A stretch of DNA of 64,000 nucleotides, taken from the NCBI GenBank assembly GCA_016841445.1, contig JAENZD010000001.1, forward strand, positions 496,001-560,000. Reading direction: 5' to 3'. Numbering within the stretch: the stretch's first letter is position 1; each line of letters opens with the position of its first letter. This DNA comes from Anaerolineaceae bacterium. GTDB taxonomy: Bacteria; Chloroflexota; Anaerolineae; Anaerolineales; Anaerolineaceae. The position numbers were made by a program, and so were the translations under genes. This document shows positions 1 through 64,000 of the stretch, piece by piece. The notes under the pieces were generated by a model. That model was not told the origin of the DNA, did not search any database, and saw only the letters and a program-made list of their open reading frames with translations.

Positions 1-1
1 G

Positions 2-847
2 GCTTGCGGCGCGTCTATTGACGAGATCAATTCCATCCGAAAACATTTGGACCAGGTTAAAGGTGGCGGTCTGGCAAAGGCTGCGGCGCCTGCGCAATTC
101 ATTTCGCTGGTATTATCAGATGTCGTGGGCGATCCCCTTGATGTGATTGCCTCCGGTCCGACCGTCCCGGATACCACCAGCTTCAGTGATGTCCTTAAGA
201 TTATTTTTAAATATAAAATTGAAGACCAAATGCCAACACCCATCCTGGACCGCTTAAGGCGCGGGGAAAAAGGAGAACTTGCTGAAACACCGAAAGAAGG
301 AGACCCGGTGTTTGATGGTTCGATCAATGCGGTTGTTGGTAGCAATAAATTGGCAGCTCTAACTGCGCTACAATACGCCAGGGAAAAAGGATTTGATGCT
401 CAACTGCTGAGCACATCAATTCAAGGTGAGGCATCTCTCGTTGGTCAGGACTTGGCTGTGGTTCTCAAGCAAATCGATCAAACCGGGAAGCCGGTCCAAC
501 GCCCTGGTTGCATTATCGCTGGTGGCGAGACGACCGTCACGCTTCACGGGAAAGGTCTGGGTGGCAGAAATTTGGAAGTTGCCCTGTGCGCTGCCCAAAC
601 AATCGATGGATTGGAGCGAGTGGCATTTATCAGCCTGGCCACGGATGGGGAGGACGGCCCAACGGACGCTGCCGGTGCCGTAGTCACGGGTGAAACGCTT
701 CAGCATGCAAGGGAAGCTGGGCTCAACCCTGAGGACTATTTGGAAAGCAATAATACCTATCCTTTTTTTAGGGAATTAGGTGGGTTGATCCAAATGGGTC
801 CAACTAGCACTAATGTGAATGATCTTTATTTTCTGATTGCATATTAA
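2..847 (+). CDS. glycerate 2-kinase (type II, MOFRL family), 3' part
   Basis: This is the carboxy-terminal 281 residues of a type II glycerate kinase (GckA/TtuD class), a cytoplasmic enzyme that phosphorylates D-glycerate with ATP to give 2-phosphoglycerate. The frame is already open at base 2, and the residues ASIDEINSIRKHL precede the first in-frame TTG at 47, so the gene starts left of the window and the TTG is not its start. The stretch DPLDVIASGPTVPD belongs to the N-terminal domain. LATDGEDGPTDAAGA (about 635-680) is the signature of the C-terminal MOFRL domain. The stop is TAA at 845-847. No neighbour on the left is visible, so its operon cannot be judged. Confidence 0.88.
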   Translation, partial: ACGASIDEINSIRKHLDQVKGGGLAKAAAPAQFISLVLSDVVGDPLDVIASGPTVPDTTSFSDVLKIIFKYKIEDQMPTPILDRLRRGEKGELAETPKEGDPVFDGSINAVVGSNKLAALTALQYAREKGFDAQLLSTSIQGEASLVGQDLAVVLKQIDQTGKPVQRPGCIIAGGETTVTLHGKGLGGRNLEVALCAAQTIDGLERVAFISLATDGEDGPTDAAGAVVTGETLQHAREAGLNPEDYLESNNTYPFFRELGGLIQMGPTSTNVNDLYFLIAY

Positions 848-971
848 ATAATTCTCCATAACCCATTTTGTCAAAATCCAAAAATGATAATGAAAAGTAT
901 TGAATGGTCTACTGTTATAAAAACACCATTTGACCCATGTTCTATAATATTAAAAACAAATGGAGAAAGAT

Positions 972-1820
972 ATGATCGGCATCGTTACTGACAGCACGTG
1001 CGATATCCCGGAAGATTTGATTGCAAAATATGGCATTATTGTCATTCCCCAATACATCATTTGGGGGGATGAAGAATATCGCGATCGAGTGGATCTACAG
1101 CCTAAAGCATTCTATAAAAGATTGGTGGATGACCCGCTACGCCCAACAACCGCCCAGGCGGGGGTAGAAGATTTCCTGAAAGGGATCCAAAAATCTGTTA
1201 AAAATGGCGCAAATGAAGTCATCATCCTCACAGTCTCGAGTGCCATGAGCGGGACATATAACATGGCGGTTAAAGCTTCTGAACAGGCGGAAATACCCGT
1301 GACTGTTGTTGATTCAAAAGGGCCAACCATGACGTTGGGTTGGCAGGTTTTGGCAGCAGCGAGAAGGCGGGATGAAGGTGCTGATTTGGCTGCCATTGTT
1401 GATCATTTATCGGAACTACGGCACAACCTTGTTCAGATGGTGGGGATGCAAACTTTGGAATATCTTCAAACAGGGGGGCGGATTGGGGATGCAGTCAAAT
1501 GGGTTGGAGGATTGTTGAGAGTGAAACCTCTTGTTTCAATCAACCATGATAGCGGCCGTGTCCAGCCGGTGGGGTTGGCACGTACCCATCAAAAATTGGT
1601 CGAGATGCTCTATAAGAAATTCTTTGAGAAACTCAAAGTGGGGAAAAACCTCCGGATTGCCGTCCTTCACGGTAATTCCCCGGATGAGGCTCAGACACTT
1701 GCTGAGCGAATTAGAAAGGAATTTGATCCAATCGAGTTGATCGTCAATATCACCGGGCCTGTGCTGGGGATCAATACTGGACCAGGCGCGCTTGCGCTGT
1801 GCGGCTATGCTGAGCCATAA
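972..1820 (+). CDS. DegV family fatty-acid-binding protein
   Basis: A 282-residue protein of the DegV/FakB family, which binds a fatty acid in the cytoplasm and, in Firmicutes, presents it to a fatty acid kinase. No kinase partner gene lies in this window. Family marks seen are STCDIPEDL at the N-terminus, the loop TVSSAMSGTYN, whose serine contacts the carboxylate in known structures, and QTLEYLQTGGRIG in the C-terminal domain. The frame is open from an ATG at 960. I prefer the ATG at 972, because GGAG at 962-965 gives a normal ribosome-site spacing to 972. A TATAAT hexamer lies at 943-948 without a clear -35 element. It is probably a single-gene unit. Confidence 0.87.
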   Translation: MIGIVTDSTCDIPEDLIAKYGIIVIPQYIIWGDEEYRDRVDLQPKAFYKRLVDDPLRPTTAQAGVEDFLKGIQKSVKNGANEVIILTVSSAMSGTYNMAVKASEQAEIPVTVVDSKGPTMTLGWQVLAAARRRDEGADLAAIVDHLSELRHNLVQMVGMQTLEYLQTGGRIGDAVKWVGGLLRVKPLVSINHDSGRVQPVGLARTHQKLVEMLYKKFFEKLKVGKNLRIAVLHGNSPDEAQTLAERIRKEFDPIELIVNITGPVLGINTGPGALALCGYAEP

Positions 1821-2074
1821 AAGTCCATTTGTTTGAGGGAAAACACGTATCCAGGCTGGAAATCCGATTGAATCATTGATAGTTAAAAGGATAGCGTAAA
1901 TATCAATAAGTGGGGGTTCCATTTATTGCTTTAATTTTCAATAATATTAATTTGACCAACCTTAAAATATCTCAGATTTTTCCTCAATTCTATTTTAGAC
2001 TATGAAATGTTGCTGGATATCATGATAAAATAGAATTGTCCATTTTTCCAAAAACCAATAAGGAGGATTTGATT

Positions 2075-5000
2075 ATGAAAAACAGGCCAAGATTACTCAA
2101 TCTGGTACTGGTATTTTTCTTTGTGTTTGGCGCGCTGGGGGTGGTACCAAAGACAGCTCAAGCTGCAACCAGTGATTTGTTCTTTTCAGAGTATATTGAA
2201 GGTTCGAGCAACAATAAAGCGCTTGAAATCTACAATGGTACTGGTGCGGCAGTTGACTTGGGGGATTATAAAGTTGTTTTGTTTTCGAATGGTTCTTCGA
2301 CCCCTGGCAATACGTTAACCTGGGATGCTGGTACCATGTTGGCTGATGGGGATGTTTACGTCATTGCAAATGCAAGCGCTGTCACAGCGATTAGCGATGA
2401 AGCAGATATCACGTCTACAGTCACATTTTACAACGGTGATGACGCCATTGCATTGCAAAAAGCGTCAGATGATTCCAATGTTGATGTGATTGGGGTCATT
2501 GGGACTGACCCTGGTTCATCTTGGGGTACAGAACCGGTCACAACGGTGGAACATACCCTCATCCGAAAAGCAACAATCTGTACAGGCGATACAAACGGAA
2601 CTGATGCCTTTGACCCGGCCACAGAGTGGGACGGATATGCACAGGATTATTTCGATGGCTTAGGCAGCCACACAGCGAATTGCGGGGTTACGGTATCAGA
2701 TCCAAAGATCAATGAATTTGTGGCAAACCATACTGGCACAGACACCAACGAATATATTGAAGTCTATGGTGACCCATCCACAGACTATTCCGCTTATACA
2801 CTCCTTCATTTTGAAGGTGATACCTCAAAAGGTACGATTGATAGTGTGCTGCCTGTCGGAACTACCGATGCAAGCGGCTTTTGGTGGACAGATTATCTTA
2901 ATAATGAAATTGAGAATGGGACGATCACCCTTCTGCTGGTAAAAGATTTTACAGGAGCAGATGGTGACGATCTGGATACGAATGATGATGGGTATTTTGA
3001 TTCGACCCCGTGGTCAATGATTGTTGACTCCGTTGCGGTGAGCGATGGCGGCAGCGGCGATCTTGTCTATGGGTTGCCAGTCTTAGGACCAGGCTTTGAC
3101 GGTGTTTCGTTCACACCCGGTGGTGCTTCAAGGATTCCGGACGGCTACGATACAGAATCTGTCTCTGATTGGATGCGAAATGATTACGATGGAGACGGCC
3201 TTCCTCTTGATCCGCTCCCAGGTCCAGCTGATGCCGGAGAAGCAATTAACACCCCAGGTGTAGGGAATGATGCCAACGGCACATCACCAGAGATGCCGCC
3301 AGTTGTTTCAATGACCCTTCCTGTGAATGGTGCTGCAGGCGTTCCACTGGATGTGAACATTGAAATAGCTTTCAGTGAAGTTGTTAACCTTGCAGAAGGA
3401 TGGTTTGAGATTAACTGCACGTTATCTGGTGTCCATGCGGCAGTAGTGGATGATTCTGCAAATCCTGCTATTCAACTTAACCCAACAACCGATTTTGCAG
3501 AAGTAGAAACCTGCACGGTCACGGTTTACGCAGCTTATGTAAATGATGCTGACACGGATGATGGCACCTATGATTACATGGAGAGCGACTACAGCTTCAG
3601 CTTCAATACCCTGCAGTACTGCGGTGCTGAATATACGCCCATTTACGATATCCAGGGTGCTGGTTTGAGCACGCCATTGTATGGTGTCACGCTTGCCACT
3701 GAAGGTGTCGTTGTGGGTGACTTCCAGGAGGGCGGCAAGAATGGCTTCTTTATCCAGGACCCTGCTGGCGATGCAGATGCTTTGACTTCAGACGGTGTCT
3801 TTGTTTATGCGCCTTCAGCCATGGATGTCAGTATTGGCGATCTTGTCCGTGTGGAAGGTACGGTTGGGGAATACTATGACCTGACCCAAATCAGTGCCAG
3901 CCAGGTATTTTTATGTGATGCTGGCATGTCCCTGCCTGAACCCGCTGAATTATCTTTACCTGTCACAAGCCTTGACGACTTTGAGCCGTACGAAGGCATG
4001 TATGTGACCTTCCCACAGGACCTTGTCATTTCTGAATACTTTAACTATGATCGCTACGGCGAGATAGTTCTCACATCAACACGGCACCTGACACCAACGG
4101 CGTTTGTAGAGCCGGGTGCGCCTGCCATTGCTGCCGCTGCGGATTACTTGCTGGACCGGATCACACTGGATGATGGCAGCAGTTATCAGAATCCCGATCC
4201 TGCGATTCACCCGAATGGCCTCGAATTCACAACCTATAACCGCTTCAGGGGTGGTGATTTGGTCACGAACCTGACCGGTGTTTTGGATTATAGTTATGAC
4301 CTTTACCGGGTACAGCCGACGCAAGGTGCTGATTACACGGCTGTTAACGCACGCACGGAAGCCCCTGCGATCATCGAGGGTGATATTAAGGTTGCCAGTT
4401 TCAATGTTCTGAATTACTTCACCACCATTGATGTGGGTGATGATATTTGCGGTCCAATCCTCTTTACAGATGTGTTTGGAGAATATGGGGTGGACCCAGG
4501 ATCAGCTTGGGGAACAGATGACTATACAACCAATGATCATACATTGGTGCGAAAAGCAGATGTTTGTTCCGGTGACACCAATGGCCTGGATGACTTTGAT
4601 CCTGCGCTTGAATGGGATTCCTACCTGCAGAATTATATTGACGATCTGGGCACCCATACGACGACCTGTTCATTTGATGATCTGATCATCTCTGAATATA
4701 TTGAAGGGTCAAGCAGCAATAAAGCGATTGAAATTTACAATGGCACCGGTGCTGCAGTTGATCTGAGCGGATATGAAGTTGTTTTATATTCGAATGGATC
4801 ATTGGAACCCACTAATACACAATCATGGGCTCCAGGTACGATGCTGGCAGATGGTGAAACTTATGTCATCGCTAATGCCTCTGCTATCCAAGGTATTTTG
4901 GATGTTGCAGATATCACATCAACTGTGACCTATTTCAATGGTGATGATGTCGTTTCGCTGCAACAAGCTGGAACAGGTGGGATGGAATGCCGAGGTGCTG

Positions 5001-6232
5001 ATACCGCTGAAGAGTTTGAACGGCAGAAAATAAAGATTGTTGAAGGGCTGTATGCGATTGACGCAGATATCGTGGGTTTGATGGAAATTGAGAATGATCG
5101 CCCCACCCTGACGCCTGATTATGCCGTTGCGGACCTGGTTGCTGGATTGAACGCAAAATACGGCAGTGAGGTCTATGGGTACGTTGCCACTGGTGCGATC
5201 GGGACGGATGCCATCAAGGTCGCCCTGCTTTATAAGCTTGATACGGTCACGCCAGTTGGTGATTTCGCCATCCTCGATACGAGTGTCGACCCTCGGTTCC
5301 TGGATGACTACAACCGGCCCGCCCTGGCCCAAACCTTTATGGATAATATGGTGGGTGAATCAATTACGGTAGCTGTGAACCATCTAAAATCCAAGGGTTC
5401 GTCGTGTTCTGCAATTGGTGATCCTGACCTCGGCGATGGACAGGGCAACTGTAACCTGACACGGTTGGCAGCAGCTCAGGCTGAGGTGGATTGGCTCGCA
5501 AGCGACCCAACCGGAACAGGTGTGGATAAATACCTGATCATCGGTGACCTGAACTCCTATGACAAGGAAGATCCCATCGATGCCATCAAACTGGGTTCCG
5601 ATGATGCACCAGGTGGTGGCGATGATTTCTATGACATGATATATGAAATCAACGGTGAGGATGCTTACGGTTATGTCTTCGATGGCCAGATTGGCTACCT
5701 CGATTATGCCCTTGTCAATGAGAACCTGTATGATTTTGTTGCTGATGCAAACTTCTGGCATGTCAATGCGGATGAGCCGGATATTATCGATTATGATATG
5801 TCCTTCAAAGCGGATGCTCAGGATGCACTTTGGGAACCAAACGCTTATCGGGCAAGCGATCATGACCCGGTGATCATCACGCTGACATTCAACCAGGAAC
5901 CAATGGCAGAAGATGATGCATATGAGACGGATCAGGATGTCATGCTTGAAGTTTTTGCTGATGGTGTATTGGAAAACGATATTGAGCTGAACGAATATGA
6001 TGAGATCACGTTAGACCTGATCAGCGGACCAATGCATGGCACGCTGGAACTCCATCAGGATGGTTCGTTCACATATATTCCGGATGCGGGTTTCTTCGGT
6101 ACAGATAGTTTTGAATATTTGCTGATTGCAATTCCTCCGAATTCTCGCACAGAATTTACCGATTCAGCTGTTGTGACGATCACGGTCAACCCGGCGTTCA
6201 AATATTATTTGCCGCTGTGGTTTAAACCATAA
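2075..6232 (+). CDS. secreted ExeM/NucH-type nuclease with lamin-tail, Ig-like and cadherin-like domains
   Basis: A 1385-residue extracellular nuclease of the endonuclease/exonuclease/phosphatase (EEP) superfamily. An upstream in-frame TTG at 2036 is rejected because AAGGAGG at 2060-2066 points to the ATG at 2075. Residues 1-30 form a signal peptide ending AQA. Order of parts: lamin-tail domain (about 33-203), a second lamin-tail-like domain (206-397), a bacterial Ig-like domain (405-510), an OB-fold-like region (520-640), the EEP domain (about 770-1275), a cadherin/VCBS-like domain (1280-1375), and the tail YYLPLWFKP. EEP motifs are intact: ASFNVLNY, VGLMEIEND, IIGDLNSYD, DYALVN and SDHDP. 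A third lamin-tail copy with its halves in swapped order interrupts the EEP domain at about residues 795-967. The likely role is degradation of extracellular DNA for nutrients or phosphate. Confidence 0.86.
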   Translation: MKNRPRLLNLVLVFFFVFGALGVVPKTAQAATSDLFFSEYIEGSSNNKALEIYNGTGAAVDLGDYKVVLFSNGSSTPGNTLTWDAGTMLADGDVYVIANASAVTAISDEADITSTVTFYNGDDAIALQKASDDSNVDVIGVIGTDPGSSWGTEPVTTVEHTLIRKATICTGDTNGTDAFDPATEWDGYAQDYFDGLGSHTANCGVTVSDPKINEFVANHTGTDTNEYIEVYGDPSTDYSAYTLLHFEGDTSKGTIDSVLPVGTTDASGFWWTDYLNNEIENGTITLLLVKDFTGADGDDLDTNDDGYFDSTPWSMIVDSVAVSDGGSGDLVYGLPVLGPGFDGVSFTPGGASRIPDGYDTESVSDWMRNDYDGDGLPLDPLPGPADAGEAINTPGVGNDANGTSPEMPPVVSMTLPVNGAAGVPLDVNIEIAFSEVVNLAEGWFEINCTLSGVHAAVVDDSANPAIQLNPTTDFAEVETCTVTVYAAYVNDADTDDGTYDYMESDYSFSFNTLQYCGAEYTPIYDIQGAGLSTPLYGVTLATEGVVVGDFQEGGKNGFFIQDPAGDADALTSDGVFVYAPSAMDVSIGDLVRVEGTVGEYYDLTQISASQVFLCDAGMSLPEPAELSLPVTSLDDFEPYEGMYVTFPQDLVISEYFNYDRYGEIVLTSTRHLTPTAFVEPGAPAIAAAADYLLDRITLDDGSSYQNPDPAIHPNGLEFTTYNRFRGGDLVTNLTGVLDYSYDLYRVQPTQGADYTAVNARTEAPAIIEGDIKVASFNVLNYFTTIDVGDDICGPILFTDVFGEYGVDPGSAWGTDDYTTNDHTLVRKADVCSGDTNGLDDFDPALEWDSYLQNYIDDLGTHTTTCSFDDLIISEYIEGSSSNKAIEIYNGTGAAVDLSGYEVVLYSNGSLEPTNTQSWAPGTMLADGETYVIANASAIQGILDVADITSTVTYFNGDDVVSLQQAGTGGMECRGADTAEEFERQKIKIVEGLYAIDADIVGLMEIENDRPTLTPDYAVADLVAGLNAKYGSEVYGYVATGAIGTDAIKVALLYKLDTVTPVGDFAILDTSVDPRFLDDYNRPALAQTFMDNMVGESITVAVNHLKSKGSSCSAIGDPDLGDGQGNCNLTRLAAAQAEVDWLASDPTGTGVDKYLIIGDLNSYDKEDPIDAIKLGSDDAPGGGDDFYDMIYEINGEDAYGYVFDGQIGYLDYALVNENLYDFVADANFWHVNADEPDIIDYDMSFKADAQDALWEPNAYRASDHDPVIITLTFNQEPMAEDDAYETDQDVMLEVFADGVLENDIELNEYDEITLDLISGPMHGTLELHQDGSFTYIPDAGFFGTDSFEYLLIAIPPNSRTEFTDSAVVTITVNPAFKYYLPLWFKP

Positions 6233-6261
6233 TCGATCATAACCCAAATAGACAACCAACC

Positions 6262-6291
6262 CGTAGCGGCGAGGCACCCCTCGCCGCTACG
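6262..6291. repeat. perfect GC-rich palindrome between convergent genes
   Basis: A perfect inverted repeat has 13-bp arms (CGTAGCGGCGAGG and its complement) around a 4-base loop, CACC. It lies in the 134-base gap between the convergent nuclease and recJ genes. No T-run follows on either strand, so it is not a textbook intrinsic terminator, though it could still stop transcription or protect 3' ends. Its look is that of a REP-like or miniature palindrome. No second copy was noticed in this window. Confidence 0.75.
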
Positions 6292-6366
6292 ATTTTAAGA
6301 TGAACCAAGAATTAAAGCGAGCAAATGGGCACTTCAATCATCTGCCACGGGGAAATCATTAAGGAA

Positions 6367-8685
6367 TTATTTTTTAACGGGGGATTTCAAAATGGATCGT
6401 AGATCGCTGTTTTGAAAGAATCGCCGGTATGCCCGGGATTCTTCTATTAATGGCTCCAAAATGGATTGGTAGGCATCTTCCAGGGCTGGATTGGCTGCGA
6501 CATTTGTCAATTTGATTAAAAGATCATCATCCTCAAAATCAATGGAGAGTTTTCCACGGGCTTCCCATATTTTGAGACCAACCCGCACAGCCTCCGGTTG
6601 TGCTGCGCATGCTGCCGCTAGCTGTTCGATCGATGTAAACCCGTGTTTCTGTTTGGCTGCATATTTTGCCAGGCCAGCCAGCCTTTCCATAAATCGCTTT
6701 AATTGGCTGATATCTGGATCGACACTGAATACAACAATATGGTTTGGTTTTGATTTTAACAGTGCTTCCCTCAAGACGTCGTGAGAAGGTGGGGCTGTCC
6801 AGATGATCAATGTTGCAGTTTCTCTCAATCCTTCACGGGAAATGCTTTCAATCCCATCGATTGTTCCGCCTTCCGCCCAAACTAGGCTTTCTGATGCTTT
6901 TTGAATTTCTTCCTTGAGCACTTGCATTGGCAGCAATTGGTGGCGGTGATCGATGATCTCAAAATCATGCCGGGCGACTTCCTGGACTCCTCTTTCAGAG
7001 AGGTGGAAGTCAATCCATTCCGCGTTGATTTGTGGTTCTCCCCTGTAATCGCTTTTTGAGAGTGAGCAAACCAGGTCGAACTGGGCTTCAGGCAGGGACT
7101 GATCACCGCCTTTCCACCAGATGATGCGCTGCTGGTTGCCATGTTCATCTTCTACGATAACTTGCCGGTGTTCACCGGTCTTGCCGATTTCAGAATGAGA
7201 GACCATCCTCAGATCCTTGATCAGGAATTTAAGGGCTGGGAAACCTGCGCCAAATGGCGCAAGCCGCTCAATTTGGTCGATCAAATCCATCGAAATGTCA
7301 TCCAGCTTAAGCACTCGGTCAATTTCTACTTTGGGAATATAGGTGATATGTTTGGCGATTTTCTCAATCTCAGAAAGGAAGCCGCGCTTGAAGGCGTCGT
7401 AATTCATAGCTGGCATTCCCAACCCTGCGGCCATGGGATGTCCGCCGAAGTTGCTCAGGTATCTTGCCTGGGTCCTGATCGCTTCGGTGATATTGATCCC
7501 TTCTACAGATCGCCCGGACCCATGGATGGGGCCACTCCCGGTCAGCAGCAGCACAGGCTTTTGGTAGCGCTCAACGATATGGCTGGCAACAGGGCCGATC
7601 ACGCCCCCCGGCCATTCCGGATGATGAAGGACAATGGCGGGGGCTAAGCGGTCTTCCGGGGCGTTCTGCAGCATGGCTTCAACGGCTTTTTCCACCTGGC
7701 GGGAGGCAAAGCGTCTTTTCGCATTGGTAGCCTCGATTAGGGTTCCCAGCACCCTTGCCCGGCCGCGGTCTTCAGTCGCCAGAAATTCAACCATTGGGTT
7801 GGCGTCTGCTAATCGGCCAATCGCATTCAGGCGTGGTCCGATTTGGAAACCGATATGTCCTTCGTTCAGGTTCACAGGGTTTAATTTTGCATTGAGATAA
7901 AGGGTTTGCAGACCAACGCGCTGGGAATGACGCAAGTGAGATAACCCTTTCTGCAGGATGGTGCGCGTGTCTGATTTTAATTCAGCAACATCAGCGACGA
8001 TGCCCAATGCAGTTAATTCAAGATAGGGGCCGGGATCGAACTGAAGACCCATGGTCTCGTGAAGGCCCTCGATTAATTTAAATGCAACACCAACGCCCGG
8101 CAAGGTCCGCAGGGGATGACCCTCCGGCAGACGTTGGGGGTTGAGGATGGCATTTGCCGGGGGGAGGGTCTCTGATAGGGTATGGTGGTCTGTAATGACC
8201 ACTGGTAATCCAGCGTCCCGAACGAGCTGAACATTTTCATGTTCTGTAATGCCGGTATCGCAGGTAAGCAGGAGATCAAAACCGCGGGCCAGGTAAGATT
8301 CCAAAACGTCTTTTTTGATACCGTGAGATTCTTTCGCACGGACTGGGATATGATAATCCACTTTTCCGCCAAGCGCTCGCAGTCCCTGGACAAGGACGGT
8401 CGTGGCAGTTTGCCCATCGACATCAAAATCGCCCCAGACAAGGATCCGTTTCTGGTGTTTTATGGCATCCCACAGCAGTTGATACGCTATTTCAATATCC
8501 GGCAGTTCTTCCGGCGATGTGGGTTGATATTCCCCTGGATCAAGAAAAGATCGTGCTGCTTCAAGTGATCGGTACCCGCGTTGGTACAGGGTTTGTGCTA
8601 CCAGTGGGTGCCCCCCGATGGCGTCCTGGAAGTCTGCCGGGACTTCTATTTCTTGTTTCAGGATCCACTGCACAGGTTCAGGCAT
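6367..8685 (-). CDS. recJ: single-stranded-DNA-specific exonuclease RecJ
   Basis: A 772-residue RecJ, the 5'-3' exonuclease that degrades single-stranded DNA in recombination and mismatch repair. DHH-family motifs are present: GDFDVDGQTA, DTGITEHE and VVITDHHTL. A DHHA1 region follows, with FGGHPMAAGLGMP near residue 420. It is longer than the roughly 580 residues of the E. coli enzyme because of a C-terminal extension, as in Firmicutes-type RecJ; part of the extension has a helicase-like look. Its ATG shares one base with the stop of the upstream nuclease gene (TGATG at 8683-8687), so the two are translationally coupled. It is the last gene of the helicase-nuclease operon, which supports a joint role in DNA end processing. 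Confidence 0.92.
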   Translation of the reverse strand: MPEPVQWILKQEIEVPADFQDAIGGHPLVAQTLYQRGYRSLEAARSFLDPGEYQPTSPEELPDIEIAYQLLWDAIKHQKRILVWGDFDVDGQTATTVLVQGLRALGGKVDYHIPVRAKESHGIKKDVLESYLARGFDLLLTCDTGITEHENVQLVRDAGLPVVITDHHTLSETLPPANAILNPQRLPEGHPLRTLPGVGVAFKLIEGLHETMGLQFDPGPYLELTALGIVADVAELKSDTRTILQKGLSHLRHSQRVGLQTLYLNAKLNPVNLNEGHIGFQIGPRLNAIGRLADANPMVEFLATEDRGRARVLGTLIEATNAKRRFASRQVEKAVEAMLQNAPEDRLAPAIVLHHPEWPGGVIGPVASHIVERYQKPVLLLTGSGPIHGSGRSVEGINITEAIRTQARYLSNFGGHPMAAGLGMPAMNYDAFKRGFLSEIEKIAKHITYIPKVEIDRVLKLDDISMDLIDQIERLAPFGAGFPALKFLIKDLRMVSHSEIGKTGEHRQVIVEDEHGNQQRIIWWKGGDQSLPEAQFDLVCSLSKSDYRGEPQINAEWIDFHLSERGVQEVARHDFEIIDHRHQLLPMQVLKEEIQKASESLVWAEGGTIDGIESISREGLRETATLIIWTAPPSHDVLREALLKSKPNHIVVFSVDPDISQLKRFMERLAGLAKYAAKQKHGFTSIEQLAAACAAQPEAVRVGLKIWEARGKLSIDFEDDDLLIKLTNVAANPALEDAYQSILEPLIEESRAYRRFFQNSDLRSILKSPVKK

Positions 8686-9527
8686 CAGAATTTTATTTCC
8701 GCGATTTCGTCAAAATCAGTTTCAACTTCAGCAGATTCGATATCCATATCGAAATCCTCAAATCCATCCAGGTCACCGGCCTGGGTACCCCGGTCGCAGT
8801 GCGAGCGGTAAACGCAGTAACAGCATTTTTTCAGGTCGGTTGCTTTCGAGAAGGACCCCTCGGGGCGGTTTTTTATTTCAGTAACCAGTGTAGAGAAAAA
8901 AGCCTGGTCCTTATGGTAAATCGTTTCATCATAGGGCAGTCGGATCAATGTTTCGGGGAAATCTGCAAACCAGTAGACCATCTCAATGTCCGCGGGTTTG
9001 AACGTCTGACCCCGGGTGAGAGCTTGGCTTGACTGTGCCAGCACGAAGCGGTAGAGCCGGGTTTGCACCCTTTCCATCAGCCATTCTTTTTTGGGCAGTT
9101 TTTGCGAGGTTTTCCAATCAAAGATCGTTATCTGATGTTGATCTTGATTTATAAGGAGCAAGTCGTATTTAGCGACAAGACGGCTGTCAGAAAGGTTAGT
9201 GCTTAGTGTGATTTCAGAAAATTTTTCACCAACAAGGCAGGATGGAATATGGGTCAGGAAGTTCTCCCACCAAATGGAGATACCTGGTTCAGGGTCTCCA
9301 GCTGCTGAAGAGGAGAGCTGATCCTCAGGGATGCCGGCTAAGTACTGCTGTACCAGACGGTGGAAGCGTGCTCCTGCCTGGCTGCGCGCTTCAAATTTGA
9401 TCGCGTCCTCAACAACAAGGGCTGGCCATTTCGTCCTGAGGATATACCGCAGGTAAAAACGGTAGAAACAATCCAGGTAATCCTGGATATTGCTTTGGGT
9501 AAAATCGAAGGATTCAACCAGCTTCAT
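8685..9527 (-). CDS. stand-alone PD-(D/E)XK nuclease, AddB/Cas4-like, with four-cysteine set
   Basis: A 280-residue nuclease of the PD-(D/E)XK superfamily, resembling the nuclease module normally fused to the C-terminus of AddB or RecB. Catalytic features are a histidine in ARFHRLVQ, an aspartate in AKYDLLL, the IFDWKTS motif (D...K) and the QTRLY (QxxxY) motif. One cysteine lies at the N-terminus (YLDCFYRF) and three lie near the C-terminus (KKCCYCVYRSHC). This spacing matches the iron-sulphur staple of AddB and Cas4. The ATG overlaps the upstream helicase stop by four bases (ATGA), and the stop touches recJ. The likely role is the nuclease subunit of a split double-strand-break resection complex. 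A Cas4-like role is less likely because no CRISPR genes are present. Confidence 0.82.
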   Translation of the reverse strand: MKLVESFDFTQSNIQDYLDCFYRFYLRYILRTKWPALVVEDAIKFEARSQAGARFHRLVQQYLAGIPEDQLSSSAAGDPEPGISIWWENFLTHIPSCLVGEKFSEITLSTNLSDSRLVAKYDLLLINQDQHQITIFDWKTSQKLPKKEWLMERVQTRLYRFVLAQSSQALTRGQTFKPADIEMVYWFADFPETLIRLPYDETIYHKDQAFFSTLVTEIKNRPEGSFSKATDLKKCCYCVYRSHCDRGTQAGDLDGFEDFDMDIESAEVETDFDEIAEIKF

Positions 9528-11767
9528 GATTGGTTCTCCAGGAAATTGATCAATTCGAGAAATGCCATCGCAGGGTAGTTTTTATTCATCCCCCTGCCGG
9601 TGTTCCATGTGGCCGTCAGCCATCGACGGGCACGGGTAATTCCCACAAAAAGCAGCCGCAGTCGCTCGCGGATGAACTCCTGCCGGGCTTCAAAGGATGC
9701 TTCCCCAGGTTGGTACCAATCAAAAGGTTTCTTCTCGATTAACGTTTTTAACTGGGCAATGATTTCCGCTTCGAGGTTCAGGTTGTCCCGTATATACCAT
9801 TTCTCGGATTGAAACTGGTCGTAGTTTTCACCGGATGGGAAGTTGTAGTTGTTCAGGGAGGTCAGGAACACACAATCCCATTCCAAACCTTTGGCTTTAT
9901 GTATGGTGGCAACGACAACCTTCCCTGGATACCGGTCAGGATCAAAGGCATCATCTTCCTGGGAAAAACCCAGGTAGCGGCGTTCATTCCTGGCAATATT
10001 TGCCAGCTCATCAGTAAATTCCGGCAGCCGCCAGTCCGGGTGGACATCGCTGAACTGCCGTAAGAGCGACGAAAGTTTGTGCGCCAGGGCGAGTTCAGCT
10101 GAGTCCAGGAATAAATCCTGGGAAACGGTCAGGATAAGCTGGTCGATGGGCAAATAGATGGTTTGGTGCCAGCGACGGACAACCTGGCGAAAGTTCTCCA
10201 GCTCCTCTCGTACTTCAGGCTCCTTGTTATTTTCTGCAATCTCATCCACCCAGGCGTCACTGCTGGTGGGCCAGATGTAATCTTCAACGTGCTGGCATTT
10301 CTTGATCGTGGCGGCAATGCGCTTGAAAAAAGGCCATTTCTCTTCGTCTTCACGATCCGACCTGCGCCAAACTTTATAAGCCAGTGAGAGCCTGGTGCTG
10401 GATTTTGGATCGCTTAAATAATTCAGGATATTGGCAATGGCTCCGGTGGATAAGCGCGTTGTGCTGGTGGAGCGAAGCAGGCTGTCTTCATTGGGAATCT
10501 CCCGCCGGTTCAGTTCATCGACGAATTTGAATGCACGGTTATTGCGTGGGGTCAGGATAGCAACGGTCGATTCGGGATGCTCCCCCAGGAAGTCCTCAAC
10601 CCGATCAACAACAAGCCGAATTTCTTCATCCGGTGCCAGTGCCCGTTCAACCAAATTGATACAAGACGGGCAAGCAGGTGGGTTGGGTTGGGGGTCATCC
10701 GGCGGTGTACCTTTGATCAATGGGGGATTCAGCGCATGCTGGGATTCTGAATTTGGGTGGTCAGTACGGGTCCATTGGATCAAGTGGTTGGCGAGATCAA
10801 TAATGTTGAGGCTTGAACGACCGCTTTCTGGGAGTTGGCGTTCATCCACGTCGGGATTTTCCAGGAATTGAAGCAGGTATTTTGGACTGGCGGTAGTGAA
10901 TGTTTCGTAAATGGCCTGGTTTGGGTCTCCAACACGTACCCAGTTGCCATTTGGGCCGGCGAGCAGCGACAGGATTTTCTGTTGTAAAAGGCTGGAATCC
11001 TGGGCTTCATCTTCAAGGATGAACGGCCACCGCTGCCTGAGAACGTCTACAAGTGTGGAATCTGATTCCAAACAGTGCAGTGCCAGACGGATCAGGTCGT
11101 CAAAATCAACACTGCCGCGGTAGATCAAAGCGTTTTGATACTCACGGTAGATTTCGGTACCCATCTCCACCAGGGGAAAGCTGAACGGGGTATCCTGGAG
11201 CAGCTTTCGCAAATCGTCGGGCGTGACCTGGCAGTCTTTTGCCAGGCGGATGAACGCCGTCGCAATTGATTCGACCATCAATGGAAGCTGGTATTTATCC
11301 TGGTACACTTTTTTCTTTTGGTTTTCATTGACATCAAGGTAAGGCTCAAAGAAATCAGTGTTTGCATTCAGCCAATCGGTCGTAATGCTCTTGATGATCC
11401 GGTTGGCTTCAGACTCATCGATGATTTGGTAATCCGTGCTTAAGCCTGCCAGGTCAGGGCGCTCCCTGACGATGTCGTTAGCCAACCCGTGCAAGGTCCG
11501 AACCCGGTAGCCGAATCCCAGGAACTGGTTTTGTGCTCTCAATTGGTTAGCTATCCGGTTGGCAAAATTATCCACAGCTGCATTGACCAATGTGACGATG
11601 AGAATCTCCTGGTCCGGTTGAATGGCACCGGATTGGATCAATTTTGCAGCCAGGTAAGATAATGTCCAGGTTTTGCCACTGCCCGGGACTGCGCTGATTC
11701 CCATTTTCCCTGACCGGTAGCGCAGAATTTCTTTCTGGAAGGGACGAAGTTTGATGACTTCTGTCAT
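9524..11767 (-). CDS. UvrD/PcrA-like SF1 DNA helicase (AddA/AdnB-like partner)
   Basis: A 747-residue superfamily 1A helicase. All main motifs are visible: AVPGSGKT (Walker A, near residue 27), SVDFDDLI, LEDEAQD (motif II), VGDPNQAIYETF (III), TIHKAKGLEWDCVFL (V) and LLFVGITRARRWL (VI). It should hydrolyse ATP and translocate 3'-5' along DNA. No nuclease domain follows motif VI; that activity sits in the next gene. It overlaps both neighbours by four bases (ATGA at 11764-11767 and at 9524-9527), so the three proteins are probably made in fixed ratio. A plain UvrD/PcrA repair helicase is possible, but the coupling to an AddB-like partner and an AddB-type nuclease favours a resection complex. 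Confidence 0.87.
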   Translation of the reverse strand: MTEVIKLRPFQKEILRYRSGKMGISAVPGSGKTWTLSYLAAKLIQSGAIQPDQEILIVTLVNAAVDNFANRIANQLRAQNQFLGFGYRVRTLHGLANDIVRERPDLAGLSTDYQIIDESEANRIIKSITTDWLNANTDFFEPYLDVNENQKKKVYQDKYQLPLMVESIATAFIRLAKDCQVTPDDLRKLLQDTPFSFPLVEMGTEIYREYQNALIYRGSVDFDDLIRLALHCLESDSTLVDVLRQRWPFILEDEAQDSSLLQQKILSLLAGPNGNWVRVGDPNQAIYETFTTASPKYLLQFLENPDVDERQLPESGRSSLNIIDLANHLIQWTRTDHPNSESQHALNPPLIKGTPPDDPQPNPPACPSCINLVERALAPDEEIRLVVDRVEDFLGEHPESTVAILTPRNNRAFKFVDELNRREIPNEDSLLRSTSTTRLSTGAIANILNYLSDPKSSTRLSLAYKVWRRSDREDEEKWPFFKRIAATIKKCQHVEDYIWPTSSDAWVDEIAENNKEPEVREELENFRQVVRRWHQTIYLPIDQLILTVSQDLFLDSAELALAHKLSSLLRQFSDVHPDWRLPEFTDELANIARNERRYLGFSQEDDAFDPDRYPGKVVVATIHKAKGLEWDCVFLTSLNNYNFPSGENYDQFQSEKWYIRDNLNLEAEIIAQLKTLIEKKPFDWYQPGEASFEARQEFIRERLRLLFVGITRARRWLTATWNTGRGMNKNYPAMAFLELINFLENQS

Positions 11768-13887
11768 TGGTTTGCCCCCTGCGATTTCTGCAGAACCTGC
11801 TGCAGGATCCGGATCAGCAAGCCGCGATTCTCATACCCGCGCACGTCAAGTTCGCTCAACGCCAGGAAGACCTTTTTTCGACACCGGTTCAATAAGCCAA
11901 TGGAAAGGCGCTGCAGTGATTGGTTGGCAGCATTAATTTCTTTTTCCGCCGTCCAGACCTCATCCTTTTCCCAATTACGGCTCAGGACATAAGGCTGGGT
12001 CAGGGGTTGGTCCAGCCGTTGATACCAGCTTGGACTGCCGATATCGAGCCAGAATTGAAAGTCAACCGGTTGGTTTTTTATCAGGTAGGTATATGCAGGT
12101 GAGATGTACACTGCGTCCGGATCTCTATCTTCCCAGGTGTGGATGTACTGTGCGGCGATCACCCCATCTTCCACCATCTGGATATATTCTTTGCCGATTG
12201 AAAACTGGTAAGCGGATAATGGATTGCCAACAGCCCACCTGAATTTTTGAATCGATTCGATCAGGGTCGCGATGACGTTCCCACTCTCCATATCTTGATG
12301 AAATCCGTAGCCGGGTTGGGCCAGAATTTCACCAAATATGCGGTTGAGAAAGAAATCAAGGTGGAGCTCTTCCTCTTGTGTGTTTTCGATGATCCAATCC
12401 CGTAAATGGTCGTATCGTTCACCGATACGGTATGTGATCCGCTCACGGATTTCTCCCGGGACATGCTCAAAGGGTTGTAGAATCTCGCCATTTGATCCTG
12501 TTTGGTAGACTGCCGCTGTTAATAGCTGTGACCTGACAAGGTCCAACCCGTCAATAGCCAAAGTGAACGCAAGAGAGAGATTGATGGGCTTGGGGAAGAT
12601 GTCCCAGGAAGGAAAAGCGATCTTTGCCAGGGTTAACAGGGTCTGGGTTGCCGGCTCATCCCGCAGTGGTCGTGAAGGACGGTGGGTTTGATAGGGGATC
12701 CCATGTTCACCTAATTGAGTCGATAATGCGAACTTCAGCACATCAGGCATGAACGGGGCAAGGATAACGATCTCACCAGGTGTCACGCCGCTTTCCACAA
12801 GGTTCCTGGTTTGGTCAGCGACCCATTCCACCATGGCAGGGAAAAATTTCGGCCGGGTTTCAGGGATCATCAACGTGGATAGTACATCTTCTTGAGTGGG
12901 TTCGGGGTGTTGAGGGGTCCCGCCAGTTAAACGAGAAACTGCGTTCTGTACGCCTTGTTTGATATGGGAGATTGCCGGGTTTGATACCAGGTTGCTTTCA
13001 AAATGGACACGTTTTTCACAGGTTTGGCGCAGTGCATAGCCGCTTGCTACATCCGCACCCAGGAAAAAGCGGTAACCGGCATCCTCGTCGAAAATAAGCA
13101 GGGAGGAATCAAATGAAGGGATCCATTCCCTGAGGATATCGTGGGCCACCGGGGTATCTTCCTCAAGGTTATCGACGATCAGGTGGCGATAATGCCTCGT
13201 TAAGCTGTCCCGGACGAGGGGATCAGGCCATAAAACCTTGGTGAAGATCTCAACCTGGAGTGAGAAATCCAGCAGGTTGTTTTCAAGACAAAAATGACGG
13301 AAGTTATTGACACAGGATTGAACATTGTCATAAATATGCATTTGCTCTATATCGCCAACCCAGGCAGATTTCAAACGACCGCTGATCTCCTGGTAGGGGA
13401 AGCCAATAATCGCAGATTTGTTGAGGTTATCCAGAATTTGGGAATAGATCCGGTTGCGGTTGATCGTCAGGCTGCTGAAAAAACCTTCTTCCTCAATCAG
13501 CGGACGGACAATATGTGCCATGTAGTACTGGGCTGTTTCCATGGTAAGGAATTGAGGCGGGCGAAGGGGCATCCCAAAACCCGCTTGATGGCTGATCATG
13601 GGCCAATAAAGGTCAACCATGCGGCGTGCCAAACTGCCGAGGGTGAGTACGTTGATCAAGCTGTGGGCAATCTCATCCATTTCACGCAAGCTGTCCTGGT
13701 AAGGCTGCCCCAGCGACCTTTGCGGGACAAAAACGACGATCTCATGCGCAGAGATGTTTTCTTTGAGCAGCTTTTTCAGCCATTGGGTGCCTGCTGTGGT
13801 TTTCCCGGACCCCGCTTGACCATGCAGAAAAATTCTGGAATGAATGGGATGGTCGAGGAGTTTTTCCTGTTCGGCGGTTAATTGCAT
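11764..13887 (-). CDS. AddB/RecC-like helicase-related protein
   Basis: A 707-residue protein with an SF1-like ATPase start (GQAGSGKTT, Walker A, near residue 25). Its motif II region is altered: LIVDNLEEDTP where active helicases have DExQD. LLIFDEDAGYRFFLGAD corresponds to motif III. It lacks a clear motif VI and a nuclease domain, so it resembles AddB or RecC, where the second helicase core serves DNA recognition rather than unwinding. The frame extends to 13956, but I choose the ATG at 13887, which has AAGG just upstream and matches the usual position of the Walker motif. It is the first gene of the operon; its stop overlaps the next gene (ATGA). Confidence 0.75.
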   Translation of the reverse strand: MQLTAEQEKLLDHPIHSRIFLHGQAGSGKTTAGTQWLKKLLKENISAHEIVVFVPQRSLGQPYQDSLREMDEIAHSLINVLTLGSLARRMVDLYWPMISHQAGFGMPLRPPQFLTMETAQYYMAHIVRPLIEEEGFFSSLTINRNRIYSQILDNLNKSAIIGFPYQEISGRLKSAWVGDIEQMHIYDNVQSCVNNFRHFCLENNLLDFSLQVEIFTKVLWPDPLVRDSLTRHYRHLIVDNLEEDTPVAHDILREWIPSFDSSLLIFDEDAGYRFFLGADVASGYALRQTCEKRVHFESNLVSNPAISHIKQGVQNAVSRLTGGTPQHPEPTQEDVLSTLMIPETRPKFFPAMVEWVADQTRNLVESGVTPGEIVILAPFMPDVLKFALSTQLGEHGIPYQTHRPSRPLRDEPATQTLLTLAKIAFPSWDIFPKPINLSLAFTLAIDGLDLVRSQLLTAAVYQTGSNGEILQPFEHVPGEIRERITYRIGERYDHLRDWIIENTQEEELHLDFFLNRIFGEILAQPGYGFHQDMESGNVIATLIESIQKFRWAVGNPLSAYQFSIGKEYIQMVEDGVIAAQYIHTWEDRDPDAVYISPAYTYLIKNQPVDFQFWLDIGSPSWYQRLDQPLTQPYVLSRNWEKDEVWTAEKEINAANQSLQRLSIGLLNRCRKKVFLALSELDVRGYENRGLLIRILQQVLQKSQGANQ

Positions 13888-13893
13888 GACCTT

Positions 13894-13899
13894 ATTATA
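13894..13899 (-). promoter_or_regulatory. possible -10 element (leaderless) of the helicase-nuclease operon
   Basis: On the minus strand, TATAAT lies exactly six bases before the chosen ATG at 13887. This is the arrangement found for leaderless transcripts. No good -35 hexamer is seen 16-18 bases upstream. A second TATAAT, on the plus strand at 13934-13939, faces the divergent acyl-CoA synthetase gene. Confidence 0.4.
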
Positions 13900-13983
13900 T
13901 TCGATAGTGTGCCTTCGCCGGGGGTAACTCGGGTATAATTGCGGGGCAGATATCAAACCAAACCACCGAAAGGACTCAGCCCC

Positions 13984-16098
13984 ATGACAAGTGACCTGGC
14001 ACCCTTTTTCTCTCCGGCAGGTGTTGCCATCATTGGCGCTTCAACCAATCCCCGTAAGCTATCTTATGGGATCCTAGAAAATTTAACCGCTTATGGATAC
14101 CAGGGCGGGGTTTATCCCGTCAACCCAAATGCAGATGAAATTTTAGGTTTGAAATGCTACCCCCAGGTTGGGGACGTACCCGATCCCGTTGAGCTGGCTG
14201 TTGTGGTGCTCCCCGCGTCAATGACCCCGGAAGTTTTACGCGCTTGCGGCGAAAGAGGGATCAAGGCTGTGATCATTATTTCCGGTGGGTTCCGGGAGGT
14301 CGGTGCCAGCGGTGCACGACTGGAAAAAGAATGCCTCCAGATCGTTAAATCCTATCAAATGCGGTTGATTGGTCCCAATTGTGTGGGCACGGTCGACCTC
14401 CATACAGGGTTGGATACGACCTTCATCAAAGGGCTGCCGGATAAAGGATCGATTGGCTTTTTGTCACAGTCAGGTGCGGTGTTGGGTGGTGTGGTTGATT
14501 ACATCATTGATAAGCATGTTGGCTTTTCTCATTTTGCGAGCCTGGGGAATGAATTGGACGTTGACGAATCGGATATGATCGCTTTTTTTGGCGCGGATCC
14601 GAAAGTGAAGGTGATTGCGGCTTATGTGGAAGGAATCCAGGACGGGCAGAAGTTCATCCGCATTGCCAGCGAGGTTTCTAAACACAAACCGATCGTCCTG
14701 CTTAAAGCAGGCAGGACGGAAGCAGGTGCCCAGGCTGTTTCCTCACATACAGGTTCATTAGCTGGCGCTTATGCGGCATACCAGGCTGCGTTTGAGCAGG
14801 CAGGCATCATTGAAGTTGAAGACCTGCCTTCATTATTTGATGTTGCCTGGGCGCTGAGCTGCCAGCCGCTGCCCAATGGGAACAAAGCAGCCATTTTCAC
14901 AAACGCCGGGGGTCCGGCAGCACTGGCCTCAGACGCATTAGCTGCAAATGGCTTCGAACTGGCATCAATCTCTGCAGAAAAGCAAGCCTTATTAGCAGAA
15001 AAACTAAATCCTGCTGCCCAGGTGGCCAACCCGGTCGATATGCTGGGCGGCGCTGAAGCGGATGAGTTTGCGCATTGCCTCTCGACCCTTTCAGACGACC
15101 CCGGTGTAGATATATTGATGCCGATGCTGGTTCCGCAATCCCTGGTCAACCCGGCGGATATTGCCAAAGCAATTGTTGATCACACCCAGGGTGTTGGGAA
15201 AACGGTCCTGGCTTGTATGGTTGGTGAACAGAGCATTAAGGAAGCTCGTGCTGTTCTGCATGCTAATCAAATTCCACTGGCAATCTTTCCTGAAACACCC
15301 GGCAAGGTCCTGGGGGCGATGGCTGGATATCGAGAATGGGTATCAAAGGGGCAATCTGGAACATTCGAATTTTCTGCGGAATATCGAGAAAATGCTGCAC
15401 GGTATTTATCAGGTCTCAATGCCGATGTCTTAGGAGAGGCGGAGACACGTCCGTTGCTTGCTTCTTATGGCATGGATTTGATCCCTGGTGGGTTTGCTGA
15501 GAACGCAGCCAGGGCAGCAGAAATCGCTGCTGAAATTGGATTCCCTGTTGCGCTGAAAATTGTCTCTCCCCAGGTGCTGCATAAATCCGATTCAGGCGGC
15601 ATAAGATTAGGATTGGATTCAGCGGAAGCAGTTGAAATCGCTGCAGAAAAAATGAAAATCAGGATCCTGGCAGCAATCCCGGATGCTGAGGTCAAAGGTT
15701 TCCTGGTTGAAAAAATGGCACCTGAAGGTCTGGAAGTAATCGTCGGCATGCGGCGTGATCCAACCTTTGGCCCATTGATGATGTTTGGACTGGGCGGGAT
15801 TTATGTTGAACTCTTCAAAGATGTTGGCTTCGGGGTCGCACCGCTGAACCAGAACCAGGCCAGGGATATGATCGAAAAGACAAAAGCTGGCAGGTTATTG
15901 AAAGGCTTCAGGGGTGGGCCAGCTTATGATATGGAGTCTGTCATTGATGCCATTGGCAGGTTGAGCCAAATAGCACTCGACTTCCCGGTGATTTCGGAGA
16001 TCGAAGTCAACCCGCTCTTGGTGCTGCCGGAAGGCGAAGGTGCCAAAATACTGGATGCGCGTGCAATTCTAATAAATCAAAGAGACGAGGAAAAATGA
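13984..16098 (+). CDS. acyl-CoA/acetyl-CoA synthetase, ADP-forming, fused alpha and beta subunits
   Basis: A 704-residue cytoplasmic enzyme of the NDP-forming acyl-CoA synthetase family. It converts acetyl-CoA (or another acyl-CoA) plus ADP and phosphate to the acid, CoA and ATP, and so yields energy at the end of fermentation. The alpha part comes first, with a CoA-binding Rossmann domain (GASTNPRKLSYGILENL, near residue 20), succinyl-CoA ligase-like domains and the phosphohistidine region SSHTGSLAGAY. The ATP-grasp beta part follows from about residue 480 (ALKIVSPQVLHKSDSGG). The frame opens at 13939, but AAAGGA at 13970 supports the ATG at 13984. Its stop overlaps the next gene by four bases. 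Confidence 0.9.
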   Translation: MTSDLAPFFSPAGVAIIGASTNPRKLSYGILENLTAYGYQGGVYPVNPNADEILGLKCYPQVGDVPDPVELAVVVLPASMTPEVLRACGERGIKAVIIISGGFREVGASGARLEKECLQIVKSYQMRLIGPNCVGTVDLHTGLDTTFIKGLPDKGSIGFLSQSGAVLGGVVDYIIDKHVGFSHFASLGNELDVDESDMIAFFGADPKVKVIAAYVEGIQDGQKFIRIASEVSKHKPIVLLKAGRTEAGAQAVSSHTGSLAGAYAAYQAAFEQAGIIEVEDLPSLFDVAWALSCQPLPNGNKAAIFTNAGGPAALASDALAANGFELASISAEKQALLAEKLNPAAQVANPVDMLGGAEADEFAHCLSTLSDDPGVDILMPMLVPQSLVNPADIAKAIVDHTQGVGKTVLACMVGEQSIKEARAVLHANQIPLAIFPETPGKVLGAMAGYREWVSKGQSGTFEFSAEYRENAARYLSGLNADVLGEAETRPLLASYGMDLIPGGFAENAARAAEIAAEIGFPVALKIVSPQVLHKSDSGGIRLGLDSAEAVEIAAEKMKIRILAAIPDAEVKGFLVEKMAPEGLEVIVGMRRDPTFGPLMMFGLGGIYVELFKDVGFGVAPLNQNQARDMIEKTKAGRLLKGFRGGPAYDMESVIDAIGRLSQIALDFPVISEIEVNPLLVLPEGEGAKILDARAILINQRDEEK

Positions 16099-16853
16099 TC
16101 CTTCTAAGTATTGCGATCGTTATTGCTATATTGGTCACGGTTGTGCTGCCCATCGCGGCGGGCTTTTGGATCAATAAAAAATTAGGCGTTCCGTGGTCCA
16201 TCATTTTCTATGGGGCATTCATCTACTTCTTAGTCCAGTCCCTGATGACCCTCTTGTTTGCGGGGGTAGATGCACTGTATCAAAGTGGGACAATCGCTCT
16301 CAATGAAAGCACTTATTTAGTGTTGCAAATCGGGGTCAGCATCCTGCTCACGGCAGCCATGGGCGTAGCGCTGCGCTGGGCTGCAATGCGGTACATGAAA
16401 GAAAAACTTGATAACCTCGAATCCGCTTATGCGGTTGGGCTTGGCTACGGCGCAGCAGAAAGCATCATGGTCTGGGGTTTGCCTTTAGTGCTGACGTTTG
16501 TCAACATGATCCGGAATATTGGGGAGGAAGTAGCAGCAGAAGCATGGGCTCTCTCACCGTTTATTCCCCTGGCGCTCTCAATGGAGCGTATTACAGCATT
16601 TGTCCTGTCCATCACGGTGACCATTTTGGTGCTTCAGGTTTTCAAGCGGGACAAGGGGTATTGGATCCCTGCAGCGATTGGGCTGGAAGTACTGTCAAAT
16701 GGATTGGTGATTGGCTTATCAGAGCTTGGGTTGGGGTACGGCTGGTTGGTTTTGATCGCAGTGGTTGTGATGGGATTCAACTTGTTCCTGCTGTATCGTT
16801 TGCGTGCTTTCGAATTCGATATTACCAGGGCAGGTGGGGAACCAGCGTTATAG
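16095..16853 (+). CDS. YhfC-like integral membrane protein (putative intramembrane peptidase family)
   Basis: A 252-residue membrane protein with about seven hydrophobic segments. It resembles the YhfC family (DUF2324), proposed to be glutamate-type intramembrane peptidases related to the CPBP family. Candidate motif regions are GLGYGAAESIMVWG (near residue 118) and MERITAFVLSITVT (near 165), each with a glutamate inside or next to a membrane helix. I do not see the histidine that often follows the ER pair in related proteins, so activity is unproven. It overlaps the acyl-CoA synthetase stop (ATGA), so the two are co-transcribed, but no functional link is obvious. Confidence 0.65.
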   Translation: MILLSIAIVIAILVTVVLPIAAGFWINKKLGVPWSIIFYGAFIYFLVQSLMTLLFAGVDALYQSGTIALNESTYLVLQIGVSILLTAAMGVALRWAAMRYMKEKLDNLESAYAVGLGYGAAESIMVWGLPLVLTFVNMIRNIGEEVAAEAWALSPFIPLALSMERITAFVLSITVTILVLQVFKRDKGYWIPAAIGLEVLSNGLVIGLSELGLGYGWLVLIAVVVMGFNLFLLYRLRAFEFDITRAGGEPAL

Positions 16854-16884
16854 ACTCATTTAACAAATGATTGTCTTAAATAGA

Positions 16885-16921
16885 AAGAAGTCTATCAGGT
16901 AGGTGGAGTAGACTTCTTTTT
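16885..16921. terminator. bidirectional intrinsic terminator
   Basis: Ten-base arms (AAGAAGTCTA and TAGACTTCTT) surround a 14-base loop. T residues follow on the plus strand, and an A-rich flank gives U residues on the minus strand. It sits between the convergent YhfC-like and ugd genes. Confidence 0.8.
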
Positions 16922-16925
16922 GATT

Positions 16926-18236
16926 CTAATCTATAGGATCAGGTACACCCACACCGATATATGTAAAACCTAATTTTCGCAGTTCCCAGCCGTCCCAAAC
17001 ATTCCGCCCATCGAAAACGACATTCCCCTTCATATTTGCTTTGATTTTGTTAAAATCCAGGGACTTAAATTCATTCCATTCCGTTGCAAGCAGCAAGGCC
17101 TCACAACCTTTGGCGGCTTCATAAGGGTTTTGGCAGAGGATCAATTGGGGAATTTCTGCCTTGGATGCTGCCATCGCCTGTGGATCAAATGCCTGGACCT
17201 CAGCATCTTTCTCCAATAGCATACGAATAATGTCAAGTGCAGGGGCGTCGCGGGTGTCATCTGTATTGGGCTTAAAGCTGAGCCCTAAAACGCCAATTCG
17301 TTTTCCTTTGAGTGATCCTAACGCGCTCTCCAATTTAGCGACTGCTCGTATGCGTTGGTTCTGGTTGATGTCCATGACGGCTTGCAGCAGCTGTGGATGG
17401 GCACCGCGGGTTGCCGCCATAAAGAAAAGCGCTTTAACATCTTTCGGGAAGCAGCTCCCGCCCCAACCCAACCCGGCATCCAGAAATGTATGACCGATTC
17501 GCTTGTCCATACCCATGCCGCGGGCGACCTCTCTCACATCTGCCCCAAGCGAATCGCAGATATTGGCGATTTCATTGATATAGGAAATGCGGGTCGCCAG
17601 AAAAGCATTGGAGGCATATTTGATCATTTCTGCTGTACGGAGGTCAGTGATCATGATCGGCGAGCGCAGTGCCTGGTAGAGATCAGCTACTTTTTGGGCA
17701 GCATCCGGGTTGGTTGAACCCAACACCACACGGTCAGGATTCATGAAATCGCTGACGGCAGAACCTTCCCGCAGGAATTCCGGGTTTGAAACCACGCAGA
17801 AAGCGGGTTTTTGTTTTCCGTTGAGGTCAAAAATGACCTCGGTAACCCAATCCCCGGTACCGACAGGCACGGTGGATTTGTTGACGATGATGATGGGATG
17901 GTCCAAATTTTCAGCGATTGAAGTAACGGCCATCCTGACATACTGCATATCGGCTTCACCGTCAACATTGGATGGTGTTCCCACCGCGATGAATGCGAAT
18001 TCAGCATCCGTTAGTGCATCTTTGTAGCTGGTTGTGAAAGATAAGCGCCCTGCTTCTACATTTTGATCAACGATTTGCTTCAATCCAGGTTCATAAATCG
18101 GCATGATGCCATTTTTAAGCTGCTCGATCCGCTCTTCGTTGATGTCAAGGCAGGTTACCATGTGCCCCATGTCCGAAAAGCAGGTGCCGGTGACTAACCC
18201 CACATAACCCGTTCCAATCACACAGATTTTCGCCAT
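16926..18236 (-). CDS. ugd: UDP-glucose 6-dehydrogenase
   Basis: A 436-residue cytoplasmic enzyme that oxidises UDP-glucose to UDP-glucuronate with two NAD+, supplying precursors for surface polysaccharides. The N-terminal Rossmann motif is [12 protein letters not shown] (from residue 6). The catalytic cysteine lies in WGGSCFPKD near residue 260. The C-terminal UDP-binding domain contains [15 protein letters not shown]. Length is normal for the family. The start at 18236 has GGAGG-like bases (minus strand, about 18243-18247) upstream. A minus-strand TATAAT at 18295-18300 may be its -10 element. Confidence 0.93.
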
Positions 18237-18294
18237 TAATTTTCCTCCAAAGGTTGATTCCCATAGAATCGTTGATCTTCAATAAGGTCATCCA

Positions 18295-18300
18295 ATTATA
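18295..18300 (-). promoter_or_regulatory. possible -10 element of ugd
   Basis: TATAAT on the minus strand, 58 bases before the ugd start. No convincing -35 hexamer is seen. It lies downstream of the tRNA-Thr terminator, so ugd is probably transcribed on its own. Confidence 0.4.
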
Positions 18301-18340
18301 ACAAACATTCCCATAACCTCCCATTATCTATTAAAATTAA

Positions 18341-18359
18341 AACAGCCAGGATGGCTGTT
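18341..18359 (-). terminator. intrinsic terminator of the tRNA-Thr gene
   Basis: Seven-base arms AACAGCC and GGCTGTT enclose a 5-base loop. On the minus strand they are followed by TTAATTTTAAT. It lies just 3' of the minus-strand tRNA. Confidence 0.75.
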
Positions 18360-18376
18360 TGTGGTACAACTATGTG

Positions 18377-18449
18377 AGCCAACGGAGGGATTCGAACCCT
18401 CGACCTGGCGCTTACGAAGCGTCTGCTCTACCAGCTGAGCTACGTTGGC
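18377..18449 (-). tRNA. tRNA-Thr (anticodon CGT)
   Basis: Read on the minus strand, a 73-base cloverleaf forms: acceptor GCCAACG/CGTTGGC, D-stem GCTC/GAGC, anticodon loop TTCGTAA with anticodon CGT (reads ACG, threonine), variable loop AGGTC, T-stem GAGGG/CCCTC with loop TTCGAAT, and discriminator T. CCA is not encoded. The anticodon stem has one A-C mismatch at position 28-42; the other four pairs are G-C. Confidence 0.95.
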
Positions 18450-18511
18450 GTGGAAAAGATTATACCAGTAGAACTGGCAGAATTACAATATGTAAACCTG
18501 GAGAATGTTTA

Positions 18512-19750
18512 ATGAATATTGCCATGATATCGAACCATACCTGCCCCCTGGCGATCTTAGGCGGCAAGAACACCGGTGGGATGAATGTGTATGTGCGGGA
18601 GCTGACGCGCTTCTTGGGTCGGGAGGGTGTTCACGTTGATGTTTTTACCCGTTCACAGGATGAGCATGTGCCCCAGGTTTCACATGATTTGGGCAATTTT
18701 AACCGTGTCGTCCATATTCCAGCTGGCCCGGAAACAACCATTCCGAAATCTGAACTGCCAAAATATGTGCCTGATTTTGCTGATGAGATCATCAAATTTG
18801 CTGAGAGAAAACAAATCAAATATGATTTGATCCATGCCCATTACTGGCTTTCCGGGAAAGCCGGTGCATTGTTGAAGCATGCCTGGAACGTACCCATGCT
18901 GCAAATGTTTCATACTTTGGGATTGATGAAACAACAGATCGGGCAGACTCCTGAAGAAAGGGAAGGGCAGTACCGGATAAGCGGGGAGAAAGTGGTGATG
19001 GCGTCTGCTGATAGGATCGTTGCAGCAACGGAGGCTGAGAGTTCACAACTCCAGGAACTTTATGGCGTTGATCGAAAGAAGATCAAAATCATTCCGCCTG
19101 GTGTGGATATTCACCATTTTTATCCTATTCCCCAGGATGAGGCAAAAGAGGCGATTGGCATCCCGTCCGCAGACAGGATGGCATTGTTTGTCGGCCGGAT
19201 TGAACCGTTAAAAGGTGTAGATACCCTGATCAGGGCAATGGCCATTGTGAAAGAAAATTGCGAATTCTTCGATTGTCCCCATTATCTGGTTGTGATTGGC
19301 GGCGACCCTGAGGGCGGCACAGAGGACGTTTCTGCTGAAATGCAGCATCTGCAGACCCTGTGCCGGAATTTAGGGCTTGATGATATGGTGGTTTTTCTTG
19401 GAAAGCGGGGTCAGAATACACTGCCTTATTACTATTCAGCAGCAGAGGTGGTTATCATGCCATCCCACTATGAAAGTTTCGGGATGGTGGCATTGGAAGC
19501 GATGGCTTGCGGTACACCGGTGATTGCTTCGAGGGTAGGCGGGTTAGCGCACCTTCTTAAAGATGGTGAAACGGGTTATTTTGTTCCTTCGCAAGATCCG
19601 CAAGCACTTGCTGAAAAACTTCAGTTGATCCTCAACCATAAGGATTTGCGGGAGCGAATGGGTGCCAGGGCTTCTGCTTATGCAAAAGATTTCAGGTGGG
19701 AATGGATCACAAAACAAATGATTAGCGTCTATCAAGAATTGACAGGCTGA
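18512..19750 (+). CDS. GT4 glycosyltransferase (MshA / sucrose-phosphate synthase-like)
   Basis: A 412-residue GT-B fold glycosyltransferase. The frame is open from 18359, through the tRNA, but GGAGA at 18500 and the family N-terminus place the start at the ATG 18512. The N-terminal loop GGKNTGGMNVYVREL and the motif HAHYWLSG are typical of the group that includes D-inositol-3-phosphate glycosyltransferase and sucrose-phosphate synthases. The donor-binding part shows FVGRIEPLKG and the E-x7-E region SHYESFGMVALEAMACG. It probably transfers a glucosyl or GlcNAc unit from a nucleotide sugar; the acceptor cannot be told from the sequence. The neighbouring ugd would fit a surface glycan, but it is on the other strand. 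Confidence 0.85.
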   Translation: MNIAMISNHTCPLAILGGKNTGGMNVYVRELTRFLGREGVHVDVFTRSQDEHVPQVSHDLGNFNRVVHIPAGPETTIPKSELPKYVPDFADEIIKFAERKQIKYDLIHAHYWLSGKAGALLKHAWNVPMLQMFHTLGLMKQQIGQTPEEREGQYRISGEKVVMASADRIVAATEAESSQLQELYGVDRKKIKIIPPGVDIHHFYPIPQDEAKEAIGIPSADRMALFVGRIEPLKGVDTLIRAMAIVKENCEFFDCPHYLVVIGGDPEGGTEDVSAEMQHLQTLCRNLGLDDMVVFLGKRGQNTLPYYYSAAEVVIMPSHYESFGMVALEAMACGTPVIASRVGGLAHLLKDGETGYFVPSQDPQALAEKLQLILNHKDLRERMGARASAYAKDFRWEWITKQMISVYQELTG

Positions 19751-19803
19751 TGGCAGTGATTGGGTAAATCCACTGATAATTGGGATAACTAATTTTCCTG
19801 CGG

Positions 19804-21000
19804 TTATTCTTTAGGTTCGTTTTCCTGGTTCTTATTCGGCAGATTCCTGGCACGCTGGATGATGTCTGATCCATAGCGTTCTTTTAATTGATCAACAGCG
19901 TTCAGCAGGTTGGTTTCCTTTTCAAAACGATCATCCCATAAGCTTAATTGGTGGACAGGGGGTCCCAAACCGCTCACCCCAACGCCGATCAGGCGAACAG
20001 GTCTTTTGTATTTCCAGTTTTCTTTGAACAGAGTCTTTGCTGTGTTGAAGATTTCCTGGTCCAGGTTCGTTGCAGAAGGGAGGGTTGATTGCCGGGTGAT
20101 GGTCGTGAAGTCAGACCAGCGAAGTTTGATTTGGATGGTTGTTCCTGCCAAGGATGCACGCCTCAAGCGCCTCCCGACCTGATCTGAAAGCCCGCGAACC
20201 GTTTTAAGTATTTCATTTTCATCGACCAGGTCCTTTGGAAACGTCACCTCATTGCTGATGGATTTAACGTCATGTTCCAGGTTGATTGGACGGCTGTCAA
20301 TCCCTTTAGCGCGTGTTTGAATATCCGGTCCGTACTGGCCAAACAGCATTTCCAATGTTTCTTTCGGAGCATTTGCCAGCATCCCAATGGTCGTGATACC
20401 TATCTGACCCAATTTTTCAGCGGTCTTTGGCCCGATACCCCATAGGGAATGGACTGGGAGGGGTGCTAAGAAGTCCGCCTCCTCACCCGGCGGTATGAGC
20501 GTAATGGTATTGGGTGGTTCAGCGGTTCTTTTTTGGGATTTTCCCCAATCATTGGCGATCTTTGCCACTAATTTGTTGGTCGCACCGCCGATCGAAATCG
20601 GTAACTCGAGTTCTTTATTGACGCGATTTTGCAGATCATGAGCGATATCGATCATCGGCTCAGGTAAACCCGTCCCATCCAGGAAGGCCTCATCGATTGA
20701 GATCTTCTCGATGAAGGGTGTGATTTCAATCAGCTTCATGACCTTCTTTGACATCTCACCATAATTGCCATGTCGGTGTGAAACAACGATAAGGTCAGGG
20801 CAGAGCTGTAATGCCCGGCGCATAGGCATTGCAGAACGGATGCCGTGCATTCGGGCAGCATACGAACAGGACGCGACCACACCGCGCTGGTCAGCACGTC
20901 CCCCAACAGCGAAAGGTTTTCCCTTTAATGAAGGATCGTGCAGTTCCTCTACAGCGCAGAAAAAAGCATCCAGGTCAAGATGAAGGATTTTCCTTACCAT
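19804..21000 (-). CDS. dinB: DNA polymerase IV
   Basis: A 398-residue Y-family translesion polymerase. Metal-binding residues are in LHLDLDAFFCAVEE (residue 6 onward) and KISIDEAFLDGTG (near 100). A helix-hairpin-helix region (LWGIGPKTAEKLGQIG) and a little-finger domain follow. The C-terminus is charged and lacks an obvious beta-clamp-binding peptide; QLSLW near residue 355 could serve as one. Its start overlaps the end of the upstream ABC ATPase gene by 26 bases, so it is the last gene of the exporter operon, an odd companion. It copies past damaged bases with low fidelity. Confidence 0.93.
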   Translation of the reverse strand: MVRKILHLDLDAFFCAVEELHDPSLKGKPFAVGGRADQRGVVASCSYAARMHGIRSAMPMRRALQLCPDLIVVSHRHGNYGEMSKKVMKLIEITPFIEKISIDEAFLDGTGLPEPMIDIAHDLQNRVNKELELPISIGGATNKLVAKIANDWGKSQKRTAEPPNTITLIPPGEEADFLAPLPVHSLWGIGPKTAEKLGQIGITTIGMLANAPKETLEMLFGQYGPDIQTRAKGIDSRPINLEHDVKSISNEVTFPKDLVDENEILKTVRGLSDQVGRRLRRASLAGTTIQIKLRWSDFTTITRQSTLPSATNLDQEIFNTAKTLFKENWKYKRPVRLIGVGVSGLGPPVHQLSLWDDRFEKETNLLNAVDQLKERYGSDIIQRARNLPNKNQENEPKE

Positions 21001-22000
21001 TAGGATGATTATACAATAGTTGTTCTTCGTAAATTCTGCGGATGGTATCTTCGATCGGTTGGTCCCGGACCTCCAGGTCGCGGATGCGATAATTCTCAGA
21101 GAGCTGGTTGATCAATTTTGAGGCGGAGATTGAACTGCGTTCAAAACTGTAGATAACCTTGTTTCTGTCCTGTTGAATGATTTCTGCCTCACCCAGGCTG
21201 GGTTCGGGATAGAATTCCGCAAAGTCGACAACCAGTAACCTGCGGCCTCCGAAAAACTCTAAGAGGCTGTTAAGATGCCCGTCAAACAGGATCTTGCCGT
21301 GATCGATGATCACCACTCTTTTGCATAGTTTGGCCACATCCGAGATGTCATGGGTCGTGAGCAAGATTGTTGTTTTACGCTCATGGTTGAGAAACTGGAT
21401 GAACTCGCGGATCCGCTGCTTGGCAACAACATCCAAACCGATCGTTGGTTCATCAAGAAAGACGAGCGTCGGGTTATGGAGCAGGGCAGCGCAAAGATCA
21501 GCGCGCATCCGCTGCCCCAATGAGAGGGAGCGCACCGGGGTTTCCATGAAAGGATCGAGTTCGAGGATTTCCCTGAACATGCCGAGGTTTTGCTGGAAGG
21601 TATCGTCGGGTATTTCATAGATATGCTGTAATAAATCGAGTGAATCGCGGAGTGGTAGATCCCACCATAAGGTCGTGCGCTGCCCAAACACCGCACCGAT
21701 GTTCTTAACATATGCCTTACGCTGTTTCCAGGGAATGTATCCGTTTACCAAAACCTCACCGGATGTCGGAACCAGGAGACCGGTCAGCATCTTGATGGTT
21801 GTGGATTTTCCCGCACCATTTGGACCGATGTAACCAACCAGTTCGCCTGGCTGGACATCAAAACTAATCTTATCAACAGCATGCACCAGGTTGTACTGCC
21901 GTTCAAAGAGGTTACGTAATGCGCCCAGGTACCCTTTATGATCTTTATAGACTTTAAACGTTTTTTGCAGCTGCTTAATTTGAATAATAGGTTCAGACAT
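20975..22000 (-). CDS. ABC-2 type transporter, ATP-binding subunit
   Basis: A 341-residue ATPase of the DrrA/CcmA-like export class. Walker A is GPNGAGKST, the signature is SLGQRMRADL, and Walker B is LVFLDEPTIGLDV. About 100 residues after the ATPase core form a C-terminal domain as in DUF990-linked exporters. The frame is open from 22036, but AGGAAG on the minus strand fits the ATG at 22000 (MSEPIIQIK). It follows the second permease gene with a 1-base gap. With the two permeases it forms a complete exporter; the substrate is unknown, and related systems move lipids, glycolipids or drugs. Confidence 0.9.
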   Translation of the reverse strand: MSEPIIQIKQLQKTFKVYKDHKGYLGALRNLFERQYNLVHAVDKISFDVQPGELVGYIGPNGAGKSTTIKMLTGLLVPTSGEVLVNGYIPWKQRKAYVKNIGAVFGQRTTLWWDLPLRDSLDLLQHIYEIPDDTFQQNLGMFREILELDPFMETPVRSLSLGQRMRADLCAALLHNPTLVFLDEPTIGLDVVAKQRIREFIQFLNHERKTTILLTTHDISDVAKLCKRVVIIDHGKILFDGHLNSLLEFFGGRRLLVVDFAEFYPEPSLGEAEIIQQDRNKVIYSFERSSISASKLINQLSENYRIRDLEVRDQPIEDTIRRIYEEQLLYNHPNGKENPSS

Positions 22001-22001
22001 A

Positions 22002-22811
22002 TTAACTTCCTGTGCTTTGATAATTACGAATGCCAACCTTCCAGAATCGAAGTGCCAGGGCTAACATGCCCAACCCGAGCAGGGGTGCTAAAAAGGAGAC
22101 AACCCCCGGTGCGTTCAGGGGATCTGATTTTTCAAGGATGTATACAGCGGGAAAGTAACTCATGAAAATTGCGGGTACCAGGAATGTAAATATCAGCCGG
22201 ATCGCCCGCGGAAAGATATGCATGGGGTAGGACATGATCTCACTGCCGCCATAGGTGAAAACATTTAGAATTTCAAGACGTTCCATTGTCCAGAAGGTCG
22301 TGGTTGCCCCGAAGATAAATAAACTTCCGAAGAACAACACCTGGCTGAAAGAGAGAATGGGGATATAGATGATCTTGCCGATTGTCCAATCGATGTTAAC
22401 CAGGCTCAAGCCATAAATGAAAATGATCACACCTTCAAGAATTTTTCCCATGCGGCGAAGTACGAAACGAGACCCTAACACCTGTAAGGTGATGTTTACG
22501 GGGCGAAGCAGGAGCTGATCAAAGCGTCCGTTTCTGATCATAGGACCAAATGAATCATAATCAAAACCGCTGAAGACCATATCCATCACACCGAAGCTGA
22601 ATTCCGTGATTCCCCAAATGAACGCGACTTCGCCCAGGGTCCAGCCGCCAATCTGGTCAAAGCGGGAGAAAGTGAGCGCAAATGAAACAAAAAAGAAACC
22701 GAGAATAATGGCTGAACTGAACACTTCCAGGATAAAGGAGGTCGGGTATTGAAGTTGTGAACGGACCTGGATTCTGAGCAATTTTGCGAGTAAACCTATT
22801 GCACGTTTCAT
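22002..22811 (-). CDS. ABC-2 family permease (DUF990 type), subunit 2
   Basis: A 269-residue membrane protein with about six predicted helices, of the ABC-2 family represented by Pfam PF06182. The motif GRFDQLLLRPVN after the second helix pair is typical: a conserved loop with Leu-Leu-Arg/Lys-Pro. It is preceded by the other permease subunit with a 1-base gap and followed by the ATPase gene after 1 base. The permeases probably form a heterodimer through which the substrate leaves the cytoplasm. Confidence 0.85.
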   Translation of the reverse strand: MKRAIGLLAKLLRIQVRSQLQYPTSFILEVFSSAIILGFFFVSFALTFSRFDQIGGWTLGEVAFIWGITEFSFGVMDMVFSGFDYDSFGPMIRNGRFDQLLLRPVNITLQVLGSRFVLRRMGKILEGVIIFIYGLSLVNIDWTIGKIIYIPILSFSQVLFFGSLFIFGATTTFWTMERLEILNVFTYGGSEIMSYPMHIFPRAIRLIFTFLVPAIFMSYFPAVYILEKSDPLNAPGVVSFLAPLLGLGMLALALRFWKVGIRNYQSTGS

Positions 22812-22812
22812 A

Positions 22813-23604
22813 TCATCCCCCCTGGATGACCAGCTTGCGGATGCCGCGAGCCAGGACGAAATGTGCCAACAAACCTAGGAACAGTACCCAGAAAACCTGT
22901 AACAGAAGCCTGTTGAGCAGTTCCTTTCCCGCCACGATACCTAGAAAAATCTCAATGGGCACATACACACCCGCGCCAAACGGGGTCACTCGTGAAAGCT
23001 GGGCGATCCAATCAGGGAACAAAGCCAGGGGCATGTAAAAGCCCGAAAATGTCCAGCTTAAACCAAAAGCAAAGCGGCCAACGCCCAGGGCGTTGGGTGT
23101 CCAGAATGCAGCCAGGTTAACCATGAACCGGTACGAAAAACTGATCAACAATGCTAATACGAGTGAGAGCAAAAAAGCTAACCAGTGGAGAAGGGTAGGG
23201 GGAAGGACGATATCATAAAAGAGAGCAAACACCAGGAACAGGGGCAAACTGCGAATGAGAAATGCGCCTAATGCGCGTCCGGTATCAATTCCCAGCCAAT
23301 ACGAAAAGTAGTTCATCGGTTTCAAAAGATCTGACCCAACCTGACCATCGTAGACGGTATGCATCAATTCGTACCACTGAAAGAAACTCAGGTAGCCGAT
23401 CATTGCTTGTGCCAAACCAGCATAGGTGATTGCCCCCTGGATGGAAAGGCCATTGACACTGGCCTGCCCGTTGTAAAGGGCTATCAATACTGCGGCGCGG
23501 AAGAAACCAAACATCAGGTTAGTCGCCAACCCGGAGAGATTAGCTGCCCGGTAGGTTAACTGGCGCCGATAAGAGGTTCGTATGGTAGCAAAAAAGGCAT
23601 GCAT
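22813..23604 (-). CDS. ABC-2 family permease (DUF990 type), subunit 1
   Basis: A 263-residue membrane protein and first gene of the exporter operon. About six hydrophobic segments are seen, and the conserved loop is VGSDLLKPMNYF (near residue 88), the counterpart of LLLRPVN in its partner. The N-terminus RTSYRRQLTYRAAN is a positively charged cytoplasmic end usual for the family. Upstream, at 23605-23770, I see no gene, only AT-rich sequence. Confidence 0.85.
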   Translation of the reverse strand: MHAFFATIRTSYRRQLTYRAANLSGLATNLMFGFFRAAVLIALYNGQASVNGLSIQGAITYAGLAQAMIGYLSFFQWYELMHTVYDGQVGSDLLKPMNYFSYWLGIDTGRALGAFLIRSLPLFLVFALFYDIVLPPTLLHWLAFLLSLVLALLISFSYRFMVNLAAFWTPNALGVGRFAFGLSWTFSGFYMPLALFPDWIAQLSRVTPFGAGVYVPIEIFLGIVAGKELLNRLLLQVFWVLFLGLLAHFVLARGIRKLVIQGG

Positions 23605-23770
23605 GGTTCTATTGTGGGCTCAGGTAAACGAATGAGGTCATGATTATATTATAGGGTAGATAATAAAGATTTTTACAAAAATCCCTCACCTTCCGTGGAG
23701 TGGTTAGCATTGTGCCATTCTTCGCTTAAAAAACGAAGGATCAAATAGCGCTGGTAAGCTTGATCTGATA

Positions 23771-23806
23771 AAAAAAGAGGTTGCTCTGATTTAGTGAACA
23801 ACCTCT
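23771..23806 (-). terminator. intrinsic terminator of gyrB
   Basis: On the minus strand, arms AGAGGTTG and CAACCTCT enclose a 15-base loop and are followed by TTTTTT. It starts 23 bases after the gyrB stop. Confidence 0.85.
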
Positions 23807-23828
23807 CGCGGATCAATTTCCTGTTGGA

Positions 23829-25745
23829 TTAAATATCCAAATTTCGAACTTCTTTAGCATGGGTTTGAATAAAGCGGCGGCGGGGTGGAACTTTTGCACC
23901 CATCAGCATGTCAAATGTGCGATCTGCCTCGGCAGCGTCCTCTATATTCACTTTGAGCAGTGTCCGGTTATCAGGGTTCATCGTTGTTTCCCAGAGCTGA
24001 TCCGGGTTCATTTCACCGAGGCCCTTATACCGCTGCAGGGAAAACTTCCCACCGGTCGATGTGATTTTCTTGACGAGCTGTTCCCTTTCGGCTTCAGTAT
24101 ACACATAATTCTTTTCTCTCCCAGAGCTGATCAGGTAAAGCGGGGGTTGGGCGATAAAGAGGTGTCCGCTTTCAATTAAAGGTTGCATGTAGCGGAAGAA
24201 GAAAGTAAGCAGCAAGGTCCGAATGTGAGCACCATCAACATCAGCATCCGTCATGACCACAATCCTGCCATAACGTAAGCCATCCAGTGAAAAGCCATCG
24301 CCGATCCCGGTTCCCAACGCAGATATCAGGGCTTTCACCTCGTTATTATTTAAGATTTTATCGAGTCGCGCTCGCTCTGTATTGAGGATCTTCCCGCGCA
24401 GAGGTAGGATCGCCTGGAAATGGCGGTCGCGGCCTTGCTTTGCAGAACCACCAGCCGAATCACCCTCGACGATATAAAGCTCTGTTTTTGAAGGATCACT
24501 CTCTGAACAGTCCGCTAATTTACCGGGTAATGTCAGGCTTTCCAGGGCTGATTTACGGATGACCAGATCCCGCGCTTTTCGAGCGGCTGCCCTGGCTCGG
24601 GCGGAGGTCAGACATTTCTGGATGATCTTTCGAGCTGTGGAAGAGTTTTGCTCCAGGAAGCGGGTAATTCCATCACTGACAATTTGTTGGACGTAAGTCT
24701 GAACTTCCGGGTTCATCAGCTTGACCTTGGTCTGGCTTTCAAATTGTGGGTCGGGGTGTTTGATGCTGACGATGGCTGTGAGGCCCTCACGAGTATCATC
24801 ACCAGAGAAATTGGGATCTGAATCCTTGAGGATGTTGCTTTTTCGTGCATACTCATTGATCGAGCGGGTCAGGGCCATTCGCAAACCTGTCAGATGCGTT
24901 CCGCCATCAATAGTATTGATGGTGTTGGCAAAAGCATAAACGGATTCTGCATAAGCATCTGTATATTGGATGGCAACTTCGACACCAATATCATCGATCT
25001 CCTTTTCAACAAAGATGACATCATGCAATGAATCACGGTTTTTATTGAGATATTTCACGAAAGAAGAAATCCCGCCCTCAAAATGGAAGGTAATTTCCTT
25101 ATTGTCCCGATTATCAACCAGTGAAATTGTCACGCCGCGGGTTACGAATGCCATCTCCCGAAAGCGTTGGGCTAAAGTTTCGAATTTATATGTCTCATCA
25201 CCTTTGAATATGGTGGGGTCGTATCGGAAGGTTGTTGTTGAACCTGTTTGGGTTTTGGAGGTCTTACCGATCACATCAACCGGGGCTTGGGGAATGCCTT
25301 TTTCATATCGCTGGAAATAGATTTTTCCATCACGATAGACATTTACCTCGCACCATTCAGAAAGTGCATTCACAGCAGATGAACCCACACCGTGCAAACC
25401 GCCGGAAACTTTATAGCTTCTTCCACCAAATTTCCCGCCAGCATGAAGTGTGGTCATCACGACCTCGAGTGCGGAAACTTTTTTCTCAGGGTGCATATCA
25501 ACAGGGATACCGCGCCCGTTATCTTCAACAGTTACGCTTTCATCTTCATTAATCGTAACGTTGATATGATCACAGGAACCTGCCAGGGCTTCGTCAATTG
25601 AGTTGTCAACAATCTCATAGATCAGGTGGTGAAGGGCTTTGATGTCAGTACCACCCACATACATACCTGGACGGCGCCTGACGGCTTCCAATCCCTCCAA
25701 AACCTGGATATCATTTGCAGTGTAAGAACTAGGTTGTTTTGCCAA
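23829..25745 (-). CDS. gyrB: DNA gyrase subunit B
   Basis: A 638-residue type IIA topoisomerase subunit that hydrolyses ATP while gyrase (GyrA2B2) adds negative supercoils. The GHKL ATPase domain has [23 protein letters not shown] and [15 protein letters not shown]. The TOPRIM domain has [16 protein letters not shown] and [14 protein letters not shown]. The C-terminus RRRFIQTHA is typical of GyrB rather than ParE, and the length is that of the short bacterial form. gyrA and dnaA are not adjacent. Upstream there is a short gap to a membrane protein gene on the same strand. Confidence 0.95.
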
Positions 25746-25787
25746 TCTTCATACTCCGATTTCTTGTTGATCGATTTTCTTTGAGTT

Positions 25788-26771
25788 TTATGCCGGTTTT
25801 ATTTTCTGATTCATCACGGATTGTGTGAATTTAGTGGCATCAATGTAATAATAAAAAGACCCAGCGATGACGGCGGTTACCATAAAGGCATGACCAAATA
25901 TCCCAACCGCTAAGAACCAATTATCAACTGCAGGGATTCGCCAAAGATAGTTCATCCCTTCAATTAAAACATAGGATAAAAGGATAAACATCGCTGTTCG
26001 TCCCATGGACATCCTGACGACATTGATGCTGGTCATCATGGCTGCGATCAAATTCTGCTTGAACAAAAAAACGCTGTGAGGTGTGAAGATAAGGGGCATC
26101 ATAACCCACAGGAGGATCACACCTGAAATCATGAGAAATAATTCGCCAATGGTTGGGCTGATCAAAGTGACCAGCGTCAGAACGATCGTGAAGGGAATAG
26201 CCAGGATCAATAGAATGAAAATCAGAACCAGGGGCATAAGGAGGATCTGGACTTGTGTTTTGAAAAAGGATTTTAGATTCTGACCTTTTTCGATTTTGAT
26301 GATCTGATTCGAGATATTCTTGAAATAAAAGTTGCCCAGGGTAAAACCGATCAGCATAAAAATCATCCAAAAGCTGAGAACCTGCAAACTGGTAACAAGA
26401 TTGAAATTGGGTGGGTACCCCAGGGGGTTGATGAATGGCGGTTTTGATACCATCAAGCTGGGCACACCAATAGGGAAGGTGCGCAGCGATAAAGCCAGAT
26501 CCATATTTGAAAAAATTTCTTGCCACATCGTCTGGAAATTTTTCAAAATGTCTGCAGTTTCCCCGGTGTTCATCCCAGGCAAACCCGAAAACCCCTCTAA
26601 AAGGGGTTTGAAGTATTCGTCAACCCGCCAGGATGGTCCGAACCAAAGAAAAAGATCCAGCAGGATCGGCAATACCATTAAATAAGGTTTACTTGCGATG
26701 GTATTAAATCCGGATAATAGCGATTGAATAATACTTGGTTGTTCAAACTTAATATCAGAACTTTCGTTCAT
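25788..26771 (-). CDS. multi-pass membrane protein of unknown function
   Basis: A 327-residue protein that I do not recognise. The first 35 residues are soluble, then come about six hydrophobic segments (near 35-48, 135-160, 185-215, 220-250, 270-290 and 295-320). A soluble loop of about 80 residues between the first two is probably external. SKPYLMVLPILLDLFLWFGP near the N-terminus recalls proteins annotated as DUF4013 or as the membrane part of glycerophosphodiester phosphodiesterases, a weak resemblance. It lies 42 bases before gyrB on the same strand and may share its transcript. Confidence 0.6.
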   Translation of the reverse strand: MNESSDIKFEQPSIIQSLLSGFNTIASKPYLMVLPILLDLFLWFGPSWRVDEYFKPLLEGFSGLPGMNTGETADILKNFQTMWQEIFSNMDLALSLRTFPIGVPSLMVSKPPFINPLGYPPNFNLVTSLQVLSFWMIFMLIGFTLGNFYFKNISNQIIKIEKGQNLKSFFKTQVQILLMPLVLIFILLILAIPFTIVLTLVTLISPTIGELFLMISGVILLWVMMPLIFTPHSVFLFKQNLIAAMMTSINVVRMSMGRTAMFILLSYVLIEGMNYLWRIPAVDNWFLAVGIFGHAFMVTAVIAGSFYYYIDATKFTQSVMNQKIKPA

Positions 26772-26911
26772 ACAACTAGTAATTTTACCACATCATGCCC
26801 CCAAAGGCTATTAAAATCTTGATTTGATTACTCACTATTGTTTTCACCTTCATTTAATTAAGGAAGCTTTGAATTCTATGTAATATAAGGGCGACATGGT
26901 AAAATGGTTCC

Positions 26912-27733
26912 ATGCAAACAAAGCGAGGCATTCCAGAAATCAACCGGCTCTCAATCGTATCAGCAGCAATCATGCTTGCATTTGCCCTGACCCGGATCAT
27001 TTCGTTTCCTGCTCAGCAGCTATCTTTTCCTGTTGTTGGGATAATCCTGGATTTTACGCTCGATTTCAGCACCATTATCAATTTCCTGACAATGGTATTG
27101 GCTGCGGCAGGTATGGATTGGTTAATTCACACCCACCCTGAGCACGAAAATTATCAAAATCGCTGGTCTTATATTCAACATTGGATCCTGCCGGTGTTAA
27201 CCACACTGGTGATCGGTAGCGCCCTGAATTCTTTCGCTGACAGCCCGTATTTCTGGATTATTTTTCTTCTGGGAAGCATACTTTTAATCTCAATTTTGAT
27301 CGCAGAATACAACGTCGTATCGTCAGATGATGTTCGCTATCCAATGGCTGCCGTCGGTTTGACAGCACTGTCATTTGCCTTGTTTTTGTTGTTGGGGATC
27401 GCAGTTTCTTCGGGAAATCTCAGGTTATATATCCGGTTGCCTTTGCTGAGTATGGGTTTGGTGATGGTGATTTCCCGTGCCCTGCACCTGCGAACAGGAA
27501 AATGGCATGTAACCTGGGCAATAATTATCAGCATCATTGTTGCAGAAGTTGCCATAGCCTTGCACTATTTACCGGTATCACCAATTCAATACGGTCTGCT
27601 GTTGGTGGGGATTTCCTATAGCTTGACCAGCCTGGTGACAGCGATTATTGAATCAAGAAAAAACCTGGCTCTGTGGGGGGAACCGGTTGGGATGTTGGCT
27701 GTTGTATTGATCCTGAGTATATTTTGGGGGTAG
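26912..27733 (+). CDS. multi-pass membrane protein of unknown function
   Basis: A 273-residue protein with about eight hydrophobic segments and short loops, and no catalytic motif that I can name. The N-terminus MQTKRGIPEINRLS is followed at once by the first helix; GMDWLIHTHPEH (near residue 70) is a conserved-looking polar loop. It resembles uncharacterised Chloroflexota membrane proteins (possibly those called DUF5656), but that is memory, not a search. It is transcribed away from the minus-strand membrane protein, and the two share a 140-base intergenic region. Its end converges on the MBL-fold gene with 10 bases between. Confidence 0.6.
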   Translation: MQTKRGIPEINRLSIVSAAIMLAFALTRIISFPAQQLSFPVVGIILDFTLDFSTIINFLTMVLAAAGMDWLIHTHPEHENYQNRWSYIQHWILPVLTTLVIGSALNSFADSPYFWIIFLLGSILLISILIAEYNVVSSDDVRYPMAAVGLTALSFALFLLLGIAVSSGNLRLYIRLPLLSMGLVMVISRALHLRTGKWHVTWAIIISIIVAEVAIALHYLPVSPIQYGLLLVGISYSLTSLVTAIIESRKNLALWGEPVGMLAVVLILSIFWG

Positions 27734-27743
27734 GGGATTCGTT

Positions 27744-28592
27744 CTAATCTACCAGTTCTTCTTGTTCTTTTCTGACAGTTTCATAATATAACGACCTTAG
27801 GTTCCGTTTATGAAGCTCGCTCGCCAAACCACCCAGTAAGATGCGGCTTTTCCCACATGCTTCAACACCGATACTGTCCAAAACTTCGATCGGGTTTTTC
27901 CGGTGCTTCGCTGTTTTGACGGCTTTTTGGATGGATTTAAGATAAGTTATATTTTCTTTTACTTTATCTTCAATTTCGCCGCGCAAGATGATATCACCAT
28001 GTCCCTGGATGATGTTTTCCAACCCCATTTTCGTGAAAACGATTAATGTTTCAATATATTTTTCCAGGTCGCCTTCAACGATAAATGGAAGCGGCATGAA
28101 AGCATCTCCTGTAAATAAGACTCTGTCCTCTTCGACAAGAACAGATATGCCGTCTTCCGAATGACCGGGTGTGTGAAATAGGCGCAAGTGTTTCTTGCCA
28201 ATTTGAAGAACCAGTGACCCTTTTTGAAATGTAATTTGAGGGGGGATGGTGTTTAGATTGCTATAAAGAGGATTATCCTGCCTTGCAACTTCCAGTGCAG
28301 AAGGACCTTTCTCCTCCATCCTCTTACGGCAAATCTCATGGCCAATAACCACAGCTTTTGGAAAAAAGCAGTTACCCCAGCAGTGGTCAGCGTGGTGGTG
28401 GGTATTGATGATGTAACGAATGGGGAGATTTAATTTATCTTCAACAAATTCTCGAATTGCGATGCTCTCCTGAGGCATGAGCGTATCCACAACAACTGCC
28501 CAAGAGGGGCCAGCAATAACCCCGGCGGATACTTGTGCATATGTCTCACTTTGGAACCAAAAAACATTTTCGGAAACCCGTTCGCGTTTCAT
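27744..28592 (-). CDS. MBL-fold metallo-hydrolase
   Basis: A 282-residue metallo-beta-lactamase-fold hydrolase. Metal ligands appear as NTHHHADHCWGN (HxHxDH), FHTPGHSEDG, FTGDAFMP and QGHGD. The frame opens at 28637, but GAGGA on the minus strand lies a normal distance before the ATG at 28592 (MKRERVSENV), which I choose. The substrate is unknown: the type resembles glyoxalase II-like and quinoprotein-linked hydrolases rather than antibiotic-degrading enzymes. No signal peptide is seen. The C-terminal 60 residues are a helical domain with many lysines. The neighbours do not suggest a pathway. Confidence 0.8.
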   Translation of the reverse strand: MKRERVSENVFWFQSETYAQVSAGVIAGPSWAVVVDTLMPQESIAIREFVEDKLNLPIRYIINTHHHADHCWGNCFFPKAVVIGHEICRKRMEEKGPSALEVARQDNPLYSNLNTIPPQITFQKGSLVLQIGKKHLRLFHTPGHSEDGISVLVEEDRVLFTGDAFMPLPFIVEGDLEKYIETLIVFTKMGLENIIQGHGDIILRGEIEDKVKENITYLKSIQKAVKTAKHRKNPIEVLDSIGVEACGKSRILLGGLASELHKRNLRSLYYETVRKEQEELVD

Positions 28593-28779
28593 AAAAGTCA
28601 TCCTCATGCTGAAAATAAGTTCAGGAAAGAATAGCACATAATAATTAAAAAGTCAAAAATCAGTCGTTTTCTGTGCCAGGTTTGGAAATTTCCTTTGGTG
28701 GCATCATGAAATGAATAACGATATCTTCATGATTTCTTGATAGACTGTGATCGATTTATAGGAGTGAAGAATATTGGAC

Positions 28780-31410
28780 CTAAAAGCGAACTTTGACAAG
28801 AATGAAGCTTGCCATACCCACGAGAAACAGCCCTGAGAGGATGCCTATCCCTAAGAATGGCCATTGGATGGATCGTGATCCGGGGTGTGGCATGCTATCC
28901 TCACCAGAGGGTGAGGGCGTACTTGTTGGGTTGTTTTCCTCGTCTCCTTGGGGTGTGCCGCTGTCGCTAACCGCGATAGCGGTTCCCGTTAGGCGTTGTT
29001 CATCTTCAGACCCCGGAACTGGGTACGCTGCCGTTGCGGCCGAGGCATTTGTCTCCACGGGATATGCTGAAGTCGTGAGAGGTGTTGTTGAACCGCCGAC
29101 GATTGCAGTCCCGGATTGTGTGCTTGTCCGGATAGGTGTGCTGGAAGCCGCGGGGCCATAAGTTCGCACCTGGGTGGGGTAACCCTGGGGTGTTGATGTC
29201 ATCGGCCGGTAATAAGATGTAGGCGAGCGATAATAGTAAGGCGTAGCGGTTCGTGTTGGATAAGGTGTGTAGGTCGGGTAGGGTGTTCTTGTAAGCGTTT
29301 TTGTTGGAGTGGCTGTTGTAGTCAGGACACTCACCGGTCCATGAGTCGAGATGGAGTCACCTTCTTTATTGATCACTTCGATTTTGTAATAATAGGTTTT
29401 GACAAAGTCAATATCTGAATCAGAATAGTTATACACACCGCCAATATAAGTGTCACCGATTGCATTGATCAAGGGTGTAACGCGCACGTAGGGTCCCGCC
29501 TCTGAATCACTCCGCAGAATATGGAAGCCTTTGACGTTATTTTCCGTTGAGGTGATCCACTTTAGATCGTTTTTTGTTGCTTTGAAGGTTGCAGTAAATT
29601 GAGAGAGTTGGATACCCTCTGGAATGGGCAGTCCTGCGGCAAATGGTGTGAAAAACATATCCGTGGAAAGACCAGGTCTGCCGGTATTATCAATGGTCAC
29701 GCTGATCAGGTTATTACTTGTGTCGCAAACGGTCTGCTGACCTGAAGCACCGCCAGCACCCGCACCACCAGGGTTTTGACCGGTTGTATCCCAACCATCA
29801 GTCACATCGTTTTGTGGGTCATACCACCAAAGGGGATACTGTGTCGTATCTACCCCCAGGCAGTAAGCGGATGTTTCAATGGTGTTGGTACAGGTGCTGT
29901 TCAAGTCATATTTTAAGGAAAGGACAAGGTTTGATGCAGCGCTGTTTTCTTCCAGGAAAACGTCGTAGAAATTAGAACAGGGTTCGATCTGCTCCACATT
30001 GGCATTGAAAAAGGGACTGTTGGTCGATTCTCCGTGTCCGTGGTTGACAATGATCACGTTATAATCCCCACCAACAGTGTGACGAACGCCAACCTGGTTG
30101 TTAAAAGCAAAGGTGGTTGTACTGGTGACCTGTTGGCGGAGTGCTTCCACACCTGCAGTTCCCGTGGAAAGCAAGATCGGTGCGCCAAGGCGTTTGCCGT
30201 TGGAGACCAGGCAGTTCAATGCACTGGTTGTGGTGAGAACGTCATCCCCCCAAAAGTTGTGGTCTGCAGTCCCATAACCTGTACAGTTAACCTGGTATCC
30301 TGTGCGGTTATTGAAGATATTGTTGGCAAAGACGGAAATCTCTCCACCCAGGCCGCTTTCACGGTAAACACCATAATCGACATTCTTCGTGATTTGGTTG
30401 AATGCAACGGTAATATGGCCACTATTTTGCTTGATGTTGATACCTCGATAGCCGTTATTGAGCGTATTATGTTCAACAGCAACATCTGCGGGGCTGTCAA
30501 TTTCTATAAGATTTCGAGAAGGACTGGCGCAGTTCCCATCATTAATGGTGAGGTCTGATACTTTCCCCCCGTTAGTGAATCTGAGCATGGGTTGGCTGCA
30601 GTCGATGCCGATAGTTGTGATCATTGCGTCTTCAAAGCCGCGGAGTGTCACGTCTTTATCTATCAGGACAGTGCTGTCTTTGATAACGTAATCGTTTAAG
30701 ATCAAAATTTCGCTGTCTGGATTTGCTGCCATCACAGCGTCGCGCAAACCAGTACCCAACCCCCCAGGTTCATCATCCCCAGAATTAATATAACATGGGC
30801 TGTTTGACCCACAGTCTTCAGCGGATTGGCCTACATAGGCCGTTTCAGCAGCGGGTGCAATGATAATGGATTCTGAAAAGTTTGCTACTTCCTCCCACGA
30901 GCCGCCAGCATCCGTTTGGAATACAGCCACGCTGACAATGCCGTCAAGATCTGTTGAGGGATTGACATTGAAAGCAAACTCAAGGCTATCGTTGACTGAG
31001 GTGGGGTGTGTCGCATAAGCACCGGTTAACCATTCCTGGCCGGGTTGGGCATTATTTGTACAAACGGCGGATGTTTCACCGTCTGTATAATTGATCCCGC
31101 TCAAGATACCTGAACCAGATAGCCAAATATCTGAAGCGGATGCCCATGGGTTGCTGCCTGCACCGGATTGACCATCTTGCGGCGTATAGACACAAACCTG
31201 TGTGTTAGGGCTGGTGCTTGTGTTTGGCGAAGCAGTGAAAGTCACCTGGAAATTCAACCTCTGGCCAGCAGCACAGCCATTGGAAGGGCATTCGCTGGGA
31301 GCAATTAAAACCAATTCATCGGCGGCTGCTCGAATGATGCCAATGGAGAGAAAAAGCATGGCTGCCAATGCTGTGATAATACTGCTGATGCTCCAAAAGT
31401 GTTTTCGCAT
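28780..31410 (-). CDS. cell-surface protein with beta-helix, Fn3-like domain, Thr/Pro stalk and C-terminal anchor
   Basis: An 876-residue exported protein. GGAA-type bases upstream on the minus strand support the ATG at 31410 (MRKHFWSIS) over the longer frame. Parts in order: signal peptide (1-30), a beta-sandwich region (to about 180), right-handed parallel beta-helix repeats (about 190-410) with Asn/Gly-rich turns, a further beta region, a fibronectin-III-like domain (about 600-690, with YYYKIEVINKEGDS), a stalk of about 130 residues very rich in Thr, Pro, Ser and Tyr, and one membrane helix (WPFLGIGILSGLFLVGM) followed by KVRF. It is probably displayed on the cell surface. Beta-helices often bind or cut polysaccharides, but I see no catalytic residues. 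Confidence 0.8.
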   Translation of the reverse strand: MRKHFWSISSIITALAAMLFLSIGIIRAAADELVLIAPSECPSNGCAAGQRLNFQVTFTASPNTSTSPNTQVCVYTPQDGQSGAGSNPWASASDIWLSGSGILSGINYTDGETSAVCTNNAQPGQEWLTGAYATHPTSVNDSLEFAFNVNPSTDLDGIVSVAVFQTDAGGSWEEVANFSESIIIAPAAETAYVGQSAEDCGSNSPCYINSGDDEPGGLGTGLRDAVMAANPDSEILILNDYVIKDSTVLIDKDVTLRGFEDAMITTIGIDCSQPMLRFTNGGKVSDLTINDGNCASPSRNLIEIDSPADVAVEHNTLNNGYRGINIKQNSGHITVAFNQITKNVDYGVYRESGLGGEISVFANNIFNNRTGYQVNCTGYGTADHNFWGDDVLTTTSALNCLVSNGKRLGAPILLSTGTAGVEALRQQVTSTTTFAFNNQVGVRHTVGGDYNVIIVNHGHGESTNSPFFNANVEQIEPCSNFYDVFLEENSAASNLVLSLKYDLNSTCTNTIETSAYCLGVDTTQYPLWWYDPQNDVTDGWDTTGQNPGGAGAGGASGQQTVCDTSNNLISVTIDNTGRPGLSTDMFFTPFAAGLPIPEGIQLSQFTATFKATKNDLKWITSTENNVKGFHILRSDSEAGPYVRVTPLINAIGDTYIGGVYNYSDSDIDFVKTYYYKIEVINKEGDSISTHGPVSVLTTTATPTKTLTRTPYPTYTPYPTRTATPYYYRSPTSYYRPMTSTPQGYPTQVRTYGPAASSTPIRTSTQSGTAIVGGSTTPLTTSAYPVETNASAATAAYPVPGSEDEQRLTGTAIAVSDSGTPQGDEENNPTSTPSPSGEDSMPHPGSRSIQWPFLGIGILSGLFLVGMASFILVKVRF

Positions 31411-31555
31411 AGGTAGATTTCCTGGATAGGAACTTGCCACTATTATACCATTTAGCTACAATTAATTTGCCAGATCATTTTAGGACCGAAATCATGGTTC
31501 ATTAGTAAACGATGGGACACAGCCATGGAAAACAGACCAACTTGGAGCATCAAGG

Positions 31556-32434
31556 ATGTTTAGATATCTGATAAAAGCCATTAAACCATTCAAACTGATC
31601 ACACTGGTCGCCATTTACATTCTGGGCGCGGGGTTGGTGCAGTATGTCCAAAGCCTTCAAATTCAGACAGGTGTTGTGGAGGGGGGAATATTCCTGATCT
31701 TTTTCAGTATCAGCATCGAATTATTACGGTTATTGCATTCGTTGGGTGATATTCGGCAACGACCAGAGGATATGAACATCAAGGAAATCAGGCAGACTCG
31801 CTGGCTGATCGCTGGGTCAGCCGCGGTATTGATGACAGTTGCTGTGACGCTCTTTATCAATTGGATGGTGTCGGATCGATTATGGTTGGGGATTGTATTT
31901 TTTGTTATTGCACTTTTTTTCATCGGTCTTTTGTATTATATTTCTGACGCCACACCTTCACTAAAGCCTTACCAGCTGTTGTTTGAGAGCATTTTTTATG
32001 TCATACTGCCGCCGGCGTTTGCTTACTTCCTGCATTCTGATGAAACGCATCTGTTTTTAACCCTGGTTGTAGCTGCTCTGATCCCCGCTTATCTGGCTTA
32101 CCGGTTGTTAACTCAGCTGCGAAAATTTGGACAGGATCAAAAGATGGGTGCCCCAACACTTGTTGTGAGCGTTGGTTGGGATTGGGGGATGACCTTGCAT
32201 AGTGCATTGATTTTATTGACATTTGTTATTTTCGGGATCGCCTTGTTGCTGGGTCTGCCCTGGTTCATTTTATGGCCTGTTTTTCTTGTCCTTCCGATTG
32301 GTCTTTTAGAAATATTTTTAATGGAGCGGACCAGGCGAGGTGCAAAACCCTATTGGCTTGTGATGAAAATTGCATCAGCATCTGTTTTATTCTTGCCAAT
32401 TTACTTGATAGGTTTTGCTTTTTGGATACGTTAG
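31556..32434 (+). CDS. UbiA-superfamily-like membrane protein
   Basis: A 292-residue protein with about eight or nine hydrophobic segments. The N-terminus KAIKPFKLITLVAIYILGAG resembles the start of UbiA prenyltransferases. The position of the first aspartate motif (normally NDxxDxxxD) is occupied by HSLGDIRQRPED, which keeps only some of the acidic residues. A second region, VSVGWDWGMTLHS, is in the right place for the second half. It could be a divergent prenyltransferase of quinone or lipid synthesis, or a non-enzymatic relative. It stands alone, with the peroxiredoxin gene downstream under its own promoter. Confidence 0.5.
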   Translation: MFRYLIKAIKPFKLITLVAIYILGAGLVQYVQSLQIQTGVVEGGIFLIFFSISIELLRLLHSLGDIRQRPEDMNIKEIRQTRWLIAGSAAVLMTVAVTLFINWMVSDRLWLGIVFFVIALFFIGLLYYISDATPSLKPYQLLFESIFYVILPPAFAYFLHSDETHLFLTLVVAALIPAYLAYRLLTQLRKFGQDQKMGAPTLVVSVGWDWGMTLHSALILLTFVIFGIALLLGLPWFILWPVFLVLPIGLLEIFLMERTRRGAKPYWLVMKIASASVLFLPIYLIGFAFWIR

Positions 32435-32442
32435 ACATGCTG

Positions 32443-32471
32443 TTGAACCCACCTTGGTGTATGGTTATAAT
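32443..32471 (+). promoter_or_regulatory. sigma70-type promoter of the peroxiredoxin gene
   Basis: TTGAAC at 32443-32448, a 17-base spacer, and TATAAT at 32466-32471. This is 43 bases before the bcp start codon, which is preceded by AAGGAGG. Confidence 0.75.
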
Positions 32472-32513
32472 CTAAACCAGTAATCCAGAGAGAAAAAGTT
32501 AAGGAGGTTCTAA

Positions 32514-32975
32514 ATGGTACTTTCAAAAGGCGAAAAAGCCCCGGAATTTGAGCTCAATGACGGCAATGGTAATGTCCACAAACTGTCAGATTATCAGGGT
32601 CATACGATAGTTTTGTATTTCTACCCGAAAGATGATACGACAGGTTGCACGAAGGAAGCCTGTGCTTTCCGAGACACCTACCAGGACTTTAAAGACGCAG
32701 GCGTAGATGTGATTGGTGTCAGCCCGGACACGGAAAAATCACACACAAAATTTTCCAGGAAATATGATCTCCCCTTTACTTTATTGGCCGATCCTGACCA
32801 TAAAACCTGTGACGCGTATGGCGTTTGGGGTTTGAAAAAATTTATGGGAAGGGAGTATGAAGGCGTATACCGCACTACTTTTGTGATTGGTCCCAACGGG
32901 AAAATTAAACGGGTTTTTGAGAATGTGAAACCATCTGAGCATGTGGAAGAAGTATTAGCCGAAGTAAGCGCTTAA
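32514..32975 (+). CDS. bcp: thioredoxin-dependent peroxiredoxin (BCP family)
   Basis: A 153-residue peroxiredoxin of the BCP/PrxQ class that reduces hydrogen peroxide and organic peroxides in the cytoplasm using thioredoxin. The peroxidatic cysteine lies in YPKDDTTGCTKEAC near residue 45; a second cysteine five residues later is the resolving cysteine of the PrxQ type. Length is normal. A strong ribosome site (AAGGAGG) and a near-consensus promoter suggest good expression. It is a single-gene unit ended by a strong terminator. Confidence 0.93.
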   Translation: MVLSKGEKAPEFELNDGNGNVHKLSDYQGHTIVLYFYPKDDTTGCTKEACAFRDTYQDFKDAGVDVIGVSPDTEKSHTKFSRKYDLPFTLLADPDHKTCDAYGVWGLKKFMGREYEGVYRTTFVIGPNGKIKRVFENVKPSEHVEEVLAEVSA

Positions 32976-33030
32976 AAGGAAATGCTTATCGGTTGATCAA
33001 CAGGTAGTGTTGGTAGATGGAAGACTCAAA

Positions 33031-33059
33031 AAAGAAACTGGTGAAAGCCAGTTTCTTTT
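33031..33059. terminator. bidirectional intrinsic terminator
   Basis: Arms AAAGAAACTGG and CCAGTTTCTTT enclose a 6-base loop. TTTT follows on the plus strand, and six A before it give a U-run on the minus strand. It separates bcp from the convergent rsfS. Confidence 0.85.
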
Positions 33060-33110
33060 AAATCCGTTAGTGATGATTGAGTTTAGAATTTTTACACAGG
33101 TATAGGGTCA

Positions 33111-33455
33111 TTAAAGCATTCGCAAGATGACATTTCCTTCAGCCCATAAATCTTCCAACCGGTAATAATTTCGCTGTTCTTCAGAGAACAGGTGCACCAC
33201 CACGTCTCCATAATCCAGCACGATCCACCCTGAATTAGCGTTGCCTTGGGGTTGGGCTGTTTTATGAAATTGTTTTTTGATTTCTCGAACCAATTGGGTC
33301 GAGAAGCTTTCAAGCATCCTTGAACTGGTGCCGTTGGCGATGACAAAATAATCTGTGAAGGAGGCGATATCTTTTATGTCAATGACAACGATATCTTCTC
33401 CCTTTTTGTTTTCAAGAAAATTCGCAATTGAGCGAGCTAAATCTAATGCTTCCAG
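33111..33455 (-). CDS. rsfS: ribosomal silencing factor RsfS (CTG start)
   Basis: A 114-residue RsfS/Iojap protein that binds ribosomal protein L14 and blocks subunit joining when growth slows. An ATG-only reading begins at 33317 and gives just the last 68 residues, but the same frame is open upstream to a TGA at 33459-33461. It encodes the missing N-terminus: EALDLARSIANFLENKKGED, then VVIDIKDIASFTDYFVIA, which is the family core. The only fitting start is CTG at 33455, with AGAGAGGTG just upstream. The C-terminal motif WIVLDYGDVVVHLF is intact. It follows thpR by 40 bases on the same strand. Confidence 0.87.
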   Translation of the reverse strand: MEALDLARSIANFLENKKGEDIVVIDIKDIASFTDYFVIANGTSSRMLESFSTQLVREIKKQFHKTAQPQGNANSGWIVLDYGDVVVHLFSEEQRNYYRLEDLWAEGNVILRML

Positions 33456-33495
33456 GTTTCACCTCTCTGCTAGGTTGGATAAAATCGATATTTTA

Positions 33496-34071
33496 TTATA
33501 CTTTATTCAATGGAATGTCAAACAAAGGTGTATAGATAGGCCCACGGGGCTTCAATTCACTTTGATAGAGCCGGACCTTCTCAACAGGCATTTCTCCTAA
33601 ACAGTCAACTTTGAATTGAGATAGTACCGCACCGATTTTGATAATTTCATCGTGACTGGCACTTCGCCGGACGCGGCCAATCGTCAGGTGAGGGGAAAAA
33701 GGTCTCTTCTCCCGTGGTATACCTGCCTCGTAAAGAGCTTGGTCTATTTGGGCTGCTAGCTTGACGAGGGGCTTTTCATTTAAAATACCCAGCCAGATCA
33801 CACGGGGATTTTTATGATTGGGGAACATTCCCAAACCCTCAACAGAAAAATTAAATGAATGAATCTCATGAACAGCTTTCCTTGAGAGCGTTTTGATTTG
33901 TTCTAGCTTGGATTCAGGTATCTCACCCAGGAATTTAATCGTGAGATGAAGGTTGCCTTCTGAAACCCATTTGATGGCATTGGAAGGGACTTGTGTTTTC
34001 AGGTATGAGGTAATACTTACAATTTTTTGAAGAATATCTTCGGTTAAATCGATGGCTATAAATGTACGCAA
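33496..34071 (-). CDS. thpR: RNA 2',3'-cyclic phosphodiesterase
   Basis: A 191-residue member of the 2H phosphoesterase (LigT/ThpR) family, which opens 2',3'-cyclic phosphate ends of RNA. The two catalytic motifs are HLTIKFLG and HLTIGRV, and the N-terminus LRTFIAIDL is typical. The frame is open to 34173, but family members start at RTFIAID, so I choose the TTG at 34071, with AGAGAGAA just upstream. There is no ATG between the two points. rsfS follows closely, so the two are likely one transcript. Confidence 0.85.
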   Translation of the reverse strand: MRTFIAIDLTEDILQKIVSITSYLKTQVPSNAIKWVSEGNLHLTIKFLGEIPESKLEQIKTLSRKAVHEIHSFNFSVEGLGMFPNHKNPRVIWLGILNEKPLVKLAAQIDQALYEAGIPREKRPFSPHLTIGRVRRSASHDEIIKIGAVLSQFKVDCLGEMPVEKVRLYQSELKPRGPIYTPLFDIPLNKV

Positions 34072-34204
34072 GGTTTCTCTCTTGGTTTTGTGGTGACTTA
34101 AAACAAGATTACCATAAAAAACCGACCTTGCGGAACAAATCACTATCTGATCCAAATCACTTGACCTTAACAATTAATGACTTTTCAACATTTTCGATAT
34201 ATGG

Positions 34205-34210
34205 TATAAG
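34205..34210 (+). promoter_or_regulatory. -10 element of the 6S RNA candidate
   Basis: TATAAG, preceded by TGG, about seven bases before the inferred RNA 5' end. A weak -35 (TTTTCA-like) lies 17 bases upstream. Confidence 0.5.
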
Positions 34211-34216
34211 TAAATT

Positions 34217-34390
34217 ACCCTGCTGTGTTCGTGATGCAGCATACCAGTTTTGGGCCAACACCCCTGAACACACGTCGGACCTCCATTGAGTGACGCGATA
34301 GACTTAATTGTCAAGGCGGAGCTTGTGGGTACGACTAACCTGCTTATGCAGGTTCAAAACTCAGTTGCACACGGCACGGCGGGGCTTTTT
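34217..34390 (+). ncRNA. ssrS: probable 6S RNA
   Basis: About 174 bases with the overall design of 6S RNA, which mimics an open promoter and binds RNA polymerase holoenzyme. The ends pair over ten bases with a few G-U pairs (CCCTGCTGTG at 34218-34227 with CACGGCGGGG at 34375-34384). TGTTCG follows the 5' arm, as in E. coli 6S. The 3' side of the central region holds a 7-bp hairpin (34337-34354, loop TTAT). A long central arm can form from CTCC/GGAG and neighbouring pairs. The 3' arm runs into TTTTT. No protein frame here is convincing. The exact ends are estimates. Confidence 0.6.
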
Positions 34391-34429
34391 ATTAAAACCA
34401 ACTTTAGACTAATGTTTTCAGTTGAACTG

Positions 34430-34454
34430 ACACCCTCTGCCAGGGTGTTTTTTG
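34430..34454 (+). terminator. intrinsic terminator
   Basis: ACACCCT and AGGGTGT arms with a 5-base loop, followed by TTTTTT. It lies about 40 bases after the 6S RNA candidate and would stop read-through toward the lipoprotein gene. Confidence 0.85.
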
Positions 34455-34652
34455 TTATATCCCTCAAATTGGATCTGATTCCCTGAGTTTAAGGTTTGAT
34501 GAAACAGCAAAGCGCGATATAATTTCTTAACAACACTCTCATACTGTGTTCTTTTGTCGAAATTTGGGGCAAAGGAACGAGTTTCAGTGAGGTTTAGACT
34601 GAAGTGTTAGGCATTTCCATTAGACCGGAAGAAATTTATACGAGGGTCAATT

Positions 34653-35309
34653 ATGAGAAAATTTAATACCATCCTTCTCGTTATCATCTTTGCAGGTTTG
34701 CTATCAGCCTGTGCGAAAAGCCAGTTAACAGCAGACACGCTCCCATGGGTAGGTGCGAAACCCGTGCTGTTCAAAGATAGTTTCGCCAGGGAAAATGGAG
34801 GATGGACGACATCTGAAGATTCCTTAAGCTTTTCCGGGTACGTAGATGGAAAATTCAGGTTGTGGCTCGATGTTCCGGATTATCAAATTTGGAGTGTTCC
34901 TGGATTAAATTTTAAAAATATTCATATTGCTGCGAGAGTTGAAAAGGTCGGTGGACCGGATAACAACTTCTTTGGCGTTTTATGCCGCTATCAGGACCCA
35001 ATGAATTATTATTCATTTGTGATCAGTTCCGATGGGTATTTTGGCGTTTATAAAGTTGTGAATGGTGATAAGTCATTAATGGGACAGCAAAGCATGGAAT
35101 TCGATTCAGCCATCAACCAGGGGGACGCTGTAAATGATATCCAGGCTGTTTGCCAGGATAACCAGTTTGAGTTTATTGTGAACAGTACCCAACTTATCCA
35201 GGTGCAGGATGACTCCTTGTCATTTGGTGATGTCGGCTTACTTGCTGGAAACCTGGATGAGCCCGGCGTGGAAATTTTATTTGATCATTTTGTTGTCATT
35301 AAGCCGTAG
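34653..35309 (+). CDS. lipoprotein with concanavalin/LamG-like beta-sandwich domain
   Basis: A 218-residue exported protein. Its lipobox LLSAC (cysteine 20) follows a hydrophobic signal segment, so it should be a membrane-anchored lipoprotein. The rest (about 40-215) looks like a jelly-roll of the type found in LamG and DUF1080 proteins: FKDSFARENGGWT, FFGVLCRYQDPMNYYSF, and a final GDVGLLAGN...FDHFVV. That pattern often binds or processes carbohydrate, but no catalytic residues can be assigned. It ends 4 bases before mtaB, so the two genes are probably co-transcribed although their functions seem unrelated. Confidence 0.72.
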   Translation: MRKFNTILLVIIFAGLLSACAKSQLTADTLPWVGAKPVLFKDSFARENGGWTTSEDSLSFSGYVDGKFRLWLDVPDYQIWSVPGLNFKNIHIAARVEKVGGPDNNFFGVLCRYQDPMNYYSFVISSDGYFGVYKVVNGDKSLMGQQSMEFDSAINQGDAVNDIQAVCQDNQFEFIVNSTQLIQVQDDSLSFGDVGLLAGNLDEPGVEILFDHFVVIKP

Positions 35310-35313
35310 GTTT

Positions 35314-36600
35314 ATGAATATATTTTTTGATGTTATTGGCTGCCGGTTAAACCAGAGTGAAATTGAAAATCTAGCAAACATATTTCGAGCACTTGGCCAC
35401 CAAGTTGTGGGTGAAGCCGAGAATGCTGATGTGGCTATTATCAACACCTGTACGGTCACAACCAAAGCTGCCGCAGATTCCAGGAAAAAATTACGAAGAG
35501 CAGTGCGATTGGGGGCAAAACGTGTTATTGCCACAGGCTGCTGGGCGACATTAGAACCCGAAATGGCAATGGGGCTTCAAGGTGTTACGGATGTATTCAG
35601 CAATGACGAAAAAGAATTGATCCCTGTTCAGATGCTGGGATTGACAGATGAGGATATCTCGAAATTAAATTTGGTCAGGGAACCGCTGCCGGGGGATCGG
35701 GGACGAACAAGAGCTTTCATTAAAGTACAGGAAGGTTGTGATAACCACTGCACATACTGCCTGACACGCATTGCCCGAGGACGGTCAAGATCAAAAACCA
35801 TTGGGGAAATTAGAACGGATATCGCTGCTGCAATGGAGGGTGGTGCCCAGGAGATCGTATTGACAGGCGTGCAGTTAGGGGCCTGGGGGCGAGATTTTGA
35901 GGTTCCAATGACGATGAAGGACATGCTGGCCGCCATACTTTCATTAGATGGTTATCAACGGCTGCGGTTATCTTCCATAGAACCCTGGGATTTTAATATT
36001 GAGATGCTTGATCTCTGGGGGGATCAGCGTTTGTGCCGGCAATTACATATCCCCTTACAATCGGGGGATGATCAAACCTTGCGGCAAATGAGCAGGCCGG
36101 TCACAACATCGGAATACGCACACCTGGTTTCAGAAATACGTATTCGGATTCCCGAGGTAGCTATAACAACGGATGTGATAACTGGTTTTCCGGGAGAAAC
36201 TGAAGAATCTTTTTTAGCGACGAAAACCTTCATCGAGTCCATTGGATTTTCCGGGGGGCATGTCTTTACATATTCACCGAGACCTGGAACGGCTGCGGTC
36301 AGGATGAAAGATCCGGTTCCTGGCAATATATCCAAACAGAGAAATGCGATGCTGCGAGAATTGTTTTCGAGATTGGGAAAAGCATACCGGTCTCGTTTTA
36401 TTGACAAAATCCTCCCGGTGTTGTGGGAAGCCAATCAATTTCAATCCGAAAATAAATATTTATTATCCGGGCTGACGGATAATTACTTGCGGGTGGTTGC
36501 GATTGCTGAAACGCCCCATTGGAATGAGATCACGGATGTCAGGATGACCTCGCATCATTCAGGTCGTGAGGCTTTGCTGGGGGAGATAATGCCTCATTAA
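35314..36600 (+). CDS. mtaB: tRNA t6A37 methylthiotransferase MtaB
   Basis: A 428-residue radical SAM enzyme of the methylthiotransferase family that converts t6A37 to ms2t6A in tRNAs reading ANN codons. The N-terminal cluster domain has IGCRLNQSE and INTCTVTTKAAADSRK; the radical SAM motif is EGCDNHCTYCLTRIARGRSRS. The C-terminal TRAM region is short. The frame extends upstream to 35209, over the lipoprotein gene, but the ATG at 35314 starts at the expected family N-terminus. A third cysteine in ATGCWA is present, as in MtaB and MiaB. Confidence 0.9.
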   Translation: MNIFFDVIGCRLNQSEIENLANIFRALGHQVVGEAENADVAIINTCTVTTKAAADSRKKLRRAVRLGAKRVIATGCWATLEPEMAMGLQGVTDVFSNDEKELIPVQMLGLTDEDISKLNLVREPLPGDRGRTRAFIKVQEGCDNHCTYCLTRIARGRSRSKTIGEIRTDIAAAMEGGAQEIVLTGVQLGAWGRDFEVPMTMKDMLAAILSLDGYQRLRLSSIEPWDFNIEMLDLWGDQRLCRQLHIPLQSGDDQTLRQMSRPVTTSEYAHLVSEIRIRIPEVAITTDVITGFPGETEESFLATKTFIESIGFSGGHVFTYSPRPGTAAVRMKDPVPGNISKQRNAMLRELFSRLGKAYRSRFIDKILPVLWEANQFQSENKYLLSGLTDNYLRVVAIAETPHWNEITDVRMTSHHSGREALLGEIMPH

Positions 36601-36645
36601 AACGCAATCATTTCCCATTTCATTGTTGATCTCAACGTAAAACAC

Positions 36646-36673
36646 TTGACCTTTTCCAGGCTTTGGTTAGAAT
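36646..36673 (+). promoter_or_regulatory. upstream promoter of the rpmH operon
   Basis: TTGACC at 36646-36651, a 16-base spacer, and TAGAAT at 36668-36673. Confidence 0.6.
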
Positions 36674-36707
36674 CATACAAGTTATCAACAGGCAGATATC
36701 TGCTTGT

Positions 36708-36736
36708 TTGACCCGTTTAACCCCATACGGTATAAT
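36708..36736 (+). promoter_or_regulatory. main promoter of the rpmH operon
   Basis: TTGACC at 36708-36713, exactly 17 bases, then TATAAT at 36731-36736, which is near-consensus. The 5' untranslated region to rpmH would be about 60 bases. It lies in tandem with the weaker promoter at 36646. Confidence 0.82.
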
Positions 36737-36804
36737 TGGTGGCTGGTCTTAGTGCGCGAGTATTGAGGCAGAAAGACAATATTAAAGGAAAGGAATCATA
36801 GAGA

Positions 36805-36975
36805 ATGCCAAAACGAACATATCAACCGAAACGTCGACGCCGTGTTCGAGTTCATGGTTTCCGGGCTCGTATGAAGACCAAAGGTGGTCGAGGTGTATTG
36901 AAGCGACGCCGGGCAAAAGGCCGGAATGAGCTTGCAAAAAAAGCGAACAATCACGTGAAAAAGGTGCGCTGGTAG
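36805..36975 (+). CDS. rpmH: 50S ribosomal protein L34
   Basis: A 56-residue, very basic protein of the large ribosomal subunit. It begins [20 protein letters not shown] and ends KKVRW, with the family pattern GFRARM and [26 protein letters not shown] lies upstream. It is slightly longer than the usual 44-50 residues because of a C-terminal basic extension ([15 protein letters not shown]). It opens the conserved rpmH-rnpA-yidD-yidC-khpB cluster. Confidence 0.96.
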
Positions 36976-37036
36976 AAATTAACCAGGGCATGTTAAATCT
37001 AGCGAAAAAGAGGTTTCCTGACGAAAAGGAAGTTGG

Positions 37037-37384
37037 TTGAAGAAAAGCTCTCGATTGACCCGTAGTGAAGATATCAGGCGTGTGCGAAGCGAAGGAAGAT
37101 CTCTTGCACACCCCTCCCTCGTTGTAGGTTTCTTACCTAATCAAATTGAACAAAATCGTTTTGCAGTTATCGCCGGACGGTCTGTTGGGGGAGCCGTCCA
37201 GCGAAATTTAGCGAAACGGCGAATCAGGTCAGTGATCCAGACATTGGATGACTTTCTAAAGCAAGGTTTTGACATCATCATCATCGCAAGACGGTCAATA
37301 TTAGATATTGAATATCAATCTCTGGTGGAAGCTTTACAACAACTGCTTGACCGTGCAGGGCTGATGAAAGACAAAGTAAGTTGA
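37037..37384 (+). CDS. rnpA: ribonuclease P protein component
   Basis: A 115-residue basic protein that helps the RNase P RNA bind and cut precursor tRNAs. The signature is the RNR-like segment [19 protein letters not shown] (near residue 50). The start is TTG at 37037, with AAAGGAAG 5-12 bases upstream; no ATG is available. Its stop overlaps the yidD start (TTGA at 37381-37384), so the two are translationally coupled. Confidence 0.93.
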
Positions 37385-37674
37385 CGGAATCAAACAGCGA
37401 TCATATTCATTCTGATCTGGAACCCCCATTACGGGAGGTCCCATTAAGCTTAAAAACGCTTCCTCGTTGGATTTTCCTTGCCCTGATAAGGTTTTACCAA
37501 AAAGTTTTTTCATCGGCATTGCCCGCAGACACCTGCCGTTTTTATCCGACCTGTTCCCATTATGGATACCAGGCGATTTATAAATACGGTGCGCTGAAAG
37601 GCGGATGGCTGGCTGTTAAGCGGGTGGTTCGGTGCAATCCATTTAACCCGGGCGGTAATGACCCGGTACCCTGA
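37381..37674 (+). CDS. yidD: membrane protein insertion efficiency factor YidD
   Basis: A 97-residue YidD-family protein thought to assist YidC at the inner membrane. Family marks are [24 protein letters not shown] (two cysteines), and [12 protein letters not shown] with a third cysteine. The TTG start lies inside the rnpA stop region. A soluble N-terminal extension of about 25 residues precedes the conserved part; a later start is possible, but no better ribosome site is seen. Confidence 0.92.
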
Positions 37675-37677
37675 TGT

Positions 37678-38790
37678 ATGAAGAAGAGTAAATACATGAA
37701 GAAATATCGAATTTTAATCGTCACAGCAATTTTAGCAATTGCCGTTATCCTGAGTGGATGTGTGCCAGGGCCTAGAGTTACAGGGTCACCTGGCATTGCC
37801 CTTTCTGAGGATATTGTTTTTGTCGCTTATGGAAATTTCATCTATGGCATGAATGCCCCAACCAAAAGTGTTGAATGGTATTTCCCGGATGAATCAAACA
37901 ACAAGATCGTTTTCTATGCACAGCCTTTAGTGGCTGGAGATTACGTCTACATTGGGGATTTAGCGAACAATTTTTATAAGATCAACATCGAAACGGGGAA
38001 TTCTGAATGGACTTTTTCAGAAGCCAAAGGCTATTTTGTTGGTCTGGCCGCTGAAGAGAATGGGATCGTGTATGCGCCTTCCAATGATGGCAATGTTTAT
38101 GCGATCGATTCCAGCGGTGAAGAATTGTGGCGTTTTGAGACCGGTCATTTTGTCTGGGCGCAGCCACAGGTGAATGAAGATGTCATCTACATTGGTTCGA
38201 TGGATCATTATGTTTATGCCGTGGATAAAAGCTCTGGCGAAGAAATTTGGTCGTTCGAGATGGGCGGCGCTGTGATCGCATCTCCTACATTAAATGAGGA
38301 CAGTTCGGTCCTTTATGCTGGCTCAATTGGCAATGAAATGGTTGCCCTGGATACTTCAGCCGAAAATGATGAGGATCGTGTCCTCTGGCATTTTGATGCC
38401 GATGGTGATCTGGGCAGCGTTTGGGGCAGCGCAATCCTGGTAGATAATACTTTGTATTTTGCTGACACGAACGGTTATGTTTACGCACTTGATGCAGCTA
38501 CCGGCGAAGAAATTTGGCCAAGCCCCATCGAGTTTGCCGGCACCATTATTGGAGGGCTAACAGCCCTCGAAGATGGTTTTGTGTTTGCTACTGAAGAAGG
38601 CGATATCCAGGGGTATAATTTTGATCGCTCTTCAATGCCTGAATGGAATAAGAATATTGAGGGAGAGATCTTCCAGGCACCTGTCGTCACTGATGAATAC
38701 CTGGCTGTCGGCGCAATCGGAGGAGAGGAATTATTTTATCTCTACGATCTGGATGGCACCCTCGTCTGGTCAGAAACCCCTGAGAATTAA
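37678..38790 (+). CDS. PQQ-like beta-propeller lipoprotein (BamB-like)
   Basis: A 370-residue lipoprotein. The signal segment is followed by the lipobox ILSGC, then by seven or eight repeats of the PQQ type, such as GNVYAIDSSGEELWRFETG and HYVYAVDKSSGEEIWSFE. The fold should be a beta-propeller on the outer face of the membrane, as in BamB of the outer-membrane assembly complex. It lies between yidD and yidC in an otherwise ordinary cluster, 3 bases after yidD and 12 bases before yidC. This suggests a role with YidC in membrane or surface protein folding. That is inference; a monoderm cell would have no BamA partner. A second possible start is at 37696. Confidence 0.82.
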   Translation: MKKSKYMKKYRILIVTAILAIAVILSGCVPGPRVTGSPGIALSEDIVFVAYGNFIYGMNAPTKSVEWYFPDESNNKIVFYAQPLVAGDYVYIGDLANNFYKINIETGNSEWTFSEAKGYFVGLAAEENGIVYAPSNDGNVYAIDSSGEELWRFETGHFVWAQPQVNEDVIYIGSMDHYVYAVDKSSGEEIWSFEMGGAVIASPTLNEDSSVLYAGSIGNEMVALDTSAENDEDRVLWHFDADGDLGSVWGSAILVDNTLYFADTNGYVYALDAATGEEIWPSPIEFAGTIIGGLTALEDGFVFATEEGDIQGYNFDRSSMPEWNKNIEGEIFQAPVVTDEYLAVGAIGGEELFYLYDLDGTLVWSETPEN

Positions 38791-38802
38791 GAGGATATTT
38801 AT

Positions 38803-39732
38803 ATGTGGGAGACAATTGTTATTCAACCCTTTGCAAATGTTTTATTACTGATCAATTCGCTGGTACATAATTTCGGCATTTCGATCATTTTATTCACGAT
38901 CCTGATCCGGTTATTAACCCATCCCCTGACGGTTAGGCAGTTTAAAGCAACACAGGCGATGCAGAAATTACAGACTGACCCGCGTTATAAAAAAATGCAG
39001 GAAAAGTATAAGAACGATAAGGATAAGTTAGCCCAGGAACAAATGAAGCTTTACAAAGAGTTGGGCATCAACCCGATGGGTTCTTGTTTGCCGACCCTGA
39101 TTCAGCTTCCTATTATTCTGGGTCTTTACCAAAGCGTCACAAGGGCGATGGCTTCATCGCCAGTGGATCTTTTCCGGTTGGAACAGATCATTTATCCTAA
39201 GCTGATCAACGCTGCAAACATCCTGCCGCTGGAGAACCGTTTTCTTTGGATGGACCTCGGCCAGCCAGAGCGTGTGAATCTTTTCGGAATCGGGATTCCG
39301 GTTCTGGCGATTTTGGTTGTTGCCACAACTTTCTTACAATCACGTTTGCTGCAGCCGCCAACGCAGTCCAACGACCAGGCAGCTATGATTGGAAAGTCAA
39401 TGAATATCTATATGCCTGTTCTGATGGGATTTATGGCATATTCGCTGGCTTCTGGTCTCGCACTCTATTTTCTGACCAGCAACATTTTTGGCATCGTCCA
39501 ATATGCGCTCCTCGGACGGGCAAACTGGTCTAATATTCTCCCGTTCTTAAAGAAGAAAGAGGACGAAAAACCTGGCAAGGGAAAACAAACTGTGGTGGAT
39601 GCTGCAAAAATTGAGGATGTTCCTGAACCTGTCGAGGAAGAAGAAGAGGAACAAACACAAGAATCATCATCTTCCTCCAGCGTAAAGAGCATGCGAAAAA
39701 GAATGCGCCCGCAGCAAAAGAAAAGAAATTAA
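38803..39732 (+). CDS. yidC: membrane protein insertase YidC/Oxa1
   Basis: A 309-residue insertase of the short (Gram-positive or Oxa1-like) type that places proteins in the cytoplasmic membrane with or without SecYEG. Five hydrophobic segments are seen, with the conserved region FTILIRLLTHPLTVRQ, containing the positively charged groove residue, and YKELGINPMGSCLPTLIQLPI. It has no lipobox and no long periplasmic domain. The C-terminal 65 residues are charged, with a glutamate run and a basic end that could contact ribosomes. khpB follows after about 40 bases. Confidence 0.94.
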   Translation: MWETIVIQPFANVLLLINSLVHNFGISIILFTILIRLLTHPLTVRQFKATQAMQKLQTDPRYKKMQEKYKNDKDKLAQEQMKLYKELGINPMGSCLPTLIQLPIILGLYQSVTRAMASSPVDLFRLEQIIYPKLINAANILPLENRFLWMDLGQPERVNLFGIGIPVLAILVVATTFLQSRLLQPPTQSNDQAAMIGKSMNIYMPVLMGFMAYSLASGLALYFLTSNIFGIVQYALLGRANWSNILPFLKKKEDEKPGKGKQTVVDAAKIEDVPEPVEEEEEEQTQESSSSSSVKSMRKRMRPQQKKRN

Positions 39733-39774
39733 AATTTATTTGCGTCCCACCAGTTGATAAGATTTGAGGGAATA

Positions 39775-40524
39775 ATGTCAGAAGAAAGAACAAAACTGGA
39801 AATCATTGCACCTTCCATAGAAGAGGCGGTGGAAAAAGGTTTAAAAGACCTGGGCTTGACAGAAAATGATGTCGAGGTTGAGATCCTGGATGAAGGTAAG
39901 AAGGGGCTGTTGGGATTGGGAACTCGACAGGCGCGTATTGCTTTAAAGATCAAACCTCGATCAGGAAAAATGGGTGAAGAAGAACGCAGTACAGCGCTTG
40001 CAGAAAAACCATTGTCCCTACCGGATACGAAACCCCAGCAGGTGAACGAGGAAGAGTCCGTTGAAGTCAGTATTGCCAGGGAGACGATCAATATCCTGTT
40101 GGAGAAAATGCATGTCAATGCCAATGTAACTGTAACCTTAGGTGAAGAGGAAGACGGCCGTATTACGCCCATTCTGATCGATATTGAAGGCAATGACCTG
40201 AGCTTTCTGATTGGGCGAAAAGCAGAGACGATTAATGCACTTCAATTCATCACCAGTTTGATCGTTGGGCGTGAGTTGGGCAAGTGGATCCCGCTGCAAA
40301 TCGACGTGCAGCATTACCGCCAGCGCCGCGAGAATGAAGTCCGGAAACTTGCCAGGCGAATTGCTGAGCAGGTGATTGGTACCGGACGGAAGCAAACCTT
40401 AGAACCAATGCCTCCCAATGAGCGTCGCATCGTTCATATCGAATTGAGAGATAATCCTCATGTTGTGACAGAAAGCATTGGAGAGGATCCTCGTCGAAAG
40501 GTAACGATACTGCCGAAAGAATAA
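39775..40524 (+). CDS. khpB: RNA-binding protein KhpB (Jag/EloR)
   Basis: A 249-residue protein with Jag_N (1-50, with GKKGLLGLGTRQARI), KH-II (about 110-180, with DLSFLIGRKAETINALQFI) and R3H (about 185-249, with RRENEVRKLARRIAEQV and RRIVHIEL) domains. KhpB binds RNA with KhpA and influences cell elongation in Firmicutes. The frame opens at 39754, but GAGGG at 39766 points to ATG 39775. It is the last gene of the rpmH cluster, followed by a terminator. Confidence 0.92.
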   Translation: MSEERTKLEIIAPSIEEAVEKGLKDLGLTENDVEVEILDEGKKGLLGLGTRQARIALKIKPRSGKMGEEERSTALAEKPLSLPDTKPQQVNEEESVEVSIARETINILLEKMHVNANVTVTLGEEEDGRITPILIDIEGNDLSFLIGRKAETINALQFITSLIVGRELGKWIPLQIDVQHYRQRRENEVRKLARRIAEQVIGTGRKQTLEPMPPNERRIVHIELRDNPHVVTESIGEDPRRKVTILPKE

Positions 40525-40543
40525 GTCTCGGATTTTAGAAACA

Positions 40544-40604
40544 AAACCGTAAGGAATATTGGTGACAGGCAGGATTTGTCATTAAAACACCTTACGGTTT
40601 TTTT
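40544..40604 (+). terminator. long-loop intrinsic terminator after khpB
   Basis: Arms AAAACCGTAAGG (40544-40555) and CCTTACGGTTTT (40590-40601), followed by further T. The 34-base loop contains its own 5-bp stem (TGACA/TGTCA). Confidence 0.8.
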
Positions 40605-40636
40605 AGTTGGGGTAAAATTAATGATGGAGGTGCAGA

Positions 40637-41941
40637 ATGCGAACCGTTGATATTATCATTAAGAAGCGTGATGGACTGACCTTAACAAAACAGGAAATCG
40701 AATATTTTATCCGGGGTTACACCGCGGGTGATATCCCTGATTACCAGGCAGCGGCTTGGGCGATGGCTATACTTTTACAGGGTATGACACCTGAAGAAAC
40801 AACTTACCTCACAATGGCGATGGTGGCGAGTGGGGATACTTTGGACTTGAGTGATGTCGTGGATATTGCAGTTGATAAGCACTCTTCAGGCGGTGTAGGC
40901 GATAAGACCTCGATTGCTGTTTTACCAATAGTTCGAGCATGCGGTCTGGAGGTGGGGAAGATGTCTGGCAGAGGGCTGGGTTTCAGCGGCGGCACCTTGG
41001 ATAAGCTTGAATCCATTCCTGGTTTTCGGACAGACCTTTCAAAAAATGAGTTTTTGCAGCAGTTGGGTTCGCTGGGGTTGGTCCTCTCAGGGCAAAGCCT
41101 GGACCTTGCGCCTGCAGATGGAAAATTGTACAGCCTGAGAGATGTTACCGGGACGGTTCAGTCGATTCCACTGATTGCATCTTCGATCATGAGCAAGAAG
41201 ATTGCAGCGGGTGCAAATGCGATTGTTTTGGATGTGAAGACCGGCAAAGGCGCTTTCATGGAGACACTGCCTGAGGCGCGCGAACTGGCAAAAACAATGG
41301 TTGCGATAGGTAACTTGTGCGACCAGGATGTTGCTGCGATATTATCTGATATGAACCAACCGCTTGGGGTAGCGGTTGGCAATGCCCTGGAGATGAGAGA
41401 GGCTATTGAAACTTTACAGGGCGGTGGTCCAAAGGATTTTATCGAGCATTGTCTTGAGATATCCAGTTTAATGCTCCTGTTGGGGAAACGGGCAACCGAT
41501 AAAGGGGAAGCCAGGCGAATGGCGCAAGAATCCATTGATTCCGGCGAGGGCTTTGAGTATTTGAAGAAACTTGTCGAAGCACAAGGTGGGGATGTGCGTG
41601 TAGTGGAAGACCCCTCCAGGCTGCCTGAGGCACCGCTTAAATCCATCGTCAAAGCAGCACAATCAGGTTATATCAGCGAAGTCAAAGCGCGGGTGGTAGG
41701 CGAAACCGCTGTTGTTTTAGGTGCTGGCAGAAGGCGAAAAGGTGAATCGATCGACCCGGCGGTTGGGATTGAAGTTCTGGTCAAAGTTGGTGATGAAGTG
41801 AAGGAAGGACAGCCATTATTCCGGGTACATGCCCATGATCAGGGTTCACTTGATGATGCTCGCGAAAATTTACATCATGCAGTAGTAATTGCTGACGAAA
41901 AGACTGATCCGCTCCCTCTTTTTTATGGACTGATAGATTAA
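40637..41941 (+). CDS. pyrimidine-nucleoside / thymidine phosphorylase
   Basis: A 434-residue enzyme that splits thymidine, deoxyuridine or uridine with phosphate into the base and (deoxy)ribose 1-phosphate. Marks are DKHSSGGVGDKTS (phosphate loop, near residue 78), the signature SGRGLGFSGGTLDKLESIPG, and SSIMSKKIAAGANAIVLDVK. The length fits the Pdp/DeoA family; the two specificities cannot be separated by eye. With deoC (60.5 kb) and adenosine deaminase (50 kb) it would support nucleoside breakdown. It has its own ribosome site (GGAGG) and terminator. Confidence 0.92.
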   Translation: MRTVDIIIKKRDGLTLTKQEIEYFIRGYTAGDIPDYQAAAWAMAILLQGMTPEETTYLTMAMVASGDTLDLSDVVDIAVDKHSSGGVGDKTSIAVLPIVRACGLEVGKMSGRGLGFSGGTLDKLESIPGFRTDLSKNEFLQQLGSLGLVLSGQSLDLAPADGKLYSLRDVTGTVQSIPLIASSIMSKKIAAGANAIVLDVKTGKGAFMETLPEARELAKTMVAIGNLCDQDVAAILSDMNQPLGVAVGNALEMREAIETLQGGGPKDFIEHCLEISSLMLLLGKRATDKGEARRMAQESIDSGEGFEYLKKLVEAQGGDVRVVEDPSRLPEAPLKSIVKAAQSGYISEVKARVVGETAVVLGAGRRRKGESIDPAVGIEVLVKVGDEVKEGQPLFRVHAHDQGSLDDARENLHHAVVIADEKTDPLPLFYGLID

Positions 41942-41969
41942 CCAATAAAAAATTGATATGATTTTCTAA

Positions 41970-42016
41970 AAGGAGGATGTTTAATGTTAATGATGTTAAC
42001 AACATCCTCCTTTTTT
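41970..42016 (+). terminator. intrinsic terminator after the phosphorylase gene
   Basis: Twelve-base perfect arms (AAGGAGGATGTT and AACATCCTCCTT) with a 19-base loop and a T-run. The left arm carries a perfect Shine-Dalgarno, followed by ATG in the loop; see the findings. Confidence 0.85.
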
Positions 42017-42110
42017 GATTAATATTTTGAAAATAGCGTTTTATAGCGAAAATCTATGGCTCAGGTATGGTAACCTTAAAGTATTAATTCGAAAGTGATG
42101 AGAGGTTATC

Positions 42111-42407
42111 ATGATCAAAAAGAATTATTACAAGGGAAACAAGAGCTGCCGGGTATGGTTCTACCTGCCAGCCGAAGTCAAAGCAGAAAAAGCATATTTA
42201 GTTGGTGATTTTAATGATTGGGACCAGCAAAATATCCCAATGAAGAAAAAGAAGGATGGCACTTTCTATACAGCAGTGACGCTGGATGCTGGCCAAAGCT
42301 ATCAATTCCGATATTTGCTTGATGGCGAAAGATGGGAAAATGATTGGGAAGCTGATCAATATATGCGAAATGATCAGGGAACAGAAAACGCTGTCGTTAT
42401 TGTTTGA
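42111..42407 (+). CDS. CBM48 / isoamylase N-terminal-like mini-protein
   Basis: A 98-residue protein consisting of a single early-set (CBM48/AMPK-type glycogen-binding) domain: RVWFYLPAEV, AYLVGDFNDWD, YQFRYLLDGERWENDWEAD and a final NAVVIV. In larger enzymes this module sits before a branching or debranching amylase domain; alone it may bind glycogen or starch-like polymers, or serve as a regulatory subunit. There is no signal peptide, so it acts in the cytoplasm. It is a single-gene unit with a terminator. No glycogen enzyme is nearby. Confidence 0.82.
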   Translation: MIKKNYYKGNKSCRVWFYLPAEVKAEKAYLVGDFNDWDQQNIPMKKKKDGTFYTAVTLDAGQSYQFRYLLDGERWENDWEADQYMRNDQGTENAVVIV

Positions 42408-42431
42408 ACGGTCGACTAATGAAATAACCAT

Positions 42432-42457
42432 GGCTCCTATGACAAGGGGCCTTTTTT
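42432..42457 (+). terminator. intrinsic terminator
   Basis: GGCTCC and GGGGCC pair (one G-U) around an 8-base loop, followed by TTTTTT. Confidence 0.75.
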
Positions 42458-42502
42458 GTTTTATAATGGGGCTAATTCCCATAATTTACATTGGAGTTCC
42501 TG

Positions 42503-43579
42503 ATGTTCTATCATGATGCCTATAAAGCTTTAGCAATAAAATTAGATTCATTTCCACAGGGTTATCCTGAAACGGAAACCGGGAAAGAACTGGAAATCCT
42601 GGCGTATCTTTTCACTCCAGAAGAAGCGAATTTAGCATCCCATGCTTCTTTAGAATGCCAAACGCTAAGGGCTCTTTCGCAGATGTCAGGCTGTTCACTT
42701 GGGGATGCGGCAAACCTTGTAAAATCCATGGCGTCCAAGGGATTGGTCCACCTGAAACGAAGTGAAAAGGGGATAGAGGTGATGCTTTATCCATTTGTGG
42801 TTGGTTTTTATGAAAACCAGGTCAACCGGATGGATGCGACTTTTGCCCAATTTTTTGAGGATTATTTTCATGGTGCCTTCTCCAACCTGCTCTCAATCAC
42901 ACCGCAATTTCACCGGGTTGTACCTGTCCGTGAAACGATCCAATCAAATATCGAGATCATTCCTGAAGAAGATGTGATCCATTTGTTAGAACAGAAGAAT
43001 GCCTGGGCTGTCCTCGATTGTATTTGCCGGAAGCAGCAATCGTTATTAGGGCATCCATGTGAGCATCCTGTCCATGTCTGTCTTGGGATGAGTGATGTGC
43101 CAGGTGCTTTTGACGGGTCAGATACATTAGAAGCGCTCGACCTGGAAGGGGCAATCGAGGTCCTGGAAAAGGCGGCAGAGGCAGGGCTGGTGCATACGGT
43201 ATCCAATCACAAACAGGACATTTCCTATGTTTGCAGCTGCTGCACCTGCAGTTGTGGGCTGCTGCGGGGAATAGCAGAGGCGGGCATTGCAAATGTTGTT
43301 GCCCGGTCATCTTATGCAGCGGAGGTCATTCAGGAAGCGTGCATTGGCTGCGGTGTTTGTGAAGATCAATGCCAATTCACTGCCATCACCGTGGAGAATA
43401 CGGCGGGTATCAACACGATCAAATGCGTGGGATGTGGTATTTGTGTGAGGTCCTGTCCTGAAGAGGCGATCAGCTTGCTCAGGCGACCCCAGGAAGATAT
43501 CCTTGCAATACCTGATACCCAACAGGATTGGCTGGCTGACCGGAAAGAATATCGTAAAAGTGCCCAGGTGTCAAAATAA
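42503..43579 (+). CDS. winged-helix plus 2x[4Fe-4S] ferredoxin protein
   Basis: A 358-residue iron-sulphur protein. GGAG at 42492-42495 favours ATG 42503 over the TTG at 42491. Residues 1-95 look like a winged-helix segment (LRALSQMSGCSLGDAANLVKS). A middle part carries many cysteines (LDCICRKQQSLLGHPC and the run CSCCTCSC near 235-245). The C-terminal part has two ferredoxin motifs, CIGCGVCEDQC and CVGCGICVRSC. Similar proteins in anaerobes are annotated as 4Fe-4S binding proteins of unknown role. It could be a redox-sensing or electron-transfer protein. It is monocistronic, ended by a terminator. Confidence 0.78.
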   Translation: MFYHDAYKALAIKLDSFPQGYPETETGKELEILAYLFTPEEANLASHASLECQTLRALSQMSGCSLGDAANLVKSMASKGLVHLKRSEKGIEVMLYPFVVGFYENQVNRMDATFAQFFEDYFHGAFSNLLSITPQFHRVVPVRETIQSNIEIIPEEDVIHLLEQKNAWAVLDCICRKQQSLLGHPCEHPVHVCLGMSDVPGAFDGSDTLEALDLEGAIEVLEKAAEAGLVHTVSNHKQDISYVCSCCTCSCGLLRGIAEAGIANVVARSSYAAEVIQEACIGCGVCEDQCQFTAITVENTAGINTIKCVGCGICVRSCPEEAISLLRRPQEDILAIPDTQQDWLADRKEYRKSAQVSK

Positions 43580-43660
43580 AATATCGAAACCCTGGGTTTT
43601 ATTTGCCATTGATGCCCATATTTTAAGAAACACACTTGAAAATTGCCCTTAAATCAAAAC

Positions 43661-43690
43661 GCCCCGGATTGTTCTTTTCCAGGGCTTTTT
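43661..43690. terminator. bidirectional intrinsic terminator
   Basis: GCCCCGGA and TCCAGGGC arms (one mismatch) with a 9-base loop. TTTTT follows on the plus strand, and AAAAC before it gives U residues on the minus strand. It lies between the ferredoxin gene and the convergent lpd. Confidence 0.75.
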
Positions 43691-43709
43691 CGTGAGTCAT
43701 AAGGCGGGA

Positions 43710-45122
43710 TTAGATGTAGAAGTCGACCGCTTTGCCTTCTGCATACTCAAGGGCGGATCTGATAATTTCATTATACGTGGGGTGAGCATGAACGATCTTT
43801 GTCACTTTATCGATATCGGTTCCAAGGGCGATCATGTTAGCCAGTTCCTGCTGGATCTCCGAGACCATGTACCCGATGGCCTGGGCTGCTATCAATTTGT
43901 TGTCTCGTATCCACATCTTAATAAAGCCATCAGTGTGTTCCTCGATATTCGCGCGGAGGTTGATCCCAAAGGGGACTTTTACAACGGTGACATCGCTCAG
44001 ATTTTCAGGGACCTCCCCAATGCTGATGATTTCAGGCAGGCTGTAAACGACGGCTGGGATGACACTGTAATCCATCAAGCGCGGTTCATCATCGCCGCGC
44101 ATGATATTTTCAGCGCAGATAACGCCCTGCTGGATGCCGCAGTGGGCTAAAATGGATTTCCCGGTTGCATCCCCAATTGCCCAGACGCCAGGAACAGATG
44201 TCTGTAAAGTATCGTCGACATCAATCCCTTTACGGGTATATGACAGGCCAAGCCGATCATACAGCTCTTCCTGGAGGACGGCGGTACGACCAATCGCGAT
44301 CAGGTTCATGTCGGATAGCACTTCAACAACCTCGCCGTTAGCCTGGTTCACTGCTTTCAGGACGCCATTTTTTAATTCGGTGACTTTGTGGTTTGTGAGG
44401 ATCGTGACCCCGTTTGCTTCCATAATGCGCGTGATCTCAGCAGAGATATCCGGGTCCATCATCGCCAGGACACGTGGCAAAAGCTCAACAATGGTAACCT
44501 TGCTGCCGAGGTTGGAGAAGATGGTCCCAAACTCCAGGCCGATCACACCGCCGCCTACGATCGTCAGGGATTCCGGTAGTTCGTTGATCGTGATCAAGCG
44601 GTGGCTGGAGACAATCGTAGGGTCATTTTCGTCAATAAAACCAGGGATGAGGGGTTTGGAACCGGTCGCTAGAACGACATTCTTCGTCTTAAGGATGTCT
44701 TCCTCACCTGTGTATTCCATTTGGGTGGTGTCATTATCCAATTTGCCATAACGCACCTTGATTGTATCCGCAGAATTGACAAAAGCCTCCCCATGATAAA
44801 TATCGATATTGTAGTGGTTCAATAAGTCTGTGATACTCTCACGGGTGTGCATAACCACGTCATTTCGCCGTTTTGCAATAAATGGAAAATCGATATGGTA
44901 TTGGTCAACGTTGATACCATAAAGGCCGCTGTTTTCAACCTCTTTTGCAACTTTCGCCGATTCGATCATGGCCTTACTGGGCGTGCAGCCCCAGTTTGTA
45001 CAAATCCCGCCGATGTAATCTCGCTCTACAATCGCAACTTTTCCCCCGAGTTCAGCGATGCGAACCGCGCAGCTGTGCCCGGCAGGTCCCGCGCCAATAA
45101 TAACAGCATCATAATTTTTCAT
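43710..45122 (-). CDS. lpdA: dihydrolipoyl dehydrogenase
   Basis: A 470-residue flavoprotein of the pyridine nucleotide-disulphide oxidoreductase class I. FAD binding: IIGAGPAGHSCAVR. The redox-active disulphide is CTNWGC (near residues 41-46). NAD binding: IVGGGVIGLEFG. FAD contact: GVWAIGDATG. The C-terminal dimer motif HAHPTYNE supplies the catalytic histidine and glutamate. It reoxidises dihydrolipoyl groups of 2-oxoacid dehydrogenase or glycine cleavage complexes, none of which is nearby. A minus-strand promoter (TTGTAA, 18 bases, TAAAAT) lies about 75 bases upstream. A related disulphide reductase is an alternative. Confidence 0.87.
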   Translation of the reverse strand: MKNYDAVIIGAGPAGHSCAVRIAELGGKVAIVERDYIGGICTNWGCTPSKAMIESAKVAKEVENSGLYGINVDQYHIDFPFIAKRRNDVVMHTRESITDLLNHYNIDIYHGEAFVNSADTIKVRYGKLDNDTTQMEYTGEEDILKTKNVVLATGSKPLIPGFIDENDPTIVSSHRLITINELPESLTIVGGGVIGLEFGTIFSNLGSKVTIVELLPRVLAMMDPDISAEITRIMEANGVTILTNHKVTELKNGVLKAVNQANGEVVEVLSDMNLIAIGRTAVLQEELYDRLGLSYTRKGIDVDDTLQTSVPGVWAIGDATGKSILAHCGIQQGVICAENIMRGDDEPRLMDYSVIPAVVYSLPEIISIGEVPENLSDVTVVKVPFGINLRANIEEHTDGFIKMWIRDNKLIAAQAIGYMVSEIQQELANMIALGTDIDKVTKIVHAHPTYNEIIRSALEYAEGKAVDFYI

Positions 45123-45278
45123 AAGACTCCCTTTTCTGATTTGCTTTCAATTTTTTCTTTCTAATGAGATAATTTTACTCCAAATTAAGGTTGATTTACA
45201 AGTTTATTGTATGGATAGACCACAATTTTGGGCTGATATTGACATATCTGGAGAAATTTAACTTCTATTTCATATAAC

Positions 45279-45321
45279 GTTAATTAGAAATTTCTATGGC
45301 GTTAAATTGGTTTTGATATGA
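45279..45321 (+). promoter_or_regulatory. candidate Pho-type control region of pstSCAB
   Basis: Two direct CGTTAA copies at 45279-45284 and 45300-45305 are 21 bases apart (about two helical turns). A TATGAT at 45316-45321 follows with no recognisable -35. A TTTAAC at 45257 may be a third half-site. Activator sites in place of a -35 are typical of PhoB/PhoP-controlled promoters. AGAAATTTCT at 45286-45295 is a perfect palindrome between the repeats. Confidence 0.45.
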
Positions 45322-45363
45322 TAGTATCGTCAAATAATTTTTTTATTCTATCAAGGAGAAAAA

Positions 45364-46248
45364 ATGCGTCGTAATTTGTTGTTTGTCACAGCTTTAGCCC
45401 TGGTGTTGGGTATGCTTTTCACAGCATGCCTGCCTGACTTAAGCCTTGCGACAGAAGAGCCCCCACAAGATGTTGCTGATCCAGAAGACGAGGAAAACCT
45501 TTCAGGTCAGCTTCAGATCGCTGGCTCGACAACTGTTCAGCCCCTGGTTGAGCAACTGGCAACAGCTTTCATGGATAAAAATGCTGGTGTCACAATCGAG
45601 GTTCAGGGCGGCGGTTCAAGCGTTGGCGTGACCTCAGCGGGTGAAGCAACCGTAGATATCGGTATGGCCTCCCGGAATGTCAAAGACTCTGAGTTTGAGA
45701 CCTTTGTAGACCTCCAGGTGTTCGTCATAGCCTATGACGGAATCGCAGTGGTTACCAACCCAGATCTTGATCTCCCTTCTTTGTCGATTGATCAAGTCAA
45801 AGCGATCTTTGCGGGTGGAATTACCAATTATTCTGAAGTCGGTGGCCCAGATGCAGCGATCGTTGTTGTTTCCCGTGAAGAAGGCTCTGGAACCCGGGCA
45901 GCATTTGAAGAACTGGTGATGGAATCTGGTGACACAGAGGCTGTCATTTCAGAGGATGCCCTCTTGCAGCAGTCCAACGGCCAGATTCGCACAACCGTTT
46001 CCACCACACCCAATGCGATTGGGTATCTCTCATTTGGCTTCCTGGATGTAAGTATCAACACCGTTGCTATCGATGATGTTGACCCAACAGTAGCGAATGT
46101 GAAGAATAATACTTACCCGATTTTCCGCCCATTGAACATGCTGACCAATGGCGCGCCTGGTGAACTTGCCCAGGCATTCCTTGACTTTATCCTGGGTGCC
46201 GAAGGGCAGGCAATCGTCGCTGAAGACTACATCACGGTGACTGATTAA
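45364..46248 (+). CDS. pstS: phosphate ABC transporter, substrate-binding lipoprotein PstS
   Basis: A 294-residue lipoprotein (lipobox LFTAC) that binds phosphate outside the membrane. A 30-residue acidic linker precedes the type II binding domain, which shows AGSTTVQPL, GGGSSVGV and the phosphate contact region SREEGSGTRAAFEELV. It is the first gene of pstSCAB. AAGGAG lies upstream of the ATG. A hairpin separates it from pstC, as expected if PstS is made in excess. Confidence 0.93.
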   Translation: MRRNLLFVTALALVLGMLFTACLPDLSLATEEPPQDVADPEDEENLSGQLQIAGSTTVQPLVEQLATAFMDKNAGVTIEVQGGGSSVGVTSAGEATVDIGMASRNVKDSEFETFVDLQVFVIAYDGIAVVTNPDLDLPSLSIDQVKAIFAGGITNYSEVGGPDAAIVVVSREEGSGTRAAFEELVMESGDTEAVISEDALLQQSNGQIRTTVSTTPNAIGYLSFGFLDVSINTVAIDDVDPTVANVKNNTYPIFRPLNMLTNGAPGELAQAFLDFILGAEGQAIVAEDYITVTD

Positions 46249-46292
46249 TCTTGTCAAAAATAACAAAGTTGTAATTCTAAGTAAAGTGTGAG

Positions 46293-46328
46293 TCGAAGGA
46301 GTACATCCTAACATTTGTACTCCTTCGA
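46293..46328 (+). promoter_or_regulatory. stable hairpin between pstS and pstC
   Basis: A perfect 13-bp stem (TCGAAGGAGTACA and its complement) with a 10-base loop. TGATAAAATGG follows rather than a T-run, so it is probably an mRNA 3'-end stabiliser or partial attenuator, not a full terminator. Confidence 0.7.
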
Positions 46329-46346
46329 TGATAAAATGGTACAGAC

Positions 46347-47732
46347 ATGGCCGATTTTCAAACGAATCCACAAAGACCCGCTTACGTCCAAATTTTCATA
46401 AGGTTCCTTTCAATACTTCTCTTCCTGGCAACCATTGCAGGAATGATCATTTCCATTATTGTTTTTATAAATCCAAACTTTCTCCCAGTTAATCAAGAAG
46501 GATTGTTACAACTTACAAATAGCCACTATGGAGTGGGTTTTATCCTGGGTGGGGTTTTACTTGGCTTGACCGGTTATGGGTTATGGCGCTATAAAAATTG
46601 GGCGAGAACGATCGTCTTAGCCGGATTGATCATATTCATTATTTATTATTTTATGAATATCATTCTTGCTGTTTCATCGACGATTTTTGCTGGGGTATCG
46701 ATCGTACCTGTACCATCGATTTTGAGAGTGGTTGGATTAGGCCTGTTGTATCTGCTCGAGTACACTGCAGTTCCGATTTTGATCTTATTTGGCTTGATTA
46801 AAACCTCACAATATTTTGATGAAAATCCCCGTCAGAGGGAATTCGTTGATAAGATGGTCCGGTACCTGTTGCTCGGAACAGCCTTGAGCAGTATTGTCAT
46901 TGTCTTCCTGATTTTCCTGTTCACGATGACCGAAGCCTGGCCTGCTGTTGCAGAAATCGGGCTGGACAATATGCTGCTGGGAACGATCTGGCGCCCTGGA
47001 TCAATCATCGGTACCTCAGAAGCGCAATTTGGTCTCCTCCCGATGATCGTTGGTTCAATTTTGGCGACATTCGGGGCTGTTCTGATCGGCGTCCCATTAT
47101 CTCTGGGAACGGCAATATTACTGGCCGAGGTCGCTCCTCGTTCAGTGAGGGCGTTCCTCCGGCCTGCGATCGAATTATTAGCTGGTATTCCATCCGTCGT
47201 CTACGGACTCTTTGGGATGGTGGTGCTGGCACCCTTGATCCGTAACATTGATGTCCCGCGCAATACCGGGTTTGGTCTGTTGAATGCATCCATCATCCTG
47301 GCGGTTATGATCATCCCTACCATCACCAATATCGCTGAGGATGCCATCCGGGCGGTGCCAAGAGAATTCAAAGAAGGGTCCCTTGCCCTGGGCGGCACCC
47401 ATTGGCAGACCATTGTCCGTGTTATCTTGCCGGCAGCGCGATCAGGAATCATTGCAGGGGTTATCCTGGGGATTGGGCGCGCTCTGGGTGAAACCATGGC
47501 AATGATCATGGTCATTGGGAACTCAATCGCAATGCCTTCCCCGCTGACGAATAACCCGCTGACATTATTCTTGAATACAGCGCGTACGCTTACGGGAAAT
47601 ATCGCTGTAGAAATAAATTATGCTGCGGGCAATCACCGTTCTGCGCTATTTTTTACTGGTGTTTTGTTGTTCCTGATGATCTTGCTGGTGAACCAAACTG
47701 CAAGGTTATTCATGCGATATAAAAAGGAGTAG
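46347..47732 (+). CDS. pstC: phosphate ABC transporter permease PstC with extra N-terminal membrane domain
   Basis: A 461-residue permease. Residues from about 165 form a normal PstC: TM1, a loop with the ISP-like WRPGSIIGTSEAQFGLLPMI, the binding-protein-dependent permease core with PSVVYGLFGMVVLAP, and the coupling segment EGSLALGGTHWQTIVRVILPAA. Residues 1-160 are additional, with about four hydrophobic segments (20-42, 60-80, 88-115 and 125-150) and no family I recognise. Normal PstC is about 300 residues. No strong ribosome site precedes the ATG at 46347. A start near 46845 would give the normal length, but no good ribosome site is seen there either. Confidence 0.87.
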   Translation: MADFQTNPQRPAYVQIFIRFLSILLFLATIAGMIISIIVFINPNFLPVNQEGLLQLTNSHYGVGFILGGVLLGLTGYGLWRYKNWARTIVLAGLIIFIIYYFMNIILAVSSTIFAGVSIVPVPSILRVVGLGLLYLLEYTAVPILILFGLIKTSQYFDENPRQREFVDKMVRYLLLGTALSSIVIVFLIFLFTMTEAWPAVAEIGLDNMLLGTIWRPGSIIGTSEAQFGLLPMIVGSILATFGAVLIGVPLSLGTAILLAEVAPRSVRAFLRPAIELLAGIPSVVYGLFGMVVLAPLIRNIDVPRNTGFGLLNASIILAVMIIPTITNIAEDAIRAVPREFKEGSLALGGTHWQTIVRVILPAARSGIIAGVILGIGRALGETMAMIMVIGNSIAMPSPLTNNPLTLFLNTARTLTGNIAVEINYAAGNHRSALFFTGVLLFLMILLVNQTARLFMRYKKE

Positions 47733-47736
47733 GGTT

Positions 47737-48657
47737 TTGACAGTTGAAACCGAATCAGTCATAAGCCTAGCGAAAAATAAAAGGAATTTAAAGCGAAAGA
47801 ATGCAAACCAGGTTTTAGGGTATATCGTCGTCTGGTTATGCGGCATTGCTGCCCTGGCGATGGTCTTCTGGATTGTTGGCTATGTGCTCTCGCAGGGCTT
47901 CCAGGTGATCAACCTGGAATTCCTGACGACCCGTCCGGCAGGTGGGGTTTCAGGTGAAGGGGGCATGTCAACGACGATTGTCACAACTTTGTATCTTGTG
48001 ATCCTGACGATTGTGATTGCGACGCCGCTCGGTGTCGGAGCAGCAGTATACCTTGTGGAGTACGCTGAAGAAGCCTCACGGGGCAGCAAATTCATTAAAC
48101 TGCTGGTCGCCGCTGCCAGGACGGGGGTAGAAATCCTGGCGGGCGTTCCGTCGATCATATTTGGTCTTTTTGGGTTTGCGCTCTTTGTCCTTTATATGAA
48201 ATTAGGTTTCTCTCTCCTCTCGGCGTCTTTGAGCGGTGCTGCGCTGATCTTGCCAACGATCATCCGGACCAGTGAAGAGGCATTGAAGACAGTCCCGCAA
48301 TCCTACCGTCAAGCCAGCCTATCACTGGGTGCCACAAAATGGCACACGATTTCCAATGTGGTCCTTCCAACGGCGCTGCCGGGAATTGTTACCGGTATTG
48401 TTTTAGGGGTCGGACGGATCATCGCTGAAACAGCGATCTTCTGGGTAACATTGGGTGGAAGTTATTTTCTACCGGAAACCATTATGAACTCAGGGCGCAC
48501 CATGGCACTTCACGTCTACAGTCTGGCCTCAGAAACCCGGGCTTTTGATAAAGCGATGGGGACGGCTGCCATTCTGATCATTACCATTATTGTGCTGAAC
48601 CTCGCCATCAATCTTCTTTCGCGACGGTTAACGGCGCGGATAACCGGGAAGTCATAA
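47737..48657 (+). CDS. pstA: phosphate ABC transporter permease PstA
   Basis: A 306-residue permease, partner of PstC. Six hydrophobic segments are seen; the core has GVPSIIFGLFGFALFV, and the coupling EAA-type loop is QASLSLGATKWHTISNVVLPTA. The start is TTG at 47737, with AAAGGAG nine bases upstream; the gene follows pstC after 4 bases. A positively charged N-terminus (KNKRNLKRKNAN) lies inside the cell. Confidence 0.92.
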   Translation: MTVETESVISLAKNKRNLKRKNANQVLGYIVVWLCGIAALAMVFWIVGYVLSQGFQVINLEFLTTRPAGGVSGEGGMSTTIVTTLYLVILTIVIATPLGVGAAVYLVEYAEEASRGSKFIKLLVAAARTGVEILAGVPSIIFGLFGFALFVLYMKLGFSLLSASLSGAALILPTIIRTSEEALKTVPQSYRQASLSLGATKWHTISNVVLPTALPGIVTGIVLGVGRIIAETAIFWVTLGGSYFLPETIMNSGRTMALHVYSLASETRAFDKAMGTAAILIITIIVLNLAINLLSRRLTARITGKS

Positions 48658-48660
48658 AAA

Positions 48661-49440
48661 ATGAGTTCCGAAAATAACCGTCTAAAATTTAAAATCGAAA
48701 ACCTTGAAGTCTTTTATGATGATTTCAGAGCGTTGAAGGGGATCAGTCTGGATATCCCGGAAAATGTTGTAACATCGATCATTGGACCGTCCGGGTGTGG
48801 AAAATCAACTTTTCTGCGCGCCTTTAACCGGATGAATGATTTGATCCCCAATGTCTCCACCAGGGGATCGGTGATAAAGGGGAGTGAGGACATCCGGAAA
48901 ACCGATATTGTGGATCTGCGAAAATCCGTCGGTATGATCTTTCAGCGACCCAACCCATTTCCCAAATCCATTTTTGATAATGTGGCTTACGGTCCCCGTG
49001 CACATGGGCAAAAGTCGATGGCTGCACTCGAAGAGATTGTAGAGCAGAGTCTGACGCATGCGGCTTTGTGGGACGAGGTGAAAGATACACTCAATAAATC
49101 AGCCCTGGCCTTATCCGGTGGACAGCAGCAGCGATTATGTATCGCCAGGGCATTGGCGGTTTCACCGGATGTGCTCCTGATGGATGAGCCTGCGTCAGCG
49201 CTTGATCCGATCGCGACGCTGCGCATTGAAGATCTCATCCAGGAATTAAAGAAGGAATTAACCATCATCATTGTCACGCATAATATGCAGCAAGCAGCCA
49301 GAGCCTCGGATTATACGGCTTTCTTTAATATGGATGAAGACCGTGCCGGGTATCTCGTTGAATGGGGGCAAACATCCAAAGTCTTTACCTTCCCTGAAAA
49401 GAAATTGACCGAAGATTATATCTCCGGTCGATTCGGGTAG
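48661..49440 (+). CDS. pstB: phosphate ABC transporter ATP-binding protein PstB
   Basis: A 259-residue ATPase that powers phosphate uptake through PstCA. Walker A is GPSGCGKST, the signature is LSGGQQQRL, Walker B is [13 protein letters not shown], and the switch histidine is in [10 protein letters not shown]. It follows pstA after 3 bases. phoU, the usual next gene, and a PhoR/PhoB pair are not in the window. Confidence 0.94.
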
Positions 49441-49472
49441 CGCTCTTTAGTAGATCGAAAAGCAATAATAAA

Positions 49473-49856
49473 TTATCGCCGTTCATCCTTGGTGATGACG
49501 CAGATGAACCCAAGGGGGGTCTCGCCAATATTTGTAAATTAGTGGATATCGTTACCTGAGATGAACAAAGAATCCATTGGACCTACTGTGTAGAAATTGT
49601 CGTTGATCTGCACCTTTGCTTGCCCATGCAGGATGATGACCCCGTGTTCATGAAGGTGCTGGTCATATGAGGTTGTTTTACCGACAGGTACGTTGAAATA
49701 TCGAATGATGAAATTAGGCGCATTGTCCTCAGGTCCTACCAGGACGTGTTTGAAAACGCCTTTGATCTCCTCATTGGTGTATTCTTTGGGTTGAACACCA
49801 TCCCATCTGTAATCAAAAACCGCTTTATCACCGGTAAATCGATGAAGTCTGGACAT
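49473..49856 (-). pseudogene. cupin-domain protein interrupted by one nonsense codon
   Basis: The first 105 residues form a small cupin beta-barrel: NFIIRYFNVPVGKTTSYDQHLHEHGVI holds the metal-binding histidines (the HEHG region), followed by GQAKVQINDNFYTVGPMDSL. The frame meets TAA at 49539-49541 right after SGNDIH. Beyond it the same frame continues FTNIGETPLGFICVITKDERR to a second TAA at 49473, which is exactly the C-terminal strand expected for such cupins. The family has glutamine at the TAA site, so one change (CAA to TAA) explains it. The ribosome site GGAGG is strong. It could be a fresh pseudogene, a read-through site or a sequencing error; the 105-residue product lacks its last strands. 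Confidence 0.8.
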
Positions 49857-49978
49857 ATAAAATATCCTCCTTGTGTTAATGATGATTGGATGAATTATAA
49901 TGCGACTTCAGAGAAAAAGATCTCAATCGGAATCGATATATAATATAAACAGTCTTTCAAAAGAACTGGGAGTGTAAC

Positions 49979-50983
49979 ATGCTGCATGACGATCTACCCG
50001 TAATCGACCTGCACCGCCACCTGGATGGCAACGTACGCCTGGAAACCATCCTTGATTTGGGACGCCAGCATCATCTGCCGCTGCCGGCGGATAATTTGGA
50101 TGCGCTGCGCCCCTTTATCCAGGTCACAGCACCCCAGGCGGACATTATGGCTTATTTCCGGAAATTTAACTGGATGGTTTCTGTCTTTGCGGATTACGAT
50201 GCCTGCCGGAGGGTGGCGTATGAAAACGTGCTGGATGCCCAGGCTGAGGGGATCGATTACATTGAACTGCGCTTCAGCCCCTGGTTTATGGCTGAGCCGC
50301 ACGGGCTTGACCCCGAAGGCGTGGTTGAGTCTGTGATCCAGGGGGTAGGGGATGGGATGAATGAGGTCTCAGGTACAAAGGTAAATTTACTGGGCATTAT
50401 CAGCCGGACCTATGGCGTTGAAATCGGCTTCAAGGAATTGGACGCTTTATTGGCCTATAAAGACCAGATCGTTGGTTTGGACCTGGCAGGGGATGAAGCA
50501 CATTATCCAGCGGAGTGGTTCACCGAACACTTCAAAAAAGCCCGTGATGCTGGCTGGGGCGTCACAGTGCATGCAGGCGAATCCGCCGGACCGGAAAGCG
50601 TCTGGCATGCAATTCAGGAACTGGGTGCCAGCCGGATCGGTCACGCAGTGCGCATTTTGGAGGACCCTGCGCTGGTTGATTATATGCGGGATAATCGGAT
50701 TGGGATTGAAACCAACCTGACCAGCAATGTGCATACCCGAACCGTCCCCAGCTACCAGGCGCACCCCTTGAAAAAGTTCCTTGATTTGGGGCTGCTGGCG
50801 ACTATTAACACGGATGATCCTGGCATAAGCCCGGTGACGCTGGCGGATGAGTTTGAAAATGCGGTTAAATACGCGGGCTTGACGGATGAGGATACCCGCA
50901 AAGCACAGGAAAACGCATTGGAGATAGTTTTTCTTTCAGAGGAAGAGAAAACAGCGCTGTTAAACCGGCGTAAAACAATATGA
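49979..50983 (+). CDS. add: adenosine deaminase
   Basis: A 334-residue zinc enzyme that deaminates adenosine (and deoxyadenosine) to inosine. Zinc ligands and catalytic residues are seen in DLHRHLDGN (HxH), TVHAGESAGPE (His, Glu), ASRIGHAVRI (His) and TINTDDPGIS (Asp-Asp). Length fits the ADAL/Add family. A TATAAT lies at 49939-49944, and GGGAG is the ribosome site. With the phosphorylase and deoC it fits nucleoside salvage. A related aminodeoxyfutalosine deaminase is an alternative that only phylogeny could separate. Confidence 0.87.
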   Translation: MLHDDLPVIDLHRHLDGNVRLETILDLGRQHHLPLPADNLDALRPFIQVTAPQADIMAYFRKFNWMVSVFADYDACRRVAYENVLDAQAEGIDYIELRFSPWFMAEPHGLDPEGVVESVIQGVGDGMNEVSGTKVNLLGIISRTYGVEIGFKELDALLAYKDQIVGLDLAGDEAHYPAEWFTEHFKKARDAGWGVTVHAGESAGPESVWHAIQELGASRIGHAVRILEDPALVDYMRDNRIGIETNLTSNVHTRTVPSYQAHPLKKFLDLGLLATINTDDPGISPVTLADEFENAVKYAGLTDEDTRKAQENALEIVFLSEEEKTALLNRRKTI

Positions 50984-51027
50984 AAGCCTAACCGACTGGT
51001 TTTTTCGTTATCTGAATGGGGACACCT

Positions 51028-51894
51028 TTACCCATTCAATCGATATCGCAACGTATACCGTACATTTCGGAAGATCTTCCAGTTCCTGAACCACCTCTCC
51101 CAGCCTAATTTTGGGTGGTTTTCATCCATATAGAACCATTGCTCGAGAAATTCAATGCCATCATGCCATTGCACAAACGCATCAGGTCTTTCAACGCCAA
51201 AAGTGAAGGCAGCATCACCTGACATTTTTACATGCTTCTGCATTTTTAATCTCGCCATTTTTCCCATTAAACCTTCAACCCAAAGACGATTGGTTAGTTC
51301 GTATACCAGTTCAGATCTGGGAAAACGTTTTTGCAGTTCGAGGATGAGCGATTTGATATCCGTTTCATGAAGGTACATCAATACGCCCTCAAACAGGAAT
51401 AAGGCAGGTTTTCCATCGTGATTTATTTTATCCATCCAGGAAAAGTCAAGAACGGACTGTCCAATCATATGATATCTCGGACCTTCTTCAATCAATTGGC
51501 GTTTAAAATTGATCATCTCCTGCAAATCGAGATCGAAGAATTTTGCTCGCCCGTTGTCAATACGATAGAAGCGTGTATCAAAACCACATCCGATGTTGAT
51601 AATGGGTCCGAGAGGATGTTTTTTCAAGGTGTTTTGAGCATATTCATCATATTTCTTTGCGCGCAGTGCCAGGTGCGTTATTAAACGCTGTTCAATATTT
51701 CGTGATCGCAGCTGCTCAGTCATTTTGGTGTGACGATCTGCTAAAACAATATCTAATTGTGGGACCAGCGCTTCTGCTTTTTCATCCCTGATGATCGGGT
51801 TTGGGTTTTGGCTTTCAATAGCCTTTGCATATAACGGGAGCAGAGCTGTTTCTTCCACGCCAGAAAAATCTAGAGATTGTTTGGGTATCGCCAT
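51028..51894 (-). CDS. class I SAM-dependent methyltransferase (leucine carboxyl methyltransferase-like)
   Basis: A 288-residue methyltransferase of the LCMT/PpmP O-methyltransferase family. The N-terminal segment LDFSGVEETALLPLYAKAIES is typical. The SAM site is IINIGCGFDTRFYRI (near 95-110) with FFDLDLQEMI after it, and FLFEGVLMYL is the post-motif. Members methylate carboxylates or hydroxyls of small molecules; some are linked to polyketide clusters, but none is here. The preceding minus-strand gene (53287 to 52022) ends 127 bases upstream, so co-transcription is possible. Confidence 0.83.
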   Translation of the reverse strand: MAIPKQSLDFSGVEETALLPLYAKAIESQNPNPIIRDEKAEALVPQLDIVLADRHTKMTEQLRSRNIEQRLITHLALRAKKYDEYAQNTLKKHPLGPIINIGCGFDTRFYRIDNGRAKFFDLDLQEMINFKRQLIEEGPRYHMIGQSVLDFSWMDKINHDGKPALFLFEGVLMYLHETDIKSLILELQKRFPRSELVYELTNRLWVEGLMGKMARLKMQKHVKMSGDAAFTFGVERPDAFVQWHDGIEFLEQWFYMDENHPKLGWERWFRNWKIFRNVRYTLRYRLNG

Positions 51895-52021
51895 TTACAA
51901 GCAAAAAGATCATTGTTTCCCATATTTTAAACCAAACAATAGGAAAAATATACGACTTATCTGGAGGGTTTTACGAGGAGCTCACTAAATTAAGCAGTTC
52001 TGCTAATATTTTTCAGAATAT

Positions 52022-53287
52022 CTATAGGACTTCTTGCAAACGTGGAAGAGGGATTGTTTTCCTGGTCTGTCTTTGAAGAATGATGGAAGCAATATATTCT
52101 GCATCATCTCCAACCCCTGCAATCACCCCGGAAATACCGGTATGCAGGAAGGGCAGCCCGATGAAATATAATCCCGCAAATTGGGTAACACCCCGCCAGT
52201 GAATGGGACGACCGTTGGGGTCAAAAACCGGCAGATGGACACAGCTATAGTCGCAAGAATATCCGGTTGCCCAAATAATGGTGCGGATATTGGCCTCGAG
52301 CAGGTTCAATTCCGGAATTTCTTCGACTTCAAACCCATCCGTTAATTGGGGCAAAGTTTCTTCGGGAACATCAAGCTGCCTGTCTTTGATAAATTGATCA
52401 ACAGCGGTAATAAATTCTGCCTCAAATTGATCTGCTTTCCCCAAATTTTCATGAAGGTTAGGAGAAAGATTAATCCAATCACCTTTCCCATTGTCTACTC
52501 GCCCTAATAGGTGAATACCATCTCGGGCGAATTGGTGTAGATTAATCGTGTGCCCCCCATCCTTACCGGTGGTGTGGGCACTGGAAGAAAACCTATCCTG
52601 AAGGGAATTCAACTGGTCAACGGTACGTCGATAGTACCCCATTGCTTCTTCCCAGCGAGAGATATCCTTGCCTCGATACCTTCTGGGAACACGACCTGCG
52701 CTGCTTACTGAAAGAAATACCTCACGCCCAGCTTCGTGGAGTTCCTCAGCAATCTGGGCGCCGGATTGGGATGAACCGACCACCAGAACAGCACCTTCAG
52801 GCAGACTTTTTGAGTTTTGATATTCACTGGAGTGGATCTGGTGGATCTTGGATGAAATATTTTTATGGAAAGCTGGTATTTTGGGGTTTTGATAAAATCC
52901 CGTAGCGATCACGACATTCACAGCTTCGTATGTGCCCTGATCAGTTTGAACATAATAACCAGCTCCGCCAGGGTCAATGGACGTAACCGTAACACCATAT
53001 TTTATCGGTAATTGATGCTCATGAAGATAGTCCTCGAAAAAAGCTATGATTTCCTCGCGCGTCATAAAACCTTCAGGATCATTACCCTGATAATTTGTAC
53101 CAGGGAGATGCACCATCCAATTGGGTGTATTGAGTGTGAATGAATCCCAATGACTGCGCCAGGATGCAGCAATTTGATTTTCTTTCTCGAGTAGGATATG
53201 GTGATGATCTTTTTGTTTAAGGTAATAGCTTACTGAGAGTCCCCCTTGTCCCGCCCCTACAATAATTGTATTGACCAGAGTATTCAT
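52022..53287 (-). CDS. flavin-containing monooxygenase-like oxidoreductase
   Basis: A 421-residue FAD/NADPH enzyme related to bacterial flavin monooxygenases and YUCCA-type enzymes. FAD motif: IIVGAGQGGLSVSYYL. NADPH motif: VLVVGSSQSGAQIAEEL. ATGFYQNP (near 128) and WATGYSCDY (near 343) are the ATG motifs of class B monooxygenases. The FMO fingerprint is not perfect. It would use molecular oxygen, which is unexpected if the cell is a strict anaerobe. Its leader is unusually long and contains an inverted repeat. Confidence 0.8.
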   Translation of the reverse strand: MNTLVNTIIVGAGQGGLSVSYYLKQKDHHHILLEKENQIAASWRSHWDSFTLNTPNWMVHLPGTNYQGNDPEGFMTREEIIAFFEDYLHEHQLPIKYGVTVTSIDPGGAGYYVQTDQGTYEAVNVVIATGFYQNPKIPAFHKNISSKIHQIHSSEYQNSKSLPEGAVLVVGSSQSGAQIAEELHEAGREVFLSVSSAGRVPRRYRGKDISRWEEAMGYYRRTVDQLNSLQDRFSSSAHTTGKDGGHTINLHQFARDGIHLLGRVDNGKGDWINLSPNLHENLGKADQFEAEFITAVDQFIKDRQLDVPEETLPQLTDGFEVEEIPELNLLEANIRTIIWATGYSCDYSCVHLPVFDPNGRPIHWRGVTQFAGLYFIGLPFLHTGISGVIAGVGDDAEYIASIILQRQTRKTIPLPRLQEVL

Positions 53288-53365
53288 TTTTACATGCCTC
53301 CAAAATTCATGAAGAGCCTTCCAGGAAATATTTCAAATCAATCAAGTGATTTTTTACCGGTGATG

Positions 53366-53414
53366 CTTATTTAGACGGCGTTTTTCTTCAGCAGAGGCTT
53401 TTTTTCTAAATAAG
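53366..53414. repeat. 10-bp inverted repeat with 29-base loop
   Basis: CTTATTTAGA at 53366-53375 and TCTAAATAAG at 53405-53414 pair perfectly. A T7 run lies inside the loop on the plus strand. It sits about 80 bases before the monooxygenase start on the minus strand and could be an mRNA leader structure or an operator. Confidence 0.55.
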
Positions 53415-53549
53415 ACAATGTATATCTATTATATCAGAATGAATTGGAGAGTCAAGTTATTTAGCTTAAAAGATTGACCTTAGGCCTTCTTTCTTCTATT
53501 CGACTTCTGAAAACTCTTACTGATTAAAATTTGAATAATGTGTGCCTCA

Positions 53550-53578
53550 TTGAAAAGGAAATTTATTGGTGATATGAT
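53550..53578 (+). promoter_or_regulatory. sigma70-type promoter
   Basis: TTGAAA, a 17-base spacer, and TATGAT. The palindrome ATTGATATCAAT (53579-53590) covers the expected start site and could be an operator. It drives the 168-residue orphan. Confidence 0.72.
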
Positions 53579-53642
53579 ATTGATATCAATTTCACCTTTA
53601 TTAAATTAACTGAATAACATACTTTTTTGAAAGGAGATAAGA

Positions 53643-54149
53643 ATGAGTGATTACAGCCGTACAACCAGGTCCCTCAGCCTTCATCAGATCCCAACCGAAG
53701 TGATGGATGCGATCAATGATCATGCTGAGAGGTTCAACCTTGGTTGGTTGATGGATGACCAAACCGTTTGTGTTGAAACGATCTCGGATAGAAAGAAGAA
53801 GAAAAAAGTGATGGGCATCAAAGTTCCATCTCATGTCATAAGCCATGTCTTGTTAAGTTCAACATGGTTGATCTATGCGGCCAGTGGTGATGGATCAGAG
53901 CCCAGTGTAATGACCGTTCCTCTCGTCGAAGCAACAGTTGAGAATTATGCCACTTCACCGGAATATAAAATGTTATATAAAAAGATGCCTGATAATGGTT
54001 TCTGGGTGAATGGGAAGTTTACAGGCATCGTTGGTGGCGGGAATACCTTTTCTGACCGCTCGTCCATCTTCATTGGTCTGGGAGAGGAAAGAGCAGCTGA
54101 GGAATTTGGGCGTGCGCTGGAGGAAGCGATACAGAGGACGAGAAGATAA
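53643..54149 (+). CDS. uncharacterised protein, 168 residues
   Basis: A soluble protein that I do not recognise. It has no signal peptide or membrane segment. A lysine-rich patch (DRKKKKKVMGIK, near residue 49) precedes a beta-rich middle (HVLLSSTWLIYAAS), and the C-terminus is a charged helix (EERAAEEFGRALEEAIQRT). The beta-then-helix layout resembles a PH-like or bacterial PH fold, a weak guess. The ribosome site AAAGGAG and promoter are strong, so it is probably well expressed. It converges on tnaA. Confidence 0.65.
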   Translation: MSDYSRTTRSLSLHQIPTEVMDAINDHAERFNLGWLMDDQTVCVETISDRKKKKKVMGIKVPSHVISHVLLSSTWLIYAASGDGSEPSVMTVPLVEATVENYATSPEYKMLYKKMPDNGFWVNGKFTGIVGGGNTFSDRSSIFIGLGEERAAEEFGRALEEAIQRTRR

Positions 54150-54166
54150 GTCTCTCGTCTTGGTGT

Positions 54167-55549
54167 TTAATTTTCTACCCAATCCAATTTCGCTAAAAAG
54201 TGCCTGAGCAGCTCTGGCTGCCAGGTGATCTTCAATCCTTTGATTGCATCTGCATTTTTGACCACTTCTCGCGCAACTTCACCCACAAAGTCCAGGTGAC
54301 TGCGCGTGTAAACTCTGCGCGGGATGGCAAAGCGCACTAACTCGTTCGGTGCAGGCAGTTCCTCGCCTGTGACAGGATCGGGATGCGAGAACATCAAACT
54401 GCCGATCTCAACGGTTCGCACACCGCCTTCAATATAAAGCATGTTTGCCAGGGCGACTGCCGGAAACTGTGAGGGGGGAATGTGTGGCAGGTTTCGAGCC
54501 GCATTGACGTAGACGGCATGTCCGCCAGTAGGACGGTAAACTTTCAGTCCTGCTTCCGCCAAAACATCGCCAAGGTAGCGAGTATGGCTTTCACGGTAGG
54601 CGAGGTAGCTTTCATCGATGCCTTCCCGCAGTCCAACCGCAACTGCTTCCAGATCGCGCCCAGCTAAACCGCCATAGGTAATAAATCCTTCGTGGACGAT
54701 CAACTTCTGTGCTATTTTGAGCTTAAGGGATTCATCCCGGCAGGCGATGAACCCACCAATATTGACGATTGCGTCCTTTTTAGCGCTCATGGTGCAGCCA
54801 TCCGCCACAGAGAACATCTCTAAAGCAATCTCAGCCACGGAACGGTCGGCGTATCCGGGTTCACGGGTCTTGATGAACCAGGCGTTTTCTGCGAAACGGC
54901 AGGCATCAATGATAAATGGGATATTATGGCGGTGATAAATCGCTGCGGTTCCCTTGATGTTGGCCATGGAAACCGGTTGGCCTGCTGCAGAGTTGTTAGT
55001 GATCGTCAGCATCCCCAATGGAATGTTTTCGGCTCCGGTTTTTTGGATGAATGCTTCCAGTTTTTCGAGATCCATATTGCCTTTGAAGAGACTCTGACTG
55101 GATGAATCAGCAGATTCGTCAACGACGAGGTCGATAGCATTCGCGCCCTGGGTCAGCAGGTTGGCCTGGGTGGTATCAAAGTGACAGTTGTTCGGTACGG
55201 ATTGTCCTTGTTTGACCAGCGTTTGGAACAGCATCCCCTCCGCACCGCGACCCTGGTGGGTGGGGAGCACGTGAGGAAATCCGAGCACATCTTGTACTGC
55301 TTTTTCAAAATTCTTGAAGCTGCGGGCACCGGCATAGGATTCATCACCCATCATCATGGCTGACCACTGGCGATCACTCATGGCATTTGTTCCTGAATCA
55401 GTGAGAAAGTCTATGAAGACGTCTTCAGCGGCAACCCCAAACAGGTTGTTGTGGGCATGGGCGAGGATCTTGCTTCTCTCTTCCCGGGTGGTTTGTTTAA
55501 TAGGTTCAACAACTTTAATGCGGAAGGGTTCGACGAAGGGAATGGGCAT
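54167..55549 (-). CDS. tnaA: tryptophanase (beta-eliminating lyase family)
   Basis: A 460-residue PLP enzyme that splits tryptophan to indole, pyruvate and ammonia. PLP lysine: TMSAKKDAIVNIGG. Other marks are FIDFLTDSGTNAMS, PTHQGRGAE and YGGLAGRDLEA. It could be tyrosine phenol-lyase, its close sister. The C-terminal segment VRTVEIGSL, with DPVTGEELPAPNELVRFAIPR nearby, matches tryptophanase, where tyrosine phenol-lyase has an arginine in RSMERG, so tryptophanase is preferred. No tnaB transporter or TnaC leader peptide is seen upstream. Confidence 0.78.
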   Translation of the reverse strand: MPIPFVEPFRIKVVEPIKQTTREERSKILAHAHNNLFGVAAEDVFIDFLTDSGTNAMSDRQWSAMMMGDESYAGARSFKNFEKAVQDVLGFPHVLPTHQGRGAEGMLFQTLVKQGQSVPNNCHFDTTQANLLTQGANAIDLVVDESADSSSQSLFKGNMDLEKLEAFIQKTGAENIPLGMLTITNNSAAGQPVSMANIKGTAAIYHRHNIPFIIDACRFAENAWFIKTREPGYADRSVAEIALEMFSVADGCTMSAKKDAIVNIGGFIACRDESLKLKIAQKLIVHEGFITYGGLAGRDLEAVAVGLREGIDESYLAYRESHTRYLGDVLAEAGLKVYRPTGGHAVYVNAARNLPHIPPSQFPAVALANMLYIEGGVRTVEIGSLMFSHPDPVTGEELPAPNELVRFAIPRRVYTRSHLDFVGEVAREVVKNADAIKGLKITWQPELLRHFLAKLDWVEN

Positions 55550-55780
55550 AGAAAGGCTCCTGTGCTGGGTTATTCGAGTTTAAATGGTTTGCTTATCACA
55601 GTAAAATTAAGCAGAATATTTCACACAATGATTATATCAGTTTGTGTGATGAGATATTTCCAAATGTGCTATTATTAAAACTCAAATTTGATCTTTTCAA
55701 TATTACGGAAAATTTGAGTTCCCAAAACAACTGAAGATGAATCGGTATTATCATTCCGAAACTATTTAGGAGAATTGACG

Positions 55781-56605
55781 ATGGAAACAAATATTGGTGA
55801 GCTGAAGAAAATAGCAAAATTGATCCGTGAAGATATCATCAAAACAGGTCGCGATTGTGATGTTGGCGTCCATCTTGGGGGGAACTTAACGATTGCTGAA
55901 ATCATGGCTGTTTTGTTTTTTGGAGTCGCAAATCTTGATCCAACAAACGTTAACTGGAAAGATCGGGATCGCATCATCCTCAGTAAAGGGCATGGAAATG
56001 TCGCTTTATCTTCTGCGATGGCCAGGCGCGGATTTTTCCCGCTGGCAGAGCTTGAAAAGTTTGATACCTTTAATTCAATGCTCAGCATGCACATTGACAA
56101 ACACCGCATGCCGGGTGTTGAAATCAGCTCAGGATCTCTCGGTCATGGGCTGAATATCGCCGTTGGCGCTGCTTTAGGCGCAAGAATGGATCATGCACAA
56201 TGGAAAACCTACTGCGTCATCTCCGATGGCGAGTTGATGGAGGGTTCGACCTGGGAAGCATTGATGAGTGCAGGGCATTTTAAGTTAGAGAATCTGACGG
56301 CCATTGTTGACCGCAACGGTTTCACGATTGAGGGTGATACTGAGGAGTGTATGCGCCTTGAACCCTTAGCCGCAAAGTTTGAAGCCTTCAATTGGTTTGT
56401 TATTGAGGTAGATGGGCATGATATTGAAGAATTGATCAATGCCTTCGAAGCACCATCAGGTGACCACAAACCGAAAATGATCATTGCCAACACGGTTAAA
56501 GGACGCGGTATCCCTTCTTTGGAAGGCAAAGCATCGTCACATTTTTTCAAAATCGACGCAGATGAAGCAAACGATGCGTTGGCAATCATTGAAGCTGAAA
56601 AGTGA
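55781..56605 (+). CDS. transketolase, N-terminal subunit
   Basis: A 274-residue subunit carrying the thiamine-diphosphate pyrophosphate domain: LSKGHGNVALSSAMARRG, SSGSLGHGLNIAVG and the TPP motif ISDGELMEGSTWEAL. With the next gene it forms a complete transketolase, which moves two-carbon ketol units between sugar phosphates. AGGAG at 55768-55772 favours ATG 55781 over the in-frame TTG at 55775. The C-terminal subunit follows after 12 bases. Split transketolases are common in sugar-specific operons, and this one precedes a PTS operon. Confidence 0.9.
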   Translation: METNIGELKKIAKLIREDIIKTGRDCDVGVHLGGNLTIAEIMAVLFFGVANLDPTNVNWKDRDRIILSKGHGNVALSSAMARRGFFPLAELEKFDTFNSMLSMHIDKHRMPGVEISSGSLGHGLNIAVGAALGARMDHAQWKTYCVISDGELMEGSTWEALMSAGHFKLENLTAIVDRNGFTIEGDTEECMRLEPLAAKFEAFNWFVIEVDGHDIEELINAFEAPSGDHKPKMIIANTVKGRGIPSLEGKASSHFFKIDADEANDALAIIEAEK

Positions 56606-56617
56606 AATAGGAGCATC

Positions 56618-57580
56618 ATGAAAGATCAAAATAAAACACAAAGCCCTTTGGTTGGGTTGGCCAGCCGAAAAGCATTCGGGAAAGTCATAGTTGAATTGGC
56701 TGATCAGAACATGGATATTGTCGCGACAACGGCTGATCTGACGGATAGTGTTCAGTTGGGTGGGTTTCAGGAGAAATTCCCTGACAGGTTTGTGAATTTT
56801 GGGGTCGCTGAGCAAAACATGATGGGTGCTGCGGCAGGTTTGACCCTCGCTGGAAAAATACCGTTTGTATGCACCTACGCAATTTTCTCAGCCTTACGTG
56901 CTTGCGAACAGATGCGAACGGATGTTGCCTACAATGGGCTGCCAGTTAAAATTGTTTCTTCTCATGGCGGAATCAGTTTTGGCGTTGCAGGTGCAACCCA
57001 CCAGGCTATCGAAGACATCGGGATTTATCGTGGAATAGCCGGTATGACAGTTCTTGTACCGGCAGATGCGGTTGAGACTGCCATTATTATCAGGGCGGCT
57101 GTCAAATTGCCCGGACCGGTTTATGTCCGTTTAAATCGCATCACAGAAAAAACAGTCTATACAAACGAGTTCGATTATCAGATTGGGAAACCGGATCTTC
57201 TTCGAGAAGGTGAAGATATCCTCCTGATCGCAACCGGTGCCCAGGTGGGTGAGGCGATTGATGCTGCAATTTTATTGAGCGGAGCCGGTATAAACGCGGG
57301 TGTGTTGAATATATCTTCAATCAAACCGATTGATCAAAAAGCAGTTGTCGAAATATTGAAGAAATATCCAGCAGTGTTGACCGTGGAACAGCATAGTGTG
57401 ATTAACGGGTTGGGGAGTGCTGTTGCTGAGATCATCGCTGAAAATAACCTGGATATCCGGTTCATGCGCCATGGGCTGATGGACATTTTCACGACATCTG
57501 GTCCTTATAAAGATCTGCTCCAGTACTATCAGTTGGACCCAGAAGGAATACAGGAAGTTGTGTTAAGGTTTTTAGACTGA
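56618..57580 (+). CDS. transketolase, C-terminal subunit
   Basis: A 320-residue subunit with the pyrimidine-binding and C-terminal domains: TADLTDSVQLGGF, the catalytic glutamate region FVNFGVAEQNMMGAAAG, SHGGISFGVAGATHQAIEDI and a transketolase C domain (TVEQHSVINGLGSAVAEI). It pairs with the preceding N-terminal subunit. A clear promoter lies between it and the PTS genes, so the two units can be controlled separately. Confidence 0.9.
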   Translation: MKDQNKTQSPLVGLASRKAFGKVIVELADQNMDIVATTADLTDSVQLGGFQEKFPDRFVNFGVAEQNMMGAAAGLTLAGKIPFVCTYAIFSALRACEQMRTDVAYNGLPVKIVSSHGGISFGVAGATHQAIEDIGIYRGIAGMTVLVPADAVETAIIIRAAVKLPGPVYVRLNRITEKTVYTNEFDYQIGKPDLLREGEDILLIATGAQVGEAIDAAILLSGAGINAGVLNISSIKPIDQKAVVEILKKYPAVLTVEQHSVINGLGSAVAEIIAENNLDIRFMRHGLMDIFTTSGPYKDLLQYYQLDPEGIQEVVLRFLD

Positions 57581-57627
57581 GTTTAGATTAATATCAGGCA
57601 AAAGTGTATCAAATTATAAAATAATCT

Positions 57628-57655
57628 TGATTTTATTGATGTTTCATTTATAATT
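57628..57655 (+). promoter_or_regulatory. promoter of the PTS operon
   Basis: TTGATT, a 16-base spacer, and TATAAT, 51 bases before the IIA start codon. No obvious catabolite or repressor site was recognised. Confidence 0.72.
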
Positions 57656-57706
57656 GGAAATATCTTCTTAATATCTTGTTAATTGTTAGTAGGAAGGAAT
57701 TATCCA

Positions 57707-58156
57707 TTGATAGATGTCAAAGAACTGATTCGTGAGAATCTCATAGATGTTGATGTGTCGGTAGAGGATTGGCAGGGGGCAATTCGGGCAGCGGGGAAAC
57801 TTATGGTTGAAGATGAAGCAGTAGAAGAACGTTTTGTGGATGCAATGATTAGGGTTGCCAAGGAATTTGGTCCCTATATCGTCGTTGCCCCTGGTATTGC
57901 GCTTCCCCATGCGCGCCCTGAGGATGGCGTTATTAAAGCGAGTATCGCCATAGTTCGACTAGCGACCCCGGTTGAATTTGGCAATGAAGATAATGACCCG
58001 GTCTATCTGGTTGTAGCATTGGCTGCAATTGATCATGACCAGCATATCGATGGCCTTCGCCAGCTTGCGTTGGTTCTCGGTGACGATGATAAGATTGAAG
58101 CCATCAAAAAAGCTGCCACTAAAGAAGAATTACTGGATATTTTCTGGAGTTCTTAA
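57707..58156 (+). CDS. PTS EIIA component, ascorbate (Ula/Sga) type
   Basis: A 149-residue phosphotransferase of the mannitol/fructose EIIA superfamily, closest in length and pattern to UlaC/SgaA. The phosphorylated histidine is His68 in APGIALPHARPEDG. It takes phosphate from HPr and passes it to the IIB protein below. The frame opens at 57683, but AGGAAGG (57691-57697) favours the TTG at 57707. It opens an operon of IIA, a small peptide, IIB and IIC. Confidence 0.87.
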   Translation: MIDVKELIRENLIDVDVSVEDWQGAIRAAGKLMVEDEAVEERFVDAMIRVAKEFGPYIVVAPGIALPHARPEDGVIKASIAIVRLATPVEFGNEDNDPVYLVVALAAIDHDQHIDGLRQLALVLGDDDKIEAIKKAATKEELLDIFWSS

Positions 58157-58251
58157 GCGTTACCTTTTTGAAAAATTTGTGTTAAGCATATCGGTAAAGC
58201 TTGTGACTATTTTTTATTTAGTAAATAATTTGGAAAGGAGGTGAAAATCAA

Positions 58252-58347
58252 ATGGCAGAGAAAAAAGAAGTAGTAGGAAAGGCAGAAGGGATCGTTGTGA
58301 TTATTCTTGCTGTCGTCGCTTTTGTGCTCGGTTTGCTTGCGCAATAG
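58252..58347 (+). CDS. 31-residue single-pass membrane peptide in the PTS operon
   Basis: A short frame (MAEKKEVVGKAEG..., 31 residues) with a charged N-terminal half and one hydrophobic helix from about residue 13 to 29, ending LLAQ. It is preceded by AAAGGAGGTGA at optimal spacing, the best ribosome site in the locus. It sits between IIA and IIB, about 95 bases after the former and 40 before the latter. I know no named family. The topology is probably N-inside. It may be a small subunit or regulator of the IIC permease, by analogy with other small membrane proteins of transporters. Confidence 0.72.
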   Translation: MAEKKEVVGKAEGIVVIILAVVAFVLGLLAQ

Positions 58348-58387
58348 CACAAATGAAGTTTTTGTAAGCTTAGCAAAGGAGAGTCAA

Positions 58388-58690
58388 TTGATCAAAATTT
58401 CTGCAGTTTGCGGTATGGGTTTGGGCAGTGGATTATTAGTTAAGATGGGGATCGAGCGAGTCCTTGAACGACATGGATTTGGACGAAAGGACTTTCGCGT
58501 CGAAGTTGCAGATATATCTACGGCGCGAGCCACGACACCTGACATCTTTGTAACAACCGCTGAATTTGCCAAATCATTAAGAGAAGTTGATGCTGAAGTT
58601 ATTACAGTTAAGAACCTCTTTAATGAAGGTGAAATAGAGGAAGCATTACTGGATGTCTTTAAACGAATTTATGAAGAAAAAAATAAATAA
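58388..58690 (+). CDS. PTS EIIB component, ascorbate (Ula/Sga) type
   Basis: A 100-residue phosphocarrier of the lactose/cellobiose-like IIB fold as in UlaB/SgaB. The phosphorylated cysteine is Cys8 in ISAVCGMGLGSGLLVK. It receives phosphate from IIA and passes it to the sugar bound by IIC. The frame extends upstream to 58307, but AAAGGAG at 58376-58382 and the family N-terminus support the TTG at 58388. IIC follows after 25 bases. Confidence 0.88.
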   Translation: MIKISAVCGMGLGSGLLVKMGIERVLERHGFGRKDFRVEVADISTARATTPDIFVTTAEFAKSLREVDAEVITVKNLFNEGEIEEALLDVFKRIYEEKNK

Positions 58691-58715
58691 TTTATATTAG
58701 GAAAGGATTTTTAAA

Positions 58716-60002
58716 ATGGTTATTCTTGAGTTTCTCCAAACATTTCTTAGTAATGCAGCTATCCTTGTCGGTTTGATGGCGCTGGTTGGCCTTTTAGCGC
58801 TGAAAAAACCCTTCGAGGAAGTTGTATCTGGCACGATTAAAAGTATCCTTGGGTTCCTGATCCTGGGTGCTGGCGCCGGTGTAGTTGTGGGTTCAATCGT
58901 ACCATTGGGCAACCTGTTCACAACGGTCTTAAATATCCCCAATTCAGCACTTCCGGTTAATGAAGTGTTCACAAGTATTGTGAACCAATCATTAGGACGT
59001 GAAATCGCATTGGTGTTTTTGTTTGCCTTTATTTTGAACATCATCCTTGCCCGGATCACCCCCTTCAAATACATTTGGCTGACCGGTCATCACACGCTCT
59101 TCATTGCTACCTTAACCACCGGTATGCTTTCCGTTATGCCCGTTTTCGCTGGACAAACCTGGTTAATGATCTTGGTTGCCACCCTTATTTCCGGTTTTAT
59201 GATGACCTTCATGCCCGCGCTCTCCATGCCATTCATGAAGAAAATTACCGGCACGGATGGCTTTGCCATGGGACACTTTGGTATCACAACCTATGCACTC
59301 TCCGGCTTCCTTGGACAGTTTGTCGGCGATCCCGAGGATTCCACAGAAGATATGAATTTCCCGGACTGGATCGGCTTTATGAAAGAGCCGCTGGTTGCGA
59401 TGGGTTCCGTCATGCTCTTGATCTACGTCATTGTTGGTTTGCTGAGCGGTAGTGCGCAGGCCAGCGCTGAATTAAATCGGTTCTGGGTTGTTGGTGCATT
59501 CATCCAATCACTCACGTTTGCTGGTGGTATTGCGATCATCCTCCTCGGTGTTCGCACCGTTCTGGCTGAGATCGTCCCCGCTTTCCGTGGTATTGCTGAG
59601 AAGATCGTTCCCAATGCGAAACCTGCTTTGGACTGCCCCGTTGTCTTCCCCTACGCTCCAAATGCCGTATTGCTGGGTTACCTGATGTCTATCGTTGGTG
59701 GCCTTGTTGCGATGCTTCTCCAACTGGTGACAAACGGTGCATTAGGTGGCGTGATCCTGCCCTCGATGATCATTCACTTCTTCGTTGGTGGCACAGCCGG
59801 TGTATTTGGCAACTCAACCGGTGGTCGCAAAGGTGCGATCCTTGGTGGTTTTCTCAACGGCTTAATCTTCACCCTGCTTGCGGGTTTGACCTATACCTCC
59901 TTCGGCGGTTTGAACCCCGATTGGGCTGGTGCCTCCTTCGGTGATACTGACTTCGGTGTCTTAGGAAACATCCTGTCCTTCGTTGGTAACCTGTTCAAGT
60001 AG
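58716..60002 (+). CDS. PTS EIIC permease, ascorbate (UlaA/SgaT) type
   Basis: A 428-residue permease of the UlaA/SgaT family (SGC family of PTS permeases), with about eleven hydrophobic segments. Marks are LKKPFEEVVSGTIKSILGF at the N-terminus, TPFKYIWLTGHHTLFIA, and GHFGITTYALSGFLGQFVGD near residue 188. The known member imports L-ascorbate as its 6-phosphate, but the family is wider and the substrate here is uncertain, because none of the ulaDEFG enzymes are present. Last gene of the operon; a strong terminator follows. Confidence 0.87.
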   Translation: MVILEFLQTFLSNAAILVGLMALVGLLALKKPFEEVVSGTIKSILGFLILGAGAGVVVGSIVPLGNLFTTVLNIPNSALPVNEVFTSIVNQSLGREIALVFLFAFILNIILARITPFKYIWLTGHHTLFIATLTTGMLSVMPVFAGQTWLMILVATLISGFMMTFMPALSMPFMKKITGTDGFAMGHFGITTYALSGFLGQFVGDPEDSTEDMNFPDWIGFMKEPLVAMGSVMLLIYVIVGLLSGSAQASAELNRFWVVGAFIQSLTFAGGIAIILLGVRTVLAEIVPAFRGIAEKIVPNAKPALDCPVVFPYAPNAVLLGYLMSIVGGLVAMLLQLVTNGALGGVILPSMIIHFFVGGTAGVFGNSTGGRKGAILGGFLNGLIFTLLAGLTYTSFGGLNPDWAGASFGDTDFGVLGNILSFVGNLFK

Positions 60003-60032
60003 TCAACAGTAGATTTACAAAAGATTAATAAA

Positions 60033-60061
60033 TGTGGGCGTAGCAATACGCCCACATTTTT
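60033..60061 (+). terminator. intrinsic terminator of the PTS operon
   Basis: TGTGGGCGTA and TACGCCCACA arms with loop GCAA, followed by TTTTT. Confidence 0.92.
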
Positions 60062-60101
60062 GGTAAAATAATCCAATCTTATAGAATAACGAGGAATAAT
60101 T

Positions 60102-60311
60102 ATGGCAGACGAAAAAAAACCGGAAAAAGGTGAACTGAGGATTTTAGATTACGGTGGGAAGATACTGAGTATTTACCGGCGATGCTCGTGTGGTGGGGAC
60201 GTACTCATTAAGAAGAACGAAGCAGGAAGAAATGTCGCTGTATGCAAAGTATGCGGAACTGGCATCGAATGGGCAGATGGCGATAAGCTCGAAGATATCA
60301 AGAAATTTTAA
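60102..60311 (+). CDS. small zinc-ribbon-like protein, 69 residues
   Basis: A small soluble protein with two cysteine pairs (RRCSCGGD and AVCKVCGTG), which could form a zinc ribbon. The N-terminus is charged (MADEKKPEKGELRILDYGGK), and the C-terminus is acidic then basic. No named family is recognised. It sits between the PTS terminator and deoC with its own short leader; GAGG precedes the ATG. It may be a small regulator or a domain of the sugar locus, but only position argues for that. Confidence 0.65.
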   Translation: MADEKKPEKGELRILDYGGKILSIYRRCSCGGDVLIKKNEAGRNVAVCKVCGTGIEWADGDKLEDIKKF

Positions 60312-60476
60312 GGATTTTAAATTTTTACCAAATAATTTAGCGCACTTAATAGCGCGGTTGTAAACCTCACTGGGTGGGTGATTTATTGCCCAAATCACTT
60401 CATTTAAATTTCATGAGGAAAATAGATCTCATTTATTTATTACACATTTCAATAAATTTGCCAAGGTTATCCCTTG

Positions 60477-61232
60477 ATGTTATCTGAAATTATTTCTACT
60501 GCCAGGGAATATGAGCAGAGATTGCCGCGATTATCTTATCCGCAGGAATTCGTTCCGCCCCTTGCTTCTTATTTAGATTGTGCTTTGCATTCCCCTGATT
60601 CGACGCCTGCAATGGTTCAAAAACTTTGCGAAGAAGCAGTGGCGCATCAATATGCAAGTGTATTTGTTAATCCAATCTATGTCACGCATGCCCGGCATTA
60701 TATTGGCAGCTCAGGTGTCCATGTTGGGACGGTGGCAGGGTTTCCGTTAGGTGGGTTTCCAACGCAAGCTAAATTGGCTGAAACAAAAATCTACCTTGAC
60801 ATGGGGGCTGACGAAATTGACATGGTGATCCCCGTGGGGATGTTGAAATCTGGTGAATATCAGTACGTACTTGATGAAATCCAGCAGATGGGTGAGGTTG
60901 TCCATGAAAAGGGTGGCTTGTTAAAGGTGATCCTTGAAATGGTTTTGCTCACCCGTTTCGAGAAAATCATCGGTTGTTTGATTTCAAAATATGCTGGTGC
61001 GGATTTTGTTAAGACTTCAACAGGTTTCAGCACAGGCGGCGCCACTGTTGAGGATGTTGAATTGATGCGCAGGGTTGTGGGTCCTTCTAATGTGATGGGG
61101 GTAAAGGCCGCTGGCGGAATCCATACGTTGGATGATGTCATGCGAATGATCAATGCTGGTGCAAATCGCCTTGGGACACGCCTTGCAAAAGATGTTTTGA
61201 AAGAGTATCAACAATCCCAATCGTCTGGTTAA
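60477..61232 (+). CDS. deoC: deoxyribose-phosphate aldolase
   Basis: A 251-residue class I aldolase that splits 2-deoxyribose 5-phosphate into acetaldehyde and glyceraldehyde 3-phosphate. The Schiff-base lysine is in FVKTSTGFSTGGAT; the second lysine is in GVKAAGGIHTL; the acid/base aspartate is in EIDMVIP. The N-terminal 30 residues are extra compared with the usual 220-residue form. An in-frame TTG lies one codon before the ATG. With the nucleoside phosphorylase (41 kb) it would complete deoxynucleoside breakdown; it may also serve the sugar of the neighbouring PTS. Confidence 0.92.
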   Translation: MLSEIISTAREYEQRLPRLSYPQEFVPPLASYLDCALHSPDSTPAMVQKLCEEAVAHQYASVFVNPIYVTHARHYIGSSGVHVGTVAGFPLGGFPTQAKLAETKIYLDMGADEIDMVIPVGMLKSGEYQYVLDEIQQMGEVVHEKGGLLKVILEMVLLTRFEKIIGCLISKYAGADFVKTSTGFSTGGATVEDVELMRRVVGPSNVMGVKAAGGIHTLDDVMRMINAGANRLGTRLAKDVLKEYQQSQSSG

Positions 61233-61320
61233 TCTGAATTCGTATAGCCTTCAAAGATTTTTAAAATATCCGTTGTTATACAAACATACCGGTATTGTCT
61301 TGTAAAATACCAATTCTGTT

Positions 61321-61382
61321 AAAAATATATGCTTCTATCTCTTTCATCACTTGAAATTTATAGCGATGAAAAATAGAAGCAT
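61321..61382 (-). terminator. intrinsic terminator of ptsHI
   Basis: On the minus strand, ATGCTTCTAT and ATAGAAGCAT pair, with an inner stem TTTCATC/GATGAAA, and are followed by ATATTTTT. It starts 6 bases after the ptsI stop. Confidence 0.75.
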
Positions 61383-61387
61383 TAAAG

Positions 61388-63106
61388 CTAATCGTGGGAT
61401 TTTATCTGAACATCCAAATATTCAAGGACTTCTTCCTGTGTTGAGATCCCTTTAGCTTCGTTGGCAATGTCGACCATTTCGGAAAGTGAGAATTTTGAGA
61501 TGGTGCGCTTGACACGAGCGATATTTGAGCCGTTCATACTTAATTTCCGTAGCCCAAGGCCCATCAAAACCACTGTGCCTGCTGGATCTCCAGCCAGCTC
61601 ACCGCAAACGGAAATGGGTTTTCCTGCTTTATTGAATTCAGAAATAATAGTGTCCAGAATGCGGATCATGGCAGGAGAAAGGCTCTGGAAATAATCAACT
61701 AGGTCTGCGTTCATCCGGTCGACGGCATGCGTGTATTGGGTTAGATCATTTGTACCGATGCTGGCGAAATCGACTTCTGAGGCAGCAATATCTGCAACAA
61801 GAGCAATAGAAGGGATTTCAATCATGATCCCGATTTTAATTGCCTCATTGAAGGGGATACTTTCGCTTCGCAGTTCGGATTTTACGTCGTCCACAACAGC
61901 TTTTGCATTCCTGATATCATCAATCGTGCCGACCATCGGGAACATGATCTCAAGCTCACCGAAGGCAGATGCCCTTAGGGCAGCGCGGAGCTGGGTTTTA
62001 AAAAGATCAGGCAGGCTCAGGCACAAGCGCAGTGCCCGGTTCCCCAGGAAAGGGTTATCTTCTTTGGGCAGCGTCATGTACTTGAGTGACTTATCGCCGC
62101 CAATATCAAGCGTTCGCAAAGTGACGGGTTTTCCCATCATATTTGCCAAAACTTTCTTATAGGCCTTAAATTGTTCCTCTTCCGTTGGCATATGGTCTGA
62201 TTCCATATAAAGGAATTCAGTCCGGAATAGACCTACAAAGTCAGCAAATTTGATATTTTCATCTGGTTCAGCGGAGCCAATGTTTAGACCAACATGGTAT
62301 GTTTCCCCATCGGCTGTGACTGCAGGTTTATCCAGGTACTTATTAGCCTCTACCTCATCCTTTATGAAATCAGTGAGCTTTCTTTCATATTTTTCTTTGG
62401 TGTCATCATCCGGATCCAATATGACTTCGCCTTTTAAAGCATCGAGGATGATAAATTGATCGTTGAGTAATATTTTCGTCGCATCTGGTACACCCAGGAC
62501 GGCTGGAATTTTGTAACTTCGAGCGATGATTGCTGTATGGGAGGTTGCGCCACCGATTTCTGTGATGATGCCAAGCACCTTTTCACGATCAAGTGTGGCG
62601 GTGTCACTGGGCAACAGGTCATGTGCAACGATGATAACTTCCTCGGTGAGGACAGACAGGTTTCGTTCCTCTTTCCCCTGCAGGATCCTCAGCACCCTGT
62701 TGCGAACATCAAGCAAATCTGTCGAACGGGCAGCGATCAGGGGGTCATCAATTTTAGAGAGCATATCCGCAAATTCGGTGAAAACCTTATCAACCGCGTA
62801 GTCCGGCATGGCTTGATCCTCAAGGATCAAATTGCCGACATCTTCTGCCACTTCTTCGTCAAACAGGATTTCTTTGTGCGCCGCAAAAATGTTTGCCTTA
62901 TCAGGGGATTCTGAAGCCAGGGAATCGTAGATCCTGTCGAGTTCTTTTGCAGCTTTTTTCACTGCGCTGTTGAACTGCTCAAGATGTTTCTGTTCCTCTC
63001 CGGCCTCAAAGTACGATTCACGGATATCCGGAGTAAAAGCCTTATAAATGAACAATTTTCCTGAAGCAATTCCCCTCGATATTGGGTTTCCTTTGAGGAC
63101 ATTCAT
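61388..63106 (-). CDS. ptsI: phosphoenolpyruvate-protein phosphotransferase (PTS enzyme I)
   Basis: A 572-residue enzyme that transfers phosphate from phosphoenolpyruvate to HPr. Order: an N-terminal HPr-binding helical region, the phosphohistidine loop GGATSHTAIIARSYKIPAV (near residue 190), then the PEP-binding barrel with FRTEFLYME, RTLDIGGDKSLKYM, FASIGTNDLTQYTHAVDR and the cysteine in PISVCGELAGDP. Length is normal. It follows ptsH by 42 bases on the same strand, so the locus holds a full set of general and sugar-specific PTS proteins. Confidence 0.95.
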   Translation of the reverse strand: MNVLKGNPISRGIASGKLFIYKAFTPDIRESYFEAGEEQKHLEQFNSAVKKAAKELDRIYDSLASESPDKANIFAAHKEILFDEEVAEDVGNLILEDQAMPDYAVDKVFTEFADMLSKIDDPLIAARSTDLLDVRNRVLRILQGKEERNLSVLTEEVIIVAHDLLPSDTATLDREKVLGIITEIGGATSHTAIIARSYKIPAVLGVPDATKILLNDQFIILDALKGEVILDPDDDTKEKYERKLTDFIKDEVEANKYLDKPAVTADGETYHVGLNIGSAEPDENIKFADFVGLFRTEFLYMESDHMPTEEEQFKAYKKVLANMMGKPVTLRTLDIGGDKSLKYMTLPKEDNPFLGNRALRLCLSLPDLFKTQLRAALRASAFGELEIMFPMVGTIDDIRNAKAVVDDVKSELRSESIPFNEAIKIGIMIEIPSIALVADIAASEVDFASIGTNDLTQYTHAVDRMNADLVDYFQSLSPAMIRILDTIISEFNKAGKPISVCGELAGDPAGTVVLMGLGLRKLSMNGSNIARVKRTISKFSLSEMVDIANEAKGISTQEEVLEYLDVQIKSHD

Positions 63107-63148
63107 TATTTACTCCTTCTAACTAAAAATGATGTGTAAATATCCGAG

Positions 63149-63427
63149 TTAGTCTTCTCCAAATTTGGAATCAACCAATGCGATCAGCTTATCTACAGCC
63201 TCGACCTCATCAGGGCCGTCTGCACTGATTTCAATGGGGGTATTGATGCAAATCCCCTGCGCCAGGATCTTGATCATTGATTTTGCGTTAGCTGTATCAG
63301 CGCTATCTTCATCCAGCCGCTTGACATACACTTTCGATTCAAATGACTTCGCTGTTGAGACAAATTCAGCTGCTGGACGCGCATGAAGTCCGGTGACATT
63401 TAATACGGTTGTTTGTTTCGCATACAT
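63149..63427 (-). CDS. ptsH: phosphocarrier protein HPr
   Basis: A 92-residue HPr. The active histidine is His15 in VTGLHARPAAEF. The region around the regulatory serine is ANAKSMIKILAQG (Ser50, the counterpart of Ser46), so HPr kinase control is possible, although no hprK gene is seen here. It is slightly longer than usual because of four or five extra residues between His15 and the serine (RLDEDSADT). GGAG-type bases precede the start on the minus strand. ptsI follows. Confidence 0.94.
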   Translation of the reverse strand: MYAKQTTVLNVTGLHARPAAEFVSTAKSFESKVYVKRLDEDSADTANAKSMIKILAQGICINTPIEISADGPDEVEAVDKLIALVDSKFGED

Positions 63428-63733
63428 GATTTTCTCCTTCTATTCTACGATTATTTTAGCAATATATCGACATTTTTACGACTATTCTCAAACGGAAATA
63501 TTATACTGTATTTTCAAGGGTTAGTTTCTCCCTGGTAAATATTTTTACTTGTACTTGGATTATTTTATCATGCGTTTAATAAAATTATTGCGGGTATATC
63601 CGAAGATATTTGTACAGTTGGATGTCAAGTGTGATTTAAATTCGGACTTATATGGTCTTGATTGGGTATAATATTTATTAGAAACGCATTGATTGTTTTA
63701 CTGGTAATTTTTATTGGTAGAAAAGGAAAATCC
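63428..63733. other. divergent promoter region of ptsH and msrA, 306 bases
   Basis: AT-rich region without a coding frame. A minus-strand TATAAT lies at about 63500-63505 toward ptsH. A plus-strand TATAAT lies at about 63667-63672 toward msrA, after TTGATTGGG. -35 hexamers are weak in both. No palindrome of note was seen. Confidence 0.5.
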
Positions 63734-64000
63734 GTGAAAAATTTAAAAATAATCGGACTGGTCACCTTGGTTGGGCTTGTCATTTCTGCCTGCAGCGGAA
63801 TCCCACAAGAAACACCCGCTCAACCTGGTGAAGTTGAAGGAATTGAGGAAAGTATGATTGAACCAACAGCACAAGACCCAAATTATGAACCTGCGGAAGG
63901 TGTTAATGTGATCTACCTGGCAGGCGGGTGTTTCTGGGGGATGGAAAAATTGATGCAGACGATACCGGGTGTGATCGATGTGGTCAGTGGCTATGCCAAC
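63734..64000 (+). CDS. msrA: peptide methionine sulfoxide reductase MsrA, lipoprotein form, 5' part
   Basis: The first 89 residues of an MsrA that continues past the window. The start is GTG at 63734, with AAAAGGAAAA upstream. Residues 1-20 form a lipoprotein signal (lipobox VISAC), followed by a 40-residue Pro/Glu-rich linker and the catalytic motif [10 protein letters not shown], whose cysteine reduces methionine-S-sulfoxide. It should act outside the cytoplasmic membrane, repairing exposed proteins; most MsrA enzymes are cytoplasmic. The rest of the protein, including the recycling cysteines, is not visible. Confidence 0.9.

Follow-up and report, generated by a model that had tools for sequence, protein, structure and literature searches.

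A candidate split AddAB-like DNA-end-processing machine with its own RecJ in Anaerolineae

Results

The window analysed here is a 64,000-nucleotide stretch of contig JAENZD010000001.1 (forward-strand positions 496,001 to 560,000) from the Anaerolineaceae bacterium assembly GCA_016841445.1. Its list of open reading frames (ORFs) bears out the original prediction of four overlapping minus-strand genes, which we term ABL, HEL, NUC and RecJ in 5'→3' order. ABL and HEL overlap by 4 nucleotides (11764–11767), HEL and NUC by 4 (9524–9527) and NUC and RecJ by 1 (8685). ABL (11764–13887) encodes an AddB/RecC-like SF1 helicase-fold protein with no nuclease domain, 707 aa long when read from ATG; a TTG start would give a 730 aa protein (ORF 11764–13956), but the ATG at 13887 is more likely because residues 1–23 of the longer form have pLDDT values below 50 in the model. 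HEL (9524–11767; 747 aa) is a UvrD/PcrA-like SF1A helicase with no fused nuclease. NUC (8685–9527; 280 aa) is a free-standing AddB/AdnA-type PD-(D/E)XK nuclease with a 1+3 cysteine iron-sulphur signature, and its C-terminal tail, a linker and tip, occupies 8685–8759 (the last 24 residues plus the stop codon). The cassette-type RecJ (6367–8685; 772 aa) has intact catalytic motifs, and its chain continues beyond the OB domain with an additional C-terminal region. Chance grouping is of no concern, since the combination of these four protein families is repeated both elsewhere in the class, in other taxonomic families, and on a plasmid from another phylum. Three neighbours in the window were also scanned: a DegV family protein, an extracellular ExeM/NucH-type nuclease and a CoA ligase.

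ABL gave a weak match to the UvrD-helicase domain model (29.6 bits) and a sub-threshold match to ADDB_N (16.6 bits against a cut-off of 26.6), and no AddB-family model reached its own cut-off in these searches. Profile alignment placed ABL on AddB columns 18–694 (hhalign 97.9%, E 4.7e-13, 618 columns). In its Walker A motif, G51 and K52 are invariant in 18/18 aligned relatives; motif II is replaced by DNLEE, whose D262, N263, E265 and E266 are invariant in all 18. The protein had been predicted as AddB/RecC-like with an intact Walker A and an altered motif II, and these data agree. The structural model (pLDDT 86) matched AddB with a Z-score of 22 (AddB 2–696), AdnB with 25 (about 620 residues, rmsd 4.5) and UvrD with 29.

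NUC matched PDDEXK_1 along its whole length (88.5 bits, model positions 2–247 of 247) and aligned to AddB 777–1055 (hhalign 96.8%, E 2.4e-10). C20 and C235/C238/C244 are invariant in 20/20 aligned relatives, as are H56, D122, D137, K139, Q155 and Y159. The separate 280-residue nuclease with AddB-type cysteines is thus upheld, on an ORF of its own. Its model (pLDDT 87) had the AdnA nuclease as best match (Z-score 18.1, 224 residues, rmsd 3.0), with AddB at 15; matches to Cas4 models were weak (E 2.5e-4 in PADLOC; 12.9 bits against a cut-off of 70). By profile alignment, ABL and NUC correspond to one AddB cut in two, and the fold matches of both models agree with the profile alignments. No ORF joining two of the four families was present in the cassette loci scanned for such fusions.

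HEL matched UvrD-helicase (156 bits) and UvrD_C (82 bits), and a domain search of the 747 aa protein yielded no PDDEXK or other nuclease match. Its motifs I, II (EDEAQD), III (GDPNQ) and VI are invariant in 16/16 aligned relatives, consistent with the active-looking UvrD-like helicase that had been predicted. Against the PDB, its profile scored 154 bits with PcrA, 98 with AddA and 97 with AdnB, which places HEL nearer to PcrA/UvrD than to AddA and weighs against an AddAB-like reading. PADLOC returned generic helicase matches (GajB, RTasHel) among the best 25 of 53.

The cassette RecJ contains DHH, DHHA1 and RecJ_OB domains (TIGR00644, 459 bits against a cut-off of 397), with DHH, DFDxDG and GGH motifs invariant in 13/13 aligned relatives. 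The same genome encodes a second RecJ, a 575 aa paralogue at 304 kb of contig C6, whose score with the profile of the cassette RecJ is 463 bits; full-length cassette-type members score 715–1173 bits, or 533–538 in genus g42 (G038, G070 and G136), where a RecJ of 843–874 aa directly follows NUC. Cassette-type RecJ was called at E ≤ 1e-170, a cut outside which the g42 proteins fall and which may hide divergent RecJ in further genomes, with or without ABL. In 17 further RecJ-less genomes, no RecJ adjoined NUC or HEL within the stretch examined.

Co-occurrence was counted over 103 Anaerolineae genomes of good quality, 61 with ABL and 42 without. HEL was present in 60/61 genomes with ABL and NUC in 54/61, while neither was found in any of the 42 others. 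Cassette-type RecJ followed the same pattern (41/61 against 0/42 at E ≤ 1e-170, or 44/61 with the three found later beside NUC), which supports the predicted place of RecJ in the set. Neither RecJ nor NUC is indispensable, as cassette-type RecJ was not found in 17/61 good ABL genomes and NUC in 7/61. Weak or partial matches were dropped from the counts: 11 of 91 genomes for ABL (weaker than E 1e-20), 8 of 81 for NUC (G059, G065, G104, G112, G119, G135, G139 and G147) and 1 of 44 for AddB (G090). The set is a real unit, whose membership is nearly all-or-none even where its genes are scattered.

Gene order was read in six frames in 80 named loci where the flank allowed, a reading that also recovers genes masked by long ORFs on the opposite strand (L194, L196): ABL lay upstream of HEL in 54/69, NUC downstream in 49/63, RecJ in 33/49 and all four in 26/41. 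Counted by genome, ABL and HEL were adjacent in 54/77, HEL and NUC in 38/70 and NUC and RecJ in 34/56, with contig breaks inflating the non-adjacent class. The gene-order survey suggested with the original prediction therefore has a divided outcome: the order is conserved in many relatives, but family f2 of the same order has them dispersed, some genomes more than others, although the set is complete in the members checked. This scatter and the partial adjacency are what would be expected of a loose group of repair enzymes that form no joint machine and co-occur through shared ancestry only. That reading is very unlikely, given the nearly all-or-none membership, the block transfer described below and the mixed state of several families: in each of f25, f27 and f37 the three core genes are all present in some good genomes and all absent from others, while f14 and f20 each hold a good genome without them and a lower-quality genome with them.

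All four genes are found together on the Salinibacter ruber plasmid pSR56, in a salt-loving host from another phylum, so the cassette has been transferred as a block. Beyond pSR56, ABL weakly matched six other plasmid records, of which only one, from Ilyobacter, exceeded 80% coverage; at 19.5% identity and with neighbours that are not cassette genes, it was rejected. A cyanobacterial plasmid nuclease (27.7% identity over 61%) likewise had no cassette neighbours. A viral origin was also set aside: the HEL profile hit 20 loci in IMG/VR, all at ≤ 34% identity and 14 over less than half the query, and ABL, searched against phage records, had a single match, weak and partial. Among the best 80 of 549 relatives in a scan of genome contigs, 79 were from Chloroflexota or its groups and one from Bacillota.

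On pSR56 the cassette is accompanied by type I restriction genes, methyltransferases, a GIY-YIG nuclease, a DUF262 protein and toxin-antitoxin genes. This setting raises the alternative that the set serves chiefly to destroy incoming or plasmid DNA and not to repair breaks, by the same biochemistry, and a second role of this kind would fit its coexistence with AddAB (see below). We consider that rather unlikely. ABL is universal in the sampled families f1 (10/10) and f2 (24/24), as expected of a core gene rather than a patchy defence gene; the three scanned window neighbours are not known as defence genes; the PADLOC matches are generic for the helicase and weak for Cas4; and many repair nucleases limit foreign DNA too.

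The original prediction had offered the cassette as a possible RecBCD replacement of its lineage, naming a canonical addAB elsewhere in the genome as grounds for rejection. For this genome the claim fails, because a full pair of AddA (1134 aa, with a PDDEXK match) and AddB (1064 aa) is encoded at 888–895 kb of contig C3. Across the 103 genomes, AddB was present in 22/60 with ABL and HEL and in 8/43 others (p = 0.05, which like all p-values here overstates independence because the genomes are related), so AddAB is neither a prerequisite of the set nor incompatible with it. With AddAB handling breaks in the same genome, the PcrA/UvrD-like HEL could instead act with RecJ as a UvrD–RecJ pair on single-strand gaps and stalled forks, assisted by ABL and NUC. 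This division of labour is improbable, more so than foreign-DNA clearance, since ABL and NUC specifically match AddB, an end-processing subunit, and no AddB match was found in 30/54 genomes with all four genes (30/57 when the three g42 genomes are added). In six good, cassette-bearing genomes (G003, G031, G035, G114, G115 and G140), no protein other than NUC matched PF12705 at E ≤ 1e-5, and by this search the NUC-bearing set might be their sole machine of its type.

The NUC tail, an acidic linker followed by a tip resembling that of SSB, ends in ...DFDEIAEIKF, with a final aromatic residue; residues 257–280 have pLDDT values below 50. A terminal F, Y or W was present in 73/79 distinct complete NUC proteins, compared with 13.4% of 958 background ORFs, a set that includes the NUC proteins themselves. 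To count as a tip, an end had to have F/Y/W as its final residue, I/L/V/M/T/A two positions earlier and three or more D/E among the final 14 residues; this rule was set after viewing the tails and before splitting them by RecJ presence. The comparison drew on 72 of 73 NUC genomes (G092 out), less G133 and G143, which were incomplete. The tip was found in 50/58 genomes with cassette RecJ and 5/12 without (p = 0.002). The association weakened to p = 0.004 when each genus contributed a single row per state, and to p = 0.08 (24/29 against 4/8) when each family did. Calling RecJ by the E ≤ 1e-170 cut alone gave a steeper contrast (50/55 against 5/15, p = 1.5e-5), which shrinks once the g42 RecJ is counted, and the within-family contrast in f39 then disappears.

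Exceptions run in both directions. The g42 genomes have RecJ directly after NUC, yet their NUC lacks the tip, as it does in three other genomes with RecJ (G006, G055 and G140); the aromatic ends of G062 and G090 fail the rule, and in G015 and G080 (95% complete each) NUC has an aromatic end but no RecJ was found. Overlap with the start of recJ is unlikely to explain the tip, as 19/21 genomes with a complete tail and with NUC and RecJ apart retain it, including G027 (one contig), G111 and G148 of f2. The available text of a study of Deinococcus describes binding of the SSB tip by the RecJ C-terminal domain (PMC4846377); the cassette RecJ profile gave no alignment to that Deinococcus domain. The association is moderate, and the NUC tip may dock the cassette RecJ.

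Discussion

We infer that the products of the four genes work as a single DNA-end-processing machine, related to AddAB but split and with its own RecJ, and put the probability of this reading at roughly 55%; the complex, its activities, the tip docking and the pathway all belong to that inference. HEL would be the only evident motor, moving 3'–5' by family, and ABL its helicase-fold partner, replacing the helicase-like part of AddB/RecC as scaffold and in strand separation. NUC would be the counterpart of the AddB nuclease domain, as an independent iron-sulphur protein, and the dedicated RecJ paralogue would remove the 5' strand while HEL opens the end. The SSB-like tip of NUC may dock RecJ, which would then be passed on by the machine itself and not by SSB alone. 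The machine would yield a single-stranded 3' tail for use in recombination, or would break down foreign DNA. A fuller version is possible but doubtful: a four-subunit machine with AddB split into motor-like and nuclease polypeptides, in which the nuclease mimics the SSB tip and carries its own RecJ, the whole forming a transferable four-gene block.

The literature searched gave no description of the four-gene set or of break repair in Anaerolineae, in some of which the set may be the only machine of its kind. A nuclease that is separate by nature could be added, removed or swapped, and would open the role of the tether to experiment. The tip provides a concrete, still weakly supported hypothesis for coupling a helicase–nuclease with RecJ, and such coupling would join RecBCD-like and RecF-like pathways, which are usually treated as alternatives.

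AddAB, AdnAB and RecBCD are the textbook cases of a helicase fused to its own nuclease. ABL and NUC together cover residues 18–694 and 777–1055 of the 1064 in AddB of the Bacillus-type AddAB, and NUC shares its 1+3 cysteines and PD-(D/E)XK motifs. The AddB nuclease is, however, fused to the helicase-like part, whereas that of the cassette is on a separate ORF; the AddA motor has a fused C-terminal nuclease, for which HEL has no PDDEXK counterpart; and a RecJ paralogue belongs to the cassette set. Mycobacterial AdnAB resembles the cassette in that the NUC model matches the AdnA nuclease best and the ABL model matches AdnB, but AdnA and AdnB each have an in-chain nuclease region, judging by the match ranges, while the cassette has one separate nuclease for two SF1-fold proteins. 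Unlike RecBCD, the four cassette proteins include no fused nuclease and no RecD-family match. ACE1, an Argonaute-associated Cas4 family nuclease of cyanobacteria, is free-standing like NUC and has the same fold (Z-score 15, about 224 residues), but is only 12–14% identical and occurs in a different context, and by Z-score AdnA is the better match.

Unfused operons of UvrD and a Cas4-like pfam12705 nuclease, mostly from Clostridiales, are described alongside fused forms in the available part of Hudaiberdiev 2017 (PMC5704561), as is solo-Cas4 in many Chloroflexi; unlike the cassette, these operons are mentioned there with no AddB-like partner or RecJ. The available part of a report on Synechococcus elongatus describes a joint phenotype of cas4-like, uvrD, recJcy and PD-(D/E)XK genes on plasmid establishment and transformation (PMC10653904), the same combination of families as in the cassette, likened by name only, although linked there to Argonaute. 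RecF-type resection in Deinococcus likewise pairs a 3'–5' helicase with RecJ, but the tip bound there by the RecJ C-terminal domain (PMC4846377) is on SSB, whereas in the cassette it is the nuclease NUC that carries an SSB-like tip.

A four-gene cassette with a predicted split AddB

Four minus-strand genes in the window encode, in reading order, an AddB-like helicase-fold protein (ABL; 11764-13887, or to 13956 from TTG), a UvrD-like helicase (HEL; 9524-11767), a PD-(D/E)XK nuclease (NUC; 8685-9527) and RecJ (6367-8685). These coordinates, with overlaps of 4 (ABL/HEL), 4 (HEL/NUC) and 1 (NUC/RecJ) bases, confirm the arrangement in the original prediction. Family scans identified a UvrD-type helicase (HEL), a PF12705 nuclease (NUC) and RecJ above the curated cut-off, and gave weak matches only for ABL. 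The residues singled out in that prediction proved conserved: the Walker A lysine and D-N-x-E-E at motif II of ABL in 18/18 relatives, the HEL motifs in 16/16, the four cysteines (1+3) and catalytic residues of NUC in 20/20 and the RecJ motifs in 13/13. Directly adjoining the cassette on the plus strand (2036-6232) is a gene for a 1398-aa extracellular nuclease of the ExeM/NucH family (NCBIfam, 582 bits) that has lamin-tail domains. Another small PF12705 nuclease-like protein (approx. 250 aa; G000:C3:476576-477037; L003; L006 4309-5061) is encoded outside the cassette, approximately 25 kb away.

Seven AddB proteins from the class Anaerolineae were aligned and compared with ABL and NUC by profile: ABL matched columns 18-694 (618 columns, E 4.7e-13) and NUC columns 777-1055 (230 columns, E 2.4e-10). 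The predicted structure of ABL (pLDDT 86) matched AddB residues 2-696 (Z 22) and AdnB (Z 25), and its core matched UvrD (Z 29); that of NUC (pLDDT 87) matched AddB 782-1134 (Z 15) and, over 224 residues, the AdnA nuclease (Z 18.1, rmsd 3.0). Given this profile coverage and the agreeing predicted structures, ABL and NUC together represent a single AddB in two pieces. No ORF combining two of the four families was found in the loci inspected for such fusions. HEL is an intact-looking SF1A helicase without a nuclease; it is closest to PcrA, at 154 bits, with AddA at 98 and AdnB at 97. The cassette RecJ is the second RecJ of the source genome (G000); the other (575 aa, contig C6) reaches 463 bits with the profile of the cassette RecJ, compared with 715-1173 bits for full-length cassette-type proteins, or 533-538 in one divergent genus (g42).

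Distribution of the set in Anaerolineae

Among 150 genomes of the class, counted after weak rows had been dropped, ABL was present in 80, HEL in 78 and NUC in 73. Restricting the count to the 103 good genomes (completeness of 90% or more, contamination of 5% or less) gave HEL in 60/61 with ABL and 0/42 without, and NUC in 54/61 and 0/42; 53 genomes had all three genes and 42 had none of them. Cassette-type RecJ at E <= 1e-170 was present in 41/61 good ABL genomes and, at the same cut, in 0/42 lacking ABL; three more ABL genomes have a divergent RecJ directly after NUC, giving 44/61, a count that includes RecJ below the cut to which 0/42 refers. All four genes were detected at that cut in 54/150 genomes (consecutive in 22; AddB also present in 24/54), or in 57/150 with the three divergent-RecJ genomes (AddB in 27/57).

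Adjacent pairs were seen in 54/77 genomes for ABL-HEL, 38/70 for HEL-NUC and 34/56 for NUC-RecJ, contig breaks inflating the non-adjacent share; in family f2 the genes are truly scattered (e.g. G027, a single contig). Gene order was counted in 80 named loci where the flank sufficed: ABL preceded HEL in 54/69, NUC followed in 49/63, RecJ in 33/49 and all four kept the order in 26/41. Among these loci is that of an isolate, Anaerolinea thermolimosa IMO-1 (L181), in which RecJ lies farther downstream. ABL and HEL are adjacent in four genomes of families f21 and f5 (L306, G083; L307, G041; L308, G138; L309, G119), with no NUC or RecJ beside them or at the cuts used; these are possibly nuclease-less versions of the set.

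Of 400 genomes sampled across the phylum, 45 had ABL (E <= 1e-15), every one of them from the same class (45/55 class members versus 0/345 others, split by listing order). All sampled members of families f1 (10/10) and f2 (24/24) have it. Beyond the phylum, the complete set of four, in unchanged order, lies on plasmid pSR56 of Salinibacter ruber M8 (Rhodothermota; 10001-17884), with identities to the cassette of 40% (ABL), 43% (HEL) and 34% (NUC) and a RecJ scoring 479 on TIGR00644. In a HEL tree built by a quick method, pSR56 falls among Anaerolineae rows, yet its branch is long and the fork unstarred, which makes transfer of the set from Anaerolineae likely but not firm. Besides the whole cassette, the plasmid (L207, L209) carries many genes for restriction, methylation and toxin-antitoxin functions, among them type I restriction genes and methyltransferases, and it also encodes a GIY-YIG nuclease, a DUF262 protein and DNA polymerase IV. 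A contig (L202, JAKJGF010000076.1) of a MAG labelled Bacillota, whose HEL also groups among Anaerolineae rows, probably reflects a mislabelled bin or is a stray contig.

Coexistence with AddAB

In the source genome (98.85% complete), neighbouring genes at C3:888-895 kb encode AddA (1134 aa) and AddB (1064 aa); the NCBIfam models that fit them best are those for AddA and AddB, with scores under the cut-offs of these models. The idea that the set replaces RecBCD thus fails for this genome, through a finding that the original prediction had itself named as counting against it. The pair adjoins genes for an SbcD-like phosphoesterase and for an AAA_27 protein of 714 aa on the other strand; the region (L005 697-10686; G000:C3:884-895 kb) is a possible AddAB-SbcCD-like neighbourhood. 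In the 103 good genomes, AddB occurs in 22/60 with ABL and HEL versus 8/43 others (p 0.05). NUC is the sole PF12705 match at E <= 1e-5 in six good genomes (G003, G031, G035, G114, G115 and G140), which points to the set as the sole machine of this type there; this falls short of proof because AddA-type nuclease domains score weakly in this search (2.1e-9 in G000).

An SSB-like tip on the nuclease

Beyond its last cysteine, NUC continues as an acidic segment of low confidence and little conservation, followed by a firmly conserved tip, usually (I/L)DFEQIAEIEF. The C-terminal residue is F, Y or W in 73/79 distinct complete NUC proteins, compared with 13.4% of 958 background ORFs; the Salinibacter protein ends DDVEEIEF, and the four examined from family f43 end IPF or IPY. 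The three SSB-family proteins of G000 (L116, L117, L118) have differing tips, EYPF, SIPF and EIPF.

In Deinococcus, RecJ binds the end of SSB through its C-terminal domain, where a pocket receives the last Phe (PMC4846377), and we therefore tested whether the tip follows the RecJ paralogue. Among 70 genomes with a complete tail, counting those of g42 as RecJ-bearing, the tip was present in 50/58 with cassette RecJ versus 5/12 without (p 0.002). The corresponding figures were 34/42 versus 3/10 (p 0.003) in the 52 good genomes. When each genus and state contributed a single row they were 31/36 versus 2/7 (p 0.004), and when each family and state did so, 24/29 versus 4/8 (p 0.08). Family f5 fits the pairing (G003 has both; neither was found in G099) and f21 fits in part (both in G019; neither found in G146). 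Misfits with RecJ and no tip are G055 (f21) and G038, G070 and G136 (f39). A tip with no RecJ found occurs in G108, G116 and G124, all fragmented or incomplete, and in G015 and G080, less easily excused in this way. In genus g42 (L293, G038; L295, G070; L302, G136), a divergent tipless NUC is directly followed by a long RecJ of 843-874 aa. An origin of the tip as an effect of NUC/RecJ gene overlap is unlikely, since 19/21 genomes with the two genes non-adjacent retain it. Binding of RecJ by the tip is a hypothesis with moderate support.

Proposed mechanism and relation to known systems

The pieces of the set are homologous to known families and occur together; a complex, its polarity, division of labour and docking may be proposed from the families named. 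In the likeliest mechanism, HEL would unwind DNA from an end, and ABL, with its nucleotide-binding motif kept and motif II replaced, would hold and separate the strands. NUC would cut a strand, as in AddB, and RecJ, which the NUC tip may hold, would remove the 5' strand. In the cell the set may serve either repair or the destruction of foreign DNA.

AddB, RecJ and UvrD are well known; the literature searched yielded no description of a split AddB that belongs, together with a dedicated RecJ, to a set of four genes, or of such a set whose nuclease bears an SSB-like tip. Operons of unfused UvrD and a Cas4-like nuclease have already been published (PMC5704561). A cyanobacterial screen places cas4-like, uvrD, recJcy and PD-(D/E)XK genes among six that limit plasmid establishment and transformation (PMC10653904), a striking parallel to the cassette at the level of family names.
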